From Acidipila sp. (GTDB taxonomy: Bacteria; Acidobacteriota; Terriglobia; Acidiferrales; UBA7541): DNA of 64,000 bases. The notes under the pieces were generated by a model that worked only from the letters and a program-made list of their open reading frames with translations, was not told where the DNA came from and made no database searches. Below are positions 1 through 64,000 of this stretch, in pieces; the first letter of the stretch is position 1; every line of letters begins with the position of its first letter. The stretch spans positions 1 to 64,000 of the forward strand of contig JAAFGT010000011.1 of NCBI GenBank assembly GCA_010365215.1, given 5' to 3'. Position numbers and translations under genes: made by a program.

Positions 1-1
1 T

Positions 2-2521
2 CTTTCCCGCCGCGTGGTGCTGGGCGGCCGGGACGAAATGTCCAGTCTGGCCGACAACATCAACGGCATGTTAGGCGCGCTCCAATCCGCGCAGCACGAG
101 CGGGAAGAACGGGACGCGCGGTTGCGGCTGCTGGTGGAACAGATGCCCGCGGTGCTGTGGACCACAGATTCCGCCCTACGCTTCACCTCGTCGGTGGGCC
201 GCGGACTTTCCGGTCTGGGCCTGCGCCAGAATGAACTGGTGGGGAAGAGTTTGAAGGAATATTTCGGGACGGATGACCCCGAGCATCCGGCGATCGCCGC
301 GCACCAACAAGCGCTTGCCGGACAAACCACCACGCTGGAACTTGACTGGCAAGGTCACGCCTTCGACGTACATGTAGAACCGTTACACGCGCAGGATGGC
401 TCGGTGGCGGGGACCATCGGCGTGGCGCTGGATATTACCGAACGTAAGCGCGCCGAAGTGGAACGCCAAGTGATGTTCGAAATCATTCAGAGCGTGAACC
501 TCACCGCCAATCTCGATGAGCTGTTTACGCGAATCCATGGCGCGCTCAAAAAAGTGGTGCGGGCCGACAACTGTTTTATCGCGCTGCACGACCGTGCTAC
601 CGGTCTCTTTCAGTTCCCGTTTTTTGTCGACCAATTCGATGCTCCGCCTCCGCCGCAGAAAGTAGGAAGAAGCTGCACGGCCTACGTGTTTCGCACCGGC
701 CTCGCGAGCCTCATCCCGCAGAAAGAGTTCGACCGGTTGGTGGCCGCGGGCGAGGTGGAATTAGTGGGCGAGCCTTCGCCCTCCTGGCTGGGCGTGCCGC
801 TGAAAACGCCGACGGAAACTATCGGCGTGCTGGTGGTGCAGGACTATAAGAACGAGAACGCTTATACCCAGCATGACCTGGAGATTCTCTCGTCGGTAGG
901 CGGACAAATTGCCGTCGCCATCGAGCGCAGGCTGGCGGAAGGAGCGCTCGACCGCCTGCGCCGGCAGAACGAAATGATCCTCAACTCAGCCGGAGAAGGC
1001 CTGTACGGCATCGACCTGCGAGGCTGCACGACGTTCGTAAATCCTGCGGCCGCGAGCATGCTCGGCTGGACGATCGCGGACCTGGTCGGCCAGTCCATCC
1101 ACACGCTGATTCATCACTCGAAACCGGACTTTACCCCCTATCCCGAGGAAGAATGCGTCATCCGCTCGGCAGCGAAGGACGGTGCCGCGCATCACGTGGA
1201 TAACGAAGTATTCTGGAGAAAAGACGGAACCAGTTTCCCGGTGGAATACACCAGCACACCGCTGCGCGACGAGCGCGGTGCGTTAATGGGCGCCGTGGTG
1301 GTGTTCAAAGATATCTCTCAGCGCATCCTGGTGGATGAACAGTTGCGCCGCGCTCAGAAGATGGAAGCGGTGGGGCGCCTCGCCGGTGGCGTGGCCCACG
1401 ACTTCAACAACCTGCTCATGGTGATCAAAGGGCACAGTGACAATCTGCTGGACCAGATCATGCCCGGCGATCCATTTCGCCGCGGTGTGGAGCAGATTCG
1501 TAAAGCCGGTGACCGCGCCGCGGCGTTGACGCGGCAACTGCTGGCGTTCGGGCGCATGCAGGTGATGCAGGCCAAGGTCATCGATCTGAACGCCGTGGTC
1601 AGCGACATGAGCAAGATGCTGCCGCGGATTTTGGGAGAGGGCGTGGAGTTCATCTTCGTGGCCGAGCCCAAGCTGGGCCATGTGAAGGCTGATCCCGGAC
1701 AGATCGAGCAGGTCATTGTGAATCTGGCAGTGAACGCGCGCGATGCCATGCCCAGCGGAGGGAAGTTAACGATTGAGACTTCGAATATCGAGCTGACTAC
1801 CGAGTACGTCCGCTCGCATCCCTCGGCGCGCCCTGGCTCTTACGTGCTGCTGGCGGTCAGCGATACCGGTCACGGCATGGACGCGGAGACGCAGTCGCGT
1901 ATATTCGAGCCGTTCTTCACCACCAAAGAGCGCGGCAAAGGTACCGGCCTGGGGCTGGCTACTGTGTATGGGGTGGTCAAACAGAGCGATGGCTTTGTCT
2001 GGGTTTACAGCGAGCCGGGGATGGGCGCCACGTTTAAGGTGTACTTGCCCACGGTAAAGGAACCACTCGATTCACCTTCCAGCGATTGGATCAAGGCGCA
2101 GGGCGTGGTCATTCGCGGCTCGGAAACAATTCTCCTGGCCGAAGACGAAGAAGACGTACGAGAGCTGGCGCGGGATTTTCTGGTGCGGGCCGGCTACGTC
2201 GTGCTGGAAGCAGCCAACGGCGCGGAGGCTTTACGAATCGCTTCCGAACACGCCGGCACCATCGATCTTCTGCTGACCGACGTAGTCATGCCCAGGATGG
2301 GCGGGCCGGAGCTGGCCGATCGCCTGGCACCGGCCCGTCCGCACATGAAGGTGCTGTTTATGTCCGGGTACGCCGAGTATGCCGCTTTCGAACATGACTT
2401 CCTGGAACGCGGCAGCGCAGCGCTGCAGAAGCCGTTCGCCCTCGAGGCGCTAGGCCGCAAAGTGCGCGAAGTGCTTGAGGGCGCATCGGCGGAAGCGGTG
2501 TCGCACGAACGCAGCCGTTAG
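2..2521 (+). CDS. Hybrid sensor histidine kinase (5'-truncated by window edge)
   Basis: The frame is open to the window edge, so the N-terminus (probably a membrane sensor) is missing. The 839 visible residues start in the second helix of a HAMP domain (GRDE, then an L..NIN.ML pattern). A PAS domain (about 40-150), a GAF domain (about 165-310) and a second PAS (about 325-445) follow. The kinase core has an H-box (GGVAHDFNNLL, phospho-acceptor His466), an N-box (NLAVNARDAMP), DTGHGMD and GKGTGLGLATVYG. A C-terminal receiver domain has the acceptor Asp760 in LLTDVVMP and the conserved Lys in QKPF. This is the NtrB-like hybrid layout in which phosphate passes from His to the attached receiver. 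The signal and output are unknown, and no partner regulator is adjacent. The next gene is convergent. Confidence 0.93.
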   Translation, partial: LSRRVVLGGRDEMSSLADNINGMLGALQSAQHEREERDARLRLLVEQMPAVLWTTDSALRFTSSVGRGLSGLGLRQNELVGKSLKEYFGTDDPEHPAIAAHQQALAGQTTTLELDWQGHAFDVHVEPLHAQDGSVAGTIGVALDITERKRAEVERQVMFEIIQSVNLTANLDELFTRIHGALKKVVRADNCFIALHDRATGLFQFPFFVDQFDAPPPPQKVGRSCTAYVFRTGLASLIPQKEFDRLVAAGEVELVGEPSPSWLGVPLKTPTETIGVLVVQDYKNENAYTQHDLEILSSVGGQIAVAIERRLAEGALDRLRRQNEMILNSAGEGLYGIDLRGCTTFVNPAAASMLGWTIADLVGQSIHTLIHHSKPDFTPYPEEECVIRSAAKDGAAHHVDNEVFWRKDGTSFPVEYTSTPLRDERGALMGAVVVFKDISQRILVDEQLRRAQKMEAVGRLAGGVAHDFNNLLMVIKGHSDNLLDQIMPGDPFRRGVEQIRKAGDRAAALTRQLLAFGRMQVMQAKVIDLNAVVSDMSKMLPRILGEGVEFIFVAEPKLGHVKADPGQIEQVIVNLAVNARDAMPSGGKLTIETSNIELTTEYVRSHPSARPGSYVLLAVSDTGHGMDAETQSRIFEPFFTTKERGKGTGLGLATVYGVVKQSDGFVWVYSEPGMGATFKVYLPTVKEPLDSPSSDWIKAQGVVIRGSETILLAEDEEDVRELARDFLVRAGYVVLEAANGAEALRIASEHAGTIDLLLTDVVMPRMGGPELADRLAPARPHMKVLFMSGYAEYAAFEHDFLERGSAALQKPFALEALGRKVREVLEGASAEAVSHERSR

Positions 2522-2556
2522 CCGCGCCGTTACGCGCGAAAATTTCCGGGGCGAAC

Positions 2557-3060
2557 TTACTTTAGAATTTCCGTTGCCGCAGGCGGCAGTTTATCAGCGC
2601 GAGCCAGCAACTGCGTGACCTGCCACAGTTGCGTGTCGTTCAGCGCACCCTTGAACGCCGGCATCCCGGTCATGCGGATGCCGTTGGCTACTTTCCAGTA
2701 CGTTGTCCCCGCCGGGTCGTCGGTTACCATGTCATCTTTGTCTAATAGTTGCGGGGGCCCGGGAAACATTCCCTTGGGAATCGTGCCAATCGGCTGATTC
2801 GGCAGACCGTGACAGACGGCGCAATTATCTTTATAGATTTTGGCGCCGGCAACGAAGGCCGCTTCATCCGCCCCGATGGGCGACTGGAGCTTGGCGGCTT
2901 CGACGTACCTCACGTGCTGGCTTAATCTCGCCACGCGCTTTTCGAAAGGAAACGGCGGATCCGCCGTGGCCACAGGAAATCGCCCGGAAGTCAGATAGAG
3001 ATAGCCCAGCACCGGCATCAGCAGCACGCCCAATATAATTCCCAGAAGCACCTTACCCAT
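2557..3060 (-). CDS. Membrane-anchored monohaem cytochrome c
   Basis: The 167-residue protein has an N-terminal hydrophobic segment (about 3-23) that probably stays as a membrane anchor. The haem-binding motif CAVCH is at 80-84, and Met133 in RMTGMPAF is the likely sixth ligand. This is a class I cytochrome c domain facing the periplasm, probably carrying electrons between respiratory complexes. The start is supported by AGGAGG 7 nt upstream. It converges on the sensor kinase, and the VIT-type transporter lies upstream on the same strand 106 bp away. No oxidase or reductase gene is nearby, so its partner cannot be named. Confidence 0.9.
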   Translation of the reverse strand: MGKVLLGIILGVLLMPVLGYLYLTSGRFPVATADPPFPFEKRVARLSQHVRYVEAAKLQSPIGADEAAFVAGAKIYKDNCAVCHGLPNQPIGTIPKGMFPGPPQLLDKDDMVTDDPAGTTYWKVANGIRMTGMPAFKGALNDTQLWQVTQLLARADKLPPAATEILK

Positions 3061-3166
3061 TGCTGTTTCCTCCTAGCGACGGATTCCTCCCGATGATGTG
3101 GTTCCTCTCGACGATCTGATTCTCTCAATATCCGTCGAACGATTTGCGCGCAAAATTTCGCCAGCT

Positions 3167-3859
3167 TCAGGAAATCGCGCGAGCAATCGCAAACGCGGCG
3201 GCAGCGGCCAAGCCTCCAATGAGCACGGTTTGGAATGCCCCGGCCACCGGGTTTAAGCCGGTATAACGCGCTTTCACGTAACCGAAGAGCATGAGCGCCG
3301 CCAGCGTAACCGCAACGGAAACTTTCAGAGCGGGAATCACCTGGTGCATCACGATGTAAGGCGCAAGCGGGACCAGGCCACCCACGATGTAGGAGGCGGC
3401 GATGGTCAATGCGCTGTTGCGCGCGCGCTTGGGGTCGGGCGCCTCCAGGCCCAATTCGAAGCGCATCATGAAATCCACCCAGCGGTCGCGGTCGCCGCTG
3501 ATGGCCGCTACCACCGGCGCAATCTGCTCGTCGTTCATGCCGTAGCCGCGGAAAAGTTCACCCACCTCGCGCGCTTCTTCCTGCGGAATTTCTTCGCACT
3601 CGCGAATCTCGCGTTGCCGCTCGGATTCGTAATGCTCCGAGTCGGTCCGGGCAGCCAGATAACCGCCCAGGCCCATGGCGATGGAGCCGGCAGCGATTTC
3701 GGCGAGTCCCGCGGTGACGATGATGCTCGTAGAAACGGCGGCGCCGGTCAGCCCGGCAGCCAGCGCAAACGGCACGGTGAGCCCGTCGGCCATGCCGATG
3801 ACGATATCGCGAACGGAGGCGGTCTCTTTAAAATGCTCCTCGGTGTGTGGGCCGTGCAA
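3167..3859 (-). CDS. VIT1/CCC1-family iron/manganese transporter
   Basis: The 230-residue integral membrane protein carries the family signature DIVIGMADGLTVPFALAAGL near residue 20 in its first membrane helix. Two N-terminal helices, a charged cytosolic insert (about 85-145, rich in Glu, which corresponds to the metal-binding domain of the family) and three C-terminal helices can be followed. VIT1/CCC1 proteins move Fe2+ or Mn2+ out of the cytosol. The start is TTG, supported by GGAG 7 nt upstream. The polyketide operon lies upstream on the same strand, but a 189-bp gap argues against co-transcription. Confidence 0.88.
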   Translation of the reverse strand: MHGPHTEEHFKETASVRDIVIGMADGLTVPFALAAGLTGAAVSTSIIVTAGLAEIAAGSIAMGLGGYLAARTDSEHYESERQREIRECEEIPQEEAREVGELFRGYGMNDEQIAPVVAAISGDRDRWVDFMMRFELGLEAPDPKRARNSALTIAASYIVGGLVPLAPYIVMHQVIPALKVSVAVTLAALMLFGYVKARYTGLNPVAGAFQTVLIGGLAAAAAFAIARAIS

Positions 3860-4011
3860 TGTTTTTCTCCGCAGCAGCAGTTCGAACGCGCCAATGCTGA
3901 ATGCACCAGGGCACGCTCGTTCTTGCGGCAGCTATCATGCCACAGGAATACAGCGCCGCCGACGGCTTCTTGCGGGCAAAATTTTAACGGAGGAGAAAAT
4001 ACCATTCGATG

Positions 4012-4059
4012 GTTACTCGCAGGGTTACTGGCAGCGTTACTGGCGACGTTACTCGACTA
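4012..4059. repeat. Four-copy 12-bp tandem repeat at the end of the FAD oxidoreductase gene
   Basis: GTTACT recurs at 4012, 4024, 4036 and 4048, exactly 12 bp apart, within imperfect units of the form GTTACTSGCRRC. The last copy contains the TAA stop of the leftward flavoprotein gene (4049-4051), so most of the repeat is just 3' of the gene. It is too short and too imperfect for a CRISPR array. Its role is unknown. Confidence 0.7.
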
Positions 4060-5224
4060 CCAACGGTTGCCGCGCGGCCAGCGAGCAGGCCAGCTTGCTT
4101 CCCGGCAAGAGCCGCCGCACGCCACCCGAAACGCCCACCAGATGCGCGAAGAGCAGCGGCGATGAGCGCAAAAGTGAAAGCGCGCGCTCGGCAAGACGCG
4201 GATGATCCGCGAGCCATAGAACCATGCGCGTGAGCCAGCGGTAGTCGCGAAGAAAGGCCTGGCGATCGCGCTCGAACGACCACATCCAGGCCGGGAACTG
4301 CTCGACCCCGCGTACCGCGTACTGCGCCAGCAGTTCGGCGCTGATCAACGCCTGGGTCATCCCCCCACCGGTAATGGGATCCAGAAAGCCTGCGGCATCT
4401 CCCAGCAGAGCGATGCCGGGCGCAACGCCCGCGCGCGCGCGCGCCGCCAGCGGAGAGCTGCACAGAATTTCAGAAGTCTGTTCAGCGCCCTCGAGACGGC
4501 TGGCCAGTTCCGGCGCAGAAGCACGCCAGCGCAGAAATGTTTCTTCAATGGGCTCGCGCGCAGCGCCGGCATCCGCCAAGCCAGCCACCAGCACTTCGTT
4601 CCCAGGCAGCGGCGTGACGTATAGCTCATAGCCGCGGCAGGCAAAAACGTCCACCCAGGGTGACGGTGCATGACCGGGCGCCAGGCGAAAATGCGCGCAC
4701 GCGCCATAGCGATGGCGCCGCTGCGAAACGTGCAAGCCGGCCTGGTGCCGCAGCGGCGAGTGCACGCCGTCAGCCGCCACCACCAGCGGCGCGCGGCACG
4801 GCTGGCCATCCACGAGCAATCCAATCACCCGCCCGTTTTCGATTAACGGGGCCTCGACTTGCGCGCCGGTGTGCGCGGCAACGTTGGGAGTGGCCGCTGC
4901 CGTCTCGAAGAGCACCGCGTCAAGATGCAAACGCCGCTGGCCGCGCCCGGAGGCAGGCAGGCCGGCGGTGCGCGGGAAACGTCCCTCGGCGCTCTGCTTT
5001 CCGAAATGGTAGCGGACCCCGTGAAAAGGCGCGCCGCCCACCGCCTCGGCCAGCCCCAAACGCTGGAGCACACCAACGCCCGCGGGCATAAGTCCTTCGC
5101 CACAAGCTTTGTCCTTGGGAAATGTTCTGCGCTCGAAAAGTTCTACCGCCAGGCCCTGGCGCCCAAGAAGTATGGCCAGAGTGGAACCCGCAATGCCGCC
5201 GCCGGAGATGAGCACGTCCGCCAT
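4049..5224 (-). CDS. FAD-dependent monooxygenase/reductase of the type III PKS cluster
   Basis: The 391-residue flavoprotein begins with a Rossmann dinucleotide site (ISGGGIAGSTLAILLGRQG, with the ribose-binding Glu in ELFERR). It has the second FAD motif GDAAGFLDPITGGGMTQAL near residue 275. It belongs to the p-hydroxybenzoate hydroxylase / geranylgeranyl reductase superfamily. Position gives the best clue: it is the third gene of a leftward operon, 15 bp after an ICMT-like methyltransferase and behind a type III PKS. The same three protein types form the Streptomyces srsA-srsB-srsC operon for phenolic lipids, where the flavoprotein hydroxylates the alkylresorcinol ring. A matching role here is inference. 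No clear Shine-Dalgarno is visible, so translation may be coupled to the gene before it. Confidence 0.88.
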   Translation of the reverse strand: MADVLISGGGIAGSTLAILLGRQGLAVELFERRTFPKDKACGEGLMPAGVGVLQRLGLAEAVGGAPFHGVRYHFGKQSAEGRFPRTAGLPASGRGQRRLHLDAVLFETAAATPNVAAHTGAQVEAPLIENGRVIGLLVDGQPCRAPLVVAADGVHSPLRHQAGLHVSQRRHRYGACAHFRLAPGHAPSPWVDVFACRGYELYVTPLPGNEVLVAGLADAGAAREPIEETFLRWRASAPELASRLEGAEQTSEILCSSPLAARARAGVAPGIALLGDAAGFLDPITGGGMTQALISAELLAQYAVRGVEQFPAWMWSFERDRQAFLRDYRWLTRMVLWLADHPRLAERALSLLRSSPLLFAHLVGVSGGVRRLLPGSKLACSLAARQPLVVE

Positions 5225-5239
5225 GAAAATTTTAAACGA

Positions 5240-5812
5240 TTAGAAAAGCCCGGGCACAAATCTCGGTTTTCCGCCCATCGACGCGCGATAGCCGGGGTCG
5301 GCAAGGAGCACAGCCTCTTCCATGGCCACTCTTCGCGCGAGAACCCAGGCGTTCCCCAACGCCGCTACGATAGCCGTGAGCCATGCGGTGTGAATCAGCG
5401 GTAAGGAAATCAGCTCGATATAGACGGCCACATAATTTGGATGCCGAATCCAGCGGTAAGGGCCGGAAGTAATTGCGCCGAGCCGCGAGGAGGCCATGAC
5501 CTCAACGTTCCAGTGGCCGGCCAGCGTGCGGATCACCCACCAGCGCATGAGGTTTGAAAACAGAAAAAGCAGCCCCATCAGTACGGCCAGCACAGGAATA
5601 AAAGGCCGTCGCAGGAACACCACTTCCAAACCGGCGCCCGCCAGCACGCCGATATGCAGCAGCACCATCCAGCGGAAATGAGGTGCGGTTATCTTGGCGA
5701 TTCCCTGCACGGCCAGGCGCTGCTGGTTTCGCCGGGAGACTCTCATTTCAACCAGGCGCCCCGTAGCCACTGCGGCCAGGAGAAGAAGATAAAGTCCCGC
5801 GCTCAGGCCCAT
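5240..5812 (-). CDS. ICMT-like membrane methyltransferase of the type III PKS cluster
   Basis: The 190-residue protein has about five hydrophobic segments and the isoprenylcysteine carboxyl methyltransferase signature: TSGPYRWIRHPNY, then an R...EE pair and a conserved Tyr near the C-terminus. The family uses SAM to methylate lipophilic substrates in the membrane. The start chosen (ATG at 5812) lies inside the last codons of the PKS gene, a 10-nt overlap that suggests translational coupling. A longer in-frame start further into the PKS gene would add a non-membrane N-terminus and is less likely. In the srs-type pathway the equivalent enzyme O-methylates the alkylresorcinol, and that role is inferred here from context. 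Confidence 0.87.
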   Translation of the reverse strand: MGLSAGLYLLLLAAVATGRLVEMRVSRRNQQRLAVQGIAKITAPHFRWMVLLHIGVLAGAGLEVVFLRRPFIPVLAVLMGLLFLFSNLMRWWVIRTLAGHWNVEVMASSRLGAITSGPYRWIRHPNYVAVYIELISLPLIHTAWLTAIVAALGNAWVLARRVAMEEAVLLADPGYRASMGGKPRFVPGLF

Positions 5813-6903
5813 TGCAGCAGAGCCATTTCCGCACTGAAGCCGGGTCCGAAGGCAGCCAGCAGCCCGTAGTCGCCTGGCGCCAGCTGCGATTTGTTCAACC
5901 ATTCGTGCAGCACGAACAACACCGAGGCGCTGGAGAGATTCCCGTAATCGCTGAGCACGTCCCAGGAAAACTGCGTGTCGCAGCGGCAAATTCCCAGTTC
6001 CTCTTCCATGTATAACAATAATTTCTGGCCGCCGGGGTGAAGAATAAATGCGGAAACCTGCTTGCGGGTAAGCGAGTGACGGGCTAGGAAGCCGTCCATC
6101 ACGCCTTTAATTTTCTCGCGAATGAGCTGGGGGACGTCCTTCGACAGCACAATGTGGAAGCCGGTCTCTTTGAGATCAAAACCCATGGCGTCGAGCGAAT
6201 GCGGGAACAGATAACTCTCCGTATCGAGAATCCGCGGGCCGCGCGCGCTGCGTCCGGTGACCACGGCAGCGGCGGCGCCGTCGCCGAAGAGCACCGTGGA
6301 AATGAGGTTGGCCTGCGAGACGTCCCCGCGCTGAAAAGTGAGGCTGGGCAGCTCCACGGCGACTACCAGCACGGTGCGATCCGGATACGCGCGGACAAAA
6401 TCGGCGGCTCGAGCCAGGGACGCAGCGCCCGCGGCGCAGCCCAGCTCCGTGATGGGGAGGCGCCGCACGTCCTGGCGAAAGCCCAGGTCGTTGATCAAGT
6501 GCGCGTCGAGCGAGGGGATCATGACTCCCGTGCAGGACACGGTAATCAACAGGTCCACGTCCGCTGGTTTCATTTCCGCGCGGGCCAGGCAGTCCGAAGT
6601 CACCGTGGTTCCCAACTTCACGGCGTGCTCCTGATATTCGCGGCTGATCTGGCTGAGCGGGCGCGGCTCGATGATGTAGTCAATGGGATGAATGCAGAAG
6701 CGGCGCTTGACCTGTGAGTTGTCGATGATGGACATCATGGCGTCGAGGCGCGCGCCTTCCAGATGGAAGACGCGATGGAAGTAAGTCTTTACCTCTTCAC
6801 GCGTAATAATGTGCGCAGGCACCGCGGTGGCCGTCGCGGCAATGGTGACCCCTGCAGCTTTCTGGCTGGGCGCAGGGTGCGAAGATGTTTGACTTCTGGT
6901 CAT
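5803..6903 (-). CDS. Type III polyketide synthase (chalcone-synthase-like)
   Basis: The 366-residue protein has the full catalytic triad of type III PKSs: Cys156 in ITELGCAAGA, His289 in FILHPGGQK and Asn322 in DYGNLSS. It also has the C-terminal AFGPGFSAE loop. Such enzymes condense malonyl-CoA units onto acyl starters without an ACP-bound chain. Bacterial relatives next to lipid genes make alkylresorcinols or alkylpyrones. The ATG at 6903 was chosen because the upstream extension is Arg-rich and unlike the family. It heads a leftward operon with the methyltransferase and flavoprotein, and it is divergent from an ACP and a ketosynthase that could supply its starter. The product (resorcinol or pyrone) cannot be read from sequence. 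Confidence 0.93.
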   Translation of the reverse strand: MTRSQTSSHPAPSQKAAGVTIAATATAVPAHIITREEVKTYFHRVFHLEGARLDAMMSIIDNSQVKRRFCIHPIDYIIEPRPLSQISREYQEHAVKLGTTVTSDCLARAEMKPADVDLLITVSCTGVMIPSLDAHLINDLGFRQDVRRLPITELGCAAGAASLARAADFVRAYPDRTVLVVAVELPSLTFQRGDVSQANLISTVLFGDGAAAAVVTGRSARGPRILDTESYLFPHSLDAMGFDLKETGFHIVLSKDVPQLIREKIKGVMDGFLARHSLTRKQVSAFILHPGGQKLLLYMEEELGICRCDTQFSWDVLSDYGNLSSASVLFVLHEWLNKSQLAPGDYGLLAAFGPGFSAEMALLQWA

Positions 6904-7072
6904 AAGGTTATCCGAGAGAGCGCCGCTGGCCCGCCTTCGCGCGCTTGCGGACTGCTGGTATGGTTGCTTACATCTGATTCCCGCCCCGGCCCCGGGGTTG
7001 CAGCCGCGGCGCAAACATTGCTTTTCCTGCCGGAATATGCAACGGTTTGATGCGAAAAGGAATCAAAATTTT

Positions 7073-7357
7073 GTGAGCGACGCCCTCAGCGAAAAAGTAC
7101 AAGCCACGCTCGCCGCGGTAAAGCACTTGCCGCAGGAAAAAATCTCGCTGGAGAGTTCGCTCGCCGAGCTGGGCCTGGATTCCCTCGACACCATCACGCT
7201 TCTTTTTGAGCTGGAAAAACATTTCCACGTTTCCATTTCCGACGACCAGGTGCGTTCGCTGCGCACCGTTCGCGATATCGTCGAGGGAGTGCGCCGGCTC
7301 ACCACCGGCGCTACGCTGGATTCCGCTGTCCTCGATTCCGCCAAGCCGGCGGGATGA
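7073..7357 (+). CDS. Acyl carrier protein
   Basis: The 94-residue acidic helical protein has the phosphopantetheine site Asp-Ser-Leu-Asp in LAELGLDSLDTITLLFELE, with Ser near position 38. The chosen GTG start has AAGG about 12 nt upstream. An ATG at 7037 in the same frame is an alternative and would add 12 basic residues. The stop overlaps the ketosynthase start (ATGA), so the two are translated together. An ACP beside a type III PKS suggests a dedicated acyl chain that is built or loaded before transfer to the PKS. It is divergent from the PKS operon across about 170 bp. Confidence 0.9.
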   Translation: MSDALSEKVQATLAAVKHLPQEKISLESSLAELGLDSLDTITLLFELEKHFHVSISDDQVRSLRTVRDIVEGVRRLTTGATLDSAVLDSAKPAG

Positions 7358-8583
7358 CCTTCATGTCTCCACGCCGCGTGGCTGTTACCGGGATGGGTGT
7401 GGTCAGCGCGCTCGGCGAGGGCACAGCGGCGTTCTCGAAATCCCTCCGCGAAGGCCGGTGCGGCATCGCTGCTTTGCAATCCGTCGATGCTTCGAAACTG
7501 CGTTTTCAGAATGGCGCCGAAGTGCGCGGTTTCGATGCGCTCAAGCATTTTGATGCCGGCCGCGCTGACCAGCTCGACCGTTTCGCGCAGTTCGCGGTAG
7601 TGGCGGCGCGCGAGGCTATGCGCCAGTCGGGCGTCGAGCTGACCGCCCAGCTTCGCGAAACCTCGGCAATTATTTGCGGCTCGTGTCTCGGCGGCCAATC
7701 CACGCAGGATGCCGGCTTTGTCGAACTTTACCAGAACGGCCTGAACCGGGTGCATCCGCTCACCATCCCGCGCACCATGGCCAACGCCGGCGCGAGCCAC
7801 ATCTCCATCGAGTTCGGCATCGTGGGTCCCACCTACGCCATTTCTACCGCGTGCTCTTCGGCGAACCACGCCATCGGCCAGGCTTTTCGCATGGTGCGGA
7901 ATGGCGAAGTCGAGATGGCTATCGCCGGCGGAAGCGAAGCGCCATTCAGTTTTGGATTGCTGAAGGCGTGGGAGGCTATGCGCGTGGTCTCGCCGGATAC
8001 CTGCCGGCCATTCTGCAAAGACCGGCGTGGAATGATTCTCGGCGAAGGTGGCGCAATGCTGGTGCTGGAACCGTTGGACTCCGCGCAGGCACGAGGCGCG
8101 CGCATTTACGCGGAGATCTGCGGTTTCGGCATGTCGTCTGACGCGCACCACCTCACCCAGCCCAGCGCCGAGGGTGCGGCGCGCGCCATGCGTGGGGCTT
8201 TAGCCGACGCGGAGATGGCGCCCGGGCAGGTGGGCTACATCAATGCGCACGGAACGGCTACCGCAGGAAATGATCCCACGGAAACTCGCGCCATCCACGC
8301 GGTGTTCGGCGAACATGCTTCCAGGTTGGCGGTAAGCTCGACAAAATCCATGCATGGGCATGCGCTGGGAGCGGCGGGCGCAATCGAAGCGGTGGCCACG
8401 GTCCTTGCGCTGCACGAAGGTTTCCTGCCGCCCACCGCCAACTTCACCGAAGCCGACCCGGAATGCGACCTCGACTACCTGCCCAACCGCGCGCGCGCCA
8501 TCCCCGTGGAATGCGCGCTGTCGAATTCCTTCGCCTTCGGGGGACTTAATGCCGTGCTGGCGTTTCGCGCTTGTCGCGGTTGA
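7354..8583 (+). CDS. Beta-ketoacyl-ACP synthase (FabF-like)
   Basis: The 409-residue thiolase-fold condensing enzyme has the KAS I/II triad: Cys167 in STACSSANHAIGQ, His299 in NAHGTATAGNDPTE and His334 in KSMHGHALGAAGA. It also has NSFAFGGLN at the C-terminus. It elongates an ACP-bound acyl chain with malonyl-ACP. It overlaps the preceding ACP gene by 4 nt (ATGA), and a second ATG at 7363 is an alternative start. No ketoreductase, dehydratase or malonyltransferase is adjacent. It therefore either borrows the housekeeping fatty-acid enzymes or serves as a chain-starting or priming synthase for the neighbouring type III PKS (inference). Confidence 0.92.
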   Translation: MTFMSPRRVAVTGMGVVSALGEGTAAFSKSLREGRCGIAALQSVDASKLRFQNGAEVRGFDALKHFDAGRADQLDRFAQFAVVAAREAMRQSGVELTAQLRETSAIICGSCLGGQSTQDAGFVELYQNGLNRVHPLTIPRTMANAGASHISIEFGIVGPTYAISTACSSANHAIGQAFRMVRNGEVEMAIAGGSEAPFSFGLLKAWEAMRVVSPDTCRPFCKDRRGMILGEGGAMLVLEPLDSAQARGARIYAEICGFGMSSDAHHLTQPSAEGAARAMRGALADAEMAPGQVGYINAHGTATAGNDPTETRAIHAVFGEHASRLAVSSTKSMHGHALGAAGAIEAVATVLALHEGFLPPTANFTEADPECDLDYLPNRARAIPVECALSNSFAFGGLNAVLAFRACRG

Positions 8584-8596
8584 GCAATCGGAAGTG

Positions 8597-10279
8597 CTAG
8601 ACGCGAACCAAAACTTTGTAGCGATAGGTAATGGTCTTCTCTTCTCCCGCCTTCAACGTCACATTCCAAGTGAGCCGCGAGCTGGGATTCTCCGTGTGCA
8701 CCGCCTGCGCCACCTTGACGGATTTTCCCAGGTCCGACGCGGAGAGCACGCTGCCCACCAGCGCCTTGCGAATGGTCAGGTCGATATCCTTGCTCTTGTA
8801 GTTCTTGAGTTTCAGAGTCCCCTCCACGGTCACCACGTCGAAATGAGTGTTGGGGCGCACCTCGACGCGCGGTTGGCGATCCACCTCCAGCTCCTGGCGA
8901 TCGGTGCGAACGTCGGTGGCGATGGTGAGTTTCAGATTGGTGGTCGCGCCTTTTGGCGTATACAGCAGCGTATCCTGCGAAACCGGCTTGGTGCCGGAGA
9001 TGACCATCGCCGGCGCGCTGGTCCACGGAAATTTGGTGGTGTTCTTCAACCGCAGCGAGTGCCACACCGTGTTCAGAACATTGCCGTTGCCGTCGGGATT
9101 ATTCTGGTTGTATCCGTTTTGCGGATTGCCGAAAGGATCGACGCGCGAGGTATCGGGAATATCCCATTCATAGATGTGCGCAAATCCTACGCTGGCGCCG
9201 AATACGTTGTAGGTGCCGCGCTCCCCGCGCGCCAGGGTTATGCCGCTGCGCGTGTAAAGAAACAGGTCTTCCTCCGGCGCGCCGACCAGCTCGCCCACGG
9301 TGGAGGAAAAGCTGGGCGAAGGCGAAATAGCATCGATTTCGGCCGCGCGCGCCTGCGCCACAATGGCGTTGCTATATCTTCCCGCGGAAGCGCCGGCCTT
9401 GGCCGATGCCATGCCTTCCGCGTCGCGCATTAATTCCGCGAGCGACTGTTGCAGCGCCATGGGCGAGGGAATATCCGCGTAGGCGAAGTTGGGAACTCCT
9501 ACGACGAAGAACAGGTCGGTGTTGGCGAGGTCTTCCACATCGTTTACCACCACGGCCTGCATGGTGATACGCGCGGTTTTTTCATCTTCGAGCGACACCA
9601 GGTAGGATGGCGTCCAGCCCAGGCCCTTCTGCAAATACCCTAGAGTCACATTGGCGCTTTCGCCGGCGCCCTTCAGCTTGAAGCGCAGTCCTTTTAATTC
9701 CTCGTGGCGCTGGAAGTGATAGTTGGGCTGGTCCGGCAGAGTAACCATTGACACGCCATTCAAATTCATGGCGATCACGTGGCCTTCCGCTTTCAAAAGC
9801 AGCAGGTTCGTCTGCGGTTTCACAATTGCCAGGCGGGCGGCTTCTTCTTCCGGCAAGAGGCGTGGGGGATTCTTTTCCTCCGGCTCGGTCAGCCCGATAA
9901 TTTCTCCGGTGTATTCCTTCTGGTTGTAGGAAACCGTAACGGTTTTGCCGGCGTTGGCGGTCAGCAGCTGCTCGAGCGACAAAACATTGCCGGGGCGGCT
10001 CGAGGAATAGCGATAAGCCACCAACTCTTCAATGGATGTGCCGGAATCGTTCGGGGCCAGCCACAGAGTCCCCAGAGTGGCGGCGGGCGCGAAGGAGATC
10101 TTTCCCTGACCATCGGCGAGTTTGATATTTCCCTGCCGCAGGAAGAAGCCCAGGCCGTTCTTGAATGCGGCGACCGCCTGCACTTTCATTTCCACGTCAG
10201 GCGCATCGGCGGTGAATATGCTAGTGGCGGCGAGGGAAAAACAGGCCAGTAACAGTACCATCCACAAGGGTTGACGCAT
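8597..10279 (-). CDS. Exported DUF4139-family protein
   Basis: The 560-residue protein has a signal peptide (about 1-24). The rest looks mostly beta-structured, with a long region around 210-560 resembling DUF4139 (YLVSLEDEKTARITMQAVVVNDVEDLANTDLFFVVG; C-terminal NVTLKAGEEKTITYRYKVLVRV). DUF4139 proteins are exported and poorly characterised. The start is strongly supported by an almost perfect AAGGAGGTG 5 nt upstream. The end converges with the ketosynthase gene 13 bp away. No enzymatic motif is recognisable. Confidence 0.75.
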   Translation of the reverse strand: MRQPLWMVLLLACFSLAATSIFTADAPDVEMKVQAVAAFKNGLGFFLRQGNIKLADGQGKISFAPAATLGTLWLAPNDSGTSIEELVAYRYSSSRPGNVLSLEQLLTANAGKTVTVSYNQKEYTGEIIGLTEPEEKNPPRLLPEEEAARLAIVKPQTNLLLLKAEGHVIAMNLNGVSMVTLPDQPNYHFQRHEELKGLRFKLKGAGESANVTLGYLQKGLGWTPSYLVSLEDEKTARITMQAVVVNDVEDLANTDLFFVVGVPNFAYADIPSPMALQQSLAELMRDAEGMASAKAGASAGRYSNAIVAQARAAEIDAISPSPSFSSTVGELVGAPEEDLFLYTRSGITLARGERGTYNVFGASVGFAHIYEWDIPDTSRVDPFGNPQNGYNQNNPDGNGNVLNTVWHSLRLKNTTKFPWTSAPAMVISGTKPVSQDTLLYTPKGATTNLKLTIATDVRTDRQELEVDRQPRVEVRPNTHFDVVTVEGTLKLKNYKSKDIDLTIRKALVGSVLSASDLGKSVKVAQAVHTENPSSRLTWNVTLKAGEEKTITYRYKVLVRV

Positions 10280-10448
10280 CTTCGCACCTCCTTTCGTCAG
10301 GTACTCTTCAGGCTTTCTTCGTGTTTTGCCAGGGGCACATAAATTCTACGTAGACGGAGCGGCGATGACACGCGGAGAGATTCGTGGATGTGTCGTGCAC
10401 GATGCAGGGCGCTCCAATCTCGGCGATTGGTGTTCGTGCGACTGGCGA

Positions 10449-11255
10449 TTACAGCGGGCAGCCTATCAGGTAAGTAATTGGCAGCGGCGAATGCGGTCCT
10501 TGATGCTCTCCTGTTTCCCAGGTGTATTCGCGGCCGCCGAGACCATCGGTGAGTTCGCGCAACTCTTGCGGCGAATACGTTCGCAGGCAGGACACCACCG
10601 CGTCATGCCATCCAACCAGTGGGATCACCGGGATCAAGTACGTCCATAGCAGCGGCCACCATCGAAACGGGCGCACCAGCGGCACCACCAGCATAAATCC
10701 CAGCGGCGTCAGGAAGAAAAAGATCAACAACGCCTTCAGGCTGCGATGCGTCACCTCGAAGACGGCGATGCCCACGCGATTCTCCGCGGCATTGCGCAGA
10801 ATCGCCCGCGCTTTCTCCGGCGGAAAATGGTGGAAAGAAGTGAACAGAGTGCGGAAGCCCTGGAGCGCGGCTGGCACGGCGGTCGCGTCGACAGGCTCTT
10901 TGGAAAAGCTGATGTGCCCGGGTGACGCGGCTTGGGCGCGCTCGAGCGCAGGCAGATTTGGAAACCTGTCGGTAAGAGAGACGCGGAGATCCGCAAGCGC
11001 CTCGCTTTCCGGAGAATTTTTCGGTTCTGCGGTGAACTGCCGGATCATGCGCGGCCACGGGCCCCCTCCACCCGAGCAGAGGTCAACGACCTGCGTAGTG
11101 CCGGCGCGCGCGAACGCCCGCCGCAGGCGCGGCACGATGGTGCCGTAATTGTTGCCAAAGTGCAGCGCGGCTTCTAGCGTGTCGGTCACCGGGTCGCGCA
11201 AGAACCGGGGAAACCAGGGCTGGTCGTGAATCTCGATCCACTGAATACGACGCAA
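10449..11255 (-). CDS. Class I SAM-dependent methyltransferase-like protein with membrane segment
   Basis: The 268-residue protein has a SAM-binding motif I, VVDLCSGGGGPWP, near residue 57, and a Rossmann-type continuation. A hydrophobic stretch near 180-220 (FFFLTPLGFMLVVPLV, then WTYLIPVIPLVGW) suggests membrane association, so the substrate may be a lipid. It has no close functional name. The start is TTG with GGAGG 7 nt upstream. It lies upstream of the DUF4139 gene on the same strand, 169 bp apart. A link to the polyketide cluster 3.5 kb away is possible but unsupported. Confidence 0.72.
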   Translation of the reverse strand: MRRIQWIEIHDQPWFPRFLRDPVTDTLEAALHFGNNYGTIVPRLRRAFARAGTTQVVDLCSGGGGPWPRMIRQFTAEPKNSPESEALADLRVSLTDRFPNLPALERAQAASPGHISFSKEPVDATAVPAALQGFRTLFTSFHHFPPEKARAILRNAAENRVGIAVFEVTHRSLKALLIFFFLTPLGFMLVVPLVRPFRWWPLLWTYLIPVIPLVGWHDAVVSCLRTYSPQELRELTDGLGGREYTWETGEHQGPHSPLPITYLIGCPL

Positions 11256-11350
11256 GCAGAATCCTCCAAGCGCTCCTGACCGGACGAGGATACTCTTTTG
11301 CGCGCGTCATTCCGACCGTCGACTTCGCGCACGCGGGGGCGGACTAAATA

Positions 11351-11422
11351 GCGCTGGCCTTCAGTCCAGCATTTTCTCCGCAGCAGGTTGCTGTCGAGAA
11401 GATGCCGGCTGAAGGCCAGCGC
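11351..11422. repeat. REPIN-like inverted repeat
   Basis: The arms GCGCTGGCCTTCAG (11351-11364) and CTGAAGGCCAGCGC (11409-11422) are perfect 14-nt inverted complements separated by 44 bp. The loop side of each arm carries a further CCAGC / GCCGG segment. The element lies between two leftward genes in otherwise non-coding DNA. This geometry matches two inverted REP units forming a REPIN. No REP-associated transposase is in the window. Confidence 0.6.
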
Positions 11423-11438
11423 CAGAAAGGAGGTTATT

Positions 11439-11978
11439 TTACTTGGCCGAGACTGGAACGGATGCTCGAGTTGTTTCCCAGTCCAGGCGCAGAGTGCAGC
11501 CCGCCCCGGCAGGGTCAAACGCGATGGTGAAATTCTCCACCGGTGCGGGAAGCTTGGAGACCGCCATGTCCACGCGCACCAGGTCGTCGCCGTCTCCAGG
11601 ATAAGGGATACCCCACTCCCCGGTTTTTTTGCTGATGATCAGCGTCCACTTGTCGTTATTGGGAATGGCAAATAGCGTGTAACTGCCCGCCGGCACGCTC
11701 TTGCCGCCCACCAGCAGATCCGTGGTGGTAACAAACGTGGTGGCAGAGTTTGCGCCAGCACGCCACACTTCTCCGGTAGGCACGAGTCCCCCGTAAATCT
11801 TGCGCCCCTTCATGCGCGGGCTGGAATAGTCCACGGTAACCGTGTTGCTGCCAAGCTTGCATTCCGCTTTGGCCGGCGGGCTGGCGGGAGGTTTCTTATC
11901 CCCCTGGCCCAGGCCGGGCATAGTCATCACCGCGATGCTCAGTAGCAACAACCCACACGATGCAATCGTCTTTGTCAT
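11439..11978 (-). CDS. Exported DUF2911-family protein
   Basis: The 179-residue protein has a signal peptide (about 1-24, ending near GLGQG). A compact beta domain follows with the features of DUF2911: VDYSSPRMKGRKIYGGLVP, WRAGANSATTF, VPAGSYTLFAIP and WTLIISK. DUF2911 proteins are small secreted proteins of unknown function, frequent in Acidobacteriota and Bacteroidota. The start is supported by GGAGG 5 nt upstream. It is divergent from a Dabb protein gene, and a GTTACGT-type palindrome lies in the shared upstream region. Confidence 0.82.
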   Translation of the reverse strand: MTKTIASCGLLLLSIAVMTMPGLGQGDKKPPASPPAKAECKLGSNTVTVDYSSPRMKGRKIYGGLVPTGEVWRAGANSATTFVTTTDLLVGGKSVPAGSYTLFAIPNNDKWTLIISKKTGEWGIPYPGDGDDLVRVDMAVSKLPAPVENFTIAFDPAGAGCTLRLDWETTRASVPVSAK

Positions 11979-12031
11979 TTTTCCTCCAGTGTTTAACTGT
12001 TACGTGGCTTGGACGCATCCAGCCGCGCGGA

Positions 12032-12052
12032 CGTTACGTAAGAGACGTAACG
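12032..12052. promoter_or_regulatory. Palindrome in divergent intergenic region
   Basis: CGTTACGT (12032-12039) and ACGTAACG (12045-12052) form a perfect 8-bp inverted repeat with a 5-bp spacer, 54 bp upstream of the DUF2911 start. A third half-site, GTTACGT, is at 11999-12005. It could be an operator for the divergent DUF2911 and Dabb genes, or part of an intergenic repeat family. Confidence 0.4.
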
Positions 12053-12194
12053 CTAGATAGGATGCCAAGCTTGGCGACGACTGCGACTGGGCGTGTCGCA
12101 TTTGCTCTGCCTTGGCGAATCTCATAGGATGATAGCGCGAAACCGACCACGCGCCAAAACTGCGGTGAAGATTACGAGTCTTCAAGGAGATTGC

Positions 12195-12593
12195 GTGAAT
12201 TTAAAATCCCGGATTTCAGTGGTACTCGCTTGTGCCGGCTGCCTGTTTTGCGCTGGATACCTGGCGGGACAGGCCAGGAACAGCTTCGCTCAGCCACACA
12301 CCATCATTCACATCTCGCTGATTAAATGGAAGGCAGGCGTCTCCGACGCCGACAAGCAGAAGGCGCTCGACGGCGTGAAAGATGTAGCCGCGCAGATTCC
12401 CGGCGTAAAGAATGTGTGGTTGAAGGCGGAGCGTATGCAGCCGCGCGATTACAATGACGCATTTGCCATCGAATTTGAGAACCGGGAAGCCGCCGACAAT
12501 TACGCGGAGAACCCGGTTCATGAAAAATGGAGCAAGGAGTTCCTGGCCATCCGCGAGTCGAGCATCAGCCCCCAGATCAGCAATCCGAAATAG
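12195..12593 (+). CDS. Exported Dabb (stress-responsive alpha/beta-barrel) protein
   Basis: The 132-residue protein has an N-terminal hydrophobic signal (VVLACAGCLFCAGYLAG). A Dabb domain covers about 35-125: IIHISLIKWKAGVSDADKQ, then PGVKNVWLK, NDAFAIEFENREAADNY and HEKW. Dabb domains dimerise, and some bind small hydrophobic ligands. The GTG start was chosen because AAGGAG lies 6 nt upstream and the signal peptide begins at once. Upstream starts in frame would add a non-signal leader. The ligand is unknown. Confidence 0.82.
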   Translation: MNLKSRISVVLACAGCLFCAGYLAGQARNSFAQPHTIIHISLIKWKAGVSDADKQKALDGVKDVAAQIPGVKNVWLKAERMQPRDYNDAFAIEFENREAADNYAENPVHEKWSKEFLAIRESSISPQISNPK

Positions 12594-12721
12594 CTGCGCC
12601 GGGGATTGTGCCCGCCGCCACAGCAGAGCGGCTCCCACGCCGCTGGAGGGAGCTAATCGGCACCCGGCGCATTGGACACAGCGCTGAAAGCGATGTTAGA
12701 TTTGGGCCGCCATTAGCGGGG

Positions 12722-13072
12722 ATGGAGATCATGACCGAAGCCAAGAAAAATCGGCGTCACGCCGCGCGAATCAGCGAGGCCGGCAGCACCATCGAATACG
12801 TGGCGCCTTCGCCGCGGGTGCTGGATCTTTCCCTCAACGGAGCCTTCGTCCTCGACACGCGGCCATTCCACATGGGCGAGAGCGTGGAATTCCGCCTGTG
12901 GCTGGGTCCGCGGGACTCTATCGTCGTGCAAGGAATGGTGCGGCGCGTGGAGCCAGGCCGCGGCATGGCTCTGGAGTTCATTCACATCGAAACTACCGAC
13001 CGCCGGCGCCTCAAGGATTACCTCGCTCGCTTCGAAGCCTTCGGCGATCTTCCTGCGGCCGACGATTTTTAG
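12722..13072 (+). CDS. PilZ domain protein (probable c-di-GMP receptor)
   Basis: The 116-residue single-domain protein has both halves of the c-di-GMP binding signature: an Arg-rich RRHAAR segment at about 10-15 and DLSLNGAFV at about 39-47 (the D-x-S-x-x-G motif). A six-stranded barrel pattern ends with a basic helix (DRRRLKDYLARF). Proteins of this type change partner activity when they bind c-di-GMP. The ATG at 12731 is an equally good start. A weak extended -10 (TG-T-TAGATT, 12694-12702) precedes it. No cyclase or motility gene is nearby. Confidence 0.85.
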   Translation: MEIMTEAKKNRRHAARISEAGSTIEYVAPSPRVLDLSLNGAFVLDTRPFHMGESVEFRLWLGPRDSIVVQGMVRRVEPGRGMALEFIHIETTDRRRLKDYLARFEAFGDLPAADDF

Positions 13073-13121
13073 ACCAGGCAAATTGTTTCTCGCGCCGCTG
13101 CCATGGTCCTGAAGACGCTGG

Positions 13122-13250
13122 CTACATCCTGCGAATTCTTAAGTACCTCAATAAATCCGGGAACAAGCTGATGGCCATTGCCATGATGGTGACCGCGATT
13201 AAGCCCACCACCGCAGCGCCGATGAATGTGAAGATGTTTACGGAAGTCAT
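13122..13250 (-). CDS. 42-residue membrane microprotein (DUF6893-like)
   Basis: This small leftward frame sits in an otherwise gene-free stretch. It encodes one membrane helix (about residues 6-29, FIGAAVVGLIAVTIMAMAISLF) followed by a short basic tail, PDLLRYLRIRRM, and the stop. The pattern of a helix, then PD..RY.RI..M at the very C-terminus, is what I recall of the tiny proteins annotated as DUF6893. An AGGGG ribosome-binding sequence lies 7 nt upstream of the ATG. The function is unknown. It faces the PilZ gene and is divergent from the TonB receptor. Confidence 0.65.
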   Translation of the reverse strand: MTSVNIFTFIGAAVVGLIAVTIMAMAISLFPDLLRYLRIRRM

Positions 13251-13347
13251 TTTTCGGCCCCTCGTCTCGCCAGAATGCCAGAATGCCACAATGATTGATG
13301 CTTGAGAATGAACATCTTACCGCTGGACATTTTCCTAGACAAATCCC

Positions 13348-13376
13348 TTGACAAACTTTTGAAGCGAAAGTAAAAG
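13348..13376 (+). promoter_or_regulatory. Sigma70-type promoter of the TonB-receptor/GH2 operon
   Basis: There is a perfect -35 TTGACA at 13348-13353, a 17-bp spacer, and -10 TAAAAG at 13371-13376. Transcription would start near 13383 and leave a 5' leader of about 110 nt before the receptor ATG at 13495. Confidence 0.6.
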
Positions 13377-13494
13377 AAGATATCCGTAATAAAGCAAAAC
13401 ACCGGTTTTCGGGGGTCGATACCACCACCCATTCGCGCCGAGCGGGTCGCTACTTCCCATCTCAAGACTGCTCTACACTGTGAGGAATCTCATT

Positions 13495-16400
13495 ATGCAA
13501 AACTCGAATTGGCTCGGCAGACTCTCCCCTTGGGAGCCCACCGCAGTGCGCCTCACCAGCCGGGTGCCGGCGAATGACCAAATCGGAAGAAACCCACGCT
13601 TTCGAACGGTCCCCTTTTTTTTATGGGCGGGGTTATTTCTGTTGCTGGGCTCCGCGGGAGTAGCGCGGGCGCAGAAGGATGCCGGCGGCATTGCCGGCAC
13701 GGTGCGTGACGTCAGCGGCGCGGTGATACCCGCCGCAAATGTGTTCGTCCGCGACGCCGAACGCGGCACCACATTCACCACCGCAACGAACGCGTCCGGC
13801 GAATACGTCGCCAGCCCGCTCAAGGTGGGCCGCTACACCGTTACCGTGGAACATTCCGGGTTCAAGAAAGCTGTCTCCGTTGCCGTGGACCTGGACGTTC
13901 AACAGCGCATTGTGATCGATATGACGCTGCAGGTCGGAGATCTGGGCACCGAAACAGTTACAGTGCAGACGTCCACGCCGCTGCTGGACTCGGAAGTCTC
14001 CGGCCTCGGCGCCGTGGTAGAGAACAAAAGCATCCAAAACCTTCCGTTAAACGGACGTAACTTCGCTCAATTGGCGCTCACCGTTCCCGGCACCGTGCCC
14101 AGCGAACCGGGGTCGCGCGATGAACAGAGTTTTGGCTTCAGCTCCAACGGCGCGCGTTCCTTGCAAAACAATTTTCTGCTTGACGGGATCGACAACAATT
14201 CCAATCTTCCCGACTTGCTGAACGAAACCAACTACGTGATTCAGCCGGCGCTCGACGCACTCCAGGAATTCAAGGTGCAAACCAACGCGTATAGCGCGGA
14301 ATTCGGGCGCGGCAACGGCGCCATTATCAACGCCTCCATAAAATCGGGCACGAATAAATGGCACGGAAGCGTGTACGAGTATTTGAGGAACGAAAAGCTC
14401 GATGCGCGCAATGCCTTTGATCCGGCGCAGATTCCGCCGTACAAACAAAACCAGTTTGGCGTGACCTTCGGAGGGCCGGTTATCATTCCTCACGTTTACG
14501 ATGGACATAACCGGACTTTTTTCTTCGTGGACTATGCCGGCCTGCGCGTTCGCCAGGCGCAATCGGTGGCGTTGTTTGTACCCACCCCGGCGCAGGTGGC
14601 CGGCGATTTTTCCGCTTCCTTGACGGGCAGCCCCGCTTTTGCGGTGGATCCGACCACCGGGTTGCCGACCGCTCAAGTAGCGCTCGACTGCGCGGGACGC
14701 CCTACATTTGCCGGTGAAATCTTCAACACCCGGCTTACCCAGTCCTCGAATCTGAATCCCAATGGCTTTTGCGGCGTGCCCATTGGCGTGGACCTGGCGG
14801 GCAATCCGACGAATATCTTCCCTAATGCCGCCATCGATCCGTTGGGCTCGCGGCTGGCCATGCTCTACCCGGCGCCCAACGTTCTCAATGATCCCGCGCT
14901 GAATTTCAAGGCCTCTCCGGTTTTGCGGCAGACCCGCAACAATTTCGACGTGCGGCTGGACCACAAATTCTCAGATATGGATACATCGTTCGTGCGGTTC
15001 AGTTATGAAGACCAGCCCAGCGTGATTCCGGCCAGTTTCCCCGGCATCGGCGATGGCGGCGGATTTTTCAGCGGCGTCGAAGCGAATACTTACCATAGCC
15101 TCGCGCTCAGCGAAGTGCATATCTTCCGGCCCACTTTGATAAACGAATTCCGTTTTGGCTATAACCGCGCGCACTCGCAGCGGTTTAATTTCAACGCTGA
15201 CAAGGACATCTCCGCCCAGATCGGATTCCCTGGAGTGCCCTTCGGACCGATGATTGGAGGGCTTCCGCAATTGACGTTCAATGACGCTCCGACGCTGGGA
15301 AGCCCGACATTTCTTCCATCGTTGGAGATTCAGAACACGTACTCGCTATCGGACGACCTGACCTGGATTAAATCCAACCATACCGTGAAATTTGGGACGG
15401 AAATCCGCCACGAAGAATTCACGATATTTCAGCCGGCCGCCCCGCGCGGCATGCTGAGTTTCAGCAGTCAGTTTACAGACAATCCGGCATCGCCCGGGAG
15501 CGGGGGTTCGGGGCTGGCCTCCCTGCTGGCAGGGCTCACCGACGGCGGCAGCATCAACAACCTGCACAATATGGATTATTTTCGGCCTATCTATTCGTTT
15601 TACGCGCAGGACGATTGGAAAGTGACGCGCAACCTTACCCTCAACCTCGGATTGCGCTATGAATTATTCACTACCGTGAAAGAACGAAATAATCAGCAGG
15701 GCACATTTGACCTGAACCAGCCGCTGACTCCCACGATTGTTGTTCCCAAAGGACAGACCGCGCAGTTGACGCCCTGTTTGGCTACCGGCACTCCACCCTG
15801 TGCCATGTTACGGCTTAGCGCTACGGGCACTCGCGGGCTGATCAAGCCGGACCTCAACAACTTTGCACCGCGAATCGGCTTTGCCTACAAATTAACCGAG
15901 CGCACCGTGTTGCGCGGGGGCTACGGAGTTTTTTATGGTGGTCAGGAAAATGGCCCCTATTCAAACCCCAGTCCTGGATTCAATCCTCCTTTCTTCGCGG
16001 GCCAGTCGTTCAGTACCTCGTGCAGCGCAGCTTCCGCGAACCCTGCGGCGGGCGCGCTGGATTGTTCCGTTCCGGGCTTGAGTTCTCTCCAGCAGGGTTT
16101 CCCAGCCACTTCGCTCACCGACCCGAATACTCCGCTGCTGTTTTCGGTGGATCCGCAATTACGCACACCCTATTTGCAGCAGTGGCACCTCTCCGTGCAG
16201 CGCGAGTTGCCGGGAAATTCGATTGTTGAAATCACTTACGCCGGCTCCAAAGGCTCGGAACTATTCACGTTTTTCAACGGAAATCAGTCTACACCCACTG
16301 CGGATCCCGCTGCGCCTTCAGCGCCGCGACGTCCGGTGCCTGCGTTCGACGCACCCATCAACTGGTTCCGCTCCACTGGAATTTCAAATTACAACTCATT

Positions 16401-17145
16401 GCAAGTGCGCGCGGAAAAGCGCTTCTCGCGGGGCTTTTCGTTTCTGATGGCGTATACTTGGGCGCACTCCCTGGATATCGCGTCAAACAGCAATCTGGGC
16501 GCGCAGAACAATAGCGACTTTCGCGATCTGCGGTTTCCCATGCGCGAATACGGTAACTCCGATTTCGACGTGCGCCACCGCTTCGTCGTCAGCTATGTGT
16601 ATGAGCTCCCGTTTGGTCACGGGAAGCGCTGGCTGCAAAACGCGGGTTCGGTCGTGGACAAGATCGTGGGCGACTGGCAGTTGTCGGGGATAACCTCGAT
16701 CTCGACAGGAAACTATTTTACGGTGACCGATGGCAACGGAAATTTTTCGAACTCCGACGGGGGACCTTCGGGCGTATCGCAACGCCCCGACGTCATCGCA
16801 AACCCCCGCGCTACACCATGCGTCGCGGGCACTTTCTTCAACACCTGCGCTTTTGCCGATCCACCGCTGGGTTCATTCGGGAATGTAGGTAGAAATACGC
16901 TGCAAGGGCCGGGCTATCAAGTGTGGGACATGTCCCTGCTGAAAGTGTTCAGGATAGGTGAGAGCAAAGAGATTCAATTCCGCAGCGATTTCTTCAACCT
17001 GCCGAACCACACCAACAAGCTGCTGGCCAAGTCGGGCCCGCAACAGGGCAATAACAGCAGCGATCTGGGGAGCCCCAATTTTGGATTCCTGACTGCGGCC
17101 CGCCCGCCTCGCCAGATTCAATTCTCATTGCGGTTTGCATTTTAA
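13495..17145 (+). CDS. Oar-like TonB-dependent receptor with carboxypeptidase-regulatory domain
   Basis: The 1,216-residue outer-membrane protein has a signal peptide after a long polar n-region (hydrophobic core FFLWAGLFLLLGSAG, ending ARAQ near residue 62). A carboxypeptidase-regulatory Ig-like domain follows (about 66-155, GGIAGTVRDVSGAVIPAANV). Next are a plug (NLPLNGRNFAQLAL, then SFSSNGARSLQNNFLLDGIDNN) and a long beta-barrel ending in aromatic FSLRFAF. This is the Oar/SusC-like family that is greatly expanded in Acidobacteriota and imports oligosaccharides or other large ligands using TonB energy. ATG 13495 has GAGG 9 nt upstream. The next gene, 72 bp on, encodes a secreted GH2 enzyme, so its ligand is probably the matching oligosaccharide. 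No SusD-like lipoprotein is present. Confidence 0.93.
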   Translation: MQNSNWLGRLSPWEPTAVRLTSRVPANDQIGRNPRFRTVPFFLWAGLFLLLGSAGVARAQKDAGGIAGTVRDVSGAVIPAANVFVRDAERGTTFTTATNASGEYVASPLKVGRYTVTVEHSGFKKAVSVAVDLDVQQRIVIDMTLQVGDLGTETVTVQTSTPLLDSEVSGLGAVVENKSIQNLPLNGRNFAQLALTVPGTVPSEPGSRDEQSFGFSSNGARSLQNNFLLDGIDNNSNLPDLLNETNYVIQPALDALQEFKVQTNAYSAEFGRGNGAIINASIKSGTNKWHGSVYEYLRNEKLDARNAFDPAQIPPYKQNQFGVTFGGPVIIPHVYDGHNRTFFFVDYAGLRVRQAQSVALFVPTPAQVAGDFSASLTGSPAFAVDPTTGLPTAQVALDCAGRPTFAGEIFNTRLTQSSNLNPNGFCGVPIGVDLAGNPTNIFPNAAIDPLGSRLAMLYPAPNVLNDPALNFKASPVLRQTRNNFDVRLDHKFSDMDTSFVRFSYEDQPSVIPASFPGIGDGGGFFSGVEANTYHSLALSEVHIFRPTLINEFRFGYNRAHSQRFNFNADKDISAQIGFPGVPFGPMIGGLPQLTFNDAPTLGSPTFLPSLEIQNTYSLSDDLTWIKSNHTVKFGTEIRHEEFTIFQPAAPRGMLSFSSQFTDNPASPGSGGSGLASLLAGLTDGGSINNLHNMDYFRPIYSFYAQDDWKVTRNLTLNLGLRYELFTTVKERNNQQGTFDLNQPLTPTIVVPKGQTAQLTPCLATGTPPCAMLRLSATGTRGLIKPDLNNFAPRIGFAYKLTERTVLRGGYGVFYGGQENGPYSNPSPGFNPPFFAGQSFSTSCSAASANPAAGALDCSVPGLSSLQQGFPATSLTDPNTPLLFSVDPQLRTPYLQQWHLSVQRELPGNSIVEITYAGSKGSELFTFFNGNQSTPTADPAAPSAPRRPVPAFDAPINWFRSTGISNYNSLQVRAEKRFSRGFSFLMAYTWAHSLDIASNSNLGAQNNSDFRDLRFPMREYGNSDFDVRHRFVVSYVYELPFGHGKRWLQNAGSVVDKIVGDWQLSGITSISTGNYFTVTDGNGNFSNSDGGPSGVSQRPDVIANPRATPCVAGTFFNTCAFADPPLGSFGNVGRNTLQGPGYQVWDMSLLKVFRIGESKEIQFRSDFFNLPNHTNKLLAKSGPQQGNNSSDLGSPNFGFLTAARPPRQIQFSLRFAF

Positions 17146-17217
17146 CGGTAGCTGACTTCCTGGATTCTGGCTGGTGCGCACAGGGGCCGGTGCAGGTTCC
17201 GGCCCGATGGGAGAAAA

Positions 17218-19968
17218 ATGAAATTCGCCGTTCGGTTCGGGCTCGCAGGCATTCTGCTGATTTGCTTTGCAGCGTTCTCGGGGATGGCAGCGGCGAAAGA
17301 CGCGAGCAGCTTGATCGAACTGCGCTCGGACTGGCGGATGGCGCAGGTGAGCGAAACCTCTATCGATGGCGCGCTGGTGTCCGCGACGGCATTTGACGTC
17401 TCGAAGTGGTCCGTTATTCGGGACATGCCATCCACCGTTTTGCAAACTCTCGAAGATAATGGCGTGTACAAAAATCTGTACTACGGGATGAATCTCACCG
17501 CCATCCCTCCACGAGATTTATGGAAACACGATTGGTGGTATCGCACCACCTTCACGGCCCCGAAAGGACGCGAAGCTTATTCTATAATTTTTAAGGGAAT
17601 CAACTACCGCGCCGATATCTGGCTGAATGGCCAGAAAATAGCGGACCGCTCGCAAGTAGTGGGCATGTATAACAGCTTCGAATTTGATGTCTCGCAGTAC
17701 ATCAAGCCGGGCGGAAGCAATATCCTTGCCGTGAAGGTAACTCCGGAACAGCGCCTTCAGGACGTTAACGGCGTGGAACTGGCCGACAGCTGGCTGGATT
17801 GGATTAATTGGAAGTACATCGGGTACCGCGATCCCGAGAAGCACCAGGCCATCTCCTTTGTGCCGGACAGGAATGCCGGAATTTGGAAGCGAGTCTTTCT
17901 CAGCAGCACCGGGAAAGTGTCCATCCGTAATGCTTACGTCTCCAGCGATTTGCCACTGCCAGCCACTAGCCCCGCGGCTCTCACCGTGTACTGCGATCTG
18001 AAAAACTCCGCGGCGGATGCTGTTTCCGGAACTCTTCACGGGGAAATCTCGCGGTCCGGGAAGAAGTCCATCAACTTCGAACAAGCGGTGACTTTGTCGG
18101 GCAAGGAAACCAAGGAAATTGCCTTCACGCCCGGAGATTCGCCCGGGCTTTCCGTAAAGGACCCGGACCTTTGGTGGCCCTATCAATGGGGCCAGCCTGA
18201 CTTATATACATTGCAGTTGAGCTTCCAGACCAGCAGCGGCGTTTCCGACTTCTCGAACTCTGAGTTCGGCATCAGGAAAATTACCCAGCATCGCGATTCC
18301 GATAACTCTTTCCCCGCTCTCGGCAAAGACGGCAGCTTTTACATTCAGGTGAACGGGAAAGATTTTCTGATTCGCGGCGCCGCATACGCTCCTGACCTGC
18401 TATTCAAGCACGACCTGCATCGCGAGAGCGCCATCATGGCTTACGTAAAAGACCTGGGACTTAACCTGCTGCGTTGGGAGTCGAAAATATCGGACGACTC
18501 CATGCTCGAACTGGCCGACCATGAAGGCGTGCTCACCATGTTCGGGTGGATGTGCTGCGACCAGTGGGAGCATTGGAAGCAGTGGGACCAGGAAGATCAT
18601 CGCGTGGCGCGCGAAAGCCTGACCGCGCAGATCCATGAACTGCGGAGTCATGCTTCGGTGGCCATCTGGGCCAACGGCAGCGATGGCTTGCCGCCCGATG
18701 CGGTATTGGACGACTACAATCGCATTCTGCGTGAGCTGCACTGGCAAAACGCCATCGTGGATACCGTGTCGCACGTCAACAGCGCGTGGAGCGGGATCCA
18801 TATGGCCGGACCCTATTCGTGGAGGGCGCCTTACTATTGGTTCAACGAAAAGTTCGGCCCGGCCAGAGGCTCTTCGGCGGAGGAGGGGGATAACGAAATT
18901 ATCCCGCCGCTGGAGAGTCTCAAGAAGTTCATCCCCGCCGACAAGCTCTGGCCGATCAATGATTTCTGGTATTACCACGCAGGCGCAAATGAAGGCAACA
19001 GCACGCTCGTGAACATAAAACGCGCCATCGATGCGCGCTATGGGCCATCCAGCAGCGCCGCCGAGTTTTCCAAGAAGGCTCAACTGGCCCATTACGAGAG
19101 TGTCCGCGCACAATTCGAGACGTATGCGGCGAGCGGGTGGGCCAATCACAAGATGACCGTCTACTGGATGCTCGACAGCCACTGGCCATCTTTTTTTGGC
19201 CACCTGTTTGATTATTATTTAAAGCAGGGTGGCTCCTATTTTGGCGCCAAGAAGGCCCTGCGCCCCCTCAGCGTCGTTTATGATTATTACGCGAGCGGCG
19301 ATCGCAGCACCGCCAACATTTATGTCGTGAACCAGACTCCGGAAGCGCGCAGCCACCTGAGGGTGTCCGTGGCCGTTTACAACCTGGACGGAAGTCGCAA
19401 GAGCTCTTTCGAGGACGTGAAAGATTTCAGCATCACAGCCAGTACGTCATCGCGAGCGATGACTCTTCCCCGTATCGCTGACCTCTCTTCTACGTTTTTT
19501 GTGCGTTGCCAGCTTCGGGATGCCACCGACGCGCTGCTGGCCGATAACCTTTATTGGCAATCCACTACCGACGATGATCTGGGCGGCGTCAAGAACGACG
19601 AGCAGTTCACCGTGACTCAGACGAAGTGGGCCGACCTGACCGCGCTCAATTCCATGCCGCCCGCGGAAGTCAGTGTAGAAGGCAAGGTTGTTTCGCTGGC
19701 CGGCGGCGCTACTGCCAAGCTCACCATTAGAAATAATTCGAAGACCGTGGCGTTCTTCATGCGCGCGGAAGTCACCAAAGGGCCAGATGGTGAAGAGGTT
19801 TTGCCGGTCCTCTACAACGACAACTATGTGACGTTGTTCCCCAATGAGTCCGCCATCATTCAAGCGAGTTATAAAGTTTCTGACTTGAGCGGACAGCAGC
19901 CCGGATTTAGGGTAGAAGGATACAACGTAAAAAAGAACGTAAATAGCTTTGTGCCTTTGAAGCCCTAA
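17218..19968 (+). CDS. Secreted GH2 exo-beta-glucosaminidase-like glycosidase (CsxA subfamily)
   Basis: The 916-residue protein has a signal peptide (about 1-26), a GH2 sugar-binding jelly roll (W-WYR-TF, INYRADIWLNG), an Ig-like domain, a TIM barrel (about 360-690) and C-terminal beta domains. The usual GH2 acid/base motif N-E is replaced by WANGSD (484-489). The Asp489 variant matches the exo-beta-D-glucosaminidase CsxA subfamily, where Asp is the acid/base (Asp469 in CsxA, family knowledge). The nucleophile is probably Glu555 or Glu556 in SAEEGDNE. It would release terminal amino sugars from chitosan-like oligosaccharides in the periplasm or outside the cell. GGGAG 5 nt upstream supports the start. 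It is followed in the operon by amino-sugar-type intracellular enzymes. Confidence 0.85.
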   Translation: MKFAVRFGLAGILLICFAAFSGMAAAKDASSLIELRSDWRMAQVSETSIDGALVSATAFDVSKWSVIRDMPSTVLQTLEDNGVYKNLYYGMNLTAIPPRDLWKHDWWYRTTFTAPKGREAYSIIFKGINYRADIWLNGQKIADRSQVVGMYNSFEFDVSQYIKPGGSNILAVKVTPEQRLQDVNGVELADSWLDWINWKYIGYRDPEKHQAISFVPDRNAGIWKRVFLSSTGKVSIRNAYVSSDLPLPATSPAALTVYCDLKNSAADAVSGTLHGEISRSGKKSINFEQAVTLSGKETKEIAFTPGDSPGLSVKDPDLWWPYQWGQPDLYTLQLSFQTSSGVSDFSNSEFGIRKITQHRDSDNSFPALGKDGSFYIQVNGKDFLIRGAAYAPDLLFKHDLHRESAIMAYVKDLGLNLLRWESKISDDSMLELADHEGVLTMFGWMCCDQWEHWKQWDQEDHRVARESLTAQIHELRSHASVAIWANGSDGLPPDAVLDDYNRILRELHWQNAIVDTVSHVNSAWSGIHMAGPYSWRAPYYWFNEKFGPARGSSAEEGDNEIIPPLESLKKFIPADKLWPINDFWYYHAGANEGNSTLVNIKRAIDARYGPSSSAAEFSKKAQLAHYESVRAQFETYAASGWANHKMTVYWMLDSHWPSFFGHLFDYYLKQGGSYFGAKKALRPLSVVYDYYASGDRSTANIYVVNQTPEARSHLRVSVAVYNLDGSRKSSFEDVKDFSITASTSSRAMTLPRIADLSSTFFVRCQLRDATDALLADNLYWQSTTDDDLGGVKNDEQFTVTQTKWADLTALNSMPPAEVSVEGKVVSLAGGATAKLTIRNNSKTVAFFMRAEVTKGPDGEEVLPVLYNDNYVTLFPNESAIIQASYKVSDLSGQQPGFRVEGYNVKKNVNSFVPLKP

Positions 19969-20003
19969 ATGTCTGCGCATCGTTGATGTAACGCTTATTT
20001 CCT

Positions 20004-20948
20004 ATGTTCGTGTGTATCAGCCCAAATCCGGCGATCGACAAGCGCCTGCGCCTGAGCAAGCTCACGCCGGGCCGCGTGAATCGAGCGGCCAGTAGTACCG
20101 CCGCGCCGGGAGGAAAAGCCACACACGTGGCGATGGTTCTTCGCACGTTGGGAGCAGATCCTGTTTGGATCGGATTCTACGGCGGGGCAAGCGGCCGGGA
20201 GCTTCTTGAGGGGTTGCGTCTGCTGGGCGTCCGTGCGCAACCCATCCGGACGCTGCAGTGTACGCGTCTCAATTTCGAAATTATCGACGACGATGGAACG
20301 GTGACGGAGGTACTCGAGCCGGGCGCCTCGCCTTCCGAATCGGAAATTGCTTCGTTCGAGGAGACTTGTGAAAAGCAGTTCGCTCTCGGCACCAACCAGG
20401 CAATCGTCGTCGCCTCCGGCAGCCTGCCGCCCGGCATTCGGAATGATTTTTACGCTGCGCTGATTCAGCGCGCCCATGCGCATGGCTGTAAGTTGTTTCT
20501 GGACACCGGCGGGGAGGCGCTTCGTCAGGGACTCGCAGCCGGTCCCGATTTTGTAAAACCCAATCGCGAAGAGGCGGAATTGCTGACCGGAACCAAAATT
20601 GTGGACCGAGCTTCCGCGGTGGAGGCGATGCATCGTCTTTTCAATGCTGGCGCAAAAGGTGTTGCCATCAGCCTCGGTGCTGGGGGCGTGTACTGGTGCC
20701 CGGGGAAAGGACTGGAAATGTATTTCGCCGCCGCGATTCCGACCCCGGTGCGTTCCTCGGTGGGCTGCGGCGACGCCACGGTGGCGGCGTTCGCGTATGC
20801 TGCCGCTGCTACCTACAGTTCGGAAGAGACTCTGCGTCTGGCCGTCGCTTGCGGCGCGGCGAATACTCTGGCGCATTCGCCCGGAGCTGCAAGTCACGAA
20901 GATATCAGGAGATTCCAGAGGGAAGTCTGTGTGGAACGACTTTCCTGA
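20004..20948 (+). CDS. PfkB-family hexose-phosphate kinase (1-phosphofructokinase / tagatose-6-phosphate kinase type)
   Basis: The 314-residue protein is of the FruK/LacC type: an N-terminal SPNPAIDKRL, a substrate glycine loop (PGGKATHVAMVLRTLG), VASGSLPPG and KPNREEAELLTG. The catalytic base is Asp257 in SVGCGDATVAAF, a GCGD version of the usual GAGD. These kinases phosphorylate fructose-1-P, tagatose-6-P or fructose-6-P. Following a GH2 amino-sugar hydrolase and preceding an AgaS-like SIS protein, it would fit as the tagatose-6-P (or fructose-6-P) kinase at the end of an amino-sugar pathway (inference). It sits 35 bp after the GH2 gene and 9 bp before the regulator. Confidence 0.85.
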   Translation: MFVCISPNPAIDKRLRLSKLTPGRVNRAASSTAAPGGKATHVAMVLRTLGADPVWIGFYGGASGRELLEGLRLLGVRAQPIRTLQCTRLNFEIIDDDGTVTEVLEPGASPSESEIASFEETCEKQFALGTNQAIVVASGSLPPGIRNDFYAALIQRAHAHGCKLFLDTGGEALRQGLAAGPDFVKPNREEAELLTGTKIVDRASAVEAMHRLFNAGAKGVAISLGAGGVYWCPGKGLEMYFAAAIPTPVRSSVGCGDATVAAFAYAAAATYSSEETLRLAVACGAANTLAHSPGAASHEDIRRFQREVCVERLS

Positions 20949-20957
20949 GGCGCTCCC

Positions 20958-21719
20958 ATGCTAAGCGAAGAACGCAGGCGTGAAACTCTCGAGTTGCTCC
21001 AGAGCGAAGGTCGTGTGCTGGTACGCGACCTTTCGAAACTCTTTCGGACGTCGTTGATTACGATTCGCAAGGACCTCGAAGTCCTCCACCAGCAAGGCCG
21101 CCTGGAAAGAACGCACGGCGGCGCCCTACCTTTGCGCACCGGCGCGTTGCACGACCGTACGCTGCACGAAAAGGAGCGGCTGCATCGTCAGGAAAAACAT
21201 CGCATCGCTGCCGCTGCGGTGCGCATGATTCGCGCCGGGCAAGTGGTAATTCTTGACTCCGGCACGACGACCACCGCAATCGCCAGGGCCTGCCGCGCGT
21301 TTCGCAGCCTCACCATCATTACCAATGCCACGAATATCGCCGCGGAACTGGCCGGAACTTCGGTGGAGGTGATTCTCACCGGCGGCACCCTTCGCGCCAA
21401 TTCTTTTTCGCTGGTGGGGCCGCTGGCGGAGGAATCGTTGCGCCGCCTGAGTGCCGACATGCTGTTCCTGGCTGTCGACGGCTTCGATGTGCGGTTCGGC
21501 CTGACTACGCCCAACCTGCTGGAAGCGCGCGTCAACCGCGCCATGGCGGAAGCTGCGCGGCGCACCATCGTAGTTTGCGATTCCAGTAAGTTTGGACACC
21601 GCAGCCTTTCGCTGATCATGCCCACGTCAGCCGTGCACGAAACCATCACCGATCGCAACATCGCAAAAGTTCATTTGAAAGCGCTGCGGGAAGCAGATGT
21701 GGATGTAACCCTGGTCTAA
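20958..21719 (+). CDS. DeoR-family transcriptional regulator
   Basis: The 253-residue protein opens with the DeoR winged helix (MLSEERRRETLELLQSEGRVLVRDLSKLF) and has the TIRKDLEVLHQQGRLERTHGGA recognition region. The DeoRC sugar-phosphate sensor domain has ILDSGTTTTAIARAC, TNATNIAAEL, ILTGGTLR and FLAVDGFD. Such proteins repress sugar operons until a phosphorylated intermediate binds. It lies within the operon it probably controls, like AgaR in aga systems. It starts 9 bp after the kinase, and the SIS gene follows 23 bp later. No obvious operator repeat could be matched near 13380. Confidence 0.93.
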   Translation: MLSEERRRETLELLQSEGRVLVRDLSKLFRTSLITIRKDLEVLHQQGRLERTHGGALPLRTGALHDRTLHEKERLHRQEKHRIAAAAVRMIRAGQVVILDSGTTTTAIARACRAFRSLTIITNATNIAAELAGTSVEVILTGGTLRANSFSLVGPLAEESLRRLSADMLFLAVDGFDVRFGLTTPNLLEARVNRAMAEAARRTIVVCDSSKFGHRSLSLIMPTSAVHETITDRNIAKVHLKALREADVDVTLV

Positions 21720-21742
21720 ACCGCCGTCGAGGACATCGATCC

Positions 21743-22819
21743 ATGCACAGCACGCGAACATCGGAAGGGCATTCCTTCACACTGCGGGAAATCCTGTCGC
21801 AACCGCAGGTTTGGCGGGACACACTGAATGAATTGAACGCCAATCATTCCTTACAGATGGTTGGGGAGAAGACCGGTTCCGGTTCGCATTGGCTGTTCGT
21901 CGGCTGTGGCACCAGTTATTACCTGGCCGAGGCTGCGGCAGCCTCTTGGACGCTGCTGACCGGCCAACCCGCGCGCGCTCTGCCCGCTTCCGAGCTGTTG
22001 CTTTTTCCAGAGCTTACCCTCGCCCGATCCGCCGGATTGCAGGCGGTAATTATTTCCCGCTCGGGCAGCACTTCCGAAGCGGTGCGTGCGGCAAGGCTTC
22101 TCTCTCGCGAATATGGTGTCCCCACGCTGGGCCTCACCTGCGCTGCAAATTCGCCGCTTGCAGCTGAGTGCGTTGTGACCATCCGGCTTTCCACCGCCGA
22201 TGAACAGAGCGTGGTGATGACGCGCTCTTTCACCTCCATGCTGCTGGCGCTGCAGCAGCTGGCCGGACGGAAGAACGCCGAAAGCCCGTTTTCCGCGTCG
22301 CTCGAAAATATGCCCGGGCATTTCTCGAAGCAGATTCAAGCGCTGTCCAATCGTACGGAAGCTTTTGTGGCCGGCTGTAAAGTCGCCGATTATATCTTTC
22401 TGGGGCAGGGGCCGTTTCACGCGATTGCTCGCGAAGCCAGCTTGAAGATAACCGAGATGTCCTGCTCCTACAGTCAGGTTTATCACACGCTGGAATTTCG
22501 CCACGGCCCCAAGGCCATCGTCGTGCCGGAGGTCTGCCTCACCTTTTTCCTTAGTGAGAGTGGATATCAAGCGGAGGCCGAAGTTCTCAGCGAGATGAAA
22601 GAGCTGGGCGGGACGATTATCGCTGTTTGCAACCGGGCCAGCGAGAGCGTCAGGCGCTCCAGTGATTTCATTTTCGAGCTCGGCCTCGACGGTCCAGAAC
22701 TTGCGACCCTGGCTCCATTTGCGGTTTTTGCGCAGTTGTTGGGCTTCTATACGGGCATCAAGAAAGGTCTCAATCCCGACCAACCGCGAAATCTCAGCCG
22801 GGTCGTAATTCTGGATTGA
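21743..22819 (+). CDS. SIS-domain sugar isomerase/deaminase (AgaS / GlmS-C type)
   Basis: The 358-residue protein has two SIS domains. The first has FVGCGTSYYLAEAA and the phosphosugar-binding Ser run VIISRSGSTSEAVRA. The second has ITEMSCSYSQVYHTLEFRHGPKA, with the catalytic Glu and His region of the GlmS isomerase lineage. There is no glutaminase domain, so it is not glucosamine synthase. AgaS proteins deaminate galactosamine-6-P to tagatose-6-P, and relatives act on glucosamine-6-P. With two PfkB kinases and a DeoR regulator around it, an amino-sugar-6-phosphate deaminase is the best reading, but which epimer it acts on is open. Confidence 0.85.
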   Translation: MHSTRTSEGHSFTLREILSQPQVWRDTLNELNANHSLQMVGEKTGSGSHWLFVGCGTSYYLAEAAAASWTLLTGQPARALPASELLLFPELTLARSAGLQAVIISRSGSTSEAVRAARLLSREYGVPTLGLTCAANSPLAAECVVTIRLSTADEQSVVMTRSFTSMLLALQQLAGRKNAESPFSASLENMPGHFSKQIQALSNRTEAFVAGCKVADYIFLGQGPFHAIAREASLKITEMSCSYSQVYHTLEFRHGPKAIVVPEVCLTFFLSESGYQAEAEVLSEMKELGGTIIAVCNRASESVRRSSDFIFELGLDGPELATLAPFAVFAQLLGFYTGIKKGLNPDQPRNLSRVVILD

Positions 22820-22838
22820 GTTGGCTCCTGGAGGCGGT

Positions 22839-23798
22839 GTGCCGAATTTCGACGTCAGCGTGGTGGGCGAACTCAACCTTGATCTGATCTTTCATGGCCT
22901 GCCGCCGCAGCTCGAACTGGACGGGGAACATCTTGCCGAGGGTCTTACCGTCACTCTGGGCAGTTCTTCTGCCATCTTCGCCCACAATCTTGCGTTGCTC
23001 GGCAACAAAGTAGGATTCAGCTCTGCTGTTGGGGATGATGCCTTCGGCGAAATCTGCCTCCAGCGTCTTGGTGAGAGCGGCACGGACGTGTCGCGCGTCA
23101 GGCGGTTCCCGGGCAAACTCAGCGGGGTTACCGCGATTCTTCCTAGCGGGAAAAAGCGCTACATCCTTACCTACCCCGGCACGATGTTTACCATGAGCTA
23201 CGAAGATCTCGACCTGGATTACATATTTGGCGCAAAGCATTTTCATGTGTCGTCATATTTCCTGCAGCGCGCCCTGAGGCCTGCTCTGCCCACGCTATTC
23301 CGTCAGACACAGGAGGCCGGGCTTTCCACATCACTCGATACCAACGACGATCCCGAAGATCTTTGGGCCGCCGCTGATCTCGATCAAGTTCTGAAATATG
23401 TGGACGTATTCCTGCCCAATGCACATGAAGCCTGCAAGATCGCGCGCACGGACAATGTTCACCGCGCGGCGAAAATCATGTCAGAGAAGGTTCGCCTGGT
23501 GGTGATTAAGCGCGGAGCCCATGGCGCTCTGGCGCGCCGCGGCTCGGAAGTTTTTAGCGCCTCAGCCATTCCTGTCGACTTTGTCGATGCCATTGGCGCA
23601 GGCGACAGCTTCGATGCCGGCTTCCTTCACAGATATATTCGCGGGGCCAGAATCGAGGACTGTCTGCAATTCGGAAATATTGCCGGAGCTCTTTCCGCAA
23701 CGCGCGCCGGGGGAACCGCGGCCTTCCGGGATGCTGAGTACCGTGCGCGCTTTCTCAAGGAACGATTGGCGTCGCCTGGAGCAACAAGCTTCCCTTAA
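22839..23798 (+). CDS. PfkB-family carbohydrate kinase
   Basis: The 319-residue ribokinase-fold protein has VVGELNLDLIF at the N-terminus, a VTLGSSSAIFAHNLALLGNKV loop (Ser/Ala-rich where others have GG) and LPNAHEACKI. Signature 2 is DAIGAGDSFDAGFLHRY with the catalytic Asp. The GTG start has GGAGG 4 nt upstream; a TTG at 22821 directly after the SIS stop is an alternative. By elimination it would phosphorylate the imported free amino sugar (GlcN, GalN or an acetylated form), the step before the SIS deaminase; this is inference. Its last 44 nt overlap the convergent glycosidase gene. Confidence 0.84.
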   Translation: MPNFDVSVVGELNLDLIFHGLPPQLELDGEHLAEGLTVTLGSSSAIFAHNLALLGNKVGFSSAVGDDAFGEICLQRLGESGTDVSRVRRFPGKLSGVTAILPSGKKRYILTYPGTMFTMSYEDLDLDYIFGAKHFHVSSYFLQRALRPALPTLFRQTQEAGLSTSLDTNDDPEDLWAAADLDQVLKYVDVFLPNAHEACKIARTDNVHRAAKIMSEKVRLVVIKRGAHGALARRGSEVFSASAIPVDFVDAIGAGDSFDAGFLHRYIRGARIEDCLQFGNIAGALSATRAGGTAAFRDAEYRARFLKERLASPGATSFP

Positions 23799-26079
23799 AT
23801 TCTACGTTTAGCTTCGCCAGCGGTCCCGAGACCGTTCCATAATCTTTGTTGTTCACATAATCCATAACCTTATAGGGTTTGGGCTGCAGTCCGCGCAGCT
23901 CAATTTCTCCTTTCCACACCTCGGAGTTGCCCGGCCGGGCCTTGACGGTTTTCTCCGGCGCATAAAAGGCATAGAACATGCTCGCATTCTTTTCGATCGC
24001 GTAAGCCTCCGGGGAATCGTATCCATAAACGTAAAGATCGCGAAAATCGCCCTGCGAAAGCATTTTGCGATTATAAATATCGATCCATTTCTTCCACTGC
24101 GCTTCTTTGTTCGCGGTCAAGTAAACATTCTTAAATCGTGGGCCGTAATCCGGCCAGGTAAATTTCGTCCCCAGCACGCCGCCGGTTCCCAGCGTGGAGG
24201 CGAAGTCCTCTCCCAAATCCTGTTCTTTGTCGCCCACGCCGACGATTCGTGTGAGTTCCACGTGATCGCCATAGATGGCGGCGCGCGGGCCGAGAAGCCC
24301 CTTGTACATTTTAATCCGCCGCCGTACCTGCACCGCGCCCACCGGGTCGGCTGTGACCGCCTGGTCCATGTAGCGCAACCATGCCAGGCTGGGCGGCGTT
24401 CCGCAGGGGCAGCTCTGCGTGACGCTGTTGGGTTTCAACGCGCGCGTCGTTTCAAATATGGTTTTATAAACATCGCCCATCGCGTATACAGAATCTAAAG
24501 GTGACTTGTGATGATGCTTGGGGTTGTAACAGCGCGGGGTTCCGTAAATGTTGTCCAGCTTGTGGCCGTCAAGATCCCAGTCGCGGATAAATCGCTCGGT
24601 TAACTGCTTGTAGTAGGCCTGAACTTCCGGCACGGCCGGACAAAGCGTAGCAAGATTCCGGGTCATGCGCGCAGGCTTGCCGTCCTTGCCTAAGATCAAC
24701 CAATCCGGGTGTTGTTTCAGGACTTCGGAGACAACGTAATTGTGCCCGCCATAGCTGCGATGTCCGTCTTCGACCGCCAACGGCAGCCACCACAATTGCA
24801 GCTTGAATCCCTGCGCGTGAAAATCCTTCACCAACTTCTGTATCGCGTCCCCGGCAAAAGTATCCGTCCGCGGCTGCCAGTCGCCGTAATTATTGAACCA
24901 GCGGTCATCGAGCGTGGCCCAATGAATTCCCAGCTCTTTAAGCTTCGGAATGGTCTCCAGCATCTGCTTCGGGGTCACCTCGGATTCATATCCCCACCCG
25001 CACCAGCTCACCGCATAGTTTTCATCATTGTTCTTGGGCCGCGTCAGCCCTTCACGCTCGATCGCGTTCGACCAAACGGCCAGTGGCTCGTAATAATCGC
25101 CGTGATACACCGCCAGAAATGTGCGCGGAGTGGAATAAACCTCCCCAGGCTTTAGCGTGGTTTGCGCGGGAAAGCGAACACCCGCGTTGACGCGCCCGTC
25201 TTTGGCGGTTTGCACCGGGATCGACAGGCTCAGCGGCAGAGTCTCAATGTGTCCAATTGCTTCGCCTACATTTCGAGTCCAGAACGACACCACGGGTATG
25301 CCGCCGCCCACGCGTCCCAAATCTCCTCCGACCTCTACTTGTTCTCCGATCGGATTGTCCTGCGAAAACTTTGCCGGGATGGCCAGAACATCATCCTTTC
25401 CCCATTTCAAGCTTGAGCCGTGGAATGACCACATCTCATGCGGAGCGGTTCCGGTGTTGGCGATGGCGGCATTCAGGCGGTGGCTCTGCAGAAGAACGCT
25501 ATCGAGAGCCACATCTTTCGCTCCCGCATTGCGAAACGAAGCAGAGAGCAGCGCAAGCGCGGGAAAGTCGTCGTAAACCTCGAGTATCAGCGTCTCTTCG
25601 AGACCGCTACTGGCGCTGGCTCCGCGGACCTCCACACGCTGTCCCAACTTCCCGAGCTTCCCTTGCGCGGCTGTGACGTTTGCGCGCGCCACGTCGAACA
25701 CAAAATCGCTCGCTGGGCGGTGACCGATGATCACCTGTTGTCCCGTGTCGCTGCCCGGATCGTCCAGCGTGAGCATTTTCCCGTCGCTTTGCAGGCTGCC
25801 CTGCAAATAGCCCGACGGTCGCAGCACAAACTCTGCCGTTGGCGTCCGCAGATGTATGCCATCGGCATCGGTGTACACGCGAACGGACGATGTCGGGGCG
25901 GGCGGGAGGACGGTGGCCGCTGTCTGTGATTCCTTTTTGGCACCGCCTCCGCATTGCATAAGCCCCGCGACAAGCGCGAGCAGAAAAAAATTGCGCCCTG
26001 TCGAGCAAGGCAGATAACCATCCCGCATTTTCATTGCTCGGCGAACGCCAGCAGAGTTGATTTTCATGTGCTTATCCAT
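23755..26079 (-). CDS. Exported GH36-like alpha-glycosidase
   Basis: The 774-residue protein has an N-terminal hydrophobic segment with a Cys (FFLLALVAGLMQCGGG), possibly a lipoprotein although the lipobox is imperfect. A beta-sandwich domain (about 70-340) is followed by a TIM barrel. The barrel has VSWCGWGYE, WATLDDRWFNNYGDW, the strand motif DGHKLDNIYG with putative nucleophile Asp509, and SCPCGTPPS. This resembles GH36/GH27-clan alpha-galactosidases and alpha-N-acetylgalactosaminidases. The ATG at 26079 directly follows a 21-bp tandem repeat; ATGs at 26067 and further in are alternatives. It sits downstream of an APC permease and faces the amino-sugar operon. If it cleaves alpha-GalNAc or alpha-Gal, it favours a galactosamine reading of the locus. 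Confidence 0.78.
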   Translation of the reverse strand: MDKHMKINSAGVRRAMKMRDGYLPCSTGRNFFLLALVAGLMQCGGGAKKESQTAATVLPPAPTSSVRVYTDADGIHLRTPTAEFVLRPSGYLQGSLQSDGKMLTLDDPGSDTGQQVIIGHRPASDFVFDVARANVTAAQGKLGKLGQRVEVRGASASSGLEETLILEVYDDFPALALLSASFRNAGAKDVALDSVLLQSHRLNAAIANTGTAPHEMWSFHGSSLKWGKDDVLAIPAKFSQDNPIGEQVEVGGDLGRVGGGIPVVSFWTRNVGEAIGHIETLPLSLSIPVQTAKDGRVNAGVRFPAQTTLKPGEVYSTPRTFLAVYHGDYYEPLAVWSNAIEREGLTRPKNNDENYAVSWCGWGYESEVTPKQMLETIPKLKELGIHWATLDDRWFNNYGDWQPRTDTFAGDAIQKLVKDFHAQGFKLQLWWLPLAVEDGHRSYGGHNYVVSEVLKQHPDWLILGKDGKPARMTRNLATLCPAVPEVQAYYKQLTERFIRDWDLDGHKLDNIYGTPRCYNPKHHHKSPLDSVYAMGDVYKTIFETTRALKPNSVTQSCPCGTPPSLAWLRYMDQAVTADPVGAVQVRRRIKMYKGLLGPRAAIYGDHVELTRIVGVGDKEQDLGEDFASTLGTGGVLGTKFTWPDYGPRFKNVYLTANKEAQWKKWIDIYNRKMLSQGDFRDLYVYGYDSPEAYAIEKNASMFYAFYAPEKTVKARPGNSEVWKGEIELRGLQPKPYKVMDYVNNKDYGTVSGPLAKLNVEFKGSLLLQATPIVP

Positions 26080-26121
26080 TTCCTGTTGTCCTGTGTCCGG
26101 TTCCTATTGTCCTGTGTCCGG
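26080..26121. repeat. 21-bp tandem duplication at the permease/glycosidase junction
   Basis: Two adjacent 21-bp units (26080-26100 and 26101-26121) differ at one base. Read leftward, the first unit encodes the permease C-terminus PDTGQ and its TAG stop. In the second, the T of TAG is C, giving PDTGQQE and running in the same frame into the glycosidase ATG. The second unit also supplies the AGGA-like sequence before that ATG. Confidence 0.8.
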
Positions 26122-27468
26122 CGGGATCTCGAAATTGACCAGTTCGCGGCGAAACCCGCGAGTGCGCACGGCGCCGTAGCCGAATCCGAGTATCATCCAA
26201 GCCATCCCCAACAACTTCGCGCGCGAATTAAGATTCCACCACAGCAGCAGGCAGATTAGAAAGCCGGACGCGGGTGAAATCAGATCGATCAATCGTCTGG
26301 CTTGCGAACGAATGTAGTAGTGCATCAGCGCGGCCGCATTCACACCCATGAAGGCAATCAAGGCGCCGAAATTCAAAAGATCCACGCCGCGGGCGAAGTC
26401 GATGGTAAGCGCGCCCAGCAATGCCACCGCGCCCGAAAATATGACGTTGTTGCGGGGAATGCGCCGTTGGGGTTCGATCGCTCCAAAGAATTTCTTGGGA
26501 ATCACGTTGCCGCGCCCCATGCCGTAAAGCAGGCGCGCTGCGCCGATTTGCGAGCCCAAGCCTGAACCCACGGTGGCCACCAGTAAGGTTCCATTCACCA
26601 GCTGCAGCAGCCACGGCCCTCCGGCCAGGCCGGCCACGTGCACGAATGCGGTGTCTACGTCAGGAAACGGCCGGGCCACGGGCCAGACCAGCTGCGCCGC
26701 GTAAACCACGAACGCCGCCAGCACTCCGGTGGCCAGGCATACCAGCACGGTGGCCAGCAGAATATCGCGCTTGGGATTTTTTGATTCTTCCGAAAGTGTG
26801 GAGATTCCGTCGAAGCCGATGTAAGTGAGAACAGCAAGCGAAGTTCCACCCAGCACTGATTTCAATTCAAACCTGGCGGGATCGTAGAAAGGCCGCGTGA
26901 AAAAACCGGCCTCAGCATGCGCATGACCGAAAATGTAGCGCGCAGCCGCTACGAAGAACACTACGATCACCAGGCCCATAACCATCGCCAGCCCTTCGTT
27001 AATCCGCGCCGTCGTCTCGATTCCAAAAAGATTCAAGCCGGTAAACAGGCCGGCATAAAATATTACCCCGACGACGTAGGGCAGGCCCGGAGCAAAGTTG
27101 CGGGTGAATTGCGTGCACAGGATTGTGCAGATCAAAGGATTGAGCAGGTAGTTCATGACCATGCCCCAGCCGGTAACGAAGCCCCATGCAGGATGAATGG
27201 CGCGGCCCACATAAGTAAACGCCGAGCCCGCGCTGGGATAGGCTTGCGCCATGCGCCCGTAACTGATGGCCGTAAATAGCATCGCCACCATGGCGATGAG
27301 TATGGCCGTGACCACGTGTCCGCGAGCGCGGTCGCTCACTACACCGAACACCGGCATGGGCGCCGTGGGCGAGGTCACCACAATTCCGTAGAGCACCAGA
27401 TCCCATAAAGTCAAAGCGCGACGCAATCGCGGCGCGTTCTGGGGCAGAGTTATAGTTTCAGCAGGCAT
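26104..27468 (-). CDS. APC-superfamily permease
   Basis: The 454-residue protein has about 12 hydrophobic segments. The first carries LWDLVLYGIVVTSPTAPMPVFG, the unwound-helix region of amino acid/polyamine/organocation permeases. GRMAQAYPSAGSAFTYVGR and LTYIGFDGISTLSEESKNPKRDI are also typical of the superfamily. APC members usually import amino acids or amines by proton symport. In this locus it could carry an amine-bearing sugar, but that is speculation. It is upstream of the glycosidase on the same strand and in the same reading frame, separated only by its TAG stop within a tandem repeat. Confidence 0.88.
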   Translation of the reverse strand: MPAETITLPQNAPRLRRALTLWDLVLYGIVVTSPTAPMPVFGVVSDRARGHVVTAILIAMVAMLFTAISYGRMAQAYPSAGSAFTYVGRAIHPAWGFVTGWGMVMNYLLNPLICTILCTQFTRNFAPGLPYVVGVIFYAGLFTGLNLFGIETTARINEGLAMVMGLVIVVFFVAAARYIFGHAHAEAGFFTRPFYDPARFELKSVLGGTSLAVLTYIGFDGISTLSEESKNPKRDILLATVLVCLATGVLAAFVVYAAQLVWPVARPFPDVDTAFVHVAGLAGGPWLLQLVNGTLLVATVGSGLGSQIGAARLLYGMGRGNVIPKKFFGAIEPQRRIPRNNVIFSGAVALLGALTIDFARGVDLLNFGALIAFMGVNAAALMHYYIRSQARRLIDLISPASGFLICLLLWWNLNSRAKLLGMAWMILGFGYGAVRTRGFRRELVNFEIPPDTGQ

Positions 27469-27776
27469 GGTGTGCTTGCAGGCGGATTCAAACTGTCAGG
27501 TTGCGGCTTTTCACTGATTGTTCGAATTCGTGCTATGGGGATTCAGCACGGATTTCTTGGCCGCACGTTTGTCAAAGTCCCTATGGCCGCGGCGCGTTTG
27601 CCGCCACCCTTTTATCATATCGGCCTGTCTCCAGACAATTTACTGAAGTCTGAGCGAGATCAAATTCTTACGCAGTTCATTTTCCGGAAAGGAGTCCTCT
27701 TGTCTTCCGGATGACCGAGCCAAAGTAGCTTGTGGCGCCTGTTTGCGAATGACCAATATTCGGAATTTACCAGGCG
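27469..27776. other. Non-coding gap upstream of the APC permease
   Basis: No credible gene was found in this 308-bp stretch. The only structure noticed is a 6-bp inverted repeat, CGTGCT/AGCACG, at 27529-27550 with a 10-nt loop, which could mark an operator for the permease. No convincing -35/-10 pair was recognised on the leftward strand. Confidence 0.5.
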
Positions 27777-28985
27777 TCACCGCCGACGGGCTAGAGAGGA
27801 TTCAACGACGTTGAGCAGGCAGTCGATGTCCGAGAAATTGTTGTAGAAGTGGCAAGACACGCGCACGCCGCCGACATTCGACGTGTAGCGCACGGAGACC
27901 AGGATTTTCTGGTCGAGCAGCTGCTCCATCAGCGAGCAATTTTCCGCCGCCGAACCCACGCTGAAGGTCACAATTCCAGAGCGATGCTCGAGCTGTGGCG
28001 GTGTGACCACATCCACCTGGATGCCCTGCAGGCTAGCCATAAGATGAGTGGTCAGTCGGCTAATGTGCTCGGCAATTCGCGACGGCCCGAGCTCCAGGAT
28101 CATGTTTAGTGAAGCAGCCAAGCCGATGGCGCCGCCATAATTCGCTGTACCGCCAGTCTCGTAGCGCCGGGCATCGTTAAAGAACTTGAAATTCCCTAAT
28201 GGGCTGATTGACGGCGTCTGAAAATACTCGCCCCACCCGCCCGGCATCTCCACGTTAAGGTATCCCGCCAAGGGCGGCCGCAACTCCGTCAGACGATCCT
28301 TACGGATGTACATGAACCCGCAGCCAAACGGTGCGTTGAGCCACTTGTGCCCGCCGCACAGCAGAATGTCCACCGGGGTCGCGGAGACGTCGATGGGGAT
28401 GGCCCCGAGTTGCTGAATGGCGTCCACCACGAGCCACACGCCGTGCTCGCGGCAGAGCACGCTCAGGCTAGCCAGGTCGGCACGATATCCATTGCTCCAT
28501 TGAACCGAGCTGATGGCCAGCACTCGCGTTCGTGGAGTTATCCGCTCGGCAATGTCCTCCAGCCGAACCTGACCGTTGCGATTGGGCACCAGGTCGATGG
28601 CTACGCCGCGCTCCTGAAGTTGCAGCCACGGCGTGGCTACCTCGATGAACTCCAGGTCGCTCAGCAGCACGCGGTCGCCTGCGCTCAACGGAATAGCTTG
28701 CGCGGCCAGACTCAGCCCCTGGGTGGTGCTCTCCACCAGCGCAATTTCATCTTCGCGCGCTCCGATCAGCCGCGCCGCAGCAGGGCGGGCCCTGGAACGC
28801 ATTTCATCCATGGAGATGTGATGCAGCGTCGAAGAGCGCGCCGGACACTCCAGCGTGATGCGAAGAAATTCTGCGATGGCCTCCGTAGCGGACCGGGGCG
28901 CCAGGCTCACGCACGCCGCGTCGAGAAATACTTTTTCTTGCAGTGCGGGGAACTGGGCGCGCGCGCTGTCGAAGTCCATGGGCAT
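27777..28985 (-). CDS. Class V aminotransferase-fold PLP enzyme (cysteine-desulfurase-like)
   Basis: The 402-residue fold-type I PLP enzyme begins PALQEKVFLDAACVSLAPRSA. It has ISSVQWSNGYRADLASLSVLCREHGVWLVVDAIQQLGAIPIDV, where Asp and Gln hold the cofactor, and the Schiff-base Lys in LCGGHKWLNAPFG. The family covers cysteine desulfurases, isopenicillin-N-epimerase-like and EgtE-like lyases. I see no clear loop Cys in the position used by IscS-type desulfurases, so a lyase or epimerase is as likely. The start was set at MPMDFDSARAQ; upstream in-frame residues are Arg-rich and atypical. It stands alone between the permease and the kinase. Confidence 0.83.
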   Translation of the reverse strand: MPMDFDSARAQFPALQEKVFLDAACVSLAPRSATEAIAEFLRITLECPARSSTLHHISMDEMRSRARPAAARLIGAREDEIALVESTTQGLSLAAQAIPLSAGDRVLLSDLEFIEVATPWLQLQERGVAIDLVPNRNGQVRLEDIAERITPRTRVLAISSVQWSNGYRADLASLSVLCREHGVWLVVDAIQQLGAIPIDVSATPVDILLCGGHKWLNAPFGCGFMYIRKDRLTELRPPLAGYLNVEMPGGWGEYFQTPSISPLGNFKFFNDARRYETGGTANYGGAIGLAASLNMILELGPSRIAEHISRLTTHLMASLQGIQVDVVTPPQLEHRSGIVTFSVGSAAENCSLMEQLLDQKILVSVRYTSNVGGVRVSCHFYNNFSDIDCLLNVVESSLARRR

Positions 28986-29170
28986 CACTGGGCCGCCACG
29001 CCTTCCCGCTCGAACATGCTCACGTTTTGCCGCATCTCGGCGGCGCTCGAGCGTTGCGTGCAACGATTCACGTAGATCTGTTTCTGGACGACGGGAAAAC
29101 GGCGCCGCAGCGCCGCCACTTCAGGCGCGATGGCCGGCCAATCCCGTCATCGACGGCATATTGGCCGACG

Positions 29171-31864
29171 CTATTCGAAGTTTTTGATCATCCAGATATC
29201 CCCTCCCTGCGGCCGGAAGCGGTCAAAGAGTACCCACTTGCCGTCGGGAGACCAGACCGGGTAGTCGATGCGGCTTTCCCCCTCGGGGAATTCGTACACC
29301 TTCACCGCTTTGCCGGTGACCACAGGTGATACCCAGAGCGTCTTGTGCCCCACTACATCCATGAGCAGCGAATTGTCAGGCGAGAACGACATGTGCGAAC
29401 CGCCGGCAATATCACTATTCAGTGGAACGGGCTCGCCGCCGCTGAGAGGCACCTCAAAAGTCTGTGGCTTTCCGCCACACGGGCACCGGAAAACTACCCG
29501 CGTTCCATCGCGCGACCAGCGCAGGAAATGTCCCGTAACTCCGGTCTTGGTCAGTTGACGTTGATCGCGACCATCAGACTTCATCGCCCAGACTTCCAGC
29601 CTTCCGCTTCGATCGGATTGAAAAGCAATGTTGGCGCCATCCGGTGAAAAGAAGGGATTGATGTCCAGCGCGGGATCTGAAGTCAAATGCTTCAGGGACC
29701 TGGTGGCCAAGTCCATCAGCCAGATATCCGCGTTTCCCGCGCGGGAAGAGAAAAATACCAATCCTTTGCCGTCAGCTGACCATTGCGGCTGAAAGTCCCC
29801 GCCCGGTCCCGTGGTCATTTGCCGGTTCGAACTGTCCAGCAGGGAATGTATGTAGATGTTCATCTCCCCGGTTCGATCGGAATTGAATGCGATTTGTGTG
29901 GCATCGGGCGACCACGCGCCTCGACTGTCTTCGCGCGTGCTGGCCACAACCTCCTCAGGATCGCCGGTGGCCACGCCCGTCTGTGCGGAGACCGGCAAAC
30001 GCCAAAGGTCGGCGTTCTGCCGCAAGATGGCAAATACCATCTGTTCGCCGCTGGGGGAGATCGCCAGCTGCACGTCCTGGCCCGAGCCTACGGTCACCTG
30101 CTGCGCGGCGCCGGTGGGATCACTCTTCTCCGAAACTCCGATCCGCCAGATGTTATAGCCGCCACCCCGGTCCGACGTGAAGTAGATGTATTTCCCGGAA
30201 CGCGACCAGGTTGGATTCAGGTCATGGAATCGTCCGTCGGTCAGCGTGGTTACGGTGCGCGTCGCCACATTGACCACTTTTGTGCTGAACTTCGTGCGTT
30301 CATGATCCTGAAAAACGATCCTCTTCCCGTCCGGAGACCAGTTCGGTTCCAAGTGATCCACCGCTTCGGAACTGTCTGAGGTAAGCTGCTGCGGGTTGTG
30401 TCCTTGCGCATCCACGATCCATATGCGCCGAGGGCCCGCCCACGATGCATCGATGGCCAACATCTTGCCATCGGGAGAGAACGATGGATTGAAGCCGTTA
30501 TCCAAAAACTTCTCTTCCTTGCCGGAGCCCAGGTCCTTCCTCCAGATGTCCCCGCCGTCATATTGGCCGAACACATCTCCCGGTTCCAGTTTTCCGCGGG
30601 ATTGATTGGAGCGAACAAATAAGATGCCCTGGCCATCGGGCGTCCACTTTGCCTGGATGTCGTCCCAGTTCCCCGTGGTCAACTGCTGCGGGTCTCCCTG
30701 AAGCGCCATTACAAAAATCTTCTTGAAACCATTTACTTCCTTGCTGTACACAATGCGTTTTCCGTCCGGAGCCCAGGCGGGGAATTCGTGGAGGCCTTCC
30801 GTGGTGGTGAACTGGACCAATTTGGGGGCCGCGGGTGAGCCCGTCGCGTTTCCACTGAACCCTTTGCGCAGAAAATAGCCGGTCAGGAGCACAGCGAGGA
30901 TGGTTACAAGCGTCCACAACGCCTTACCGCTGCGGGTCGGCGGTTGCGCGACAACCGTCACTCCCGCTACCGCGCCCGATTCGAACTCGCGCCGCAAGCG
31001 TTTGAGATCGGCATTCAGTTCCGCGGCGCTTTGACAGCGCAATTCACGGCTCTTTTCCAGCGATTTGCTTATGATTTCTTGCAACTTGGGATGCAGGCCG
31101 TGTTTCACCTCTCCGGGTGGAACAGGGGATTTGTTAATAATCTCGTTGAGGATCGCGGCGGAGGTCGGGCCTTGGAAGGGCAGCGCTCCTGTGGACATTT
31201 CGTACAGCACCACACCGAGTGAGAACAAGTCGGTGCGGGCATCGAGCTCCTGGCCGAGCGCCTGTTCGGGCGACATGTAGGCCACGGTACCGAGTGCCAT
31301 GCCCGGGCTGGTCAACTGGTCGTTATCCACTCCCGGCATGGTGATACCGTCGTTCTTGATCTCCGCGCTCCCGCCTGAAGTCACCTTGGCCAGGCCGAAA
31401 TCCAGAATCTTTGCGTGACCGCGCTCGGTGACGAAGATGTTCGCGGGCTTGATGTCCCGATGAATAATTCCCTTGGTGTGTGCGGCATCGAGTGCGTCGG
31501 TTAATTCGATGGCCACGTCCAGTAGACGTTTGAGTTCCATGGGGCGGCCCGCGATGATGTGTTTCAGCGTTGCGCCGTCCAGGCACTCCATGGCAATGAA
31601 TGCCTTGCCCCCTTCTTCGCCAACATCGTAAATCGTGCAGATATTGGGATGGTTCAGCGCCGAGGCAGCCAGCGCCTCACGTCGGAAGCGGCCCAGTGCT
31701 TGGGGGTCATGAGCCACTGCGTCCGGCAGAAATTTGAGCGCGACAAAGCGATGCAGGCGGCTGTCTTCGGCCTTGTAAATTACACCCATCCCGCCACTGC
31801 CGAGCTTCTCAATAATGCTGTAGTGGGAGATGGTCTGGCCGATGAGGGATGAGGAATCCGCCAT
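29171..31864 (-). CDS. Ser/Thr protein kinase fused to TolB-like beta-propeller
   Basis: The 897-residue protein starts with a Hanks-type kinase domain (about 14-285). It has the glycine loop GSGGMG (22-27), Lys44 in VALKF, HRDIKPAN with catalytic Asp137, DFG at 155-157 and YMSPEQ. One membrane helix follows (about 310-330, LWTLVTILAVLLTGYFL). An extracytoplasmic TolB/WD40-type propeller then has many PDGKRIVY / SPDGKMLAI / SADGKGLVF repeats. The kinase would sit in the cytosol and the propeller in the periplasm as sensor or scaffold. This architecture is common in Acidobacteriota. A strong promoter places the transcript start only about 3 nt before the ATG. Confidence 0.94.
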   Translation of the reverse strand: MADSSSLIGQTISHYSIIEKLGSGGMGVIYKAEDSRLHRFVALKFLPDAVAHDPQALGRFRREALAASALNHPNICTIYDVGEEGGKAFIAMECLDGATLKHIIAGRPMELKRLLDVAIELTDALDAAHTKGIIHRDIKPANIFVTERGHAKILDFGLAKVTSGGSAEIKNDGITMPGVDNDQLTSPGMALGTVAYMSPEQALGQELDARTDLFSLGVVLYEMSTGALPFQGPTSAAILNEIINKSPVPPGEVKHGLHPKLQEIISKSLEKSRELRCQSAAELNADLKRLRREFESGAVAGVTVVAQPPTRSGKALWTLVTILAVLLTGYFLRKGFSGNATGSPAAPKLVQFTTTEGLHEFPAWAPDGKRIVYSKEVNGFKKIFVMALQGDPQQLTTGNWDDIQAKWTPDGQGILFVRSNQSRGKLEPGDVFGQYDGGDIWRKDLGSGKEEKFLDNGFNPSFSPDGKMLAIDASWAGPRRIWIVDAQGHNPQQLTSDSSEAVDHLEPNWSPDGKRIVFQDHERTKFSTKVVNVATRTVTTLTDGRFHDLNPTWSRSGKYIYFTSDRGGGYNIWRIGVSEKSDPTGAAQQVTVGSGQDVQLAISPSGEQMVFAILRQNADLWRLPVSAQTGVATGDPEEVVASTREDSRGAWSPDATQIAFNSDRTGEMNIYIHSLLDSSNRQMTTGPGGDFQPQWSADGKGLVFFSSRAGNADIWLMDLATRSLKHLTSDPALDINPFFSPDGANIAFQSDRSGRLEVWAMKSDGRDQRQLTKTGVTGHFLRWSRDGTRVVFRCPCGGKPQTFEVPLSGGEPVPLNSDIAGGSHMSFSPDNSLLMDVVGHKTLWVSPVVTGKAVKVYEFPEGESRIDYPVWSPDGKWVLFDRFRPQGGDIWMIKNFE

Positions 31865-31873
31865 TAGGCGCTC

Positions 31874-31902
31874 ATTTTAGGTGGCCACAGCGGGCAAGTC
31901 AA
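31874..31902 (-). promoter_or_regulatory. Promoter of the Ser/Thr kinase gene (nearly leaderless)
   Basis: On the leftward strand there is -35 TTGACT (31902-31897), a 17-bp spacer and -10 TAAAAT (31879-31874). That is 10 of 12 consensus bases at ideal spacing. The expected start near 31867 is 3 nt before the kinase ATG (31864), leaving no room for a Shine-Dalgarno. Confidence 0.6.
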
Positions 31903-32056
31903 CGAAGACAGACTGCTTGTCAGACGTCCCGACCGCCATTTTTCTATCGAGAGGCTCTTTCAGAGAATGTCCCAGTTACGAATTCATTGTCCGTAATAAA
32001 TCGTGAATCTGATACGCTTCGGCGGTTGTAAAATGCACTGGATTGCAGAGGTTTCC

Positions 32057-33271
32057 ATGAAACGGATTCCGCTAGCCATTGCCCTGATTTTGTGCACCCT
32101 CCATCTTCCGTCGCAGTCTCAAGAGCAAAAAACGAAAATACCGGGCCACTACCTGTTCGCTTGGACGGGCGATGCCGCACTCAAAGGCAAAGACTTTCTC
32201 GCTGTGATCGATGCAGATCCGGCTTCGAAATCGTATGGGGGTCTGATCACAACTCTCGTGACGGACCAACAGACCGTCCGCGTCCATCACACCGAATACG
32301 TCATGCCCGCCAGCGGGATGCTCTTTGCCAACGATCATGATGCCGGCCGCACTTTTATATTCGATGTGCGCGACGCGGTGCATCCGAAGATCGTCACTTC
32401 TTTTACCGATATGGCCGGATACATGCACCCGCACTCCTATCTGCGGCTGCCCAACGGGCACGTGCTGGTCACTTTTCAGCATGTGCACCACGGCGAGAGC
32501 GAAGGGCAGATGGGTGGCAGTGGCGGCCTGGTGGAGATTGATGATCTGGGAAAAGTGATTCGTTCGAGTAGTTCCGCGGACCCGGCGTTTCCCGGCGCGC
32601 TGTTGACACCGTACAGCTTGGTCGTGCTTCCGGAACTGGATAGGGTCGTGTCTACCAACTCCTCCATGGATGACGAGAACGCTTTTAGCGGGGTGACCTA
32701 TCAAGTCTGGCGCCTGTCGGATCTAAAGTTGCTTAAGACGGCATATCTCGATGTGAATAAGGATCTCTGTAGCCACGTCAGTCCGGAAGAGCCACGTCTT
32801 GGGCCTGACGGAGCGGTTTACGTTCAAACACTCGGCTGCGGCATTGAGCGCATTACCGATGTGGACAAGGACCAACCAACCGCAAAGCTTGTGTATACCT
32901 TCCCCGGCTCCTTCTGCGGCGTTCCGACAATCGTTGGGCACTATCTGATTCAGAGCGTGCCGGTGATGCATGGCCTCATCGTGCTGGATATTGCCAACGG
33001 CACGAAGCCCGTGGAAGTTTCACGCATCAGGTTGAGCGACACCTATTTTTCACATTGGACGGGATGGGACGCGAAGACACAGCGCATGGTGGTGACAGGA
33101 TCTGACGCACGCCTGTTCTTAATGAAGCTGGACCTGGCAACAGGCGCCCTGAGCATGGATACAGCCTTTCATGACGAGGACGGAAAACCGGGATTTAATT
33201 TCGCCAACCGGAAGTGGTCCCACGGATGGGAGGGCACCGGCAAGCCGCATGGAGTGGTTTTCTCGCGGTGA
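32057..33271 (+). CDS. Exported selenium-binding-protein (SBP56)-like propeller protein
   Basis: The 404-residue protein has a signal peptide (MKRIPLAIALILCTLHLPSQSQ). A beta-propeller-like chain follows with His-rich motifs: VRVHHTEYVMP, MHPHSYLRLPNGHVLVTFQHVHH, SHVSPEEPRLGPDG and SHWTGWD. The closest family by pattern is SBP56/methanethiol oxidase, whose His residues bind metal; this is a distant match. The ATG at 32057 is chosen because it starts the signal peptide; an in-frame start at 32003 has no such sense. It is divergent from the kinase and followed by the oppositely oriented tRNA gene. Confidence 0.65.
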   Translation: MKRIPLAIALILCTLHLPSQSQEQKTKIPGHYLFAWTGDAALKGKDFLAVIDADPASKSYGGLITTLVTDQQTVRVHHTEYVMPASGMLFANDHDAGRTFIFDVRDAVHPKIVTSFTDMAGYMHPHSYLRLPNGHVLVTFQHVHHGESEGQMGGSGGLVEIDDLGKVIRSSSSADPAFPGALLTPYSLVVLPELDRVVSTNSSMDDENAFSGVTYQVWRLSDLKLLKTAYLDVNKDLCSHVSPEEPRLGPDGAVYVQTLGCGIERITDVDKDQPTAKLVYTFPGSFCGVPTIVGHYLIQSVPVMHGLIVLDIANGTKPVEVSRIRLSDTYFSHWTGWDAKTQRMVVTGSDARLFLMKLDLATGALSMDTAFHDEDGKPGFNFANRKWSHGWEGTGKPHGVVFSR

Positions 33272-33322
33272 AATTCGAATCTTCCTTGAAGGCTTCATCA
33301 AAGGGTTGCGAGTAATGATATT

Positions 33323-33398
33323 TGGTGGACGTGGCCGGGATCGAACCGGCGACCCCCTGCTTGCAAAGCAGGTGCTCTCCCAGCTGAGCTACACGCCC
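33323..33398 (-). tRNA. tRNA-Ala (anticodon TGC)
   Basis: The leftward strand folds as a 76-nt tRNA. The 7-bp acceptor stem (GGGCGTG with CACGTCC, one G-U), the D-arm with AGCTCAGCTGGGAGAGC, an anticodon stem-loop CCTGC-TTTGCAA-GCAGG reading TGC, and the T-arm GGTTCGATCC are all present. The discriminator base A and the 3' CCA are encoded. The 5' end is 33398. It decodes GCA and related Ala codons. Confidence 0.97.
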
Positions 33399-33417
33399 AC
33401 AGCGGGAACTGCTGTTG

Positions 33418-33445
33418 ATTTTACGGCATGTGCAAGCGCGCGCAA
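33418..33445 (-). promoter_or_regulatory. Promoter of tRNA-Ala
   Basis: On the leftward strand there is -35 TTGCGC (33445-33440), a 16-bp spacer and -10 TAAAAT (33423-33418). The expected start is near 33411, about 12 nt before the mature tRNA 5' end. Confidence 0.5.
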
Positions 33446-33537
33446 ACCCGAAAACACCAACTTTTAATTTTTACTGTGCCAGAACGGTGTCAAACCGGGT
33501 CGGCGGGAGCATGCTGCGCCGTCCCGGTGCAACATCG

Positions 33538-35553
33538 CTAGTTCACTTTGAGGATGGCGCTGACCACGGTTCCATTTCCCTCGGACTGAATCTCCAAGGT
33601 GCCGCCGAGTTGCCTGAGCCGCTCTCGCATCCCACCAAAACCGATGCCGGAGCGGCCGCCGGTCAGCTCCCGTAGTTTTTCCTTGGGGATGCCCTTTCCG
33701 TTGTCCTGCACCTGGACGGTGACGTGCTCCCCTTTTCGGTGGATACGGATTGTCGCGGTAGAACTTTCAGAGTGACGATGAATATTGGTCAGACACTCCT
33801 GAATGATCCGGAAGATGGCTATTTCCGTGTCATTGGGCAGCCGGCCAAAATCGGGGGGGATGGCCAGGTCGACTTTAATTTTGCTGCGCTCTGCGAATCC
33901 CTCCGCATACCAGCGCAAAGCTGACGCCAGACCCGCCTCATCGAGCAGCGGCGGATGCAGCAGGTGAGAAATGCTGCGAATTTCTCTGCTGACTTCCTGA
34001 AGCAATTCCCCATTCTCGGACATACACTTTACTGCGTTGGCGCTGAGCTTGGGCGCTTCCCGCTGTACGACGCTGAGGTTCATGCTGATCGCGGCAAGCA
34101 GCTGTCCCACGCTGTCATGGAGTTCGCGAGCCAGGCGTCGCTGTTCATCGTCCCGTATTTGCATGAGGCTGGCGGAAAGTTCGCGCAAGCTGTCGTTGGC
34201 AGTCCTCAGCTCCGCGGTTCGTTCCTGCACGCGCTTTTCAAGATGGTCGCGCGCTTCGCTCAGCGACCGGAGCAATTGGCGCTGCTCATCCACATTGGTG
34301 TTGGTGCCGAACCAGCGTGTGATCCTTCCTTCCGGATCGCGCAGCGGCTTGACGCGGGTCAGGAACCAGCGGTAGACGCCATCGGCGCCGCGCAAGGGAA
34401 ACTCCATCTCGAACGGGGTTCCTGTCTGAAGCGATTCGCTCCAGCGTTCCATAACCTGAGGGAGAATTGTTGAATCGTGAACCTTTTGCCAGCCCCAACC
34501 TTCCATCTCCTGAAAAGTGGTTCCGGTATATTCGTACCAACCGCCGTTGTACCAAAAGATGTGGCCGTCCGGATGGGCCATCCACGCCAGTTGGGGAATG
34601 AAATTTACCAGTGCGCGAAGCTCTTCTTCGCTGCGGCGCAGTTTCTCATCGGCTTCCTTTCTGGCTTCGGCCACTTGCTTCCGATCGCTGATATCGACGA
34701 AATAAACGGACAAGCCATTCTTCGCGGGGTACGCTCGAAGTTCAAACCAGCCATTTAGCGGCGGGTAAAATAGCTCGAACTCCACCTTGACGTGCTCGGC
34801 CGCCGCGCGCCTGAAGTTCTGCTCCAGCGGCGTGCCCACAACATCCGGGAACTCCTGCCAGTAGTTCTTGCCCAGCAGATTCGCCCCCGACTTTTTCAGC
34901 CGCCGCAAAACCTGCTCGGCTTGTGGATTTACGTAAGTGAAGCGCCATTCTTTGTCGAAGACAATGAATGCATCGGAGATGCTTTCGAGGATGTTGGTGG
35001 CATGCTCTTTCGACTCGCGCAGCGCTGCTTCCGCCTTGCGCTGCTCGGTGACCTCGTGAAACACCATCACCACCCCGGACATTTTGCCGTTGGCGTCCCG
35101 GATCGGCGCCGCGCTGTCATCGATGGCCGTCTCCCTTCCATCGCGCGCAATCAACGCCGTATGATTAGCCAGTCCTACAATCGCTCCCTCACGCAAAACT
35201 TTGGACACCGGATTAGGGGCCGGTTGGCGGGTCTGCTCGTTGATGATTTTGAATACCTGCTCCAACGGCCGCCCCAACGCGTCGGCCAACTGCCATCCGG
35301 TCATGGCTTCCGCTACCGGATTCAAAAACGTGATGCGGGCCGCGGTGTCGGTAGTGATGACGCCGTCGCCGATGCTGGAAAGCGTGACCCGGAAGAATTC
35401 GCGCTGCTCGGCGAGTTCCAGGGACTTGCGTTCCAACTCCTCCTTCGCCGAAATGAGCGCGCGCTCCGCACGCTCCCGGGCTAGAAGAATGGCCCGGGCG
35501 TTTTGCAGCGCGACAGAGCGCAGCAGTTTCTCTTCTTCGTCGTCTAGGGGCAT
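33538..35553 (-). CDS. Soluble multi-PAS sensor histidine kinase (NarX-type HisKA_3)
   Basis: The 671-residue protein has no membrane segment. A coiled-coil start (about 10-45) is followed by three PAS domains (about 48-165, 175-290 and 310-430) and a second coiled coil. A HisKA_3 dimerisation domain has His479 in RRLARELHDSVGQLLAAIS. The HATPase domain has ECLTNIHRHS, DNGKGIP and GIGFGGMRERLRQLGG. The LuxR/NarL-type partner regulator is not in the window. Its ATG lies 10 nt inside the end of the MetE-like gene, so the two are probably translated together, an unusual pairing. The PAS domains suggest a cytosolic redox, light or ligand signal. Confidence 0.92.
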   Translation of the reverse strand: MPLDDEEEKLLRSVALQNARAILLARERAERALISAKEELERKSLELAEQREFFRVTLSSIGDGVITTDTAARITFLNPVAEAMTGWQLADALGRPLEQVFKIINEQTRQPAPNPVSKVLREGAIVGLANHTALIARDGRETAIDDSAAPIRDANGKMSGVVMVFHEVTEQRKAEAALRESKEHATNILESISDAFIVFDKEWRFTYVNPQAEQVLRRLKKSGANLLGKNYWQEFPDVVGTPLEQNFRRAAAEHVKVEFELFYPPLNGWFELRAYPAKNGLSVYFVDISDRKQVAEARKEADEKLRRSEEELRALVNFIPQLAWMAHPDGHIFWYNGGWYEYTGTTFQEMEGWGWQKVHDSTILPQVMERWSESLQTGTPFEMEFPLRGADGVYRWFLTRVKPLRDPEGRITRWFGTNTNVDEQRQLLRSLSEARDHLEKRVQERTAELRTANDSLRELSASLMQIRDDEQRRLARELHDSVGQLLAAISMNLSVVQREAPKLSANAVKCMSENGELLQEVSREIRSISHLLHPPLLDEAGLASALRWYAEGFAERSKIKVDLAIPPDFGRLPNDTEIAIFRIIQECLTNIHRHSESSTATIRIHRKGEHVTVQVQDNGKGIPKEKLRELTGGRSGIGFGGMRERLRQLGGTLEIQSEGNGTVVSAILKVN

Positions 35554-36632
35554 TTCCGGTTTCCAAGAATTTGCTCGGCAAGCCTGGTGCCTTCCACGCG
35601 CGCGCGAATCTTGGCAAATGCTGTTTCGCGCGTGGTGGAGATGTCATCACTGAAGGGTGAGAACCCGCAATCATCGGTGGTGCCGAGCTGTGCCAGGGGA
35701 ATGTATTCAGCGGCTTCGAGCACCCGGTCGCGAACTTCCTCCGGCGTGTCCACGTGCGGATCGATTGGTGAAACCACGCCCACAAAAGCGCGCTGGTCGG
35801 TCTTGAGGTGCTGGCGAATCGTCTTCAGTACGCGAGCGCGATCCTTCTCGCCGGCCAGCGCGATGTAAAAGTTTCCGGCGCGCAATTCGAACAGGCTGGG
35901 CAGCAGCTCCGCGTAATCCACGTCGGCGCTATGCGTCGAGTCGCGGTCACTGCCCGCGCAGGTGTGCACGCCGATGCGTTGCCGTTCTTCGGAAGAGAAT
36001 CGCGACAGCGCCAGATTGTTCAGACCTATAAAGCTATTCAGCAGATTGCCGGAAGGATCCAGTTTAACCGCCAATCGGCCTTCGGTGAAATCGATTTGAA
36101 CTTTTTGCGCGCCCTTTTCAAAGCACCGGCGAATTTCCATTTCGTGCTCGCGCAGCAGATCGTCGATAAATTCCTGGCGCGAATAGCCCGCAATATCTTC
36201 CGCAGGATACATGAGGCTTAACGCCGATGGCGAGATGACCGCCTGCTTCAGCGGTAGGTGCGCGAAACGCTTGGCCACGTCCAGGTAGCGATCCGCAGAC
36301 AGCCGGTAGCGAAATGGCCCCGAGGTGAGCCGCGGCATGCGCCGTACGTGACCCGCGGAGAATGGAATTTTGAAACCATCGGGCGCGGTGTTGTGCAATC
36401 CTTGCACACTGTACGTCCAAAAATTGTGGTACTTACGCTGCTCGCCATCGGTAATGATTGGCGAGCCCGTAGCCTCAAACCGTTTGATCGTATCCCGGAC
36501 CGCTTCTTCATAAAGGGGATCGAGCGCGGGATCCTCGTGGTCGCCGCTCTTCGCGATCGCCTCGATCAACTGCACAGGCCGCGGAATGCTGCCGATGGGT
36601 TCTGTCGGGATTGTCATCGTTGTGTTCGGCAT
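35544..36632 (-). CDS. MetE C-terminal-like cobalamin-independent methyltransferase
   Basis: The 362-residue protein is about the size of a single MetE catalytic barrel. It has PIGSIPRPVQL at the N-terminus, ITDGEQRK, QIDFTEGRLA, the zinc-ligand segment GVHTCAGSD and a second Cys in GTTDDCGFSPF. Single-barrel MetE-like proteins (core-MetE) transfer methyl groups to homocysteine or other thiols. The donor is uncertain because the N-terminal folate-associated half is absent. The upstream leader holds two tandem 18-bp units that each read ATG-GGG-TCC-GCN-TAA. The 3' end overlaps the PAS kinase gene by 10 nt. Confidence 0.86.
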   Translation of the reverse strand: MPNTTMTIPTEPIGSIPRPVQLIEAIAKSGDHEDPALDPLYEEAVRDTIKRFEATGSPIITDGEQRKYHNFWTYSVQGLHNTAPDGFKIPFSAGHVRRMPRLTSGPFRYRLSADRYLDVAKRFAHLPLKQAVISPSALSLMYPAEDIAGYSRQEFIDDLLREHEMEIRRCFEKGAQKVQIDFTEGRLAVKLDPSGNLLNSFIGLNNLALSRFSSEERQRIGVHTCAGSDRDSTHSADVDYAELLPSLFELRAGNFYIALAGEKDRARVLKTIRQHLKTDQRAFVGVVSPIDPHVDTPEEVRDRVLEAAEYIPLAQLGTTDDCGFSPFSDDISTTRETAFAKIRARVEGTRLAEQILGNRKCP

Positions 36633-36668
36633 GACTTACGCGGACCCCATGATTTATGCGGACCCCAT
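36633..36668 (-). repeat. Tandem 18-bp units with mini-ORFs (MGSA-stop) before the MetE-like gene
   Basis: On the leftward strand two adjacent 18-nt units (36668-36651 and 36650-36633) each read ATG GGG TCC GCA/G TAA plus three bases. The ATG of the MetE-like gene begins at 36632 in the same frame. The two units differ at two positions only, one of them synonymous. Confidence 0.75.
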
Positions 36669-36697
36669 AATGTAGCGATGCCTCGGCAGGCAATCAA
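36669..36697 (-). promoter_or_regulatory. Promoter of the MetE-like gene
   Basis: On the leftward strand there is -35 TTGATT (36697-36692), a 17-bp spacer and -10 TACATT (36674-36669). The predicted start near 36662 would place the second, but not the first, of the tandem ATG units in the transcript. Confidence 0.5.
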
Positions 36698-36846
36698 GAG
36701 ACTTGAAACTGCCCATGCCCGCCAGTTGGCCATTGGCCGCGTCCCGCAATGTATAGCGGCAAACAAAGCAGAAAGGAAGCTATTTCACCCCTACCCTCTT
36801 GAGCAACTCCTGCAATGCCGTCAAGGTTCCCGCGTGTTTTACCACG

Positions 36847-36852
36847 TATAAT
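36847..36852 (+). promoter_or_regulatory. Candidate -10 element of the exported hypothetical gene
   Basis: A perfect TATAAT sits 48 bp before the ATG at 36901. No good -35 is visible at 16-18 bp upstream. Confidence 0.35.
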
Positions 36853-36900
36853 CGAACTTAACGCTGGCGCTGTTTTTTTGCCAAATCGCATCATGGAATT

Positions 36901-37974
36901 ATGGGTACAGAGAAAAAACGCAGGGTAGCTGTGCCGGCGCAAGCATCCGGACCTCTGCGAACTGTGCGCAGGAGGCTGCTGCGGGCGATAGGGTTCCTGG
37001 TATTCGCAGTGCTTGCGCCTGTGGGCAATGCTCGGCCTCAGCAGCGTTCCGGGCATGCTCCGCCCAAAGCTGCCGCGCAGCAGCCCGCCAAACTCCTGAT
37101 CTCGGACGACGTCGTCGCGCACGCGCTCACGTTGCGCCTCGGCCCGCTCAACCTCCCGGCGAAGACGGAACAGGGCGCAATGCTTCAGGCGCCCGAACTT
37201 TTCTGGACCATCCCGATGGATGGCTGGCTGATCTCTTTCGCTGCTCAACTGGTTGACCAGAAGGGGCACGCATTGCCCAAGAGCATGCTGGAACAAATCA
37301 CCCTCCGGCACACCGGCCGTTCGGATTTTCTGTGTCCCAACAAAGAAGAACAGATCTATGCCGCAGACAGCGAGATGTACGAGTGGCCTGCGCTCCACGG
37401 CTACGGTTACGCCGTGCAGCGTGGTGACCGGATCCGCATCAACGCCGCGGTGCAAAATTCCACAGCTGCCGGCTATCCGCAGAGTTTTCTGGAAATACGC
37501 GTCGGCTACCAAACCCACGCACGCGGGAGCGCGCCGCAGGCGCTGCAGAATGTTTTCCCGGTCTGGCTCGACGTCCAGCAGTGCGACGACTCCGTGTATG
37601 AGCTCAACCCGGGCTTAAACGTGCGCAGCGGGCAGTTCCAGTTTATGCAGGCGGGAAGCCTGCTCGGCCTTCGCGGGCATCTTCGCAACTTTGGGCGGCG
37701 CATCGAAGTGGCCGATCAGGCGCGCGATAAGCCTGTGGCGCGGCTCGAGGCGCAGCTTGATTCCGAAGGCCGCGTGCTTTCCATGCCCATCGTGGATTTT
37801 CAAGCCGTCGGCGGTTACAAGATCGCCAGCGGGGCGCGCCTGCGCGTCACCGTTCTATACCAGAACCCCACCGGCCGCACACTTCCCGCTGGCGCCACGG
37901 GCATTGCCGTGGGCTACTTCGTTCCCGACGACGCAAAAGCCATGCTTGCTTTCCGGCGTCCGCCAAAGCGATAG
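36901..37974 (+). CDS. Exported hypothetical protein
   Basis: The 357-residue protein has a basic n-region and one hydrophobic segment (about 28-42, LLRAIGFLVFAVLAPVG), so it is exported or anchored. The rest alternates polar and hydrophobic residues as in beta-sandwich proteins, with IPMDGWLISFAAQLVDQKGHALP, HGYGYAVQRGDRIRINAAVQN and a C-terminal YQNPTGRTLPAGATGIAVGYFVP. The paired pattern (HGYGY...GD.I.....N / ..YK..SG..L.V...Y.NP.G) suggests two related beta domains, perhaps of the copper monooxygenase-like or jelly-roll type. I do not recognise a family with confidence. It stands alone and is divergent from the MetE-like gene. Confidence 0.75.
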   Translation: MGTEKKRRVAVPAQASGPLRTVRRRLLRAIGFLVFAVLAPVGNARPQQRSGHAPPKAAAQQPAKLLISDDVVAHALTLRLGPLNLPAKTEQGAMLQAPELFWTIPMDGWLISFAAQLVDQKGHALPKSMLEQITLRHTGRSDFLCPNKEEQIYAADSEMYEWPALHGYGYAVQRGDRIRINAAVQNSTAAGYPQSFLEIRVGYQTHARGSAPQALQNVFPVWLDVQQCDDSVYELNPGLNVRSGQFQFMQAGSLLGLRGHLRNFGRRIEVADQARDKPVARLEAQLDSEGRVLSMPIVDFQAVGGYKIASGARLRVTVLYQNPTGRTLPAGATGIAVGYFVPDDAKAMLAFRRPPKR

Positions 37975-38010
37975 CAGCGGACAAATACCTGTTCGATGGG
38001 GGCTGTTCTC

Positions 38011-38019
38011 TGCTACGAT
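38011..38019 (+). promoter_or_regulatory. Extended -10 promoter of rpmB
   Basis: TG-C-TACGAT at 38011-38019 is an extended -10 element about 42 bp before the rpmB ATG. The -35 region is weak. Confidence 0.4.
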
Positions 38020-38060
38020 ATTGGTTTGTCTGAAGCTCATTTTTCCCGTAGGGAGAGGCT

Positions 38061-38279
38061 ATGGCCCAACGATGTGAAATCTGCGGCAAGGGCCCGCAGT
38101 TTGGAAACGTAGTCAGCCACTCGAACAATACGCGCCGCCGCCGCTGGAACGTGAATCTTCGGCGCGTTCGCGGCGTGGTGCAGGGCGCGCGCAGGCATCT
38201 TCGCGTGTGTTCCATCTGCCTGCGCATGGGACGCGTAAATAAAGCCGTGAATACAAAAGCGGTGAAGAAAGCTGCCTGA
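38061..38279 (+). CDS. rpmB: 50S ribosomal protein L28 (zinc-binding form)
   Basis: The 72-residue protein matches L28: MAQRCEICGKGPQFGNVVSHSNN, then the Arg-rich RRRRWNVNL and a C-terminal basic tail. Four cysteines in two CxxC pairs (5/8 and 50/53) are the zinc-binding version of L28. It is part of the large ribosomal subunit. GGGAGAGG just upstream is a strong ribosome-binding site. A peptidyl-prolyl isomerase gene follows after 34 bp. Confidence 0.96.
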   Translation: MAQRCEICGKGPQFGNVVSHSNNTRRRRWNVNLRRVRGVVQGARRHLRVCSICLRMGRVNKAVNTKAVKKAA

Positions 38280-38313
38280 TCCCGCCGATTGCCCCGGAAG
38301 CACCGGAGTTGCT

Positions 38314-39465
38314 TTGTTCCGTAAACTATCTGGGAACTTCTACCCCCCGTTGAGTACGCGGCGCCTCGTCTGCGCAGCGCTTTTCTTCTCGCTCGCTTTC
38401 CTGGCCGGCTGCCGGAAGCAGGAGACGCCTCCCGCGGATGTGTGGGCTCGGGTCAATGGCCGTGAAATCGGCCGCGACGAAGTGGAAAAATATTATCGCG
38501 GCATGGCCAGCCAGCAGGGGCAAGACCCCTCCGCCGAAGAAGGTCTGCTGCTCCGGCTCAACATCGTCGATGAGCTGATCAACAATGAAATTCTTGCCGA
38601 GCGCGCCAAGAAACTGGGTCTCGAAGCCAGCGAAGGCGAAGTGGAAGATAAGTTCACCGAGCTGAAAAGCCCCTTCACCGAAGAGGAGTTCCAGAAGCAG
38701 CTCAAGGATCGCGGCATAAGCGTCGCCGACCAGAAACAGGCGCTGCGCCGGCAGATTTCCATTCAGAAGCTCATCAACCGCGAGGTGATGTCCAAGATCA
38801 CCATCACTGATCAGGACGTGAGCGATTTCTTCAAATCCAATCCCGCGCAATTCAATGTCGCTGAGCCGCAGTACCACCTGGCGCAGATTCTGGTGACCCC
38901 GGTGAAGGATCCGCAGATCCGCAATCGCAAGAACAGCGATGCCAAAACGGACGCTGAGGCCCAGCAAAAGATCGCCACGCTGGTCAAACAACTCGCCGCG
39001 GGAACGGATTTCACCCAGGCGGCCATGGATTATTCGGAAGATCCGGTCAACGCCGCCACGGGAGGCGATCTGGGCTGGATTCCGGAGTCCTCGCTGCGCA
39101 ATCCCAAAATGGATAATGCCGACCTCAGCCGCATCGTGCTGGCCATGAAACCGGGCGAGGTGAGCAAAGCCTTCCGCACCAAAGATGGCAGCTACCGCAT
39201 CCTGAAACTTCTTGCTCGCGAAGGCGCCGGCCAGCGCACGCTTGCCGACCCGGTGGTCCAGCAGACCATCCGCGAATCGCTGCGCAGCCGCAAGGAGCAG
39301 TTGCTTCGCGCCGCGTACATCGCCGTGGCGCGTGATGAATCCCGCGTCGAGAATTATTTTGCCCGGCAGGTGCTGGAGGCCCAGGGCCGTCTTCCGGGCG
39401 CGCCCGCCAAGCCTGCTGCGCCGGGCGGAGAAAGTCAGCCGCCGCTGAAGCCCGAAAATAAATAG
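38314..39465 (+). CDS. SurA/PpiC-type peptidyl-prolyl isomerase lipoprotein
   Basis: The 383-residue protein has a lipoprotein signal ending LAGC (Cys near residue 33). A SurA-like N-terminal chaperone region follows (about 43-185, VNGREIGRDEVEKYY...ELINNEILAERAKKLGLEASEGEVEDKF). One parvulin rotamase domain (about 185-300) has YHLAQILVTP, DFTQAAMDYSEDP, GGDLGWIPE and YRILKLL. It would help outer-membrane proteins fold in the periplasm. The C-terminus is a Pro/Ala-rich tail. The start is TTG with GGAG 5 nt upstream. It converges on the biotin carrier gene. Confidence 0.9.
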   Translation: MFRKLSGNFYPPLSTRRLVCAALFFSLAFLAGCRKQETPPADVWARVNGREIGRDEVEKYYRGMASQQGQDPSAEEGLLLRLNIVDELINNEILAERAKKLGLEASEGEVEDKFTELKSPFTEEEFQKQLKDRGISVADQKQALRRQISIQKLINREVMSKITITDQDVSDFFKSNPAQFNVAEPQYHLAQILVTPVKDPQIRNRKNSDAKTDAEAQQKIATLVKQLAAGTDFTQAAMDYSEDPVNAATGGDLGWIPESSLRNPKMDNADLSRIVLAMKPGEVSKAFRTKDGSYRILKLLAREGAGQRTLADPVVQQTIRESLRSRKEQLLRAAYIAVARDESRVENYFARQVLEAQGRLPGAPAKPAAPGGESQPPLKPENK

Positions 39466-39488
39466 CTGGCCGCTTCAGCCGGCAGCGG

Positions 39489-39515
39489 CTACACCCGCTA
39501 CACCCGCTACACCCG
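39489..39515. repeat. Three-copy 9-bp tandem repeat between convergent genes
   Basis: CTACACCCG is repeated three times without gaps, just 3' of the leftward biotin carrier stop (39519-39521) and 24 bp after the rightward isomerase stop. No hairpin or T-run is present, so it is not a recognisable terminator. Confidence 0.7.
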
Positions 39516-39518
39516 CAC

Positions 39519-40088
39519 CTAGACCACCACCGCCACTACTTCTCCCGCGTTCACCGTTTTTCCTTCTGCCACCATCACCCGCTCGATGATTCCCGTTTTT
39601 CGCGAGCGCACTTCGTTCTGCATTTTCATTGCCTCGATCACCGCGATGCCCTGGCCCGCGCTGACGGCGTCGCCCTGCTTGACCAGCACGCGCACAATTT
39701 TCCCCGGCATAGGCGCCAGGATCTGCAGCCGCCCTTCGACCTCAACGGTATGACCGTGCCGCCCTTGCCACGCGCGAGGATCCACCAGCTTGACGCGAAC
39801 TGTTTGCACGCCTTCGCCCGCGCTTACTTCTGCGCGCAGCCCGCCGGCCTCCTGGGCCAAGTGAACTTCAAACGCCTGTCCTTCGAGCAGAATCGAATAC
39901 GTCCCGGCGGCGATTTCGATCGCATTCACTTCCACCGCGCGGCCATCCAGCCGCCAGCGCGCAATTTCGCCCTCGCGCACCATCTCCACTTCGCGCGTCT
40001 TTTCGCCGATTTTAAGTTTTAACTTCAAGCCGTTCTTTATTTCCGGGGAGCGCGGTCCACCTGCTCCTGAATTGCTGCTCGTTTCCAT
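39519..40088 (-). CDS. Biotin carboxyl carrier / biotinyl-domain protein
   Basis: The 189-residue protein ends in a biotinyl domain (about 122-189) with biotin attached to Lys155 in EAMKMQNEV and APMPGKIVRVLVKQGD before it. Residues about 15-115 resemble the linker domain that joins biotin carboxylase to the carrier in propionyl- and acyl-CoA carboxylase alpha subunits. The start METSSNSGAGG overlaps the carboxylase gene by 52 nt, so the pair looks like a split alpha subunit. Which acyl-CoA is carboxylated depends on an absent carboxyltransferase beta subunit. Confidence 0.9.
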   Translation of the reverse strand: METSSNSGAGGPRSPEIKNGLKLKLKIGEKTREVEMVREGEIARWRLDGRAVEVNAIEIAAGTYSILLEGQAFEVHLAQEAGGLRAEVSAGEGVQTVRVKLVDPRAWQGRHGHTVEVEGRLQILAPMPGKIVRVLVKQGDAVSAGQGIAVIEAMKMQNEVRSRKTGIIERVMVAEGKTVNAGEVVAVVV

Positions 40089-41566
40089 CGCGAGCCGTCC
40101 GCCGGCGGAGCCGCATTTCCCGGCGCCATGGCCGCCTGCGAGGATTGCGAAAGTTGCCACAACGCCACGGCGATTGCCGCTGCGTCTTCCGCTTTGCTTT
40201 CCTCCCGCGTGGTTCCCAGCGCGCCCCTTGCCAGCCATTCATCGAGCCAGCGCGTATGCAGCTCCGCGCGCAGAAAATCGGGATGGTTAAATATGCGGCG
40301 GAACATTTCCAGGTTGGTTTCAATTCCGCCAATGAAATATTCCGCGAGTGCGCTGCGCATGCGCGCGGCAGCCTCATCCCGGTCGCTGCCAAAGGCGATC
40401 AGTTTCGCCAGCAGCGGGTCGTAGTCGTTAGGCACCGTCCATCCGGCATAGACGCCTTCGTCGAGGCGGATGCCGGGTCCCGCGGGCGTTCTCTGCGTTT
40501 GAATTTTCCCCGGCGAAGGAAAGAAATTGTTCCCGGGGTCTTCCGCGTAAATGCGGCACTCCATCGCGTGACCGCGCATGGCCACGTCGGCCTGCGCGAA
40601 AGGCAGCGGTTCGCCCGCCGCCACGCGGATCTGCAGCTTCACCAGGTCCAGTCCGGTGACCATCTCCGTCACCGGGTGTTCCACCTGCAGCCGCGTGTTT
40701 ACCTCGAGAAAATAAAAGTTGCGCTGCGCATCGACCAGAAACTCCACCGTGCCTGCATTGGTGTAGCCCCCCACGCGCGCCAGTTTTACCGCCGCTTCGC
40801 CCATCCGGCTGCGCAGCGCTGCATCCATGACCGGCGAAGGCGCTTCCTCGATCACTTTCTGATGCCGCCTCTGCACCGAACATTCACGCTCGCCCAGGTA
40901 AACCATGTGTCCGTGGATATCGCCAAAAACCTGAATCTCAATATGCCGCGGCGCGACCAGATATTTTTCGAGATAGAGGCGCCCGTCGCCGAAGGCATTT
41001 TCCGCTTCAGACTGCGCGTCGCGCCAGGCCCCGGCCAATTCCTTCTCCGTGGAGACCAGCCGCATCCCTTTTCCGCCGCCTCCCGAAACCGCTTTCAAGA
41101 CAATTGGGTAACCCGCTTCCTCTGCGGCCGCGCGGGCCGCCTGGAGTGACGCGATGGGCTCAAGCGTTCCCGGCACCGCTTGCACGCCAGCCTGCCGCGC
41201 CAACTGCCGCGCTCCGGTCTTTGATCCCAGGCGCTCCATCGCTTCGGGCGAGGGACCGATAAAGGTGACGCCGTGTTTCGCGCAGGCGCGCGCCAGCGCC
41301 GGATTCTCCGCCAGAAACCCGTACCCGGGATGAAGCGCGTCGCACCCCGCGCGCTTCGCCACCTCCATCAGGCGATCGATGCGCAGGTAACTCTCGCTCG
41401 AAGGCGCGGGTCCGATGGCATAGGCTTCCGAGGCCAGCCGCACATGCAACGCCACGCGATCTGCCTCGCTGAACACGGCTACCGCACCGATCCCCATCTC
41501 GCGGCAGGCACGCAGCAGGCGCACGGCGATCTCTCCACGATTGGCGATCAGGATTTTTCTGAACAT
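40037..41566 (-). CDS. Biotin carboxylase subunit (acyl-CoA carboxylase type)
   Basis: The 509-residue protein has the biotin carboxylase N domain (MFRKILIANRGEIAVRLLRAC), ATP-grasp with GGGGKGMRL (GGGGKG at 162-167), ECSVQRRHQKVIEEAPSP, FYFLEVNTRLQVEHPVTE and the C-terminal carboxylase domain. It carboxylates biotin on the partner carrier using ATP and bicarbonate. The C-terminal 50 residues beyond the usual 450 (Ala/Gln-rich) are extra and lie partly over the carrier gene start. It is divergent from the S9 peptidase. No ribosome-binding site is seen before its ATG. Confidence 0.93.
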   Translation of the reverse strand: MFRKILIANRGEIAVRLLRACREMGIGAVAVFSEADRVALHVRLASEAYAIGPAPSSESYLRIDRLMEVAKRAGCDALHPGYGFLAENPALARACAKHGVTFIGPSPEAMERLGSKTGARQLARQAGVQAVPGTLEPIASLQAARAAAEEAGYPIVLKAVSGGGGKGMRLVSTEKELAGAWRDAQSEAENAFGDGRLYLEKYLVAPRHIEIQVFGDIHGHMVYLGERECSVQRRHQKVIEEAPSPVMDAALRSRMGEAAVKLARVGGYTNAGTVEFLVDAQRNFYFLEVNTRLQVEHPVTEMVTGLDLVKLQIRVAAGEPLPFAQADVAMRGHAMECRIYAEDPGNNFFPSPGKIQTQRTPAGPGIRLDEGVYAGWTVPNDYDPLLAKLIAFGSDRDEAAARMRSALAEYFIGGIETNLEMFRRIFNHPDFLRAELHTRWLDEWLARGALGTTREESKAEDAAAIAVALWQLSQSSQAAMAPGNAAPPADGSRWKRAAIQEQVDRAPRK

Positions 41567-41585
41567 TTGCGCTTTATCGGCTGGG

Positions 41586-41594
41586 ATTCTAGCA
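41586..41594 (-). promoter_or_regulatory. Extended -10 promoter of the biotin carboxylase gene
   Basis: On the leftward strand TG-C-TAGAAT (41594-41586) lies 19 bp before the ATG at 41566. The predicted leader is about 13 nt and has no Shine-Dalgarno. Confidence 0.4.
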
Positions 41595-41656
41595 TAGGGC
41601 CTCCAGGCGCCCGCGATGGCGCCGGTGTTGCCAGGTTGTCCGGTGAGGAGCCAGCC

Positions 41657-43678
41657 ATGTTGCGAAGTTCCTTGTTCCGAAATCTCTTGTTCCGAAATCT
41701 CTTGTCCCGGTATTCCACGATCTGTCTTTTGTTAGTTTTGAGCGCATCCCCGGTTAACGCCCAGCAGGCTTCGCCACCGGCAATGCAAGGCGCAAAAGCG
41801 GAAGCGGTGGTCGCTCCGGCAGAAAGCCTTGAGGCCGACGGCATACCGCCGGTTCCCGCGGCGCTGGCTGAGGACGTCGCGCGTTACAGCGAGTTTCGAT
41901 CGGCTGTATTTCTGGGGTGGCATCCTACCCAGCGGCAGATGCTGATCAGCACGCGCTTTGCCGATACCAGCCAGCTGCACTTCGTCAAATTTCCCGGCGG
42001 GGCGCGCTCGCAGCTCACCTTCTACAAAGATAGCGTGCGCGAAGCCGCATTCTCGCCGGTGAACGGCGATTCGCTGGTGTTCAGCAAAGACGTCGGCGGC
42101 GGCGAATTTTACCAGCTCTATCATTACGATCTGGCCGCCGCACGCGTCACGCTTTTGACCGATGGCAAGTCGCGCAACCTGATGGGCCCATGGTCTTACT
42201 CGGGCAAATGGCTGGCCTACGGGTCCACTCGCCGTACTGGCGACGATGTGGACCTCTACATCATCGATCCGGCGAATCCGGCGACGGATAAAATGTTGAC
42301 GCAACTTTCCGGGGGCGGCTGGACTCCGCTCGACTGGTCGCCGGGCGACAGGAATATTCTGCTGCAGGAAGAGATCTCCGCGAATGAATCCTATTTGTGG
42401 ATCGTCGACGCCGCCAGCGGAGAAAAAACGCTGCTCACTCTCAAGGGCGGCAAAGAGAAGATCTATTACGGCAAGTCGCAGTTCAGCAAGGACGGCAAAG
42501 GCGTATATACCGTCACCGATCGCCAATCCGAATTTCAGCGCCTGAGCTATATCGATCTTGCCTCCAAAGAACATATTTATTTGACCAGCGACATTCCCTG
42601 GGACGTCGAAGAATTCGATCTGTCGCCTGACGGGAAAACCATCGCGTTTATTTCCAATGAGGATGGCTTCAGCTCGTTGCACCTGCTCGACACGGCCACC
42701 AGGAAGGTGTCGTTATTGCCTGTCCTGCCTCGCGGGGAGATCTTTGGATTGGCTTGGCATAGACACAGCCGCGAGGTTGCCTTCACGCTCGATTCGGCGC
42801 GTTCCAACGACGATGCTTTTTCTTTTGATATTTCCAGCGGCAAGCTGGAGCGTTGGACCACCAGTGAAACGGGTGGACTCAACGCCGGCAATTTCAGCGA
42901 GCCTGAATTGATTCATTGGAAAAGCTTCGACGGAAAAATGATCTCGGGGTTTCTCTACCGCCCGCCGGCCGGCTTTGCCGGCAAGCGTCCGGTCATGATC
43001 GAGATTCATGGGGGGCCGGAGGGGCAGTCGCGGCCCGGATTCCTGGGGCGCACCAACTATTACCTGAATGAGCTGGGCGCCGCGGTGATCTATCCTAACG
43101 TCCGCGGCTCCACCGGATACGGCAAGACGTTTCTCGCCCTCGATAATGGATTTCTGCGCGAAGGGTCCTACAAAGACATCGGCGCGCTTCTGGACTGGAT
43201 CGCCGCGCAACCCGGCCTCGATTCGGGGCGCGTTCTGGTCGCGGGCGGAAGTTACGGCGGGCACATGACCCTGGCCGTCTCTACTTTATATAGCGATCGC
43301 CTCCGCTGCTCCGTGGATGTCGTGGGCATGTCCAATCTGGTCACGTTCCTGGAGCACACCTCGGGCTACCGGCGCGACCTGCGGCGCGTGGAATATGGCG
43401 ACGAGCGCGATCCCAGGATGCGCGAGTTCCTCGAACGCATCGCGCCCATGAACAATCTGGAGAAAATTCGCAAGCCCATGTTTGTGGTCGCGGGACATAA
43501 CGATCCGCGCGTGCCCCTCTCCGAATCCGAACAGATTGTCGCGGCCCTCAAGCATAACCGCACGCCGGTGTGGTTCCTTATCGGCAAGGACGAGGGCCAC
43601 GGTTTTTCCAAGAAAAAAAACCAGGACTTCCAATTTTACGCGACGGTAATGTTTCTCCGCCAGTTTCTGTTTCCTTAA
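41657..43678 (+). CDS. Exported S9-family prolyl-oligopeptidase-like peptidase
   Basis: The 673-residue protein has a signal peptide (1 to about 36, SRYSTICLLLVLSASPVNAQ). An N-terminal propeller (about 60-400) has SPDGKTIAFISNEDGF-type repeats. A C-terminal alpha/beta hydrolase has Ser532 in GGSYGGH, Asp616 in GHNDPRVP and His648 in DEGHGF. These are the nucleophile, acid and base of S9 serine peptidases acting on short peptides. GAGGAG 6 nt before the ATG decides the start; in-frame upstream sequence is antisense to the biotin carboxylase gene. A 15-bp in-frame tandem duplication (41672-41701) lengthens the signal peptide n-region. Confidence 0.93.
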   Translation: MLRSSLFRNLLFRNLLSRYSTICLLLVLSASPVNAQQASPPAMQGAKAEAVVAPAESLEADGIPPVPAALAEDVARYSEFRSAVFLGWHPTQRQMLISTRFADTSQLHFVKFPGGARSQLTFYKDSVREAAFSPVNGDSLVFSKDVGGGEFYQLYHYDLAAARVTLLTDGKSRNLMGPWSYSGKWLAYGSTRRTGDDVDLYIIDPANPATDKMLTQLSGGGWTPLDWSPGDRNILLQEEISANESYLWIVDAASGEKTLLTLKGGKEKIYYGKSQFSKDGKGVYTVTDRQSEFQRLSYIDLASKEHIYLTSDIPWDVEEFDLSPDGKTIAFISNEDGFSSLHLLDTATRKVSLLPVLPRGEIFGLAWHRHSREVAFTLDSARSNDDAFSFDISSGKLERWTTSETGGLNAGNFSEPELIHWKSFDGKMISGFLYRPPAGFAGKRPVMIEIHGGPEGQSRPGFLGRTNYYLNELGAAVIYPNVRGSTGYGKTFLALDNGFLREGSYKDIGALLDWIAAQPGLDSGRVLVAGGSYGGHMTLAVSTLYSDRLRCSVDVVGMSNLVTFLEHTSGYRRDLRRVEYGDERDPRMREFLERIAPMNNLEKIRKPMFVVAGHNDPRVPLSESEQIVAALKHNRTPVWFLIGKDEGHGFSKKKNQDFQFYATVMFLRQFLFP

Positions 43679-43788
43679 CGAAGCAACTATCCCATGCACC
43701 TCCGGGGAAGCGCGGGGCTGGTGAATTGCTGTTCTTTCCGCCGCGTCATCTGTGATAATTCCTCCGCCTTTACTGTAAGGGGGAATCC

Positions 43789-44541
43789 ATGCGTGGACTC
43801 AGCGGCAAGCGGATACTGATTACCGGCGGCGCCAGCGGAATCGGCGCGGCCACGGCTGCGCGTTTCCTGGAAGAGGGAGCGCGCGTGGCCATTTTAGACC
43901 GCGACTCCGCCGCGCGCGACCGCATCGCTCTCGAGCTTCCTGCAATTTCCGTGCTTCTCGCCGCCGACGTCTCCGATCTGGCCTCCGTGCGCACCGCGTT
44001 TGCGGAAGCCGTCCACAGAATGGGTGGCGTCGATGTGCTCATCAACAACGCGGGCATCAGCATCCGCCACGCTTTTCTCGATATCACGCCGGAAGAATGG
44101 CACAAGGTGATGGCGGTAAATCTGACGGGAGTGTTCTATGTGGCGCAGACCGCCGCAGCCCACATGATGCAACGCGGCAGCGGAGTGATTCTCAACACCG
44201 CTTCCACCAACGGGGTGATGGGCTATCCTTTCTATGCCGATTACAACGCCACCAAGGCGGGCGTGATCGAGCTGACCCGCTCCATGGCGCTCGAGCTTGC
44301 TCCCAAAGTTCGCGTGAACGCCGTGGCCCCGGGTTACGTGCTTACTCCCATGCAGCGCGCCGAATATACCGACGCGATGCTGGAGGAAGTAAACGGCAAG
44401 ATTCCGTTGCGACGCCACGCCAAGCCCGAGGAAATCGCCGCACTGTTCTGCTTCCTGGCGTCGGACGACGCGGCATTCATATCCGGCCACGTCTACACCA
44501 TCGACGGCGCTGAAACTGCCGGAGGCCTGGCCAGCCGGTGA
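43789..44541 (+). CDS. SDR-family NAD(P)-dependent oxidoreductase
   Basis: The 250-residue classical short-chain dehydrogenase has the cofactor motif TGGASGIG (12-19), NNAG (about 86-89) and the catalytic set Ser139, Tyr152 and Lys156 (YNATK). DRDSAAR after the second strand suggests NAD rather than NADP preference (Asp). It ends with SDDAAFISGHVYTIDGAETAGG, as in FabG and sugar/alcohol dehydrogenases. The substrate cannot be told. AGGGGGA upstream supports the start. It is convergent with the next gene. Confidence 0.92.
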   Translation: MRGLSGKRILITGGASGIGAATAARFLEEGARVAILDRDSAARDRIALELPAISVLLAADVSDLASVRTAFAEAVHRMGGVDVLINNAGISIRHAFLDITPEEWHKVMAVNLTGVFYVAQTAAAHMMQRGSGVILNTASTNGVMGYPFYADYNATKAGVIELTRSMALELAPKVRVNAVAPGYVLTPMQRAEYTDAMLEEVNGKIPLRRHAKPEEIAALFCFLASDDAAFISGHVYTIDGAETAGGLASR

Positions 44542-44561
44542 GCTCATCGAGGCTTTTAATG

Positions 44562-46448
44562 CTATCGAGCGAGCGGTATTTTCCCGTCTGACCGGCAATA
44601 CCCACGGATGAAGAATGTCGGATCGCCGATGACCAGGCTCGCGTCGAGTTTCGATGTCGCGCCCGGCCCGAAGACGCTGCACACCTTATAGTTCTGGTCG
44701 ATCCACGCCATAAGGCGTTGATCATAGTCCACGCCGAAAGCCTTCTGTCCAAACTCCTGCGTCGAACGGTTGGTCACAAATATCAGGGGCACGCGTTGGT
44801 CGCGGAGCTGCGCGATCGCGTGCTCCTCATCTTCCACGGTTAGCATCCCGGGAAGAAAGATCTCGTCGCGCAGCGGATTTCTCCGGTCGGAAAGAAAATC
44901 GAGCGATGATCCCTCGGGGAGCACGGCCACCGCATCCCCGCGAGCTGTGTTCGCCTCAATAAAATGCAGCGCCTGGTCGAATCCCATGCCCAGGTCTGGA
45001 ACGGTCAGCCAGGTGCCGCGCGGCGTGCTCATGGCATAGGTGAACTTTTTTTGATAGCGCGTGGAAACAGTGACCGCGGTCACGAGCACGCTCAAGATAA
45101 GAACGGCCGAAACAACCCGTCGAGACACGGCTCGCGTCCCGGGCGAGGAGAACAGCAGCGGAAACAGAACCACCCAGATGTAAATGAAAAGGACCATCGG
45201 CACCGGCAGCAGCAAGGAACTGAGCGCGCCGCCCGTGGAGACGCGAAACAGGATTCGTCCCAGGCTCCCAAACCCGAAGACTCCCAGTAGCACGAACACC
45301 GTAGCTTGCTCGCGCGCCGACTGCGGATTCATGCGCGCATTGCGCCAGTAACACGCGAGCCCGGCAGCGATCAGCGCCAGCACCAGTATCGGCAGCGGTA
45401 GAAGCGGACCGAGGTCGGAGAGTCCCAGGCTGGTTAGCGCGATCACCGCCAGAGCAACACCCAACAGCACCATTGGCCGGGCGACGATTTCTTCGGATCG
45501 GTCGTTGCTGTTTCGCCTCGCCCATAAAATACTGACGGAAGCGAGCAGTCCGGCAAAGCCGATCAAGCGAATCAGCGAAGCAATCATTAACCACAGCGAG
45601 CGCCAGGGCTGGTCCAGGCCGAAACGCACTTTGTTAAAATGGATAAGCTGCCAGGGCGTGTGCACAAAAAAGAGGTAACTGTCGTAGACCAGCGTGTGCC
45701 ACCCCACCCGCAATGCAAACCATTCCAGGACCAACGCTTGCAGTCCCAGAGCTGGCGCAAGAAATAGCGCCAGCCGCGCGGCGATGCGGCCCCCGCGCGG
45801 GTAGCCTTCGAGCGCCGCGGACGCGATGCCCGTGCCCACCGCGGCGATGCCCATCTCGGTTTTTGCCAGGCCCGCCAGCGCCGCCGCTACTCCCGCAGCC
45901 AGCAACCACGGAAAACTTTTCTTGCGCGCAAATTGAATCAACAGCGCCAGGGTAGCCAACCCGAATACGCAACCATCCAGGCCGGAGTAGGCGTAAGGAA
46001 GAATGTAATTCCCCTGCGCCTTCAACGCGCACACCCAGGTTATCGCCAGGCAAGCGAGAGTGGCGGGAAAGCGTCCCGCGATCTGTCGCGCGATCCAATA
46101 CACCACCGCTAGAATAAGAATCGTGGTGGCAATGCCCCGCGCCCACAGCACCCCCAGCGACGGGTGAAAGATTCCGTAGAGCGCGGCGTTCGCGTAGGGC
46201 GAAAGCGGGCCATAGATATAGCGCACGTCGGAATAGAGCATCTCTCCGCGCAAAAGGCGCAGAGGGACATTCATTTCGCGCCCGCTATCGATCAGCGGAA
46301 TTCCCCAGCGCTGCCAGGAAGCTGCCAGTCCCGCCGCCAGCGAGGCCAGTATCAGCAGCCAGCATCGTGCATCCCGCCTGTCGATGGCATCCGCTGGCGG
46401 GCTCGAAAGCATGTCGAACAACTCATGCCATTTTGGTGCCGCTTCCAT
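44562..46448 (-). CDS. Multi-spanning membrane glycosyltransferase-like protein (PMT/ArnT type)
   Basis: The 628-residue protein has about 11-12 hydrophobic segments. Early in the chain, after the first helix, is a luminal/periplasmic loop of the GT-C kind (WGIPLIDSGREMNVPLRLLRGEMLYSDVRYIYGPLSPYANAALY), with acidic residues and a GPL-P pattern. The C-terminal soluble part (about 470-628) resembles the periplasmic domain of dolichyl/undecaprenyl-phosphate-sugar transferases. GT-C enzymes move a sugar from a lipid carrier to lipid A, protein or polysaccharide. Acceptor and donor are unknown. The ATG at 46448 was chosen over one 59 codons upstream that would read through a 12-bp tandem repeat. 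Confidence 0.78.
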   Translation of the reverse strand: MEAAPKWHELFDMLSSPPADAIDRRDARCWLLILASLAAGLAASWQRWGIPLIDSGREMNVPLRLLRGEMLYSDVRYIYGPLSPYANAALYGIFHPSLGVLWARGIATTILILAVVYWIARQIAGRFPATLACLAITWVCALKAQGNYILPYAYSGLDGCVFGLATLALLIQFARKKSFPWLLAAGVAAALAGLAKTEMGIAAVGTGIASAALEGYPRGGRIAARLALFLAPALGLQALVLEWFALRVGWHTLVYDSYLFFVHTPWQLIHFNKVRFGLDQPWRSLWLMIASLIRLIGFAGLLASVSILWARRNSNDRSEEIVARPMVLLGVALAVIALTSLGLSDLGPLLPLPILVLALIAAGLACYWRNARMNPQSAREQATVFVLLGVFGFGSLGRILFRVSTGGALSSLLLPVPMVLFIYIWVVLFPLLFSSPGTRAVSRRVVSAVLILSVLVTAVTVSTRYQKKFTYAMSTPRGTWLTVPDLGMGFDQALHFIEANTARGDAVAVLPEGSSLDFLSDRRNPLRDEIFLPGMLTVEDEEHAIAQLRDQRVPLIFVTNRSTQEFGQKAFGVDYDQRLMAWIDQNYKVCSVFGPGATSKLDASLVIGDPTFFIRGYCRSDGKIPLAR

Positions 46449-46819
46449 CACCGGTGGCCCCGCATTCGTGCGAGGCCGGCAAAAACACCGCGTCTGCCGC
46501 GAACGGCGCCCGGCGCAGTGCACGGCGCAGTGCACGGAATGGCCGGCTGAATCTCCGGAGAATCGCGCAAATGGGAATCGGCCGTCAAAGTGACCCGATG
46601 TTAGGCGAAACGCGGCGGAATTCAAGGCGCAAAAGCTTGCCGGCCAATAGCATGGCCAGAGTCAGAAATGCGCCGCTGGCTCGGAAAGACGCTCGATGGC
46701 TTTATGATTAAAACTTAATGCGGAATCTACATCGTATACGAGTACGATTTGCAGTCAGCCGGCTTTTGCCGGCGGTCATCGCATTTCTATTTAACTCCGC
46801 AACTTTCGTGGAGGAGTGC
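46449..46819. other. Divergent non-coding region with short repeats
   Basis: This 371-bp stretch separates the leftward glycosyltransferase-like gene from the rightward YncE-like gene. It holds a two-copy 12-bp tandem repeat CGGCGCAGTGCA (46511-46534) and a small hairpin, GCCGGC-TTTT-GCCGGC (46758-46773), about 46 bp before the YncE-like start. No further gene is supported. Confidence 0.55.
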
Positions 46820-47860
46820 ATGAAGCGTTTTAATTTAGTCGCGCTGATTCTCGGTTGCGTTCTCTGCGGCGGCTTGGCCCTCGCCGGCCCGCAGGGCGGA
46901 TATCACCTGCTTAAGAAATATGAATTGGGCGGCGCCCCGGGTGTTAAAGATTACTGGGACTATCTGACGATCGACGCCTCCACGCGACGCTTGTACATCT
47001 CGCACGGCGTGGAAGTGAAGATTTTCGATCTGGATGGCGGCCAGGTTGCCGGCAACATTCCCGGTTTAAAAAGGGTGCATGGCATAGCCCTGGTTCCTGA
47101 GCTTGGCAAAGGTTTCATCAGTGACGGTGGCGCGGACGAAGTTGTCGCTTTCGATTTGAAGACGCTGGCGGTAACTGCCCATATCAAGACCGGAAAGAAT
47201 CCGGACTGCATTATTTACGACTCCGCCTCAAAGCATATATTCACCATGAACGGCAAGAGCAACGACGCGTCGGTGATCGATCCGGCAAGCGGAAAAGTTC
47301 TGGCCACGATTCCCATGGGCGGGCGCCCGGAATATGCCGTGGCCGATGGCCAGGGATTGATCTACGACAACATCGAAGATAAGAACGAAGTGGTGGTCCT
47401 GGATGCAAAGGCCATGACCGTCAAATTCAGGTGGCCCATCGCGCCGGCCGAAGAAGCCACCGCCATCGACCTCGACGCGCAGCACGGCCGCCTGTTCATC
47501 GGCGGGCGCAATAAGGTTCTGGCCATCATGAATACGGAAAATGGCAAGATCATTCAGAACTTCCCGATCGGCGCCGGCGTGGATACCAATATTTATGAAG
47601 CGGAGTCCGGCCTGCTGTTCGTGGCCACGCGCGAGGGCACTTTGCACATCTTCCACGAAGATACCCCCGACAAATTCAGCCTGGTGGAAACCGTGCAGAC
47701 TCAATTCGGCGCGCGCAATATGGCCCTCGACCCCAAAACGCATCATTTATATATCGACACCGCCGACTTCGGTCCAGCGCCTGAGCCCACCGCGGAGCAG
47801 CCGCACCCGCAACCCGTCCCTATTGCCGGAACGTTCCGGCTGCTGGTCTATGCGCGCTGA
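46820..47860 (+). CDS. Exported YncE-like beta-propeller protein
   Basis: The 346-residue protein has a signal peptide (MKRFNLVALILGCVLCGGLALAG). A seven-bladed-type propeller follows, with repeats such as LYISHGVEVKIFDLDGGQVAGNIPG, DEVVAFDLKTLAVTAHIKTGKNPD and SVIDPASGKVLATIPMGGRPEYAV. YncE/NHL-type propellers are periplasmic binding platforms, and no enzyme motif is seen. GAGGAG just before the ATG decides the start. It is followed after 58 bp by a cytochrome-like protein with its own propeller, so the two probably work in one periplasmic assembly. Confidence 0.87.
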   Translation: MKRFNLVALILGCVLCGGLALAGPQGGYHLLKKYELGGAPGVKDYWDYLTIDASTRRLYISHGVEVKIFDLDGGQVAGNIPGLKRVHGIALVPELGKGFISDGGADEVVAFDLKTLAVTAHIKTGKNPDCIIYDSASKHIFTMNGKSNDASVIDPASGKVLATIPMGGRPEYAVADGQGLIYDNIEDKNEVVVLDAKAMTVKFRWPIAPAEEATAIDLDAQHGRLFIGGRNKVLAIMNTENGKIIQNFPIGAGVDTNIYEAESGLLFVATREGTLHIFHEDTPDKFSLVETVQTQFGARNMALDPKTHHLYIDTADFGPAPEPTAEQPHPQPVPIAGTFRLLVYAR

Positions 47861-47918
47861 ACGCCGAACGTTCCTGAAGATGCCCCGGGGCGTCCGGAGC
47901 GCAAAAGGATTCGCCAAA

Positions 47919-49805
47919 ATGCTGAAGAATTATAAAATCATGCGATCGCTGCTCCTGACGGGCGCTGCCGTCGCCTTCATCGCCGGCAACCTTGCCGCGC
48001 AGCTTCCCCCGGCCCTCGACTATCAGACGTACCGCGACCGCATTGAGCCGATCTTCCTGAAGCAGAGGCCGCAGGGTGTGCGCTGCTATGACTGCCATTC
48101 GGTCCTGGTTACGCGCATGCGGCTGCAACCGTTCTCTCCGGGCAGCTCTTCGTGGAGCGACGAACAGTCCCGCAGAAACTTTGCAGTGGTCTCCGCTCTG
48201 GTCACGCCTCAGGATCCGCTGAAAAGTCCGTTGCTGCTTCATCCGCTCGCGCGCGAGGCCGGAGGCGACCCGATTCATACCGGAGGAAAATTCTGGAGTT
48301 CGCGGAGTGATCCGGAATGGAAAATGATCGCCGCTTGGGTTGCTCATCGTTCTTCCCCAGCCGCAGCCCCAACCGTTGCAAACGCAACCGTTGCAGCCCC
48401 GCCCTCGGCCGCTCCTGCAGCGGTCCCGGCAGTTCTGGCTCATTCCATGGCCGGGGCCACCCTGGATTTCCAGTTTTATAGGACCAATGTCGAGCCTGTC
48501 TTTTTGAAGCAGCGGCCCGGTCATGCGCGCTGTTATGCCTGTCATACGGAACCCCGGCGAGCGTTTCATCTCGAGAAGCTGCTCCCGGGAAGCGCCGGTT
48601 GGACGGAAGCGCAATCCCGGCTCAACTTTCAGAACGTTTTGCAGCACGTCGCACCAGGCGATCCGGAGTCCAGCAGAATCTTGATGCATCCGCTTGCTCC
48701 CGAAGCGGGCGGCGACGCCTTTCATTCCGGCGGCCGCCAATTTCGCACGCCAGACGATCCCGACTGGCTCACGCTGGCGGAATGGGTGCGCCGCGTGCAG
48801 TATCCCGCCACCGCCACCGGGCCTTCGACAGGTGCGCTGATCTACGTCACCAACAGCGCCGGTGACACCGTTGATGTGATTGATCCCGCGACCAACAGCG
48901 TTGTTCAGGTGATCCGAGGTGTGGAGACTCCCCACGGCGTTAATTTTTCCTCCGATGGGTCGCGCGTGTACATCAGTAATGAGGCAGAAAATGCTTTGGA
49001 CGTGGTGGACCGCAAGAGCGGAGCCATCTTGAATAAAATACCGCTCAGCGGCCGCCCCAACAATCTCGCCGTTACCAAAGACGGCCGGGTGCTGGTGGGC
49101 ATCTGGGCCACTCCGGGCGCGGTGGACATTGTGGACACGGTTTCGCTTAAGCGCGTGCGAAGCATTCCGCTGAACTCGAGCGTGCACAACGTCTACGTTA
49201 CGCCCGACGGCAAATATGCGGCGAGCGGCTCGATTGAAGGACAAGTTTTGACGATAATCGATCTGCAGAGCGAAAAAGTGATCGGTGAAATTAAGTTCGA
49301 TAGCGGCGTTCGTCCCATGACCTTCGAGACCAATGCCGACGGTTCCACCAGCCGGATTTTCGTGCAACTGTCCGGTTTCAACGGGTTCGCCGTCGTTGAT
49401 TTCGCCAGGCGAGAGGAAGTGGCTCGGATTAAATTGCCGGATCAGCCCGGCGGGTTTGGGATCGCCGAAGGAAGATTGGGTACACCCTCGCACGGAATCG
49501 GCGTTGCCCCGGACGGAAAATCGCTGTGGGTCAACAGCACCGCGGCCAACGCTGTGTTTGCCTATTCGCTGCCCGGTCTAACGCTGATCGGCCATGTGGA
49601 TTTGCCGCTGGTGCACCCGTTGGGGCGAACGCCCACGGGTGCGGTGCCCGAGTGGATCACCTTCACGCCCGACAGTCGCCGGCTTTACATTTCGGACTCC
49701 GCGGCACGCGCCGTGTCGGTGATCGACGTAAAAACTCTCACGCAGATAGCCGTAGTCCCCGTGGGAGAAGTGCCCAAGCGCAACAACACTCTGGTTGTGC
49801 ACTAG
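47919..49805 (+). CDS. Duplicated CxxCH haem-module protein fused to YncE-like propeller
   Basis: The 628-residue protein has a signal peptide (about 8-28). Two clearly related modules of about 115 residues follow: CYDCH at 56-60 and CYACH at 205-209. Both have a preceding EP(I/V)FLKQRP, and LLHPLAREAGGD / LMHPLAPEAGGD with GG further on. They are joined by an Ala/Pro/Val-rich linker (about 150-185). A YncE-type propeller (about 300-628) completes the protein: IYVTNSAGDTVDVIDPATNSVVQVI and VYISNEAENALDVVDRKSGAILNKI. CxxCH suggests covalent c-haem in the periplasm. ATG 47919 has AAGGA 9 nt upstream; the ATG at 47940 is possible. The role is unknown. Confidence 0.85.
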   Translation: MLKNYKIMRSLLLTGAAVAFIAGNLAAQLPPALDYQTYRDRIEPIFLKQRPQGVRCYDCHSVLVTRMRLQPFSPGSSSWSDEQSRRNFAVVSALVTPQDPLKSPLLLHPLAREAGGDPIHTGGKFWSSRSDPEWKMIAAWVAHRSSPAAAPTVANATVAAPPSAAPAAVPAVLAHSMAGATLDFQFYRTNVEPVFLKQRPGHARCYACHTEPRRAFHLEKLLPGSAGWTEAQSRLNFQNVLQHVAPGDPESSRILMHPLAPEAGGDAFHSGGRQFRTPDDPDWLTLAEWVRRVQYPATATGPSTGALIYVTNSAGDTVDVIDPATNSVVQVIRGVETPHGVNFSSDGSRVYISNEAENALDVVDRKSGAILNKIPLSGRPNNLAVTKDGRVLVGIWATPGAVDIVDTVSLKRVRSIPLNSSVHNVYVTPDGKYAASGSIEGQVLTIIDLQSEKVIGEIKFDSGVRPMTFETNADGSTSRIFVQLSGFNGFAVVDFARREEVARIKLPDQPGGFGIAEGRLGTPSHGIGVAPDGKSLWVNSTAANAVFAYSLPGLTLIGHVDLPLVHPLGRTPTGAVPEWITFTPDSRRLYISDSAARAVSVIDVKTLTQIAVVPVGEVPKRNNTLVVH

Positions 49806-49937
49806 TGTTGCGCTCAATCCGCGAGCGTGGCCTGACGCATTCCGGTCTGCGTATTCGCGTTTTTGCATTTGGCGTATAAATCGACGACAATAGAAGTGTC
49901 CCGGTCGTACTGCTTTCTTCGTATTCCCAGGCATCTC

Positions 49938-54326
<4,389 letters not shown>

Positions 54327-54399
54327 TTTCGCCGTGCCAGTCTGCTTGACCCGGTGGAAGCACATCGCAAAGACTAGGCCCGGTGCGCAACACGCTCGG

Positions 54400-54408
54400 T
54401 GCTATAAT
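54400..54408 (+). promoter_or_regulatory. Consensus extended -10 promoter giving a leaderless mRNA
   Basis: TG-C-TATAAT at 54400-54408 is a perfect extended -10 element. The expected start, about 7 nt downstream, coincides with the GTG start codon at 54415. Confidence 0.55.
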
Positions 54409-54414
54409 TTGCCT

Positions 54415-54735
54415 GTGCGATCCCGTGCATTACACCTGATTGCCGCGCTGGTTCTGTTTACCTGCCTGGTGTGTCCGCTCGTTGAAATGTTCGACGATTG
54501 GGATCACACCCTGCAGACCGGAAACGATACCGAGTACACTTTCGTGGTTCTTGGATTGTGTATCGGAGCCTCCTTTACGTTGGTGCGCGCCGCGCTCGGG
54601 CTTATTGCCGGCTCGCGGTCGGAGAGAGTCGGCACCGCCCACGGCTTTCTTGAAGCTTGTTCGGTGAGTTCGCTCGGCTCGATCATCAACGCTTCACTTA
54701 CCGCAAGTCCTCCTCTGACCGCTCTGCGAATTTAG
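54415..54735 (+). CDS. Small hypothetical membrane protein
   Basis: The 106-residue protein has two hydrophobic segments (about 4-22, ALHLIAALVLFTCLVCPLV, and 42-62, FVVLGLCIGASFTLVRAALGLIAG) separated by an acidic loop (EMFDDWDHTLQTGNDTEY). I recognise no family. No Shine-Dalgarno is present, and a consensus extended -10 places the transcript start at the GTG itself. It lies between Lhr and an ABC export operon, 195 bp before the latter. Confidence 0.65.
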   Translation: MRSRALHLIAALVLFTCLVCPLVEMFDDWDHTLQTGNDTEYTFVVLGLCIGASFTLVRAALGLIAGSRSERVGTAHGFLEACSVSSLGSIINASLTASPPLTALRI

Positions 54736-54929
54736 CACCCCGCCCAAATCTGACTGTTCGGATTTCCCTTTTCGTTTTTGTGATTTTAATTGCCAGCGCC
54801 AATGCGTTCTAGGTCTATCTGGTTGACCATGCGCACGCCGTAATTAGGCAGGCCCGGCCACTCTGGCGGCATGCGCTATTTTGCTTTGTTCAAATCCATT
54901 CGCTTTTCCGAAAGTGTCGAGGACCAAAA

Positions 54930-55670
54930 ATGGAATCCACCCACAACGCGGCGGCACCGGAAGAACAGTTCGCCGTCCAGTGCCGCGGAGTGACCAAATC
55001 CTACGGAACAGGCGATGCCCGGGTATTGGCGCTTCGGGGCATCGATTTGGACGTGCGCCCTGGCGAGCTGCTCATGCTGGTCGGCCCATCGGGATGCGGC
55101 AAGACCACCTTAATCTCCGTCATCACCGCCATCCTCAGCCAGGATTCCGGTAATTGTGAAGTGCTCGGCCGGGACTTGCAGGCCATGAATAAAAAAGAGC
55201 GTACGCGATTTCGCGGCAGTTCGATCGGCTTCGTGTTTCAGTTCTTTAACCTGCTGCCGGCGCTGAACGCCCTGGAAAATGTCTCCGTACCGCTGCTGAT
55301 CAATGGCCAATCCCGCGGGAGCGCGGAAACTCGTGCCCGCGAAGTTCTGGCGGAAGTAGACCTGGGTACTCGCCTGCGCTCGCTGCCGGCGCAGCTCAGC
55401 GGCGGCCAGCAGCAGCGCGTCGCCATCTCGCGCGCGCTGGTGCACGACCCCAAGCTGATCGTATGCGACGAGCCCACCAGCAACCTGGACCATGACACCG
55501 GACGCAGCGTAATGACCATTCTTCGCGGCATAGCCAAAAGCCCCGGCCGCGCGCTGATTGTAGTCACCCATGATCCGCGAATTTTTGAGTTTGCCGATCG
55601 CATCGCGCACATGGACGACGGCAAAATTATCGACGTAGTCGACGGCAAAAACAGGGAGCGCACGCAATGA
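54930..55670 (+). CDS. ABC transporter ATP-binding protein (MacB/LolD/DevA type)
   Basis: The 246-residue ATPase has Walker A GPSGCGKTT, the Q-loop FVFQFFNLLPALNALENVSVPL typical of the MacB/LolD/DevA class, the signature LSGGQQQRVAISRAL, Walker B LIVCDEPTSNLD and the H-loop VVTHD. It energises the FtsX-type permease encoded two genes on. GAGGA 8 nt upstream supports the start. Its stop overlaps the adaptor start (ATGA), so the operon is translationally coupled. Confidence 0.95.
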   Translation: MESTHNAAAPEEQFAVQCRGVTKSYGTGDARVLALRGIDLDVRPGELLMLVGPSGCGKTTLISVITAILSQDSGNCEVLGRDLQAMNKKERTRFRGSSIGFVFQFFNLLPALNALENVSVPLLINGQSRGSAETRAREVLAEVDLGTRLRSLPAQLSGGQQQRVAISRALVHDPKLIVCDEPTSNLDHDTGRSVMTILRGIAKSPGRALIVVTHDPRIFEFADRIAHMDDGKIIDVVDGKNRERTQ

Positions 55671-56656
55671 TTCGCAAATTTATCCTTCCCCTCCTGGCAA
55701 TTCTGGACGCCGGCATCGCCGTATTTATGGTCCTGCAGGGCAACCAGACCCGGCCCGTTGCCCAACCCGTGGTGCAATCAACCAAGGCTCCATTCGCGTC
55801 CTATATTTTCGGTTCCGGTATCGTCGAGGCCAAGACCGAGAACATCTCCATCGGCACTCCGGTTTCCGGAATCGTAACCGCGATTTACGTCCAGTGGGGC
55901 GACCAGGTGCGCACCGGCCAACCGTTATTCAAGGTGGACAGCGGCGACCTGCAAGCCCAAGTCCCCCCTGCGCTCACCAAGGTCCAGGAGAGCGAAGCCA
56001 ACCTCGCCAAAGTAAAAAACCGGCTGAAAGTCGGTGAGAGTTTGACTCCGGGAGTTTCCATCAGTGCCGAGGATCTGAACAACCGGCGTTTCGATGTGTC
56101 GATTCAGGAAGCCGCCCTGGCCTCTGCTCAGGCGCAGGTCCAGCAGATTAAAACCGAGATCGAGCGGCGGACTGTCCGCGCGCCCTTGGACGGGCGCATC
56201 CTGCAGATGAAAACGCGGCTGGGCGAATACGCGCAGACCGGTTCACAAGGCACGCCCCTGATGCTCCTCGGCGACGACTCCAGCCTGCACGTGCGCGTCG
56301 ACATTGACGAGAACGACGCCTGGAGATTTCAACGCTGCGCGCAGGCCATGGTCTTCGTGCGCGGCAATCCCAACCTGAAAGCTGCGGTGCGCTACGAGCG
56401 CACCGATCCGGATGTTGTGCCGAAAGTCTCGCTGACCGGTGATAGCACACAACGCACCGATACACGCGTGCTGCAAGTTATCTACAGCTTTGATCGCGCC
56501 GCTCTGCCTGTCTATATCGGCCAGCAGATGGATGTGTTCATCGAAGCGCCGCCGGTGGGGGCAACAAAAACGCAATCGGAACCTTCGTCAGCGCCGTGCA
56601 GTGATGACGCCACTAAGCATGCCGGCGGCCGCGCTGCCCAGCGGAGAAAAAACTAA
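55667..56656 (+). CDS. HlyD/DevB-type membrane-fusion adaptor
   Basis: The 329-residue protein has an N-terminal anchor helix (about 6-24, LPLLAILDAGIAVFMVLQG) and a split biotinyl-lipoyl domain (SGIVTAIYVQWGDQVRTGQPLFKVDSGDLQ, and RTVRAPLDGRILQM). Between these halves is a helical hairpin (about 100-165). A beta-barrel domain (SLHVRVDIDENDAWRF) follows. It would bridge the inner-membrane pump and the TolC-like channel. It overlaps the ATPase gene by 4 nt and abuts the permease gene with no gap. The C-terminal tail is polar. Confidence 0.92.
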   Translation: MIRKFILPLLAILDAGIAVFMVLQGNQTRPVAQPVVQSTKAPFASYIFGSGIVEAKTENISIGTPVSGIVTAIYVQWGDQVRTGQPLFKVDSGDLQAQVPPALTKVQESEANLAKVKNRLKVGESLTPGVSISAEDLNNRRFDVSIQEAALASAQAQVQQIKTEIERRTVRAPLDGRILQMKTRLGEYAQTGSQGTPLMLLGDDSSLHVRVDIDENDAWRFQRCAQAMVFVRGNPNLKAAVRYERTDPDVVPKVSLTGDSTQRTDTRVLQVIYSFDRAALPVYIGQQMDVFIEAPPVGATKTQSEPSSAPCSDDATKHAGGRAAQRRKN

Positions 56657-57853
56657 ATGCTTCGGCTGGCCTTGAAGATGCTCATGGGCGACCGCGCCAA
56701 GTACGCGGGGTTGATCTTCGGCATCACCTTCACCTCGTTCCTGGTCACCTTCGCGTTTTCGTATTTCTGCGGTTTCATGACGCGTGGGTTCGCACTCATC
56801 GCCGAGAATCCGGTGGCCAATGTTTGGGTCATGGACCCCGCGGTGGAGTCTCCCGAGCAGACCATCAACCTGCCCGATTCCGCGCTGAACCGCGTCCGCA
56901 GCATTGAGGGCGTAAACGCAGCTTGGCCGTTGGCGTTAAGCACGGCGGTAGCGCGGTTTCCGAACGGGCGCTTCCAGCCCTTCCAGGTAATTTGCGCGGA
57001 CGATGCCACGCTGGCTGGCGTTCCCGCGCTGAAGGATGGCGCGTCACCAGCCATGCTCCGCGCTCCCGACGCGGTCATCGTCGATCCGGGCGGCACCGAC
57101 GGCAAGCTCGAAACGCCAATCCTGAAGTCCGACCAGTGGCCCTCGGGCGAGCCGCACCTGAATGCGCCAACGCGCGAACTCGCCGTAGGCGATGAGCTGC
57201 TGATTAACGATCGCCGCGTTTTGATCCGCGCACGTTCCGATGCGCTCCCGCGATATCCGCCGCTACCCTTGCTCTACACCACGTTTCCGAATTGCGCGCG
57301 GATCCTACTGCCCGAGCCGCACCTGCTGACATTTGTGCTGGCAACCGCTGCGCCCGGCGTTTTTCCAAGCGATCTAGCCGCGCGAATTCACGACCGCACC
57401 GGTCTGAAGGCGCGTTCGTCGGAGGATTTCAAGGCGGATACCGTCCGCTGGTTCCTGATTAACTCTGAAGATGTGGGAGATATTGCCGCCATGCTTTCGC
57501 TGGCCATGTCCGTGGGTTTCGGCGTTACCGGCGTGATGTTGTACATGTTCACGAACGAAAGCTTGAAGCAATACGCCGTGCTCAAGGCCATGGGCGCGAG
57601 CTCGCGGCTGCTGTTAACCATGATCCTCGCGCAGGCTGGCTTGTGCGCGCTGCTCGGCACCGGACTTGGTTTGGGGTTGTGCGGAATCGTCGGCCAGCTC
57701 GCCATCGACCAGGCCAACTATCCCTTCCGCATGATGTGGTTCACTCCCGTGGTGGGCGCGGTGATGGTCCTGCTGGTGAGCCTGGTGGCCGCGGCTATCA
57801 GCGCTCGCCCGGTATTGAAGCTGGAGCCCGGCGTGGTCTTCGCCGGGCGCTGA
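56657..57853 (+). CDS. ABC transporter permease, FtsX/MacB/DevC type
   Basis: The 398-residue protein has one N-terminal helix (about 17-40), a periplasmic domain (about 45-255) and three C-terminal helices with the FtsX core (ESLKQYAVLKAMGASSRLLLTMILAQAGLCALLGTGLG). This is the mechanotransmitting permease type that drives substrates from the periplasm or membrane through a TolC channel without crossing the inner membrane. It starts directly after the adaptor stop. The substrate is unknown; DevBCA relatives export glycolipids and MacAB relatives export peptides and macrolides. Confidence 0.92.
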   Translation: MLRLALKMLMGDRAKYAGLIFGITFTSFLVTFAFSYFCGFMTRGFALIAENPVANVWVMDPAVESPEQTINLPDSALNRVRSIEGVNAAWPLALSTAVARFPNGRFQPFQVICADDATLAGVPALKDGASPAMLRAPDAVIVDPGGTDGKLETPILKSDQWPSGEPHLNAPTRELAVGDELLINDRRVLIRARSDALPRYPPLPLLYTTFPNCARILLPEPHLLTFVLATAAPGVFPSDLAARIHDRTGLKARSSEDFKADTVRWFLINSEDVGDIAAMLSLAMSVGFGVTGVMLYMFTNESLKQYAVLKAMGASSRLLLTMILAQAGLCALLGTGLGLGLCGIVGQLAIDQANYPFRMMWFTPVVGAVMVLLVSLVAAAISARPVLKLEPGVVFAGR

Positions 57854-57914
57854 AATTTCCGGTGGTACTTATTTTTATGGCTATGCCGGCTCTTGGGGTA
57901 TGGAGAAATGCTTT

Positions 57915-59333
57915 ATGAATGGGATACGAAAAGAAATCTTTGTTCTCTTCGCAGTTTTATTGCTGGCCGGCTGCGCCATGCAGCGATATAAGCCGGCGCC
58001 GATCGTTCCCGGCCTCGCCGCATCACAATTTGAATCGCGGGATCTAGCCGACCCCGGACTCCGCGCTTTTGCGGAAACGATTCTGGGGCACCCGTTATCT
58101 CCCTGGCCGCCCAAAGCTTGGGATTTGCAGACTCTTTCTCTCGCCGCCTGGTATTTTAATCCGACACTCAACTCGGTGCGCGCTCGCATCGCCGGAACCG
58201 ACGCAGCCCAAGTCACCGCGGGCGCTCGACCCAATCCCTCTCTGAATTTTTCGCCGGGCATTCCCAGTCCCTATTTACTGACGTTGGATTTTGCCTTTCC
58301 CATCGAGACGGCCCACAAACGCATGCATCGTCTCGAGGTCGCGCGCCGTCTCGGTGACGCTGCTCGCTTCGATCTCGCGGATACCGCCTGGACGGTCAGC
58401 AGCGCGGTTCGCACAGCACTGGTCAATCATCTTCTCGCCACCCGAAGTGTGGAGCTGTTTCGCTCCGAGGCAAAGATTCGCCAGGACCAGATCAGCATCC
58501 TCGACCAGATTGTTTCTGCCGGGGAGAGTTCCAGGCAAAGCACCGACGCGGCGCGGATCGAGCTGGCCAGGACGCGGGGGGCCATCGTCGCGGCCGAAGG
58601 GCAAGTCGCTGGCACCAGAGCGGCACTCTCCGCCGCGATCGGCGTTCCGGTGGCGGCGCTTCAATCCCTGAATTTCTCGTGGCCAGATCTCGACACGCCG
58701 CCAGGCGCGGAATCTCTTTTGCCTGCGGAGATTCAACGCCAGGCAATTTTAAACCGGCTGGACCTGCGACGCTCGCTGGCACAATACGCCGCCGCGGAAG
58801 CCGCTTTGCAGCTCGAGATTGCCAAGCAATATCCCGATGTAACCATTGGCCCGGGGTATACCTACGAAGAGACGCACAGCTTTTTTACTCTCGGCCTCTC
58901 CACAGTTATCCCTTTGTTCAATCGAAACCAGGGACCCATCGCCGAGGCCGAGGCGCATCGCCAGGAAGCCGCAGCGCTGTTCCTGGAACGCCAGGCGCAA
59001 GTCATTTCCAGAAGTGAACGCGCGCTGGCTGTTTACACGGCAGCGCTGAAGGAGCTGGCTGAGTCCGATTCCTTGCTCAGGCTGCAAGAGGCTCAAAGCC
59101 AAATTTTGCAGCAGGCCATCCGCGCCGGCACCGACACCCGGCTGAGTCTCGACAACGCGGAGATCCAGAAGTGGACTTTAGCTCGCGCGCGGATGGACGC
59201 ATTGGCGCGCGCGCAAAAGGCGCTCGGCGAGTTGGCGGATGCCCTCCAACGTCCTCTCGATCCCGGCGGTCTGTTTACGATTACGCCCGAGTCTCCCGGC
59301 CTGCTGGGGCCATCTAAGAATTTGAAGCGCTGA
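57915..59333 (+). CDS. TolC-family outer-membrane efflux lipoprotein
   Basis: The 472-residue protein has a lipoprotein signal (FAVLLLAGCAM). Two long alpha-helical repeats follow, of the outer-membrane efflux type: LNSVRARIAGTDAAQVTAGARPNPSLNFSPG, RQSTDAARIELARTRGAIVAAEG, and later LFNRNQGPIAEAEAHRQEAAA. It forms the trimeric exit duct for the preceding ABC pump. The ATG at 57915 is preferred because GGAG lies 9 nt upstream and the signal starts at once; ATG 57900 is also in frame. It lies 61 bp after the permease, probably in the same operon. Confidence 0.92.
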   Translation: MNGIRKEIFVLFAVLLLAGCAMQRYKPAPIVPGLAASQFESRDLADPGLRAFAETILGHPLSPWPPKAWDLQTLSLAAWYFNPTLNSVRARIAGTDAAQVTAGARPNPSLNFSPGIPSPYLLTLDFAFPIETAHKRMHRLEVARRLGDAARFDLADTAWTVSSAVRTALVNHLLATRSVELFRSEAKIRQDQISILDQIVSAGESSRQSTDAARIELARTRGAIVAAEGQVAGTRAALSAAIGVPVAALQSLNFSWPDLDTPPGAESLLPAEIQRQAILNRLDLRRSLAQYAAAEAALQLEIAKQYPDVTIGPGYTYEETHSFFTLGLSTVIPLFNRNQGPIAEAEAHRQEAAALFLERQAQVISRSERALAVYTAALKELAESDSLLRLQEAQSQILQQAIRAGTDTRLSLDNAEIQKWTLARARMDALARAQKALGELADALQRPLDPGGLFTITPESPGLLGPSKNLKR

Positions 59334-59337
59334 AGCC

Positions 59338-59349
59338 ACGCTGCAGCGT
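59338..59349. other. 12-bp perfect palindrome after the TolC-like gene
   Basis: ACGCTGCAGCGT (59338-59349) is flanked by GCTGAA (spanning the TolC-like stop) and TTCAGC, so a longer imperfect hairpin can form. There is no T-run, so it is at best a transcript-end stabiliser or weak terminator before the PAP2 gene. Confidence 0.4.
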
Positions 59350-59420
59350 TTCAGCAGATCCGCTGGGCAGCAAGTAGTCGCCGCCGCACGGCTTAAAAAA
59401 CTGAGTTGAAAGGGTGTGGC

Positions 59421-60299
59421 ATGGCAATTTTCCGAAGATTACGAACTCTCCCGTTGCTAGGTAGTTCTCTGCTTATATTTATTTCTATTCTTTACGCACC
59501 CGGGCCGGTAATTGCTCAAAGCTCCAATTCATCGCTGAACGATTCTTCTTTGAAACTCACCAGGGAAACAGAGCCAGGAACAGACGCGCTTAAAGTCTCG
59601 GAGCAGCCGCCTGAAGATCAACAATCAGCGGAAGCTCCCAAGCCGCCCACCGATCCGGGTTGCACTGCCCGCGGGTTTGTCCGCGACACTTGGACGGAAA
59701 CTTCGCAATTCGGCCGAGGCTTGAAAGCCGTTCCACGAAACGTTGTGCGCCCCCGCAATCTGCTCTGGGAGTTGCCCATTTTGGCCGCCACCGGTGTGCT
59801 GATCGCAAAGGTCGACCGGCCCGCCGACCGCCGCATCCAGTCCAAGTCGCTGCAGCACACTGCAAGCCAGTGGTCCAATGTGGGCATCGGCCTGGAGTTG
59901 GGATCCGCGGCACTCGCTTACGGAATGGGCTGCGGAAAACATAATTCCTATCTTCGCGATACCGGATTCAGAACGCTCGCCGCCATGGGAGCGGCTGGCG
60001 CCACCGTCTCGGTTCTCAAGTTTGCGTTCGATCGCGAATTTCCCACCACTAGAGGGGGTGCCGGTAAATTCTGGGCCGGCGGCAGGTCCTTCCCCTCGGG
60101 ACACTCCGCCACAAGTTTTGCTTTCGCTGCGGTCATGGCTCACCGCTATCCCCAAAATAAATGGCTCAAGTGGGGATCGTACGCCCTGGCAACCGGCGTC
60201 AGCCTCTCGCGTTATCCCGCGAAAAAACACTTCCCCTCGGACATCCTCATCGGCGCAACAATCGGATACGTAACCGGGACCTATTTGGCCGGACACTGA
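59421..60299 (+). CDS. PAP2-family phosphatase
   Basis: The 292-residue protein has a signal or anchor helix (about 10-30). In the C-terminal half the PAP2 triad can be read: KFAFDREFP for motif 1 (weak), FPSGHSATSFAFAAV for motif 2, and SRYPAKKHFPSDILIGA for motif 3 with the catalytic His. PAP2 enzymes remove phosphate from lipid phosphates such as phosphatidate or undecaprenyl pyrophosphate on the periplasmic side. The ATG at 59421 has AAAGGG 6 nt upstream. The region before the PAP2 core (about 30-110) is polar and of unknown role. It converges on the DUF2867-type gene. Confidence 0.9.
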   Translation: MAIFRRLRTLPLLGSSLLIFISILYAPGPVIAQSSNSSLNDSSLKLTRETEPGTDALKVSEQPPEDQQSAEAPKPPTDPGCTARGFVRDTWTETSQFGRGLKAVPRNVVRPRNLLWELPILAATGVLIAKVDRPADRRIQSKSLQHTASQWSNVGIGLELGSAALAYGMGCGKHNSYLRDTGFRTLAAMGAAGATVSVLKFAFDREFPTTRGGAGKFWAGGRSFPSGHSATSFAFAAVMAHRYPQNKWLKWGSYALATGVSLSRYPAKKHFPSDILIGATIGYVTGTYLAGH

Positions 60300-60318
60300 C
60301 GCATACCAAGTCGTGTCC

Positions 60319-61773
60319 TTAAACTGCTTTCCCAATTGCGCGCACAATTCCCGTCAGCATTCCGGCGAACACAAATCTATGGACCGGATACAAGAGGTAC
60401 CAGTAGAGTTGCCCCACGACGCCGACAGGATCGAAAATCGCCGTTTGACGAATGACCGATCCGGAGCCCTCTGCTTCAATTTCAAATTGCAGCCACGCTC
60501 TGCCGGGCAGGCGCATTTCTGCAGCCAGTCGCAGCAAGTGGTCGCGCTCAATCTCTTCCACGCGCCAGAAATCCACTGTGTCACCTGCTCGCAGCTGCCC
60601 AGGGTCACGACGGCCGCGGCGCAATCCCGCGCCACCAAATATTAAGTCCACGAACCCGCGAATTCGCCACAGCCACGTCGCATAGTACCAACCGGTTTGA
60701 CCCCCGAGCCGCTCGATAGGTCGAAAGGTTTCGGCCGGAGAAAAAGGCACGCGCACCGACCGTGAATCCACGATGCGGCGCCCAAAATTAGTTCCGCCCC
60801 AGCTCGGCTTTTCTCTGACCGAAGAAAATGCGTCGGACCAGCGCGTTTCCGCAAATTCGCGATCCTCATTGATCAGCGCGCGCCGCAGCGCTTCGCGAAA
60901 CCCCAGCGGGCGAATGGAGAACAGCTTGCCTGCCGATTTGTCCCGCACAACCGTTTCATTGCGCAGGCTGTCCACCAGTTCGCGGCCGATGCGCGCGTAG
61001 ACCGGTGTCACCAGCCCCAGCCAGAGGCTCGATAGCCGCGGCGACAGCACCGGCACAGGAATCATCCACCTCTTCAGCCCGCGCTGCTGGGCGTATTCCT
61101 TCATCAGGTCCAGGTAAGTAACTTCGCCGGCTCCGCCAATTTCGATAATCGCGCTGCCGTTGATTTCGAGGTCGAGTGCCTGCGTCAGATAAGCGATCAC
61201 GTCTTCCACCGCGATCGGCTGCGTGCGCGTCCTGACCCAGCGCGGCGTGGTCATCACCGGAAGTTTCTCCACCAGCGCGCGGATCATTTCGAACGAAGCG
61301 CTGCCCGAGCCAATGACGATCGAAGCCCTAAATTCAATGGTGGGCACTCCTGATTCTCTCAGGATGCGGCCCACCTCCTGGCGGCTTCTCAAATGAGCGG
61401 ATAGTTCGCCGCCGCTCCCCAGCCCGCCGAGATAAATGATGCGTCGCACGCCAGCGTTTTCGGCCGCTGCGGCAAACGCATGCGCCGCGCGGCGATCTTC
61501 CTCTTCAAATGAATTTGCCGAAGCCATGGCATGCACTAGGTAATAGGCCGTGCGCACGCCAATCATCGCGGCAGGAAGGGTCGCCGCGTCGAGCACATCG
61601 CCCTTCACTACTTCTGTTGTCTGTGCCACGCGCCGGCACAGCGCCTCAGGATGTCGTGTCAGGCAGCGCACGCGCCGCCCGGTTCCTTCGAGCTCGCGAA
61701 GCAAGCGTCCGCCCACATAGCCGGTCGCGCCCGTCAGCAGTATCAATTGCGAGTCACTTTCCAAAGCACGCAC
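60319..61773 (-). CDS. NAD(P)-binding SDR with C-terminal DUF2867 domain
   Basis: The 484-residue protein begins with an atypical extended SDR domain (LILLTGATGYVGGRLLRELEGTGRRVRCLTRHPE, then LVHAMASANSFEEEDRRAAHAFA). A domain at about 330-484 ends in FEIEAEGSGSVIRQTAIFDPVGVVGQLYWYLLYPVHRFVFAGML, typical of DUF2867. Such fusions occur beside photolyase genes in light-response clusters (family knowledge). The start is GTG, 11 bp after the photolyase stop, so it is the last gene of this leftward operon. The substrate is unknown. Confidence 0.86.
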   Translation of the reverse strand: MRALESDSQLILLTGATGYVGGRLLRELEGTGRRVRCLTRHPEALCRRVAQTTEVVKGDVLDAATLPAAMIGVRTAYYLVHAMASANSFEEEDRRAAHAFAAAAENAGVRRIIYLGGLGSGGELSAHLRSRQEVGRILRESGVPTIEFRASIVIGSGSASFEMIRALVEKLPVMTTPRWVRTRTQPIAVEDVIAYLTQALDLEINGSAIIEIGGAGEVTYLDLMKEYAQQRGLKRWMIPVPVLSPRLSSLWLGLVTPVYARIGRELVDSLRNETVVRDKSAGKLFSIRPLGFREALRRALINEDREFAETRWSDAFSSVREKPSWGGTNFGRRIVDSRSVRVPFSPAETFRPIERLGGQTGWYYATWLWRIRGFVDLIFGGAGLRRGRRDPGQLRAGDTVDFWRVEEIERDHLLRLAAEMRLPGRAWLQFEIEAEGSGSVIRQTAIFDPVGVVGQLYWYLLYPVHRFVFAGMLTGIVRAIGKAV

Positions 61774-61784
61774 CTTCGATTGAG

Positions 61785-63320
61785 TTAAGCAGGAGAACTG
61801 TATCGCCGAATGTAGTTACGCACCTCGAATTTACGCGCCGTGTTTTCCGAGCTCATGTAGCGCACTTTGCCGAAAATCGGCCGCTCCGGTCCCCAGGGAC
61901 GGTCGTAACGCCCCAGGCACCAAAAGATCCCGCTGTAAGAATTGGGATCGCGCCCGTCGAGTGCGTATTTATTGTTCAGCTCCACCATGATTTCCAGAGC
62001 CTTTTCCGGCGTGTGTGTCCACTCGATGATTTTCTTTCCCCACAACATGCGCAGGTAGTTGTGCATGCGCCCCTCGCGCACAAGCTGTGTCTGCGCGGCA
62101 TTCCATAGCGCATCATGCGTAGCCGCGCCTTCAAACTGCCGCAGCGTATAAACGTGAGTCCGCTTATCGCGCGCGTGCTCGTGAAGCGTTTTTAAAGCCC
62201 ACGCCGGCAGCGACTCAAACTGGTCATAATCTTTTCGCGTGTGGCACATGTTGAAGCCTAACTCTCGCCAGGTAATCACCTGATCCAAAAAAGCTTCGAT
62301 GGCCGGGCTGGCGCCCCACCAGCCCGTGCGGCTGCCGGTGGCGCGTGCTGCCAGATGGTCGGTAGACCATCCACCTTGTCTGGTGATGCCGACAAAAATC
62401 TCGTGCGCCGAAATATGGCCGAAGTGGAGATACGGAGAGAGCTCGCTGGTAGCGTGCTGCTCCGGTTCGCTTCGCGCTTCAGCGTAATTTGTCAGTCTCT
62501 TCAGCAAAAAACTTCTCAGCAGCGTTTGCGCCGCCCGGCTTCCCCCGCGCGCCTCCACCGGGGCAATTCCGTGGTCCAGGGAAATCCCCTCCAGCACACT
62601 CGCTCCCGAATTCAGAACTCGCGTAGAAGCCATTGGCCAGCGCTTCTCGATCTCCTGCAGGAAAAGTTTTGCTCGAGGTAATTTGGCCCTTTTAAGTGCA
62701 TTGGCCTTGGGAACGTCCATCAAGTGCTGCGGAAGCTCCCGCTGCAAGAACCTGCGAAAAGCAAAAGCCGTGGGAAAAGTAAAAGCAGTGTGAAAAATCT
62801 GTTCCGCTTGCCGCAGAGGAAGCAGGCCATTCGAATCCACCACTTCCATCATCACGGGGACCTGCCGGGCCGCGGAAGCCACCATGCGCGGAATAAAAAA
62901 GCACGGGAATTCGTCGGTGACCACCACGCAGGCGCGCAAAGCCAGCGCGGCGAGCAATCCTTTGCCCGCGTTCCGCGTCGGCTCAAGATACGGATAATAA
63001 AGAACACCCGCGCGCTCCAGCCGGCTGGCGTTCTCCGCCATTCCATCAAGCAAGAAGCTGTGCATCCGATCGCTCGCCCACGAATAGCCGCAGCGTAACG
63101 CCTCCAGAATCACCAGAGGCTTGCGCAGTTTCTCAGCCCACCCCACCGCGCGATCCAACGCGAAATTCCAGGTCGTCCTGCGCGAGGCAATCATCCAGTA
63201 GAGGACGAAATCCCCATCCTGCCGGACGGGAAACGAGTTGGCACGCCGAATCCGAATTTCGGGAACTGAGCTCAACGCGGTATTCCTGGAGTCGTCGGAG
63301 GGACGAGATCTAATCCGCAC
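61785..63320 (-). CDS. Class II CPD photolyase
   Basis: The 511-residue flavoprotein repairs cyclobutane pyrimidine dimers using light. The N-terminal domain has DFVLYWMIASRRTTWNFALDRAV, typical of class II enzymes. The FAD-binding helical domain has SELSPYLHFGHISAHE, ITWRELGFN, MHNYLRMLWGKKIIEW and NNKYALDGRDPNSYSGIFWCLGRYDRPWG. The GTG start at 63320 is chosen because GGAG lies 5 nt upstream, giving an 11-nt overlap with the HPP gene. An ATG at 63353 in frame lacks a ribosome-binding site. Confidence 0.93.
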   Translation of the reverse strand: MRIRSRPSDDSRNTALSSVPEIRIRRANSFPVRQDGDFVLYWMIASRRTTWNFALDRAVGWAEKLRKPLVILEALRCGYSWASDRMHSFLLDGMAENASRLERAGVLYYPYLEPTRNAGKGLLAALALRACVVVTDEFPCFFIPRMVASAARQVPVMMEVVDSNGLLPLRQAEQIFHTAFTFPTAFAFRRFLQRELPQHLMDVPKANALKRAKLPRAKLFLQEIEKRWPMASTRVLNSGASVLEGISLDHGIAPVEARGGSRAAQTLLRSFLLKRLTNYAEARSEPEQHATSELSPYLHFGHISAHEIFVGITRQGGWSTDHLAARATGSRTGWWGASPAIEAFLDQVITWRELGFNMCHTRKDYDQFESLPAWALKTLHEHARDKRTHVYTLRQFEGAATHDALWNAAQTQLVREGRMHNYLRMLWGKKIIEWTHTPEKALEIMVELNNKYALDGRDPNSYSGIFWCLGRYDRPWGPERPIFGKVRYMSSENTARKFEVRNYIRRYSSPA

Positions 63321-63945
63321 CTTCACTCCATGAGTTGACCGAGGCGGAAGCATTCCAGAACGGATACGGTAATCCGGCGAGTCGATTAATCACCAAAGCC
63401 TGCGCAACGAGCAGGAACACCGCCACTTCGATGATGACGAGTTCTCGCGGTTCCGAAATAATCCCGAGAGAAACGATGAGCGTAGTCGCACCCGCAGGCG
63501 GATGGCTAACGTCAAGAAGAATCATCAATGCGCCCGTGGCCGAGAGCGAAAGAGCCGCCGCCAGGATTCTTGGCCAGAAGATGCCTGGATGTACCCCGAA
63601 CGGTACCGCGCCCGCGCCCGTGACCACGAACGCGGCATAGCCGCAGATCAGACCGACAGCGTGGCCGACAATTGTATTTCGCGGACTGGCCGTTTTGGCG
63701 AGCGGAGAAAAGAAAAGGAGATACGCGGTCGGCCCGAGCGACGGAAACACAAATGGATTGCGGCTCAACAGCGCCAACAGGGCGAGCACCCCGATAGTGA
63801 TGAACCCATTCACAAACACGTAGGCGGACCGCACCAGTCGTGGTGGAAAGTGATGCAGCAGCCAATCCAGCCTGAACCGCTGGAGCAAGCAGACGATGTG
63901 GTCTTTGCCAGTATGCTCCGGAGAGAACGAATCGAGTTTCCGCAT
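63310..63945 (-). CDS. HPP-family integral membrane protein
   Basis: The 211-residue protein has about five hydrophobic segments, with FPSLGPTAYLLFFSPLA, a NTIVGHAVGLICGYAAF segment and the name-giving DVSHPPAGATTLIVSLG. HPP proteins are membrane proteins of uncertain function; one cyanobacterial member has been linked to nitrite transport. Its ATG shares one base with the stop of the preceding gene (TGATG), and its end overlaps the photolyase start, so it is translationally coupled on both sides. Confidence 0.88.
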   Translation of the reverse strand: MRKLDSFSPEHTGKDHIVCLLQRFRLDWLLHHFPPRLVRSAYVFVNGFITIGVLALLALLSRNPFVFPSLGPTAYLLFFSPLAKTASPRNTIVGHAVGLICGYAAFVVTGAGAVPFGVHPGIFWPRILAAALSLSATGALMILLDVSHPPAGATTLIVSLGIISEPRELVIIEVAVFLLVAQALVINRLAGLPYPFWNASASVNSWSEGAD

Positions 63946-63998
63946 CAGATATTGGGCAGCAGGTCGAAATATTCGTCGTCTTCGTTTATGCCGCCTTC
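63945..63998 (-). CDS. C-terminal end of an unidentified protein (cut by window edge)
   Basis: Only the last 17 residues are visible, an acidic tail EGGINEDDEYFDLLPNI followed by TGA. The stop overlaps the HPP start by one base (TGATG), which indicates a real upstream gene in the same operon. Too little is present to name it. Confidence 0.6.
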   Translation of the reverse strand, partial: EGGINEDDEYFDLLPNI

Positions 63999-64000
63999 TC

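Follow-up and report, generated by a model that had tools for sequence, protein, structure and literature searches.

A predicted galactosamine scavenging locus without PTS genes in soil Acidobacteriota

An eight-gene locus in the window (the whole 64,000-nucleotide stretch of Acidobacteriota DNA analysed here) probably encodes a scavenging system for D-galactosamine (GalN) that follows the tagatose route; we would place it within the known aga/gam pathway, as a new variant that dispenses with the PTS. The initial annotation had left two substrates in competition. These two readings are largely separable, and galactosamine is favoured because of the kinship of the GH36 enzyme to FpGalNase, a regulator that passes the AgaR cut-off, a LacD partner, the replacement of the SIS protein by AgaS in relatives, and an AgaR-like operator; the glucosamine/chitosan branch is weakened. 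Homology, synteny, operator conservation and catalytic residues were computed; the kinase and permease substrates, the specificity of the GH2 enzyme and the polymer are inferred.

All eight genes lie where the initial annotation placed them and belong to the families it named. The six rightward genes (in order, Oar receptor, GH2, LacC/FruK-type kinase, DeoR, SIS and PfkB kinase) are separated by 72, 35, 9, 23 and 1 bp and converge on the GH36 and APC permease genes, which are both on the minus strand, 24 bp apart; the 3' ends of the GH36 and PfkB genes overlap by 44 bp. The features, in window positions, are:

13348..13353, plus strand: TTGACA, a -35-like hexamer of the six-gene operon, found by direct reading
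13362..13378, minus strand: predicted AgaR operator TTCTTTTACTTTCGCTT, just 3' of the -35-like hexamer
13480..17145, plus strand: Oar-type TonB-dependent outer-membrane receptor (Pfam OMP_b-brl_4, 835 bits; CarboxypepD_reg)
17218..19968, plus strand: secreted GH2 of the CsxA/GH2_16 exo-beta-glucosaminidase type, divergent clade (CsxA, 406 bits)
20004..20948, plus strand: LacC/FruK-type hexose kinase, proposed tagatose-6-phosphate kinase (TIGR03168, 268 bits, over the cut-off)
20958..21719, plus strand: DeoR-family repressor AgaR (NCBIfam AgaR equivalog NF040755, 263.2 bits against a cut-off of 260)
21743..22819, plus strand: SIS-domain protein, proposed galactosamine-6-phosphate deaminase/isomerase (GlmD 137, GlmS 126, AgaS 115 bits)
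22821..23798, plus strand: PfkB-family kinase PfkB2, proposed galactosamine 6-kinase (Pfam PfkB, 155 bits)
23755..26079, minus strand: predicted GH36 alpha-galactosaminidase, probable lipoprotein (FpGalNase 9awt/8x1b, 228-234 bits)
26104..27468, minus strand: APC-superfamily permease, proposed galactosamine importer (Pfam AA_permease, 125 bits)

With GH36 as query, we compared 58 related Acidobacteriota loci from named genomes. PfkB2 is the most conserved GH36 partner (31/58 loci), and it adjoins and converges with GH36 in 24 of the 58; AgaR is present in 28 and the SIS protein in 24. Across the 89 family genomes, SIS and GH36 occur together in 17, SIS alone in 2 and GH36 alone in 7 (Fisher p = 6e-11). 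The gene arrangement is thus not due to chance. The initial annotation had staked its reading on conserved synteny between the receptor/GH2 genes and the kinases: synteny is strong for kinases, SIS and GH36, while that of GH2 is sparse yet specific.

The closest solved relative of the window GH36 is FpGalNase, the GH36 alpha-galactosaminidase of Flavonifractor plautii (234 and 228 bits for the two structures), with other alpha-galactosidases scoring at most 48 bits. Nine active-site residues are reported for FpGalNase: W317, D346, D347, W387, K461, D463, Y464, C513 and D532 (PMC11762096). Eight of these, including the catalytic Asp pair and the Lys, Trp and Cys residues, are kept in the window protein as W362, D391, D392, W430, K507, D509, C559 and D578, most of them invariant across 66 relatives, while the ninth, Y464, is replaced by Asn. 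We therefore propose, from sequence, that it is an alpha-galactosaminidase, a lipoprotein that would cleave non-reducing alpha-GalN off its substrate in the periplasm. The two enzymes also differ in habitat (soil here, gut for FpGalNase), and the window encodes no deacetylase partner.

In GH36 galactosidases, the DD pair binds O4/O6. Some GH36 relatives have Ala or other residues at the second Asp of this pair, and 11 loci pair GH36 with another first-step module, consisting of a NagB-like protein, another PfkB and LacI. These variants, together with the Asn at the Y464 position and a GH2 pocket altered in its clade, would fit relaxed or tuned enzymes acting on another amino sugar (e.g. a 6-deoxy or other 2-amino sugar) or on a mixed GlcN/GalN heteroglycan. 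We consider this very unlikely, as the window's own group keeps both Asp residues, like FpGalNase, and LacC/LacD point to a tagatose intermediate, which implies the galacto configuration with a 6-phosphate.

Galactosamine is also the substrate suggested by the intracellular genes. In ten of the 58 loci, a LacD-type tagatose-bisphosphate aldolase (434 bits, cut-off 184) directly follows the LacC-type kinase, and ten family genomes have LacD within about 3 kb of SIS. The window operon has no aldolase gene; the LacD of the source genome is encoded elsewhere and may have a glycolytic role, given that the separate clade to which it belongs occurs in other genera as a single copy. Class II aldolase (PF01116) is absent from the source genome; this and our other genome-wide statements come from sequence searches of that genome. 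The window kinase itself reaches 115 of the 410 bits of the LacC equivalog and sits on long branches outside the LacC clade, so that it may instead be a 6- or 1-phosphofructokinase. For PfkB2, no NCBIfam equivalog is reached, and a profile search of the PDB returned YdjH and ribokinase-like kinases, which is uninformative on substrate.

The SIS protein had been described as AgaS-like. It does not group with non-amino-sugar isomerases, as that description predicted, but it is no AgaS orthologue: it lies outside the AgaS clade in the tree and below every equivalog cut-off (GlmD, 137 of 580 bits; AgaS TIGR02815, 115 of 529), slightly nearer GlmD than AgaS by score. E. faecium AgaS itself obtains 424 bits against the TIGR02815 cut-off of 529. 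With the GlmD/NagB-II SIS deaminases the window protein shares the fold and the active-site Glu and His, which are also those of GlmS; it differs in having Arg, as AgaS does, where GlmS and GlmD have a C-terminal Lys. In five related loci (L036, L037, L045, L076 and L087, the last from the isolate Acidobacteriaceae bacterium KBS 96), AgaS-family proteins take the place of the SIS protein; in the tree they cluster with the AgaS of E. coli and of E. faecium at 100/100 support, and the three tested score 227-302 bits to AgaS. Since AgaS replaces the SIS protein in these loci, the window protein may share its function.

An APC permease, a PfkB kinase and a SIS protein are also the families of FrlA, FrlD and FrlB, so that the locus might be read as catabolism of Amadori products of the fructoselysine type, with the SIS protein as deglycase (cf. 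frlABD). This is scarcely credible and effectively refuted by the scores (FrlB 28.7 of 430 bits, FrlD 79 of 247, FrlA 26 of 800) and by the SIS tree, in which FrlB is the most distant row; it would also leave GH36, GH2, AgaR, LacC and LacD unexplained.

Regulation is consistent with the galactosamine reading. The predicted operator resembles the E. coli agaS promoter. Its exact core also lies 5' of the operons in three related loci (L049, L054 and L062), and, with at most one mismatch allowed, 14 of the 87 upstream regions carry the core, corresponding to about 10 separate intergenic stretches, where 0.15 are expected. AgaR would repress the operon via CTTTTACTTTCG, an operator overlapping the promoter. 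A generic sigma-70 scan did not call the TTGACA hexamer at 13348, and a search for an AgaR box before the APC-GH36 operon showed none.

The GH2 enzyme is the component on which a glucosamine/chitosan substrate mainly rests: GH2 would free beta-GlcN, PfkB2 would convert it to GlcN-6-P and the GlmD-like SIS protein to fructose-6-P, and the LacC/FruK-like protein would be a 6-phosphofructokinase. A beta-mannosidase is ruled out, as the initial annotation required, with 406 bits for CsxA against 94 for the best beta-mannosidase. In GH2_16, SD replaces NE and Glu replaces His (PMC12243196), and the window GH2 has both marks, S488-D489 and E421, as well as E555, completing its amine-binding and catalytic residues. 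It thus resembles CsxA, a GH2_16 exo-beta-D-glucosaminidase, in its domain set (including Ig_GlcNase), SD motif, amine-binding Glu and nucleophile. Also in favour of this substrate are the higher SIS score for GlmD than for AgaS (137 vs 115 bits) and a kinase subfamily, TIGR03168, that includes FruK/PfkB.

However, the window GH2 is only 34% identical to CsxA, its clade departs from canonical CsxA-like GH2 by conserved, clade-specific changes beside the catalytic residues, and its close relatives are found only beside GH36/AgaS/AgaR loci. The motif had been taken to indicate glucosamine ends; the GH2_16 amine-recognition marks are indeed present, but the side clade is tied to galactosamine loci. 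The FpGalNase-like GH36, the LacD and AgaR partners and the AgaS-family swaps likewise argue against glucosamine, which we regard as unlikely. Moreover, related genomes have a separate context of CsxA-like GH2, SIS-B, LacI and APC, and the source genome itself encodes a canonical CsxA-like GH2 (L140), with a LacI gene nearby. A CsxA-like GH2 is present in 3 of 5 loci of the SIS-B system, with neither LacC nor LacD in the stretch seen, and this cluster looks like the glucosamine/chitosan counterpart. SIS-B appeared by E-value to be an orthologue of the window SIS, but the tree and neighbours identify it as part of a paralogous, LacI-linked system. The window GH2 therefore need not be a chitosan enzyme; its sequence is compatible with an exo-beta-hexosaminidase for non-acetylated hexosamine, possibly galactosamine, that would remove beta-linked residues from the same kind of glycan as GH36 would act on.

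On the favoured galactosamine reading, GalN-bearing oligosaccharides would enter the periplasm via the Oar-type receptor, and free GalN would reach the cytoplasm through the APC permease, whose relatives (43-62%, mostly about 60%) adjoin amino-sugar SIS genes of both types. PfkB2 would then produce GalN-6-P, the SIS protein tagatose-6-P and ammonia, and the LacC-type kinase tagatose-1,6-bisphosphate, which a LacD-type class I aldolase (elsewhere in this genome, in-operon in ten relatives) would split into triose phosphates.

The resemblance to aga that had been noted for the AgaS-like SIS, LacC-type kinase, DeoR and GH36 set is supported and sharpened. The locus shares with the aga/gam systems of E. 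coli, enterococci and Shewanella (AgaS, LacC or AgaZ, LacD or KbaY, AgaR) a GalN-6-P deaminase/isomerase slot, a LacC-type kinase, an AgaR as in E. coli and a similar operator, and in relatives also LacD and, in five, AgaS itself; an enterococcal SIS-LacD-LacC-PTS locus has the same enzyme set. It differs in the SIS protein being nearer GlmD, in co-encoding GH36, GH2 and the Oar receptor, and in its first steps, for which a PfkB kinase and an APC permease are proposed here in place of a PTS; Shewanella uses AgaP/AgaK (PMC12118421). The locus proteins include neither PTS components nor a deacetylase, as had been stated, and a mannose-type PTS EIIC (EII-Sor) was not found in the genome search; NagA, however, is encoded elsewhere in the genome (G000:C11:1814-2965; score 319 bits, cut-off 226).

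As for the polymer, we tentatively raise the possibility that CsxA-type glucosaminidases gave rise to the GH2 clade as exo-beta-galactosaminidases, and that the whole locus, with PfkB2 as GalN kinase and the APC protein as GalN permease, serves partly de-N-acetylated galactosamine polymers of soil, such as fungal galactosaminogalactan or bacterial Pel-type exopolysaccharide; in relatives, a secreted amidohydrolase would remove the acetyl group of GalNAc before GH36 acts. FpGalNAcDeAc de-N-acetylates GalNAc ahead of FpGalNase. To our knowledge, neither a GalN kinase of the PfkB family nor a GalN permease of the APC type has been described. Endo-galactosaminidase GH114 was discarded as evidence for the polymer: PF03537 occurs in 1 of 89 family genomes, which is not the source genome.

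The literature searched yielded no description of GalN catabolism in Acidobacteriota. Our reading of the locus predicts that abundant, uncultured soil members of the phylum possess all steps of galactosamine catabolism, with uptake independent of a PTS. It also suggests testable roles for the PfkB kinase, APC permease, GlmD-like SIS protein and GH2 clade, which database annotation would assign to chitosan degradation or name in general terms. Should the substrate be fungal galactosaminogalactan or Pel, the pathway would be among the few known soil turnover routes for these biofilm polymers. FpGalNase-like enzymes are of practical interest for blood group A conversion, and the 66 sequences compared give a deep sampling of their natural diversity.

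A secreted Amidohydro_2 protein, encoded 5' of GH36, adjoins it in 19 of the 58 relatives. It is absent from the source genome at E 1e-40, and a PDB sequence search gave no match; the nearest folds to its AlphaFold model (pLDDT 78) are uncharacterised amidohydrolases and decarboxylases, with target-normalised TM scores of at most about 0.65.

The locus is a real, conserved amino-sugar system of eight genes in two operons, carried by an acidobacterial genome (G000) of 4.1 Mb in 91 contigs.

Forward strand, gaps 1-72 bp: Oar-type receptor, GH2 glycosidase, LacC/FruK-type kinase, DeoR regulator (AgaR), SIS protein, PfkB kinase (PfkB2)
Reverse strand: APC permease, then GH36 glycosidase; convergent with the PfkB gene, overlap 44 bp

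The window also encodes a Ser/Thr protein kinase and a PD40 (WD40-like) beta-propeller as one fused protein (29171-31864).

The initial annotation left two substrates open, galactosamine (GalN) and glucosamine (GlcN). These predict different things, and most of the evidence points to galactosamine. The Flavonifractor plautii alpha-galactosaminidase FpGalNase takes GalN off the de-acetylated blood group A antigen, and the window GH36 scores 234/228 bits against this enzyme versus 48 bits against the best solved alpha-galactosidase. Of nine residues that the structure paper on FpGalNase (PMC11762096) names, eight are kept. Among them are nucleophile D509, acid/base residue D578 and C559, the cysteine linked to specificity; FpGalNase Y464 is replaced by Asn. 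A second GH36 of the same group (44% identical; G000:C64:26650-28710, locus L102) lacks kinase and SIS partners, and in one subgroup of GH36 sequences Ala replaces the second residue of the DD pair.

Scanning the genome collection with GH36 as query yielded 58 loci, 54 of them from records labelled as Acidobacteriota groups. PfkB2 is present in 31, AgaR in 28, SIS in 24 and the LacC-type kinase in 16, and PfkB2 adjoins and converges on GH36 in 24 loci. In 10 of the 58, the gene after the LacC-type kinase encodes an aldolase of the LacD type (434 bits against a cut-off of 184), and LacD lies within about 3 kb of SIS in ten family genomes. LacC and LacD after a SIS deaminase also make up the enzyme set of the enterococcal aga locus (SIS-LacD-LacC-PTS), as well as the reviewed GalN/GalNAc pathway (PMC12118421). 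This set is hard to reconcile with glucosamine, which yields fructose-6-P and so does not call for a tagatose aldolase. Eleven loci without PfkB2 or SIS form a third GH36 type, and five family genomes have a second SIS cluster containing the paralogue SIS-B:

L059, L060, L064, L067-L070, L072, L074, L079, L085: third-type GH36 loci with NagB/AgaI-like deaminase, another PfkB and LacI regulator
L108, L110, L112, L114, L119: clusters of SIS-B, APC permease and LacI regulator; canonical CsxA-like GH2 in three of them

In the locus stretches seen, the NagB/AgaI-like and LacI set and the SIS/PfkB2/AgaR set are mutually exclusive. The SIS-B cluster is likely the GlcN/chitosan system: the ordinary CsxA-like GH2 adjoins it in 3 of the 5 genomes, and LacC and LacD are absent from the stretches seen in all five. 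In G000 itself, a canonical CsxA-like GH2 (L140) lies close to a LacI gene. The APC permease adjoins the SIS genes of both systems, which fits carriage of free, protonated hexosamine.

In the tree, the window SIS falls in a clade of operonic relatives (support 98/100), outside the AgaS clade. Five loci (L036, L037, L045, L076, L087) keep the GH36, PfkB2 and AgaR neighbourhood and have a different SIS. In the tree this protein clusters with AgaS of E. coli and E. faecium (support 100/100), and the three copies scored against the AgaS model reach 227-302 bits. This swap supports the same role for the window SIS, though it is no AgaS orthologue. Downstream of GH36-AgaR, L087 (isolate KBS 96) encodes a relative of the NagX-like membrane glucosamine N-acetyltransferase (14629-15858; 110 bits, below cut-off).

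The DeoR regulator scores just over the NCBI AgaR cut-off. The window holds one copy of the core CTTTTACTTTCG, directly 3' of a TTGACA hexamer at 13348; the E. coli agaS promoter carries the comparable CTTTTTCTTTCGTTTTG. With up to one mismatch, the core occurs in 14 of 87 upstream regions of related loci versus 0.15 in shuffles, the 14 representing about 10 distinct intergenic stretches, as some are shared by divergent genes. Neither the NagB-type nor the SIS-B loci contain this 11-base core, nor do the other GH36 loci.

The window GH2 carries the GH2_16 marks (SD replacing NE, Glu replacing His; PMC12243196) as S488-D489 and E421, with nucleophile E555. Its clade (57-63% identity; G030, G035, G004, L062) has GH36 nearby each time, an adjoining alpha-galactosidase-like one in the first three. 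At sites invariant in CsxA and five canonical relatives, the clade shows L393W, which adjoins the amine-binding Glu, and Y518W, V519R, F538S, S543G, G545N and W653G (CsxA numbering). Amine recognition is probably retained.

The most fitting reading of the locus is GalN catabolism by an aga/gam-type pathway whose first steps do without a PTS. The APC protein would carry GalN, PfkB2 (which fits no curated PfkB equivalog in the model search) would phosphorylate it, SIS would yield tagatose-6-P as the preferred substrate of the LacC-type kinase, and the G000 LacD at C10:30913 would perform the last step. Homology, catalytic residues, synteny and the operator are the computationally established part of this mechanism. 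Its weak points are that the LacC-type kinase falls outside the LacC clade and that the G000 LacD belongs to a separate clade, which other genera carry as a single copy. We found no earlier description of the system in Acidobacteriota in the literature searched, which is no proof of absence.

Possible substrate polymers are fungal galactosaminogalactan and Pel, both of which contain non-acetylated alpha-GalN. Among 89 family genomes, the sole GH114 endo-alpha-galactosaminidase match is G019:C41:4081-4734 (302 bits), with none in G000; G019 also has an FpGalNase-like GH36. In 19 of the 58 loci, the gene immediately before GH36, in the same orientation, encodes a secreted amidohydrolase (PF04909; e.g., L036:8688-9893). 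The window lacks this gene, and no copy was found in G000. The protein could be an extracytoplasmic N-deacetylase or other accessory hydrolase; fold comparison gives no function. Finally, a TmGalA-like GH36 alpha-galactosidase adjoins the GH2 clade or lies near core genes (L035:3559-6072, with a C-terminal PKD domain; L141-L143; L116). Together with the alpha-galactosaminidase, it would fit a polymer of alpha-Gal and GalN, for example galactosaminogalactan.
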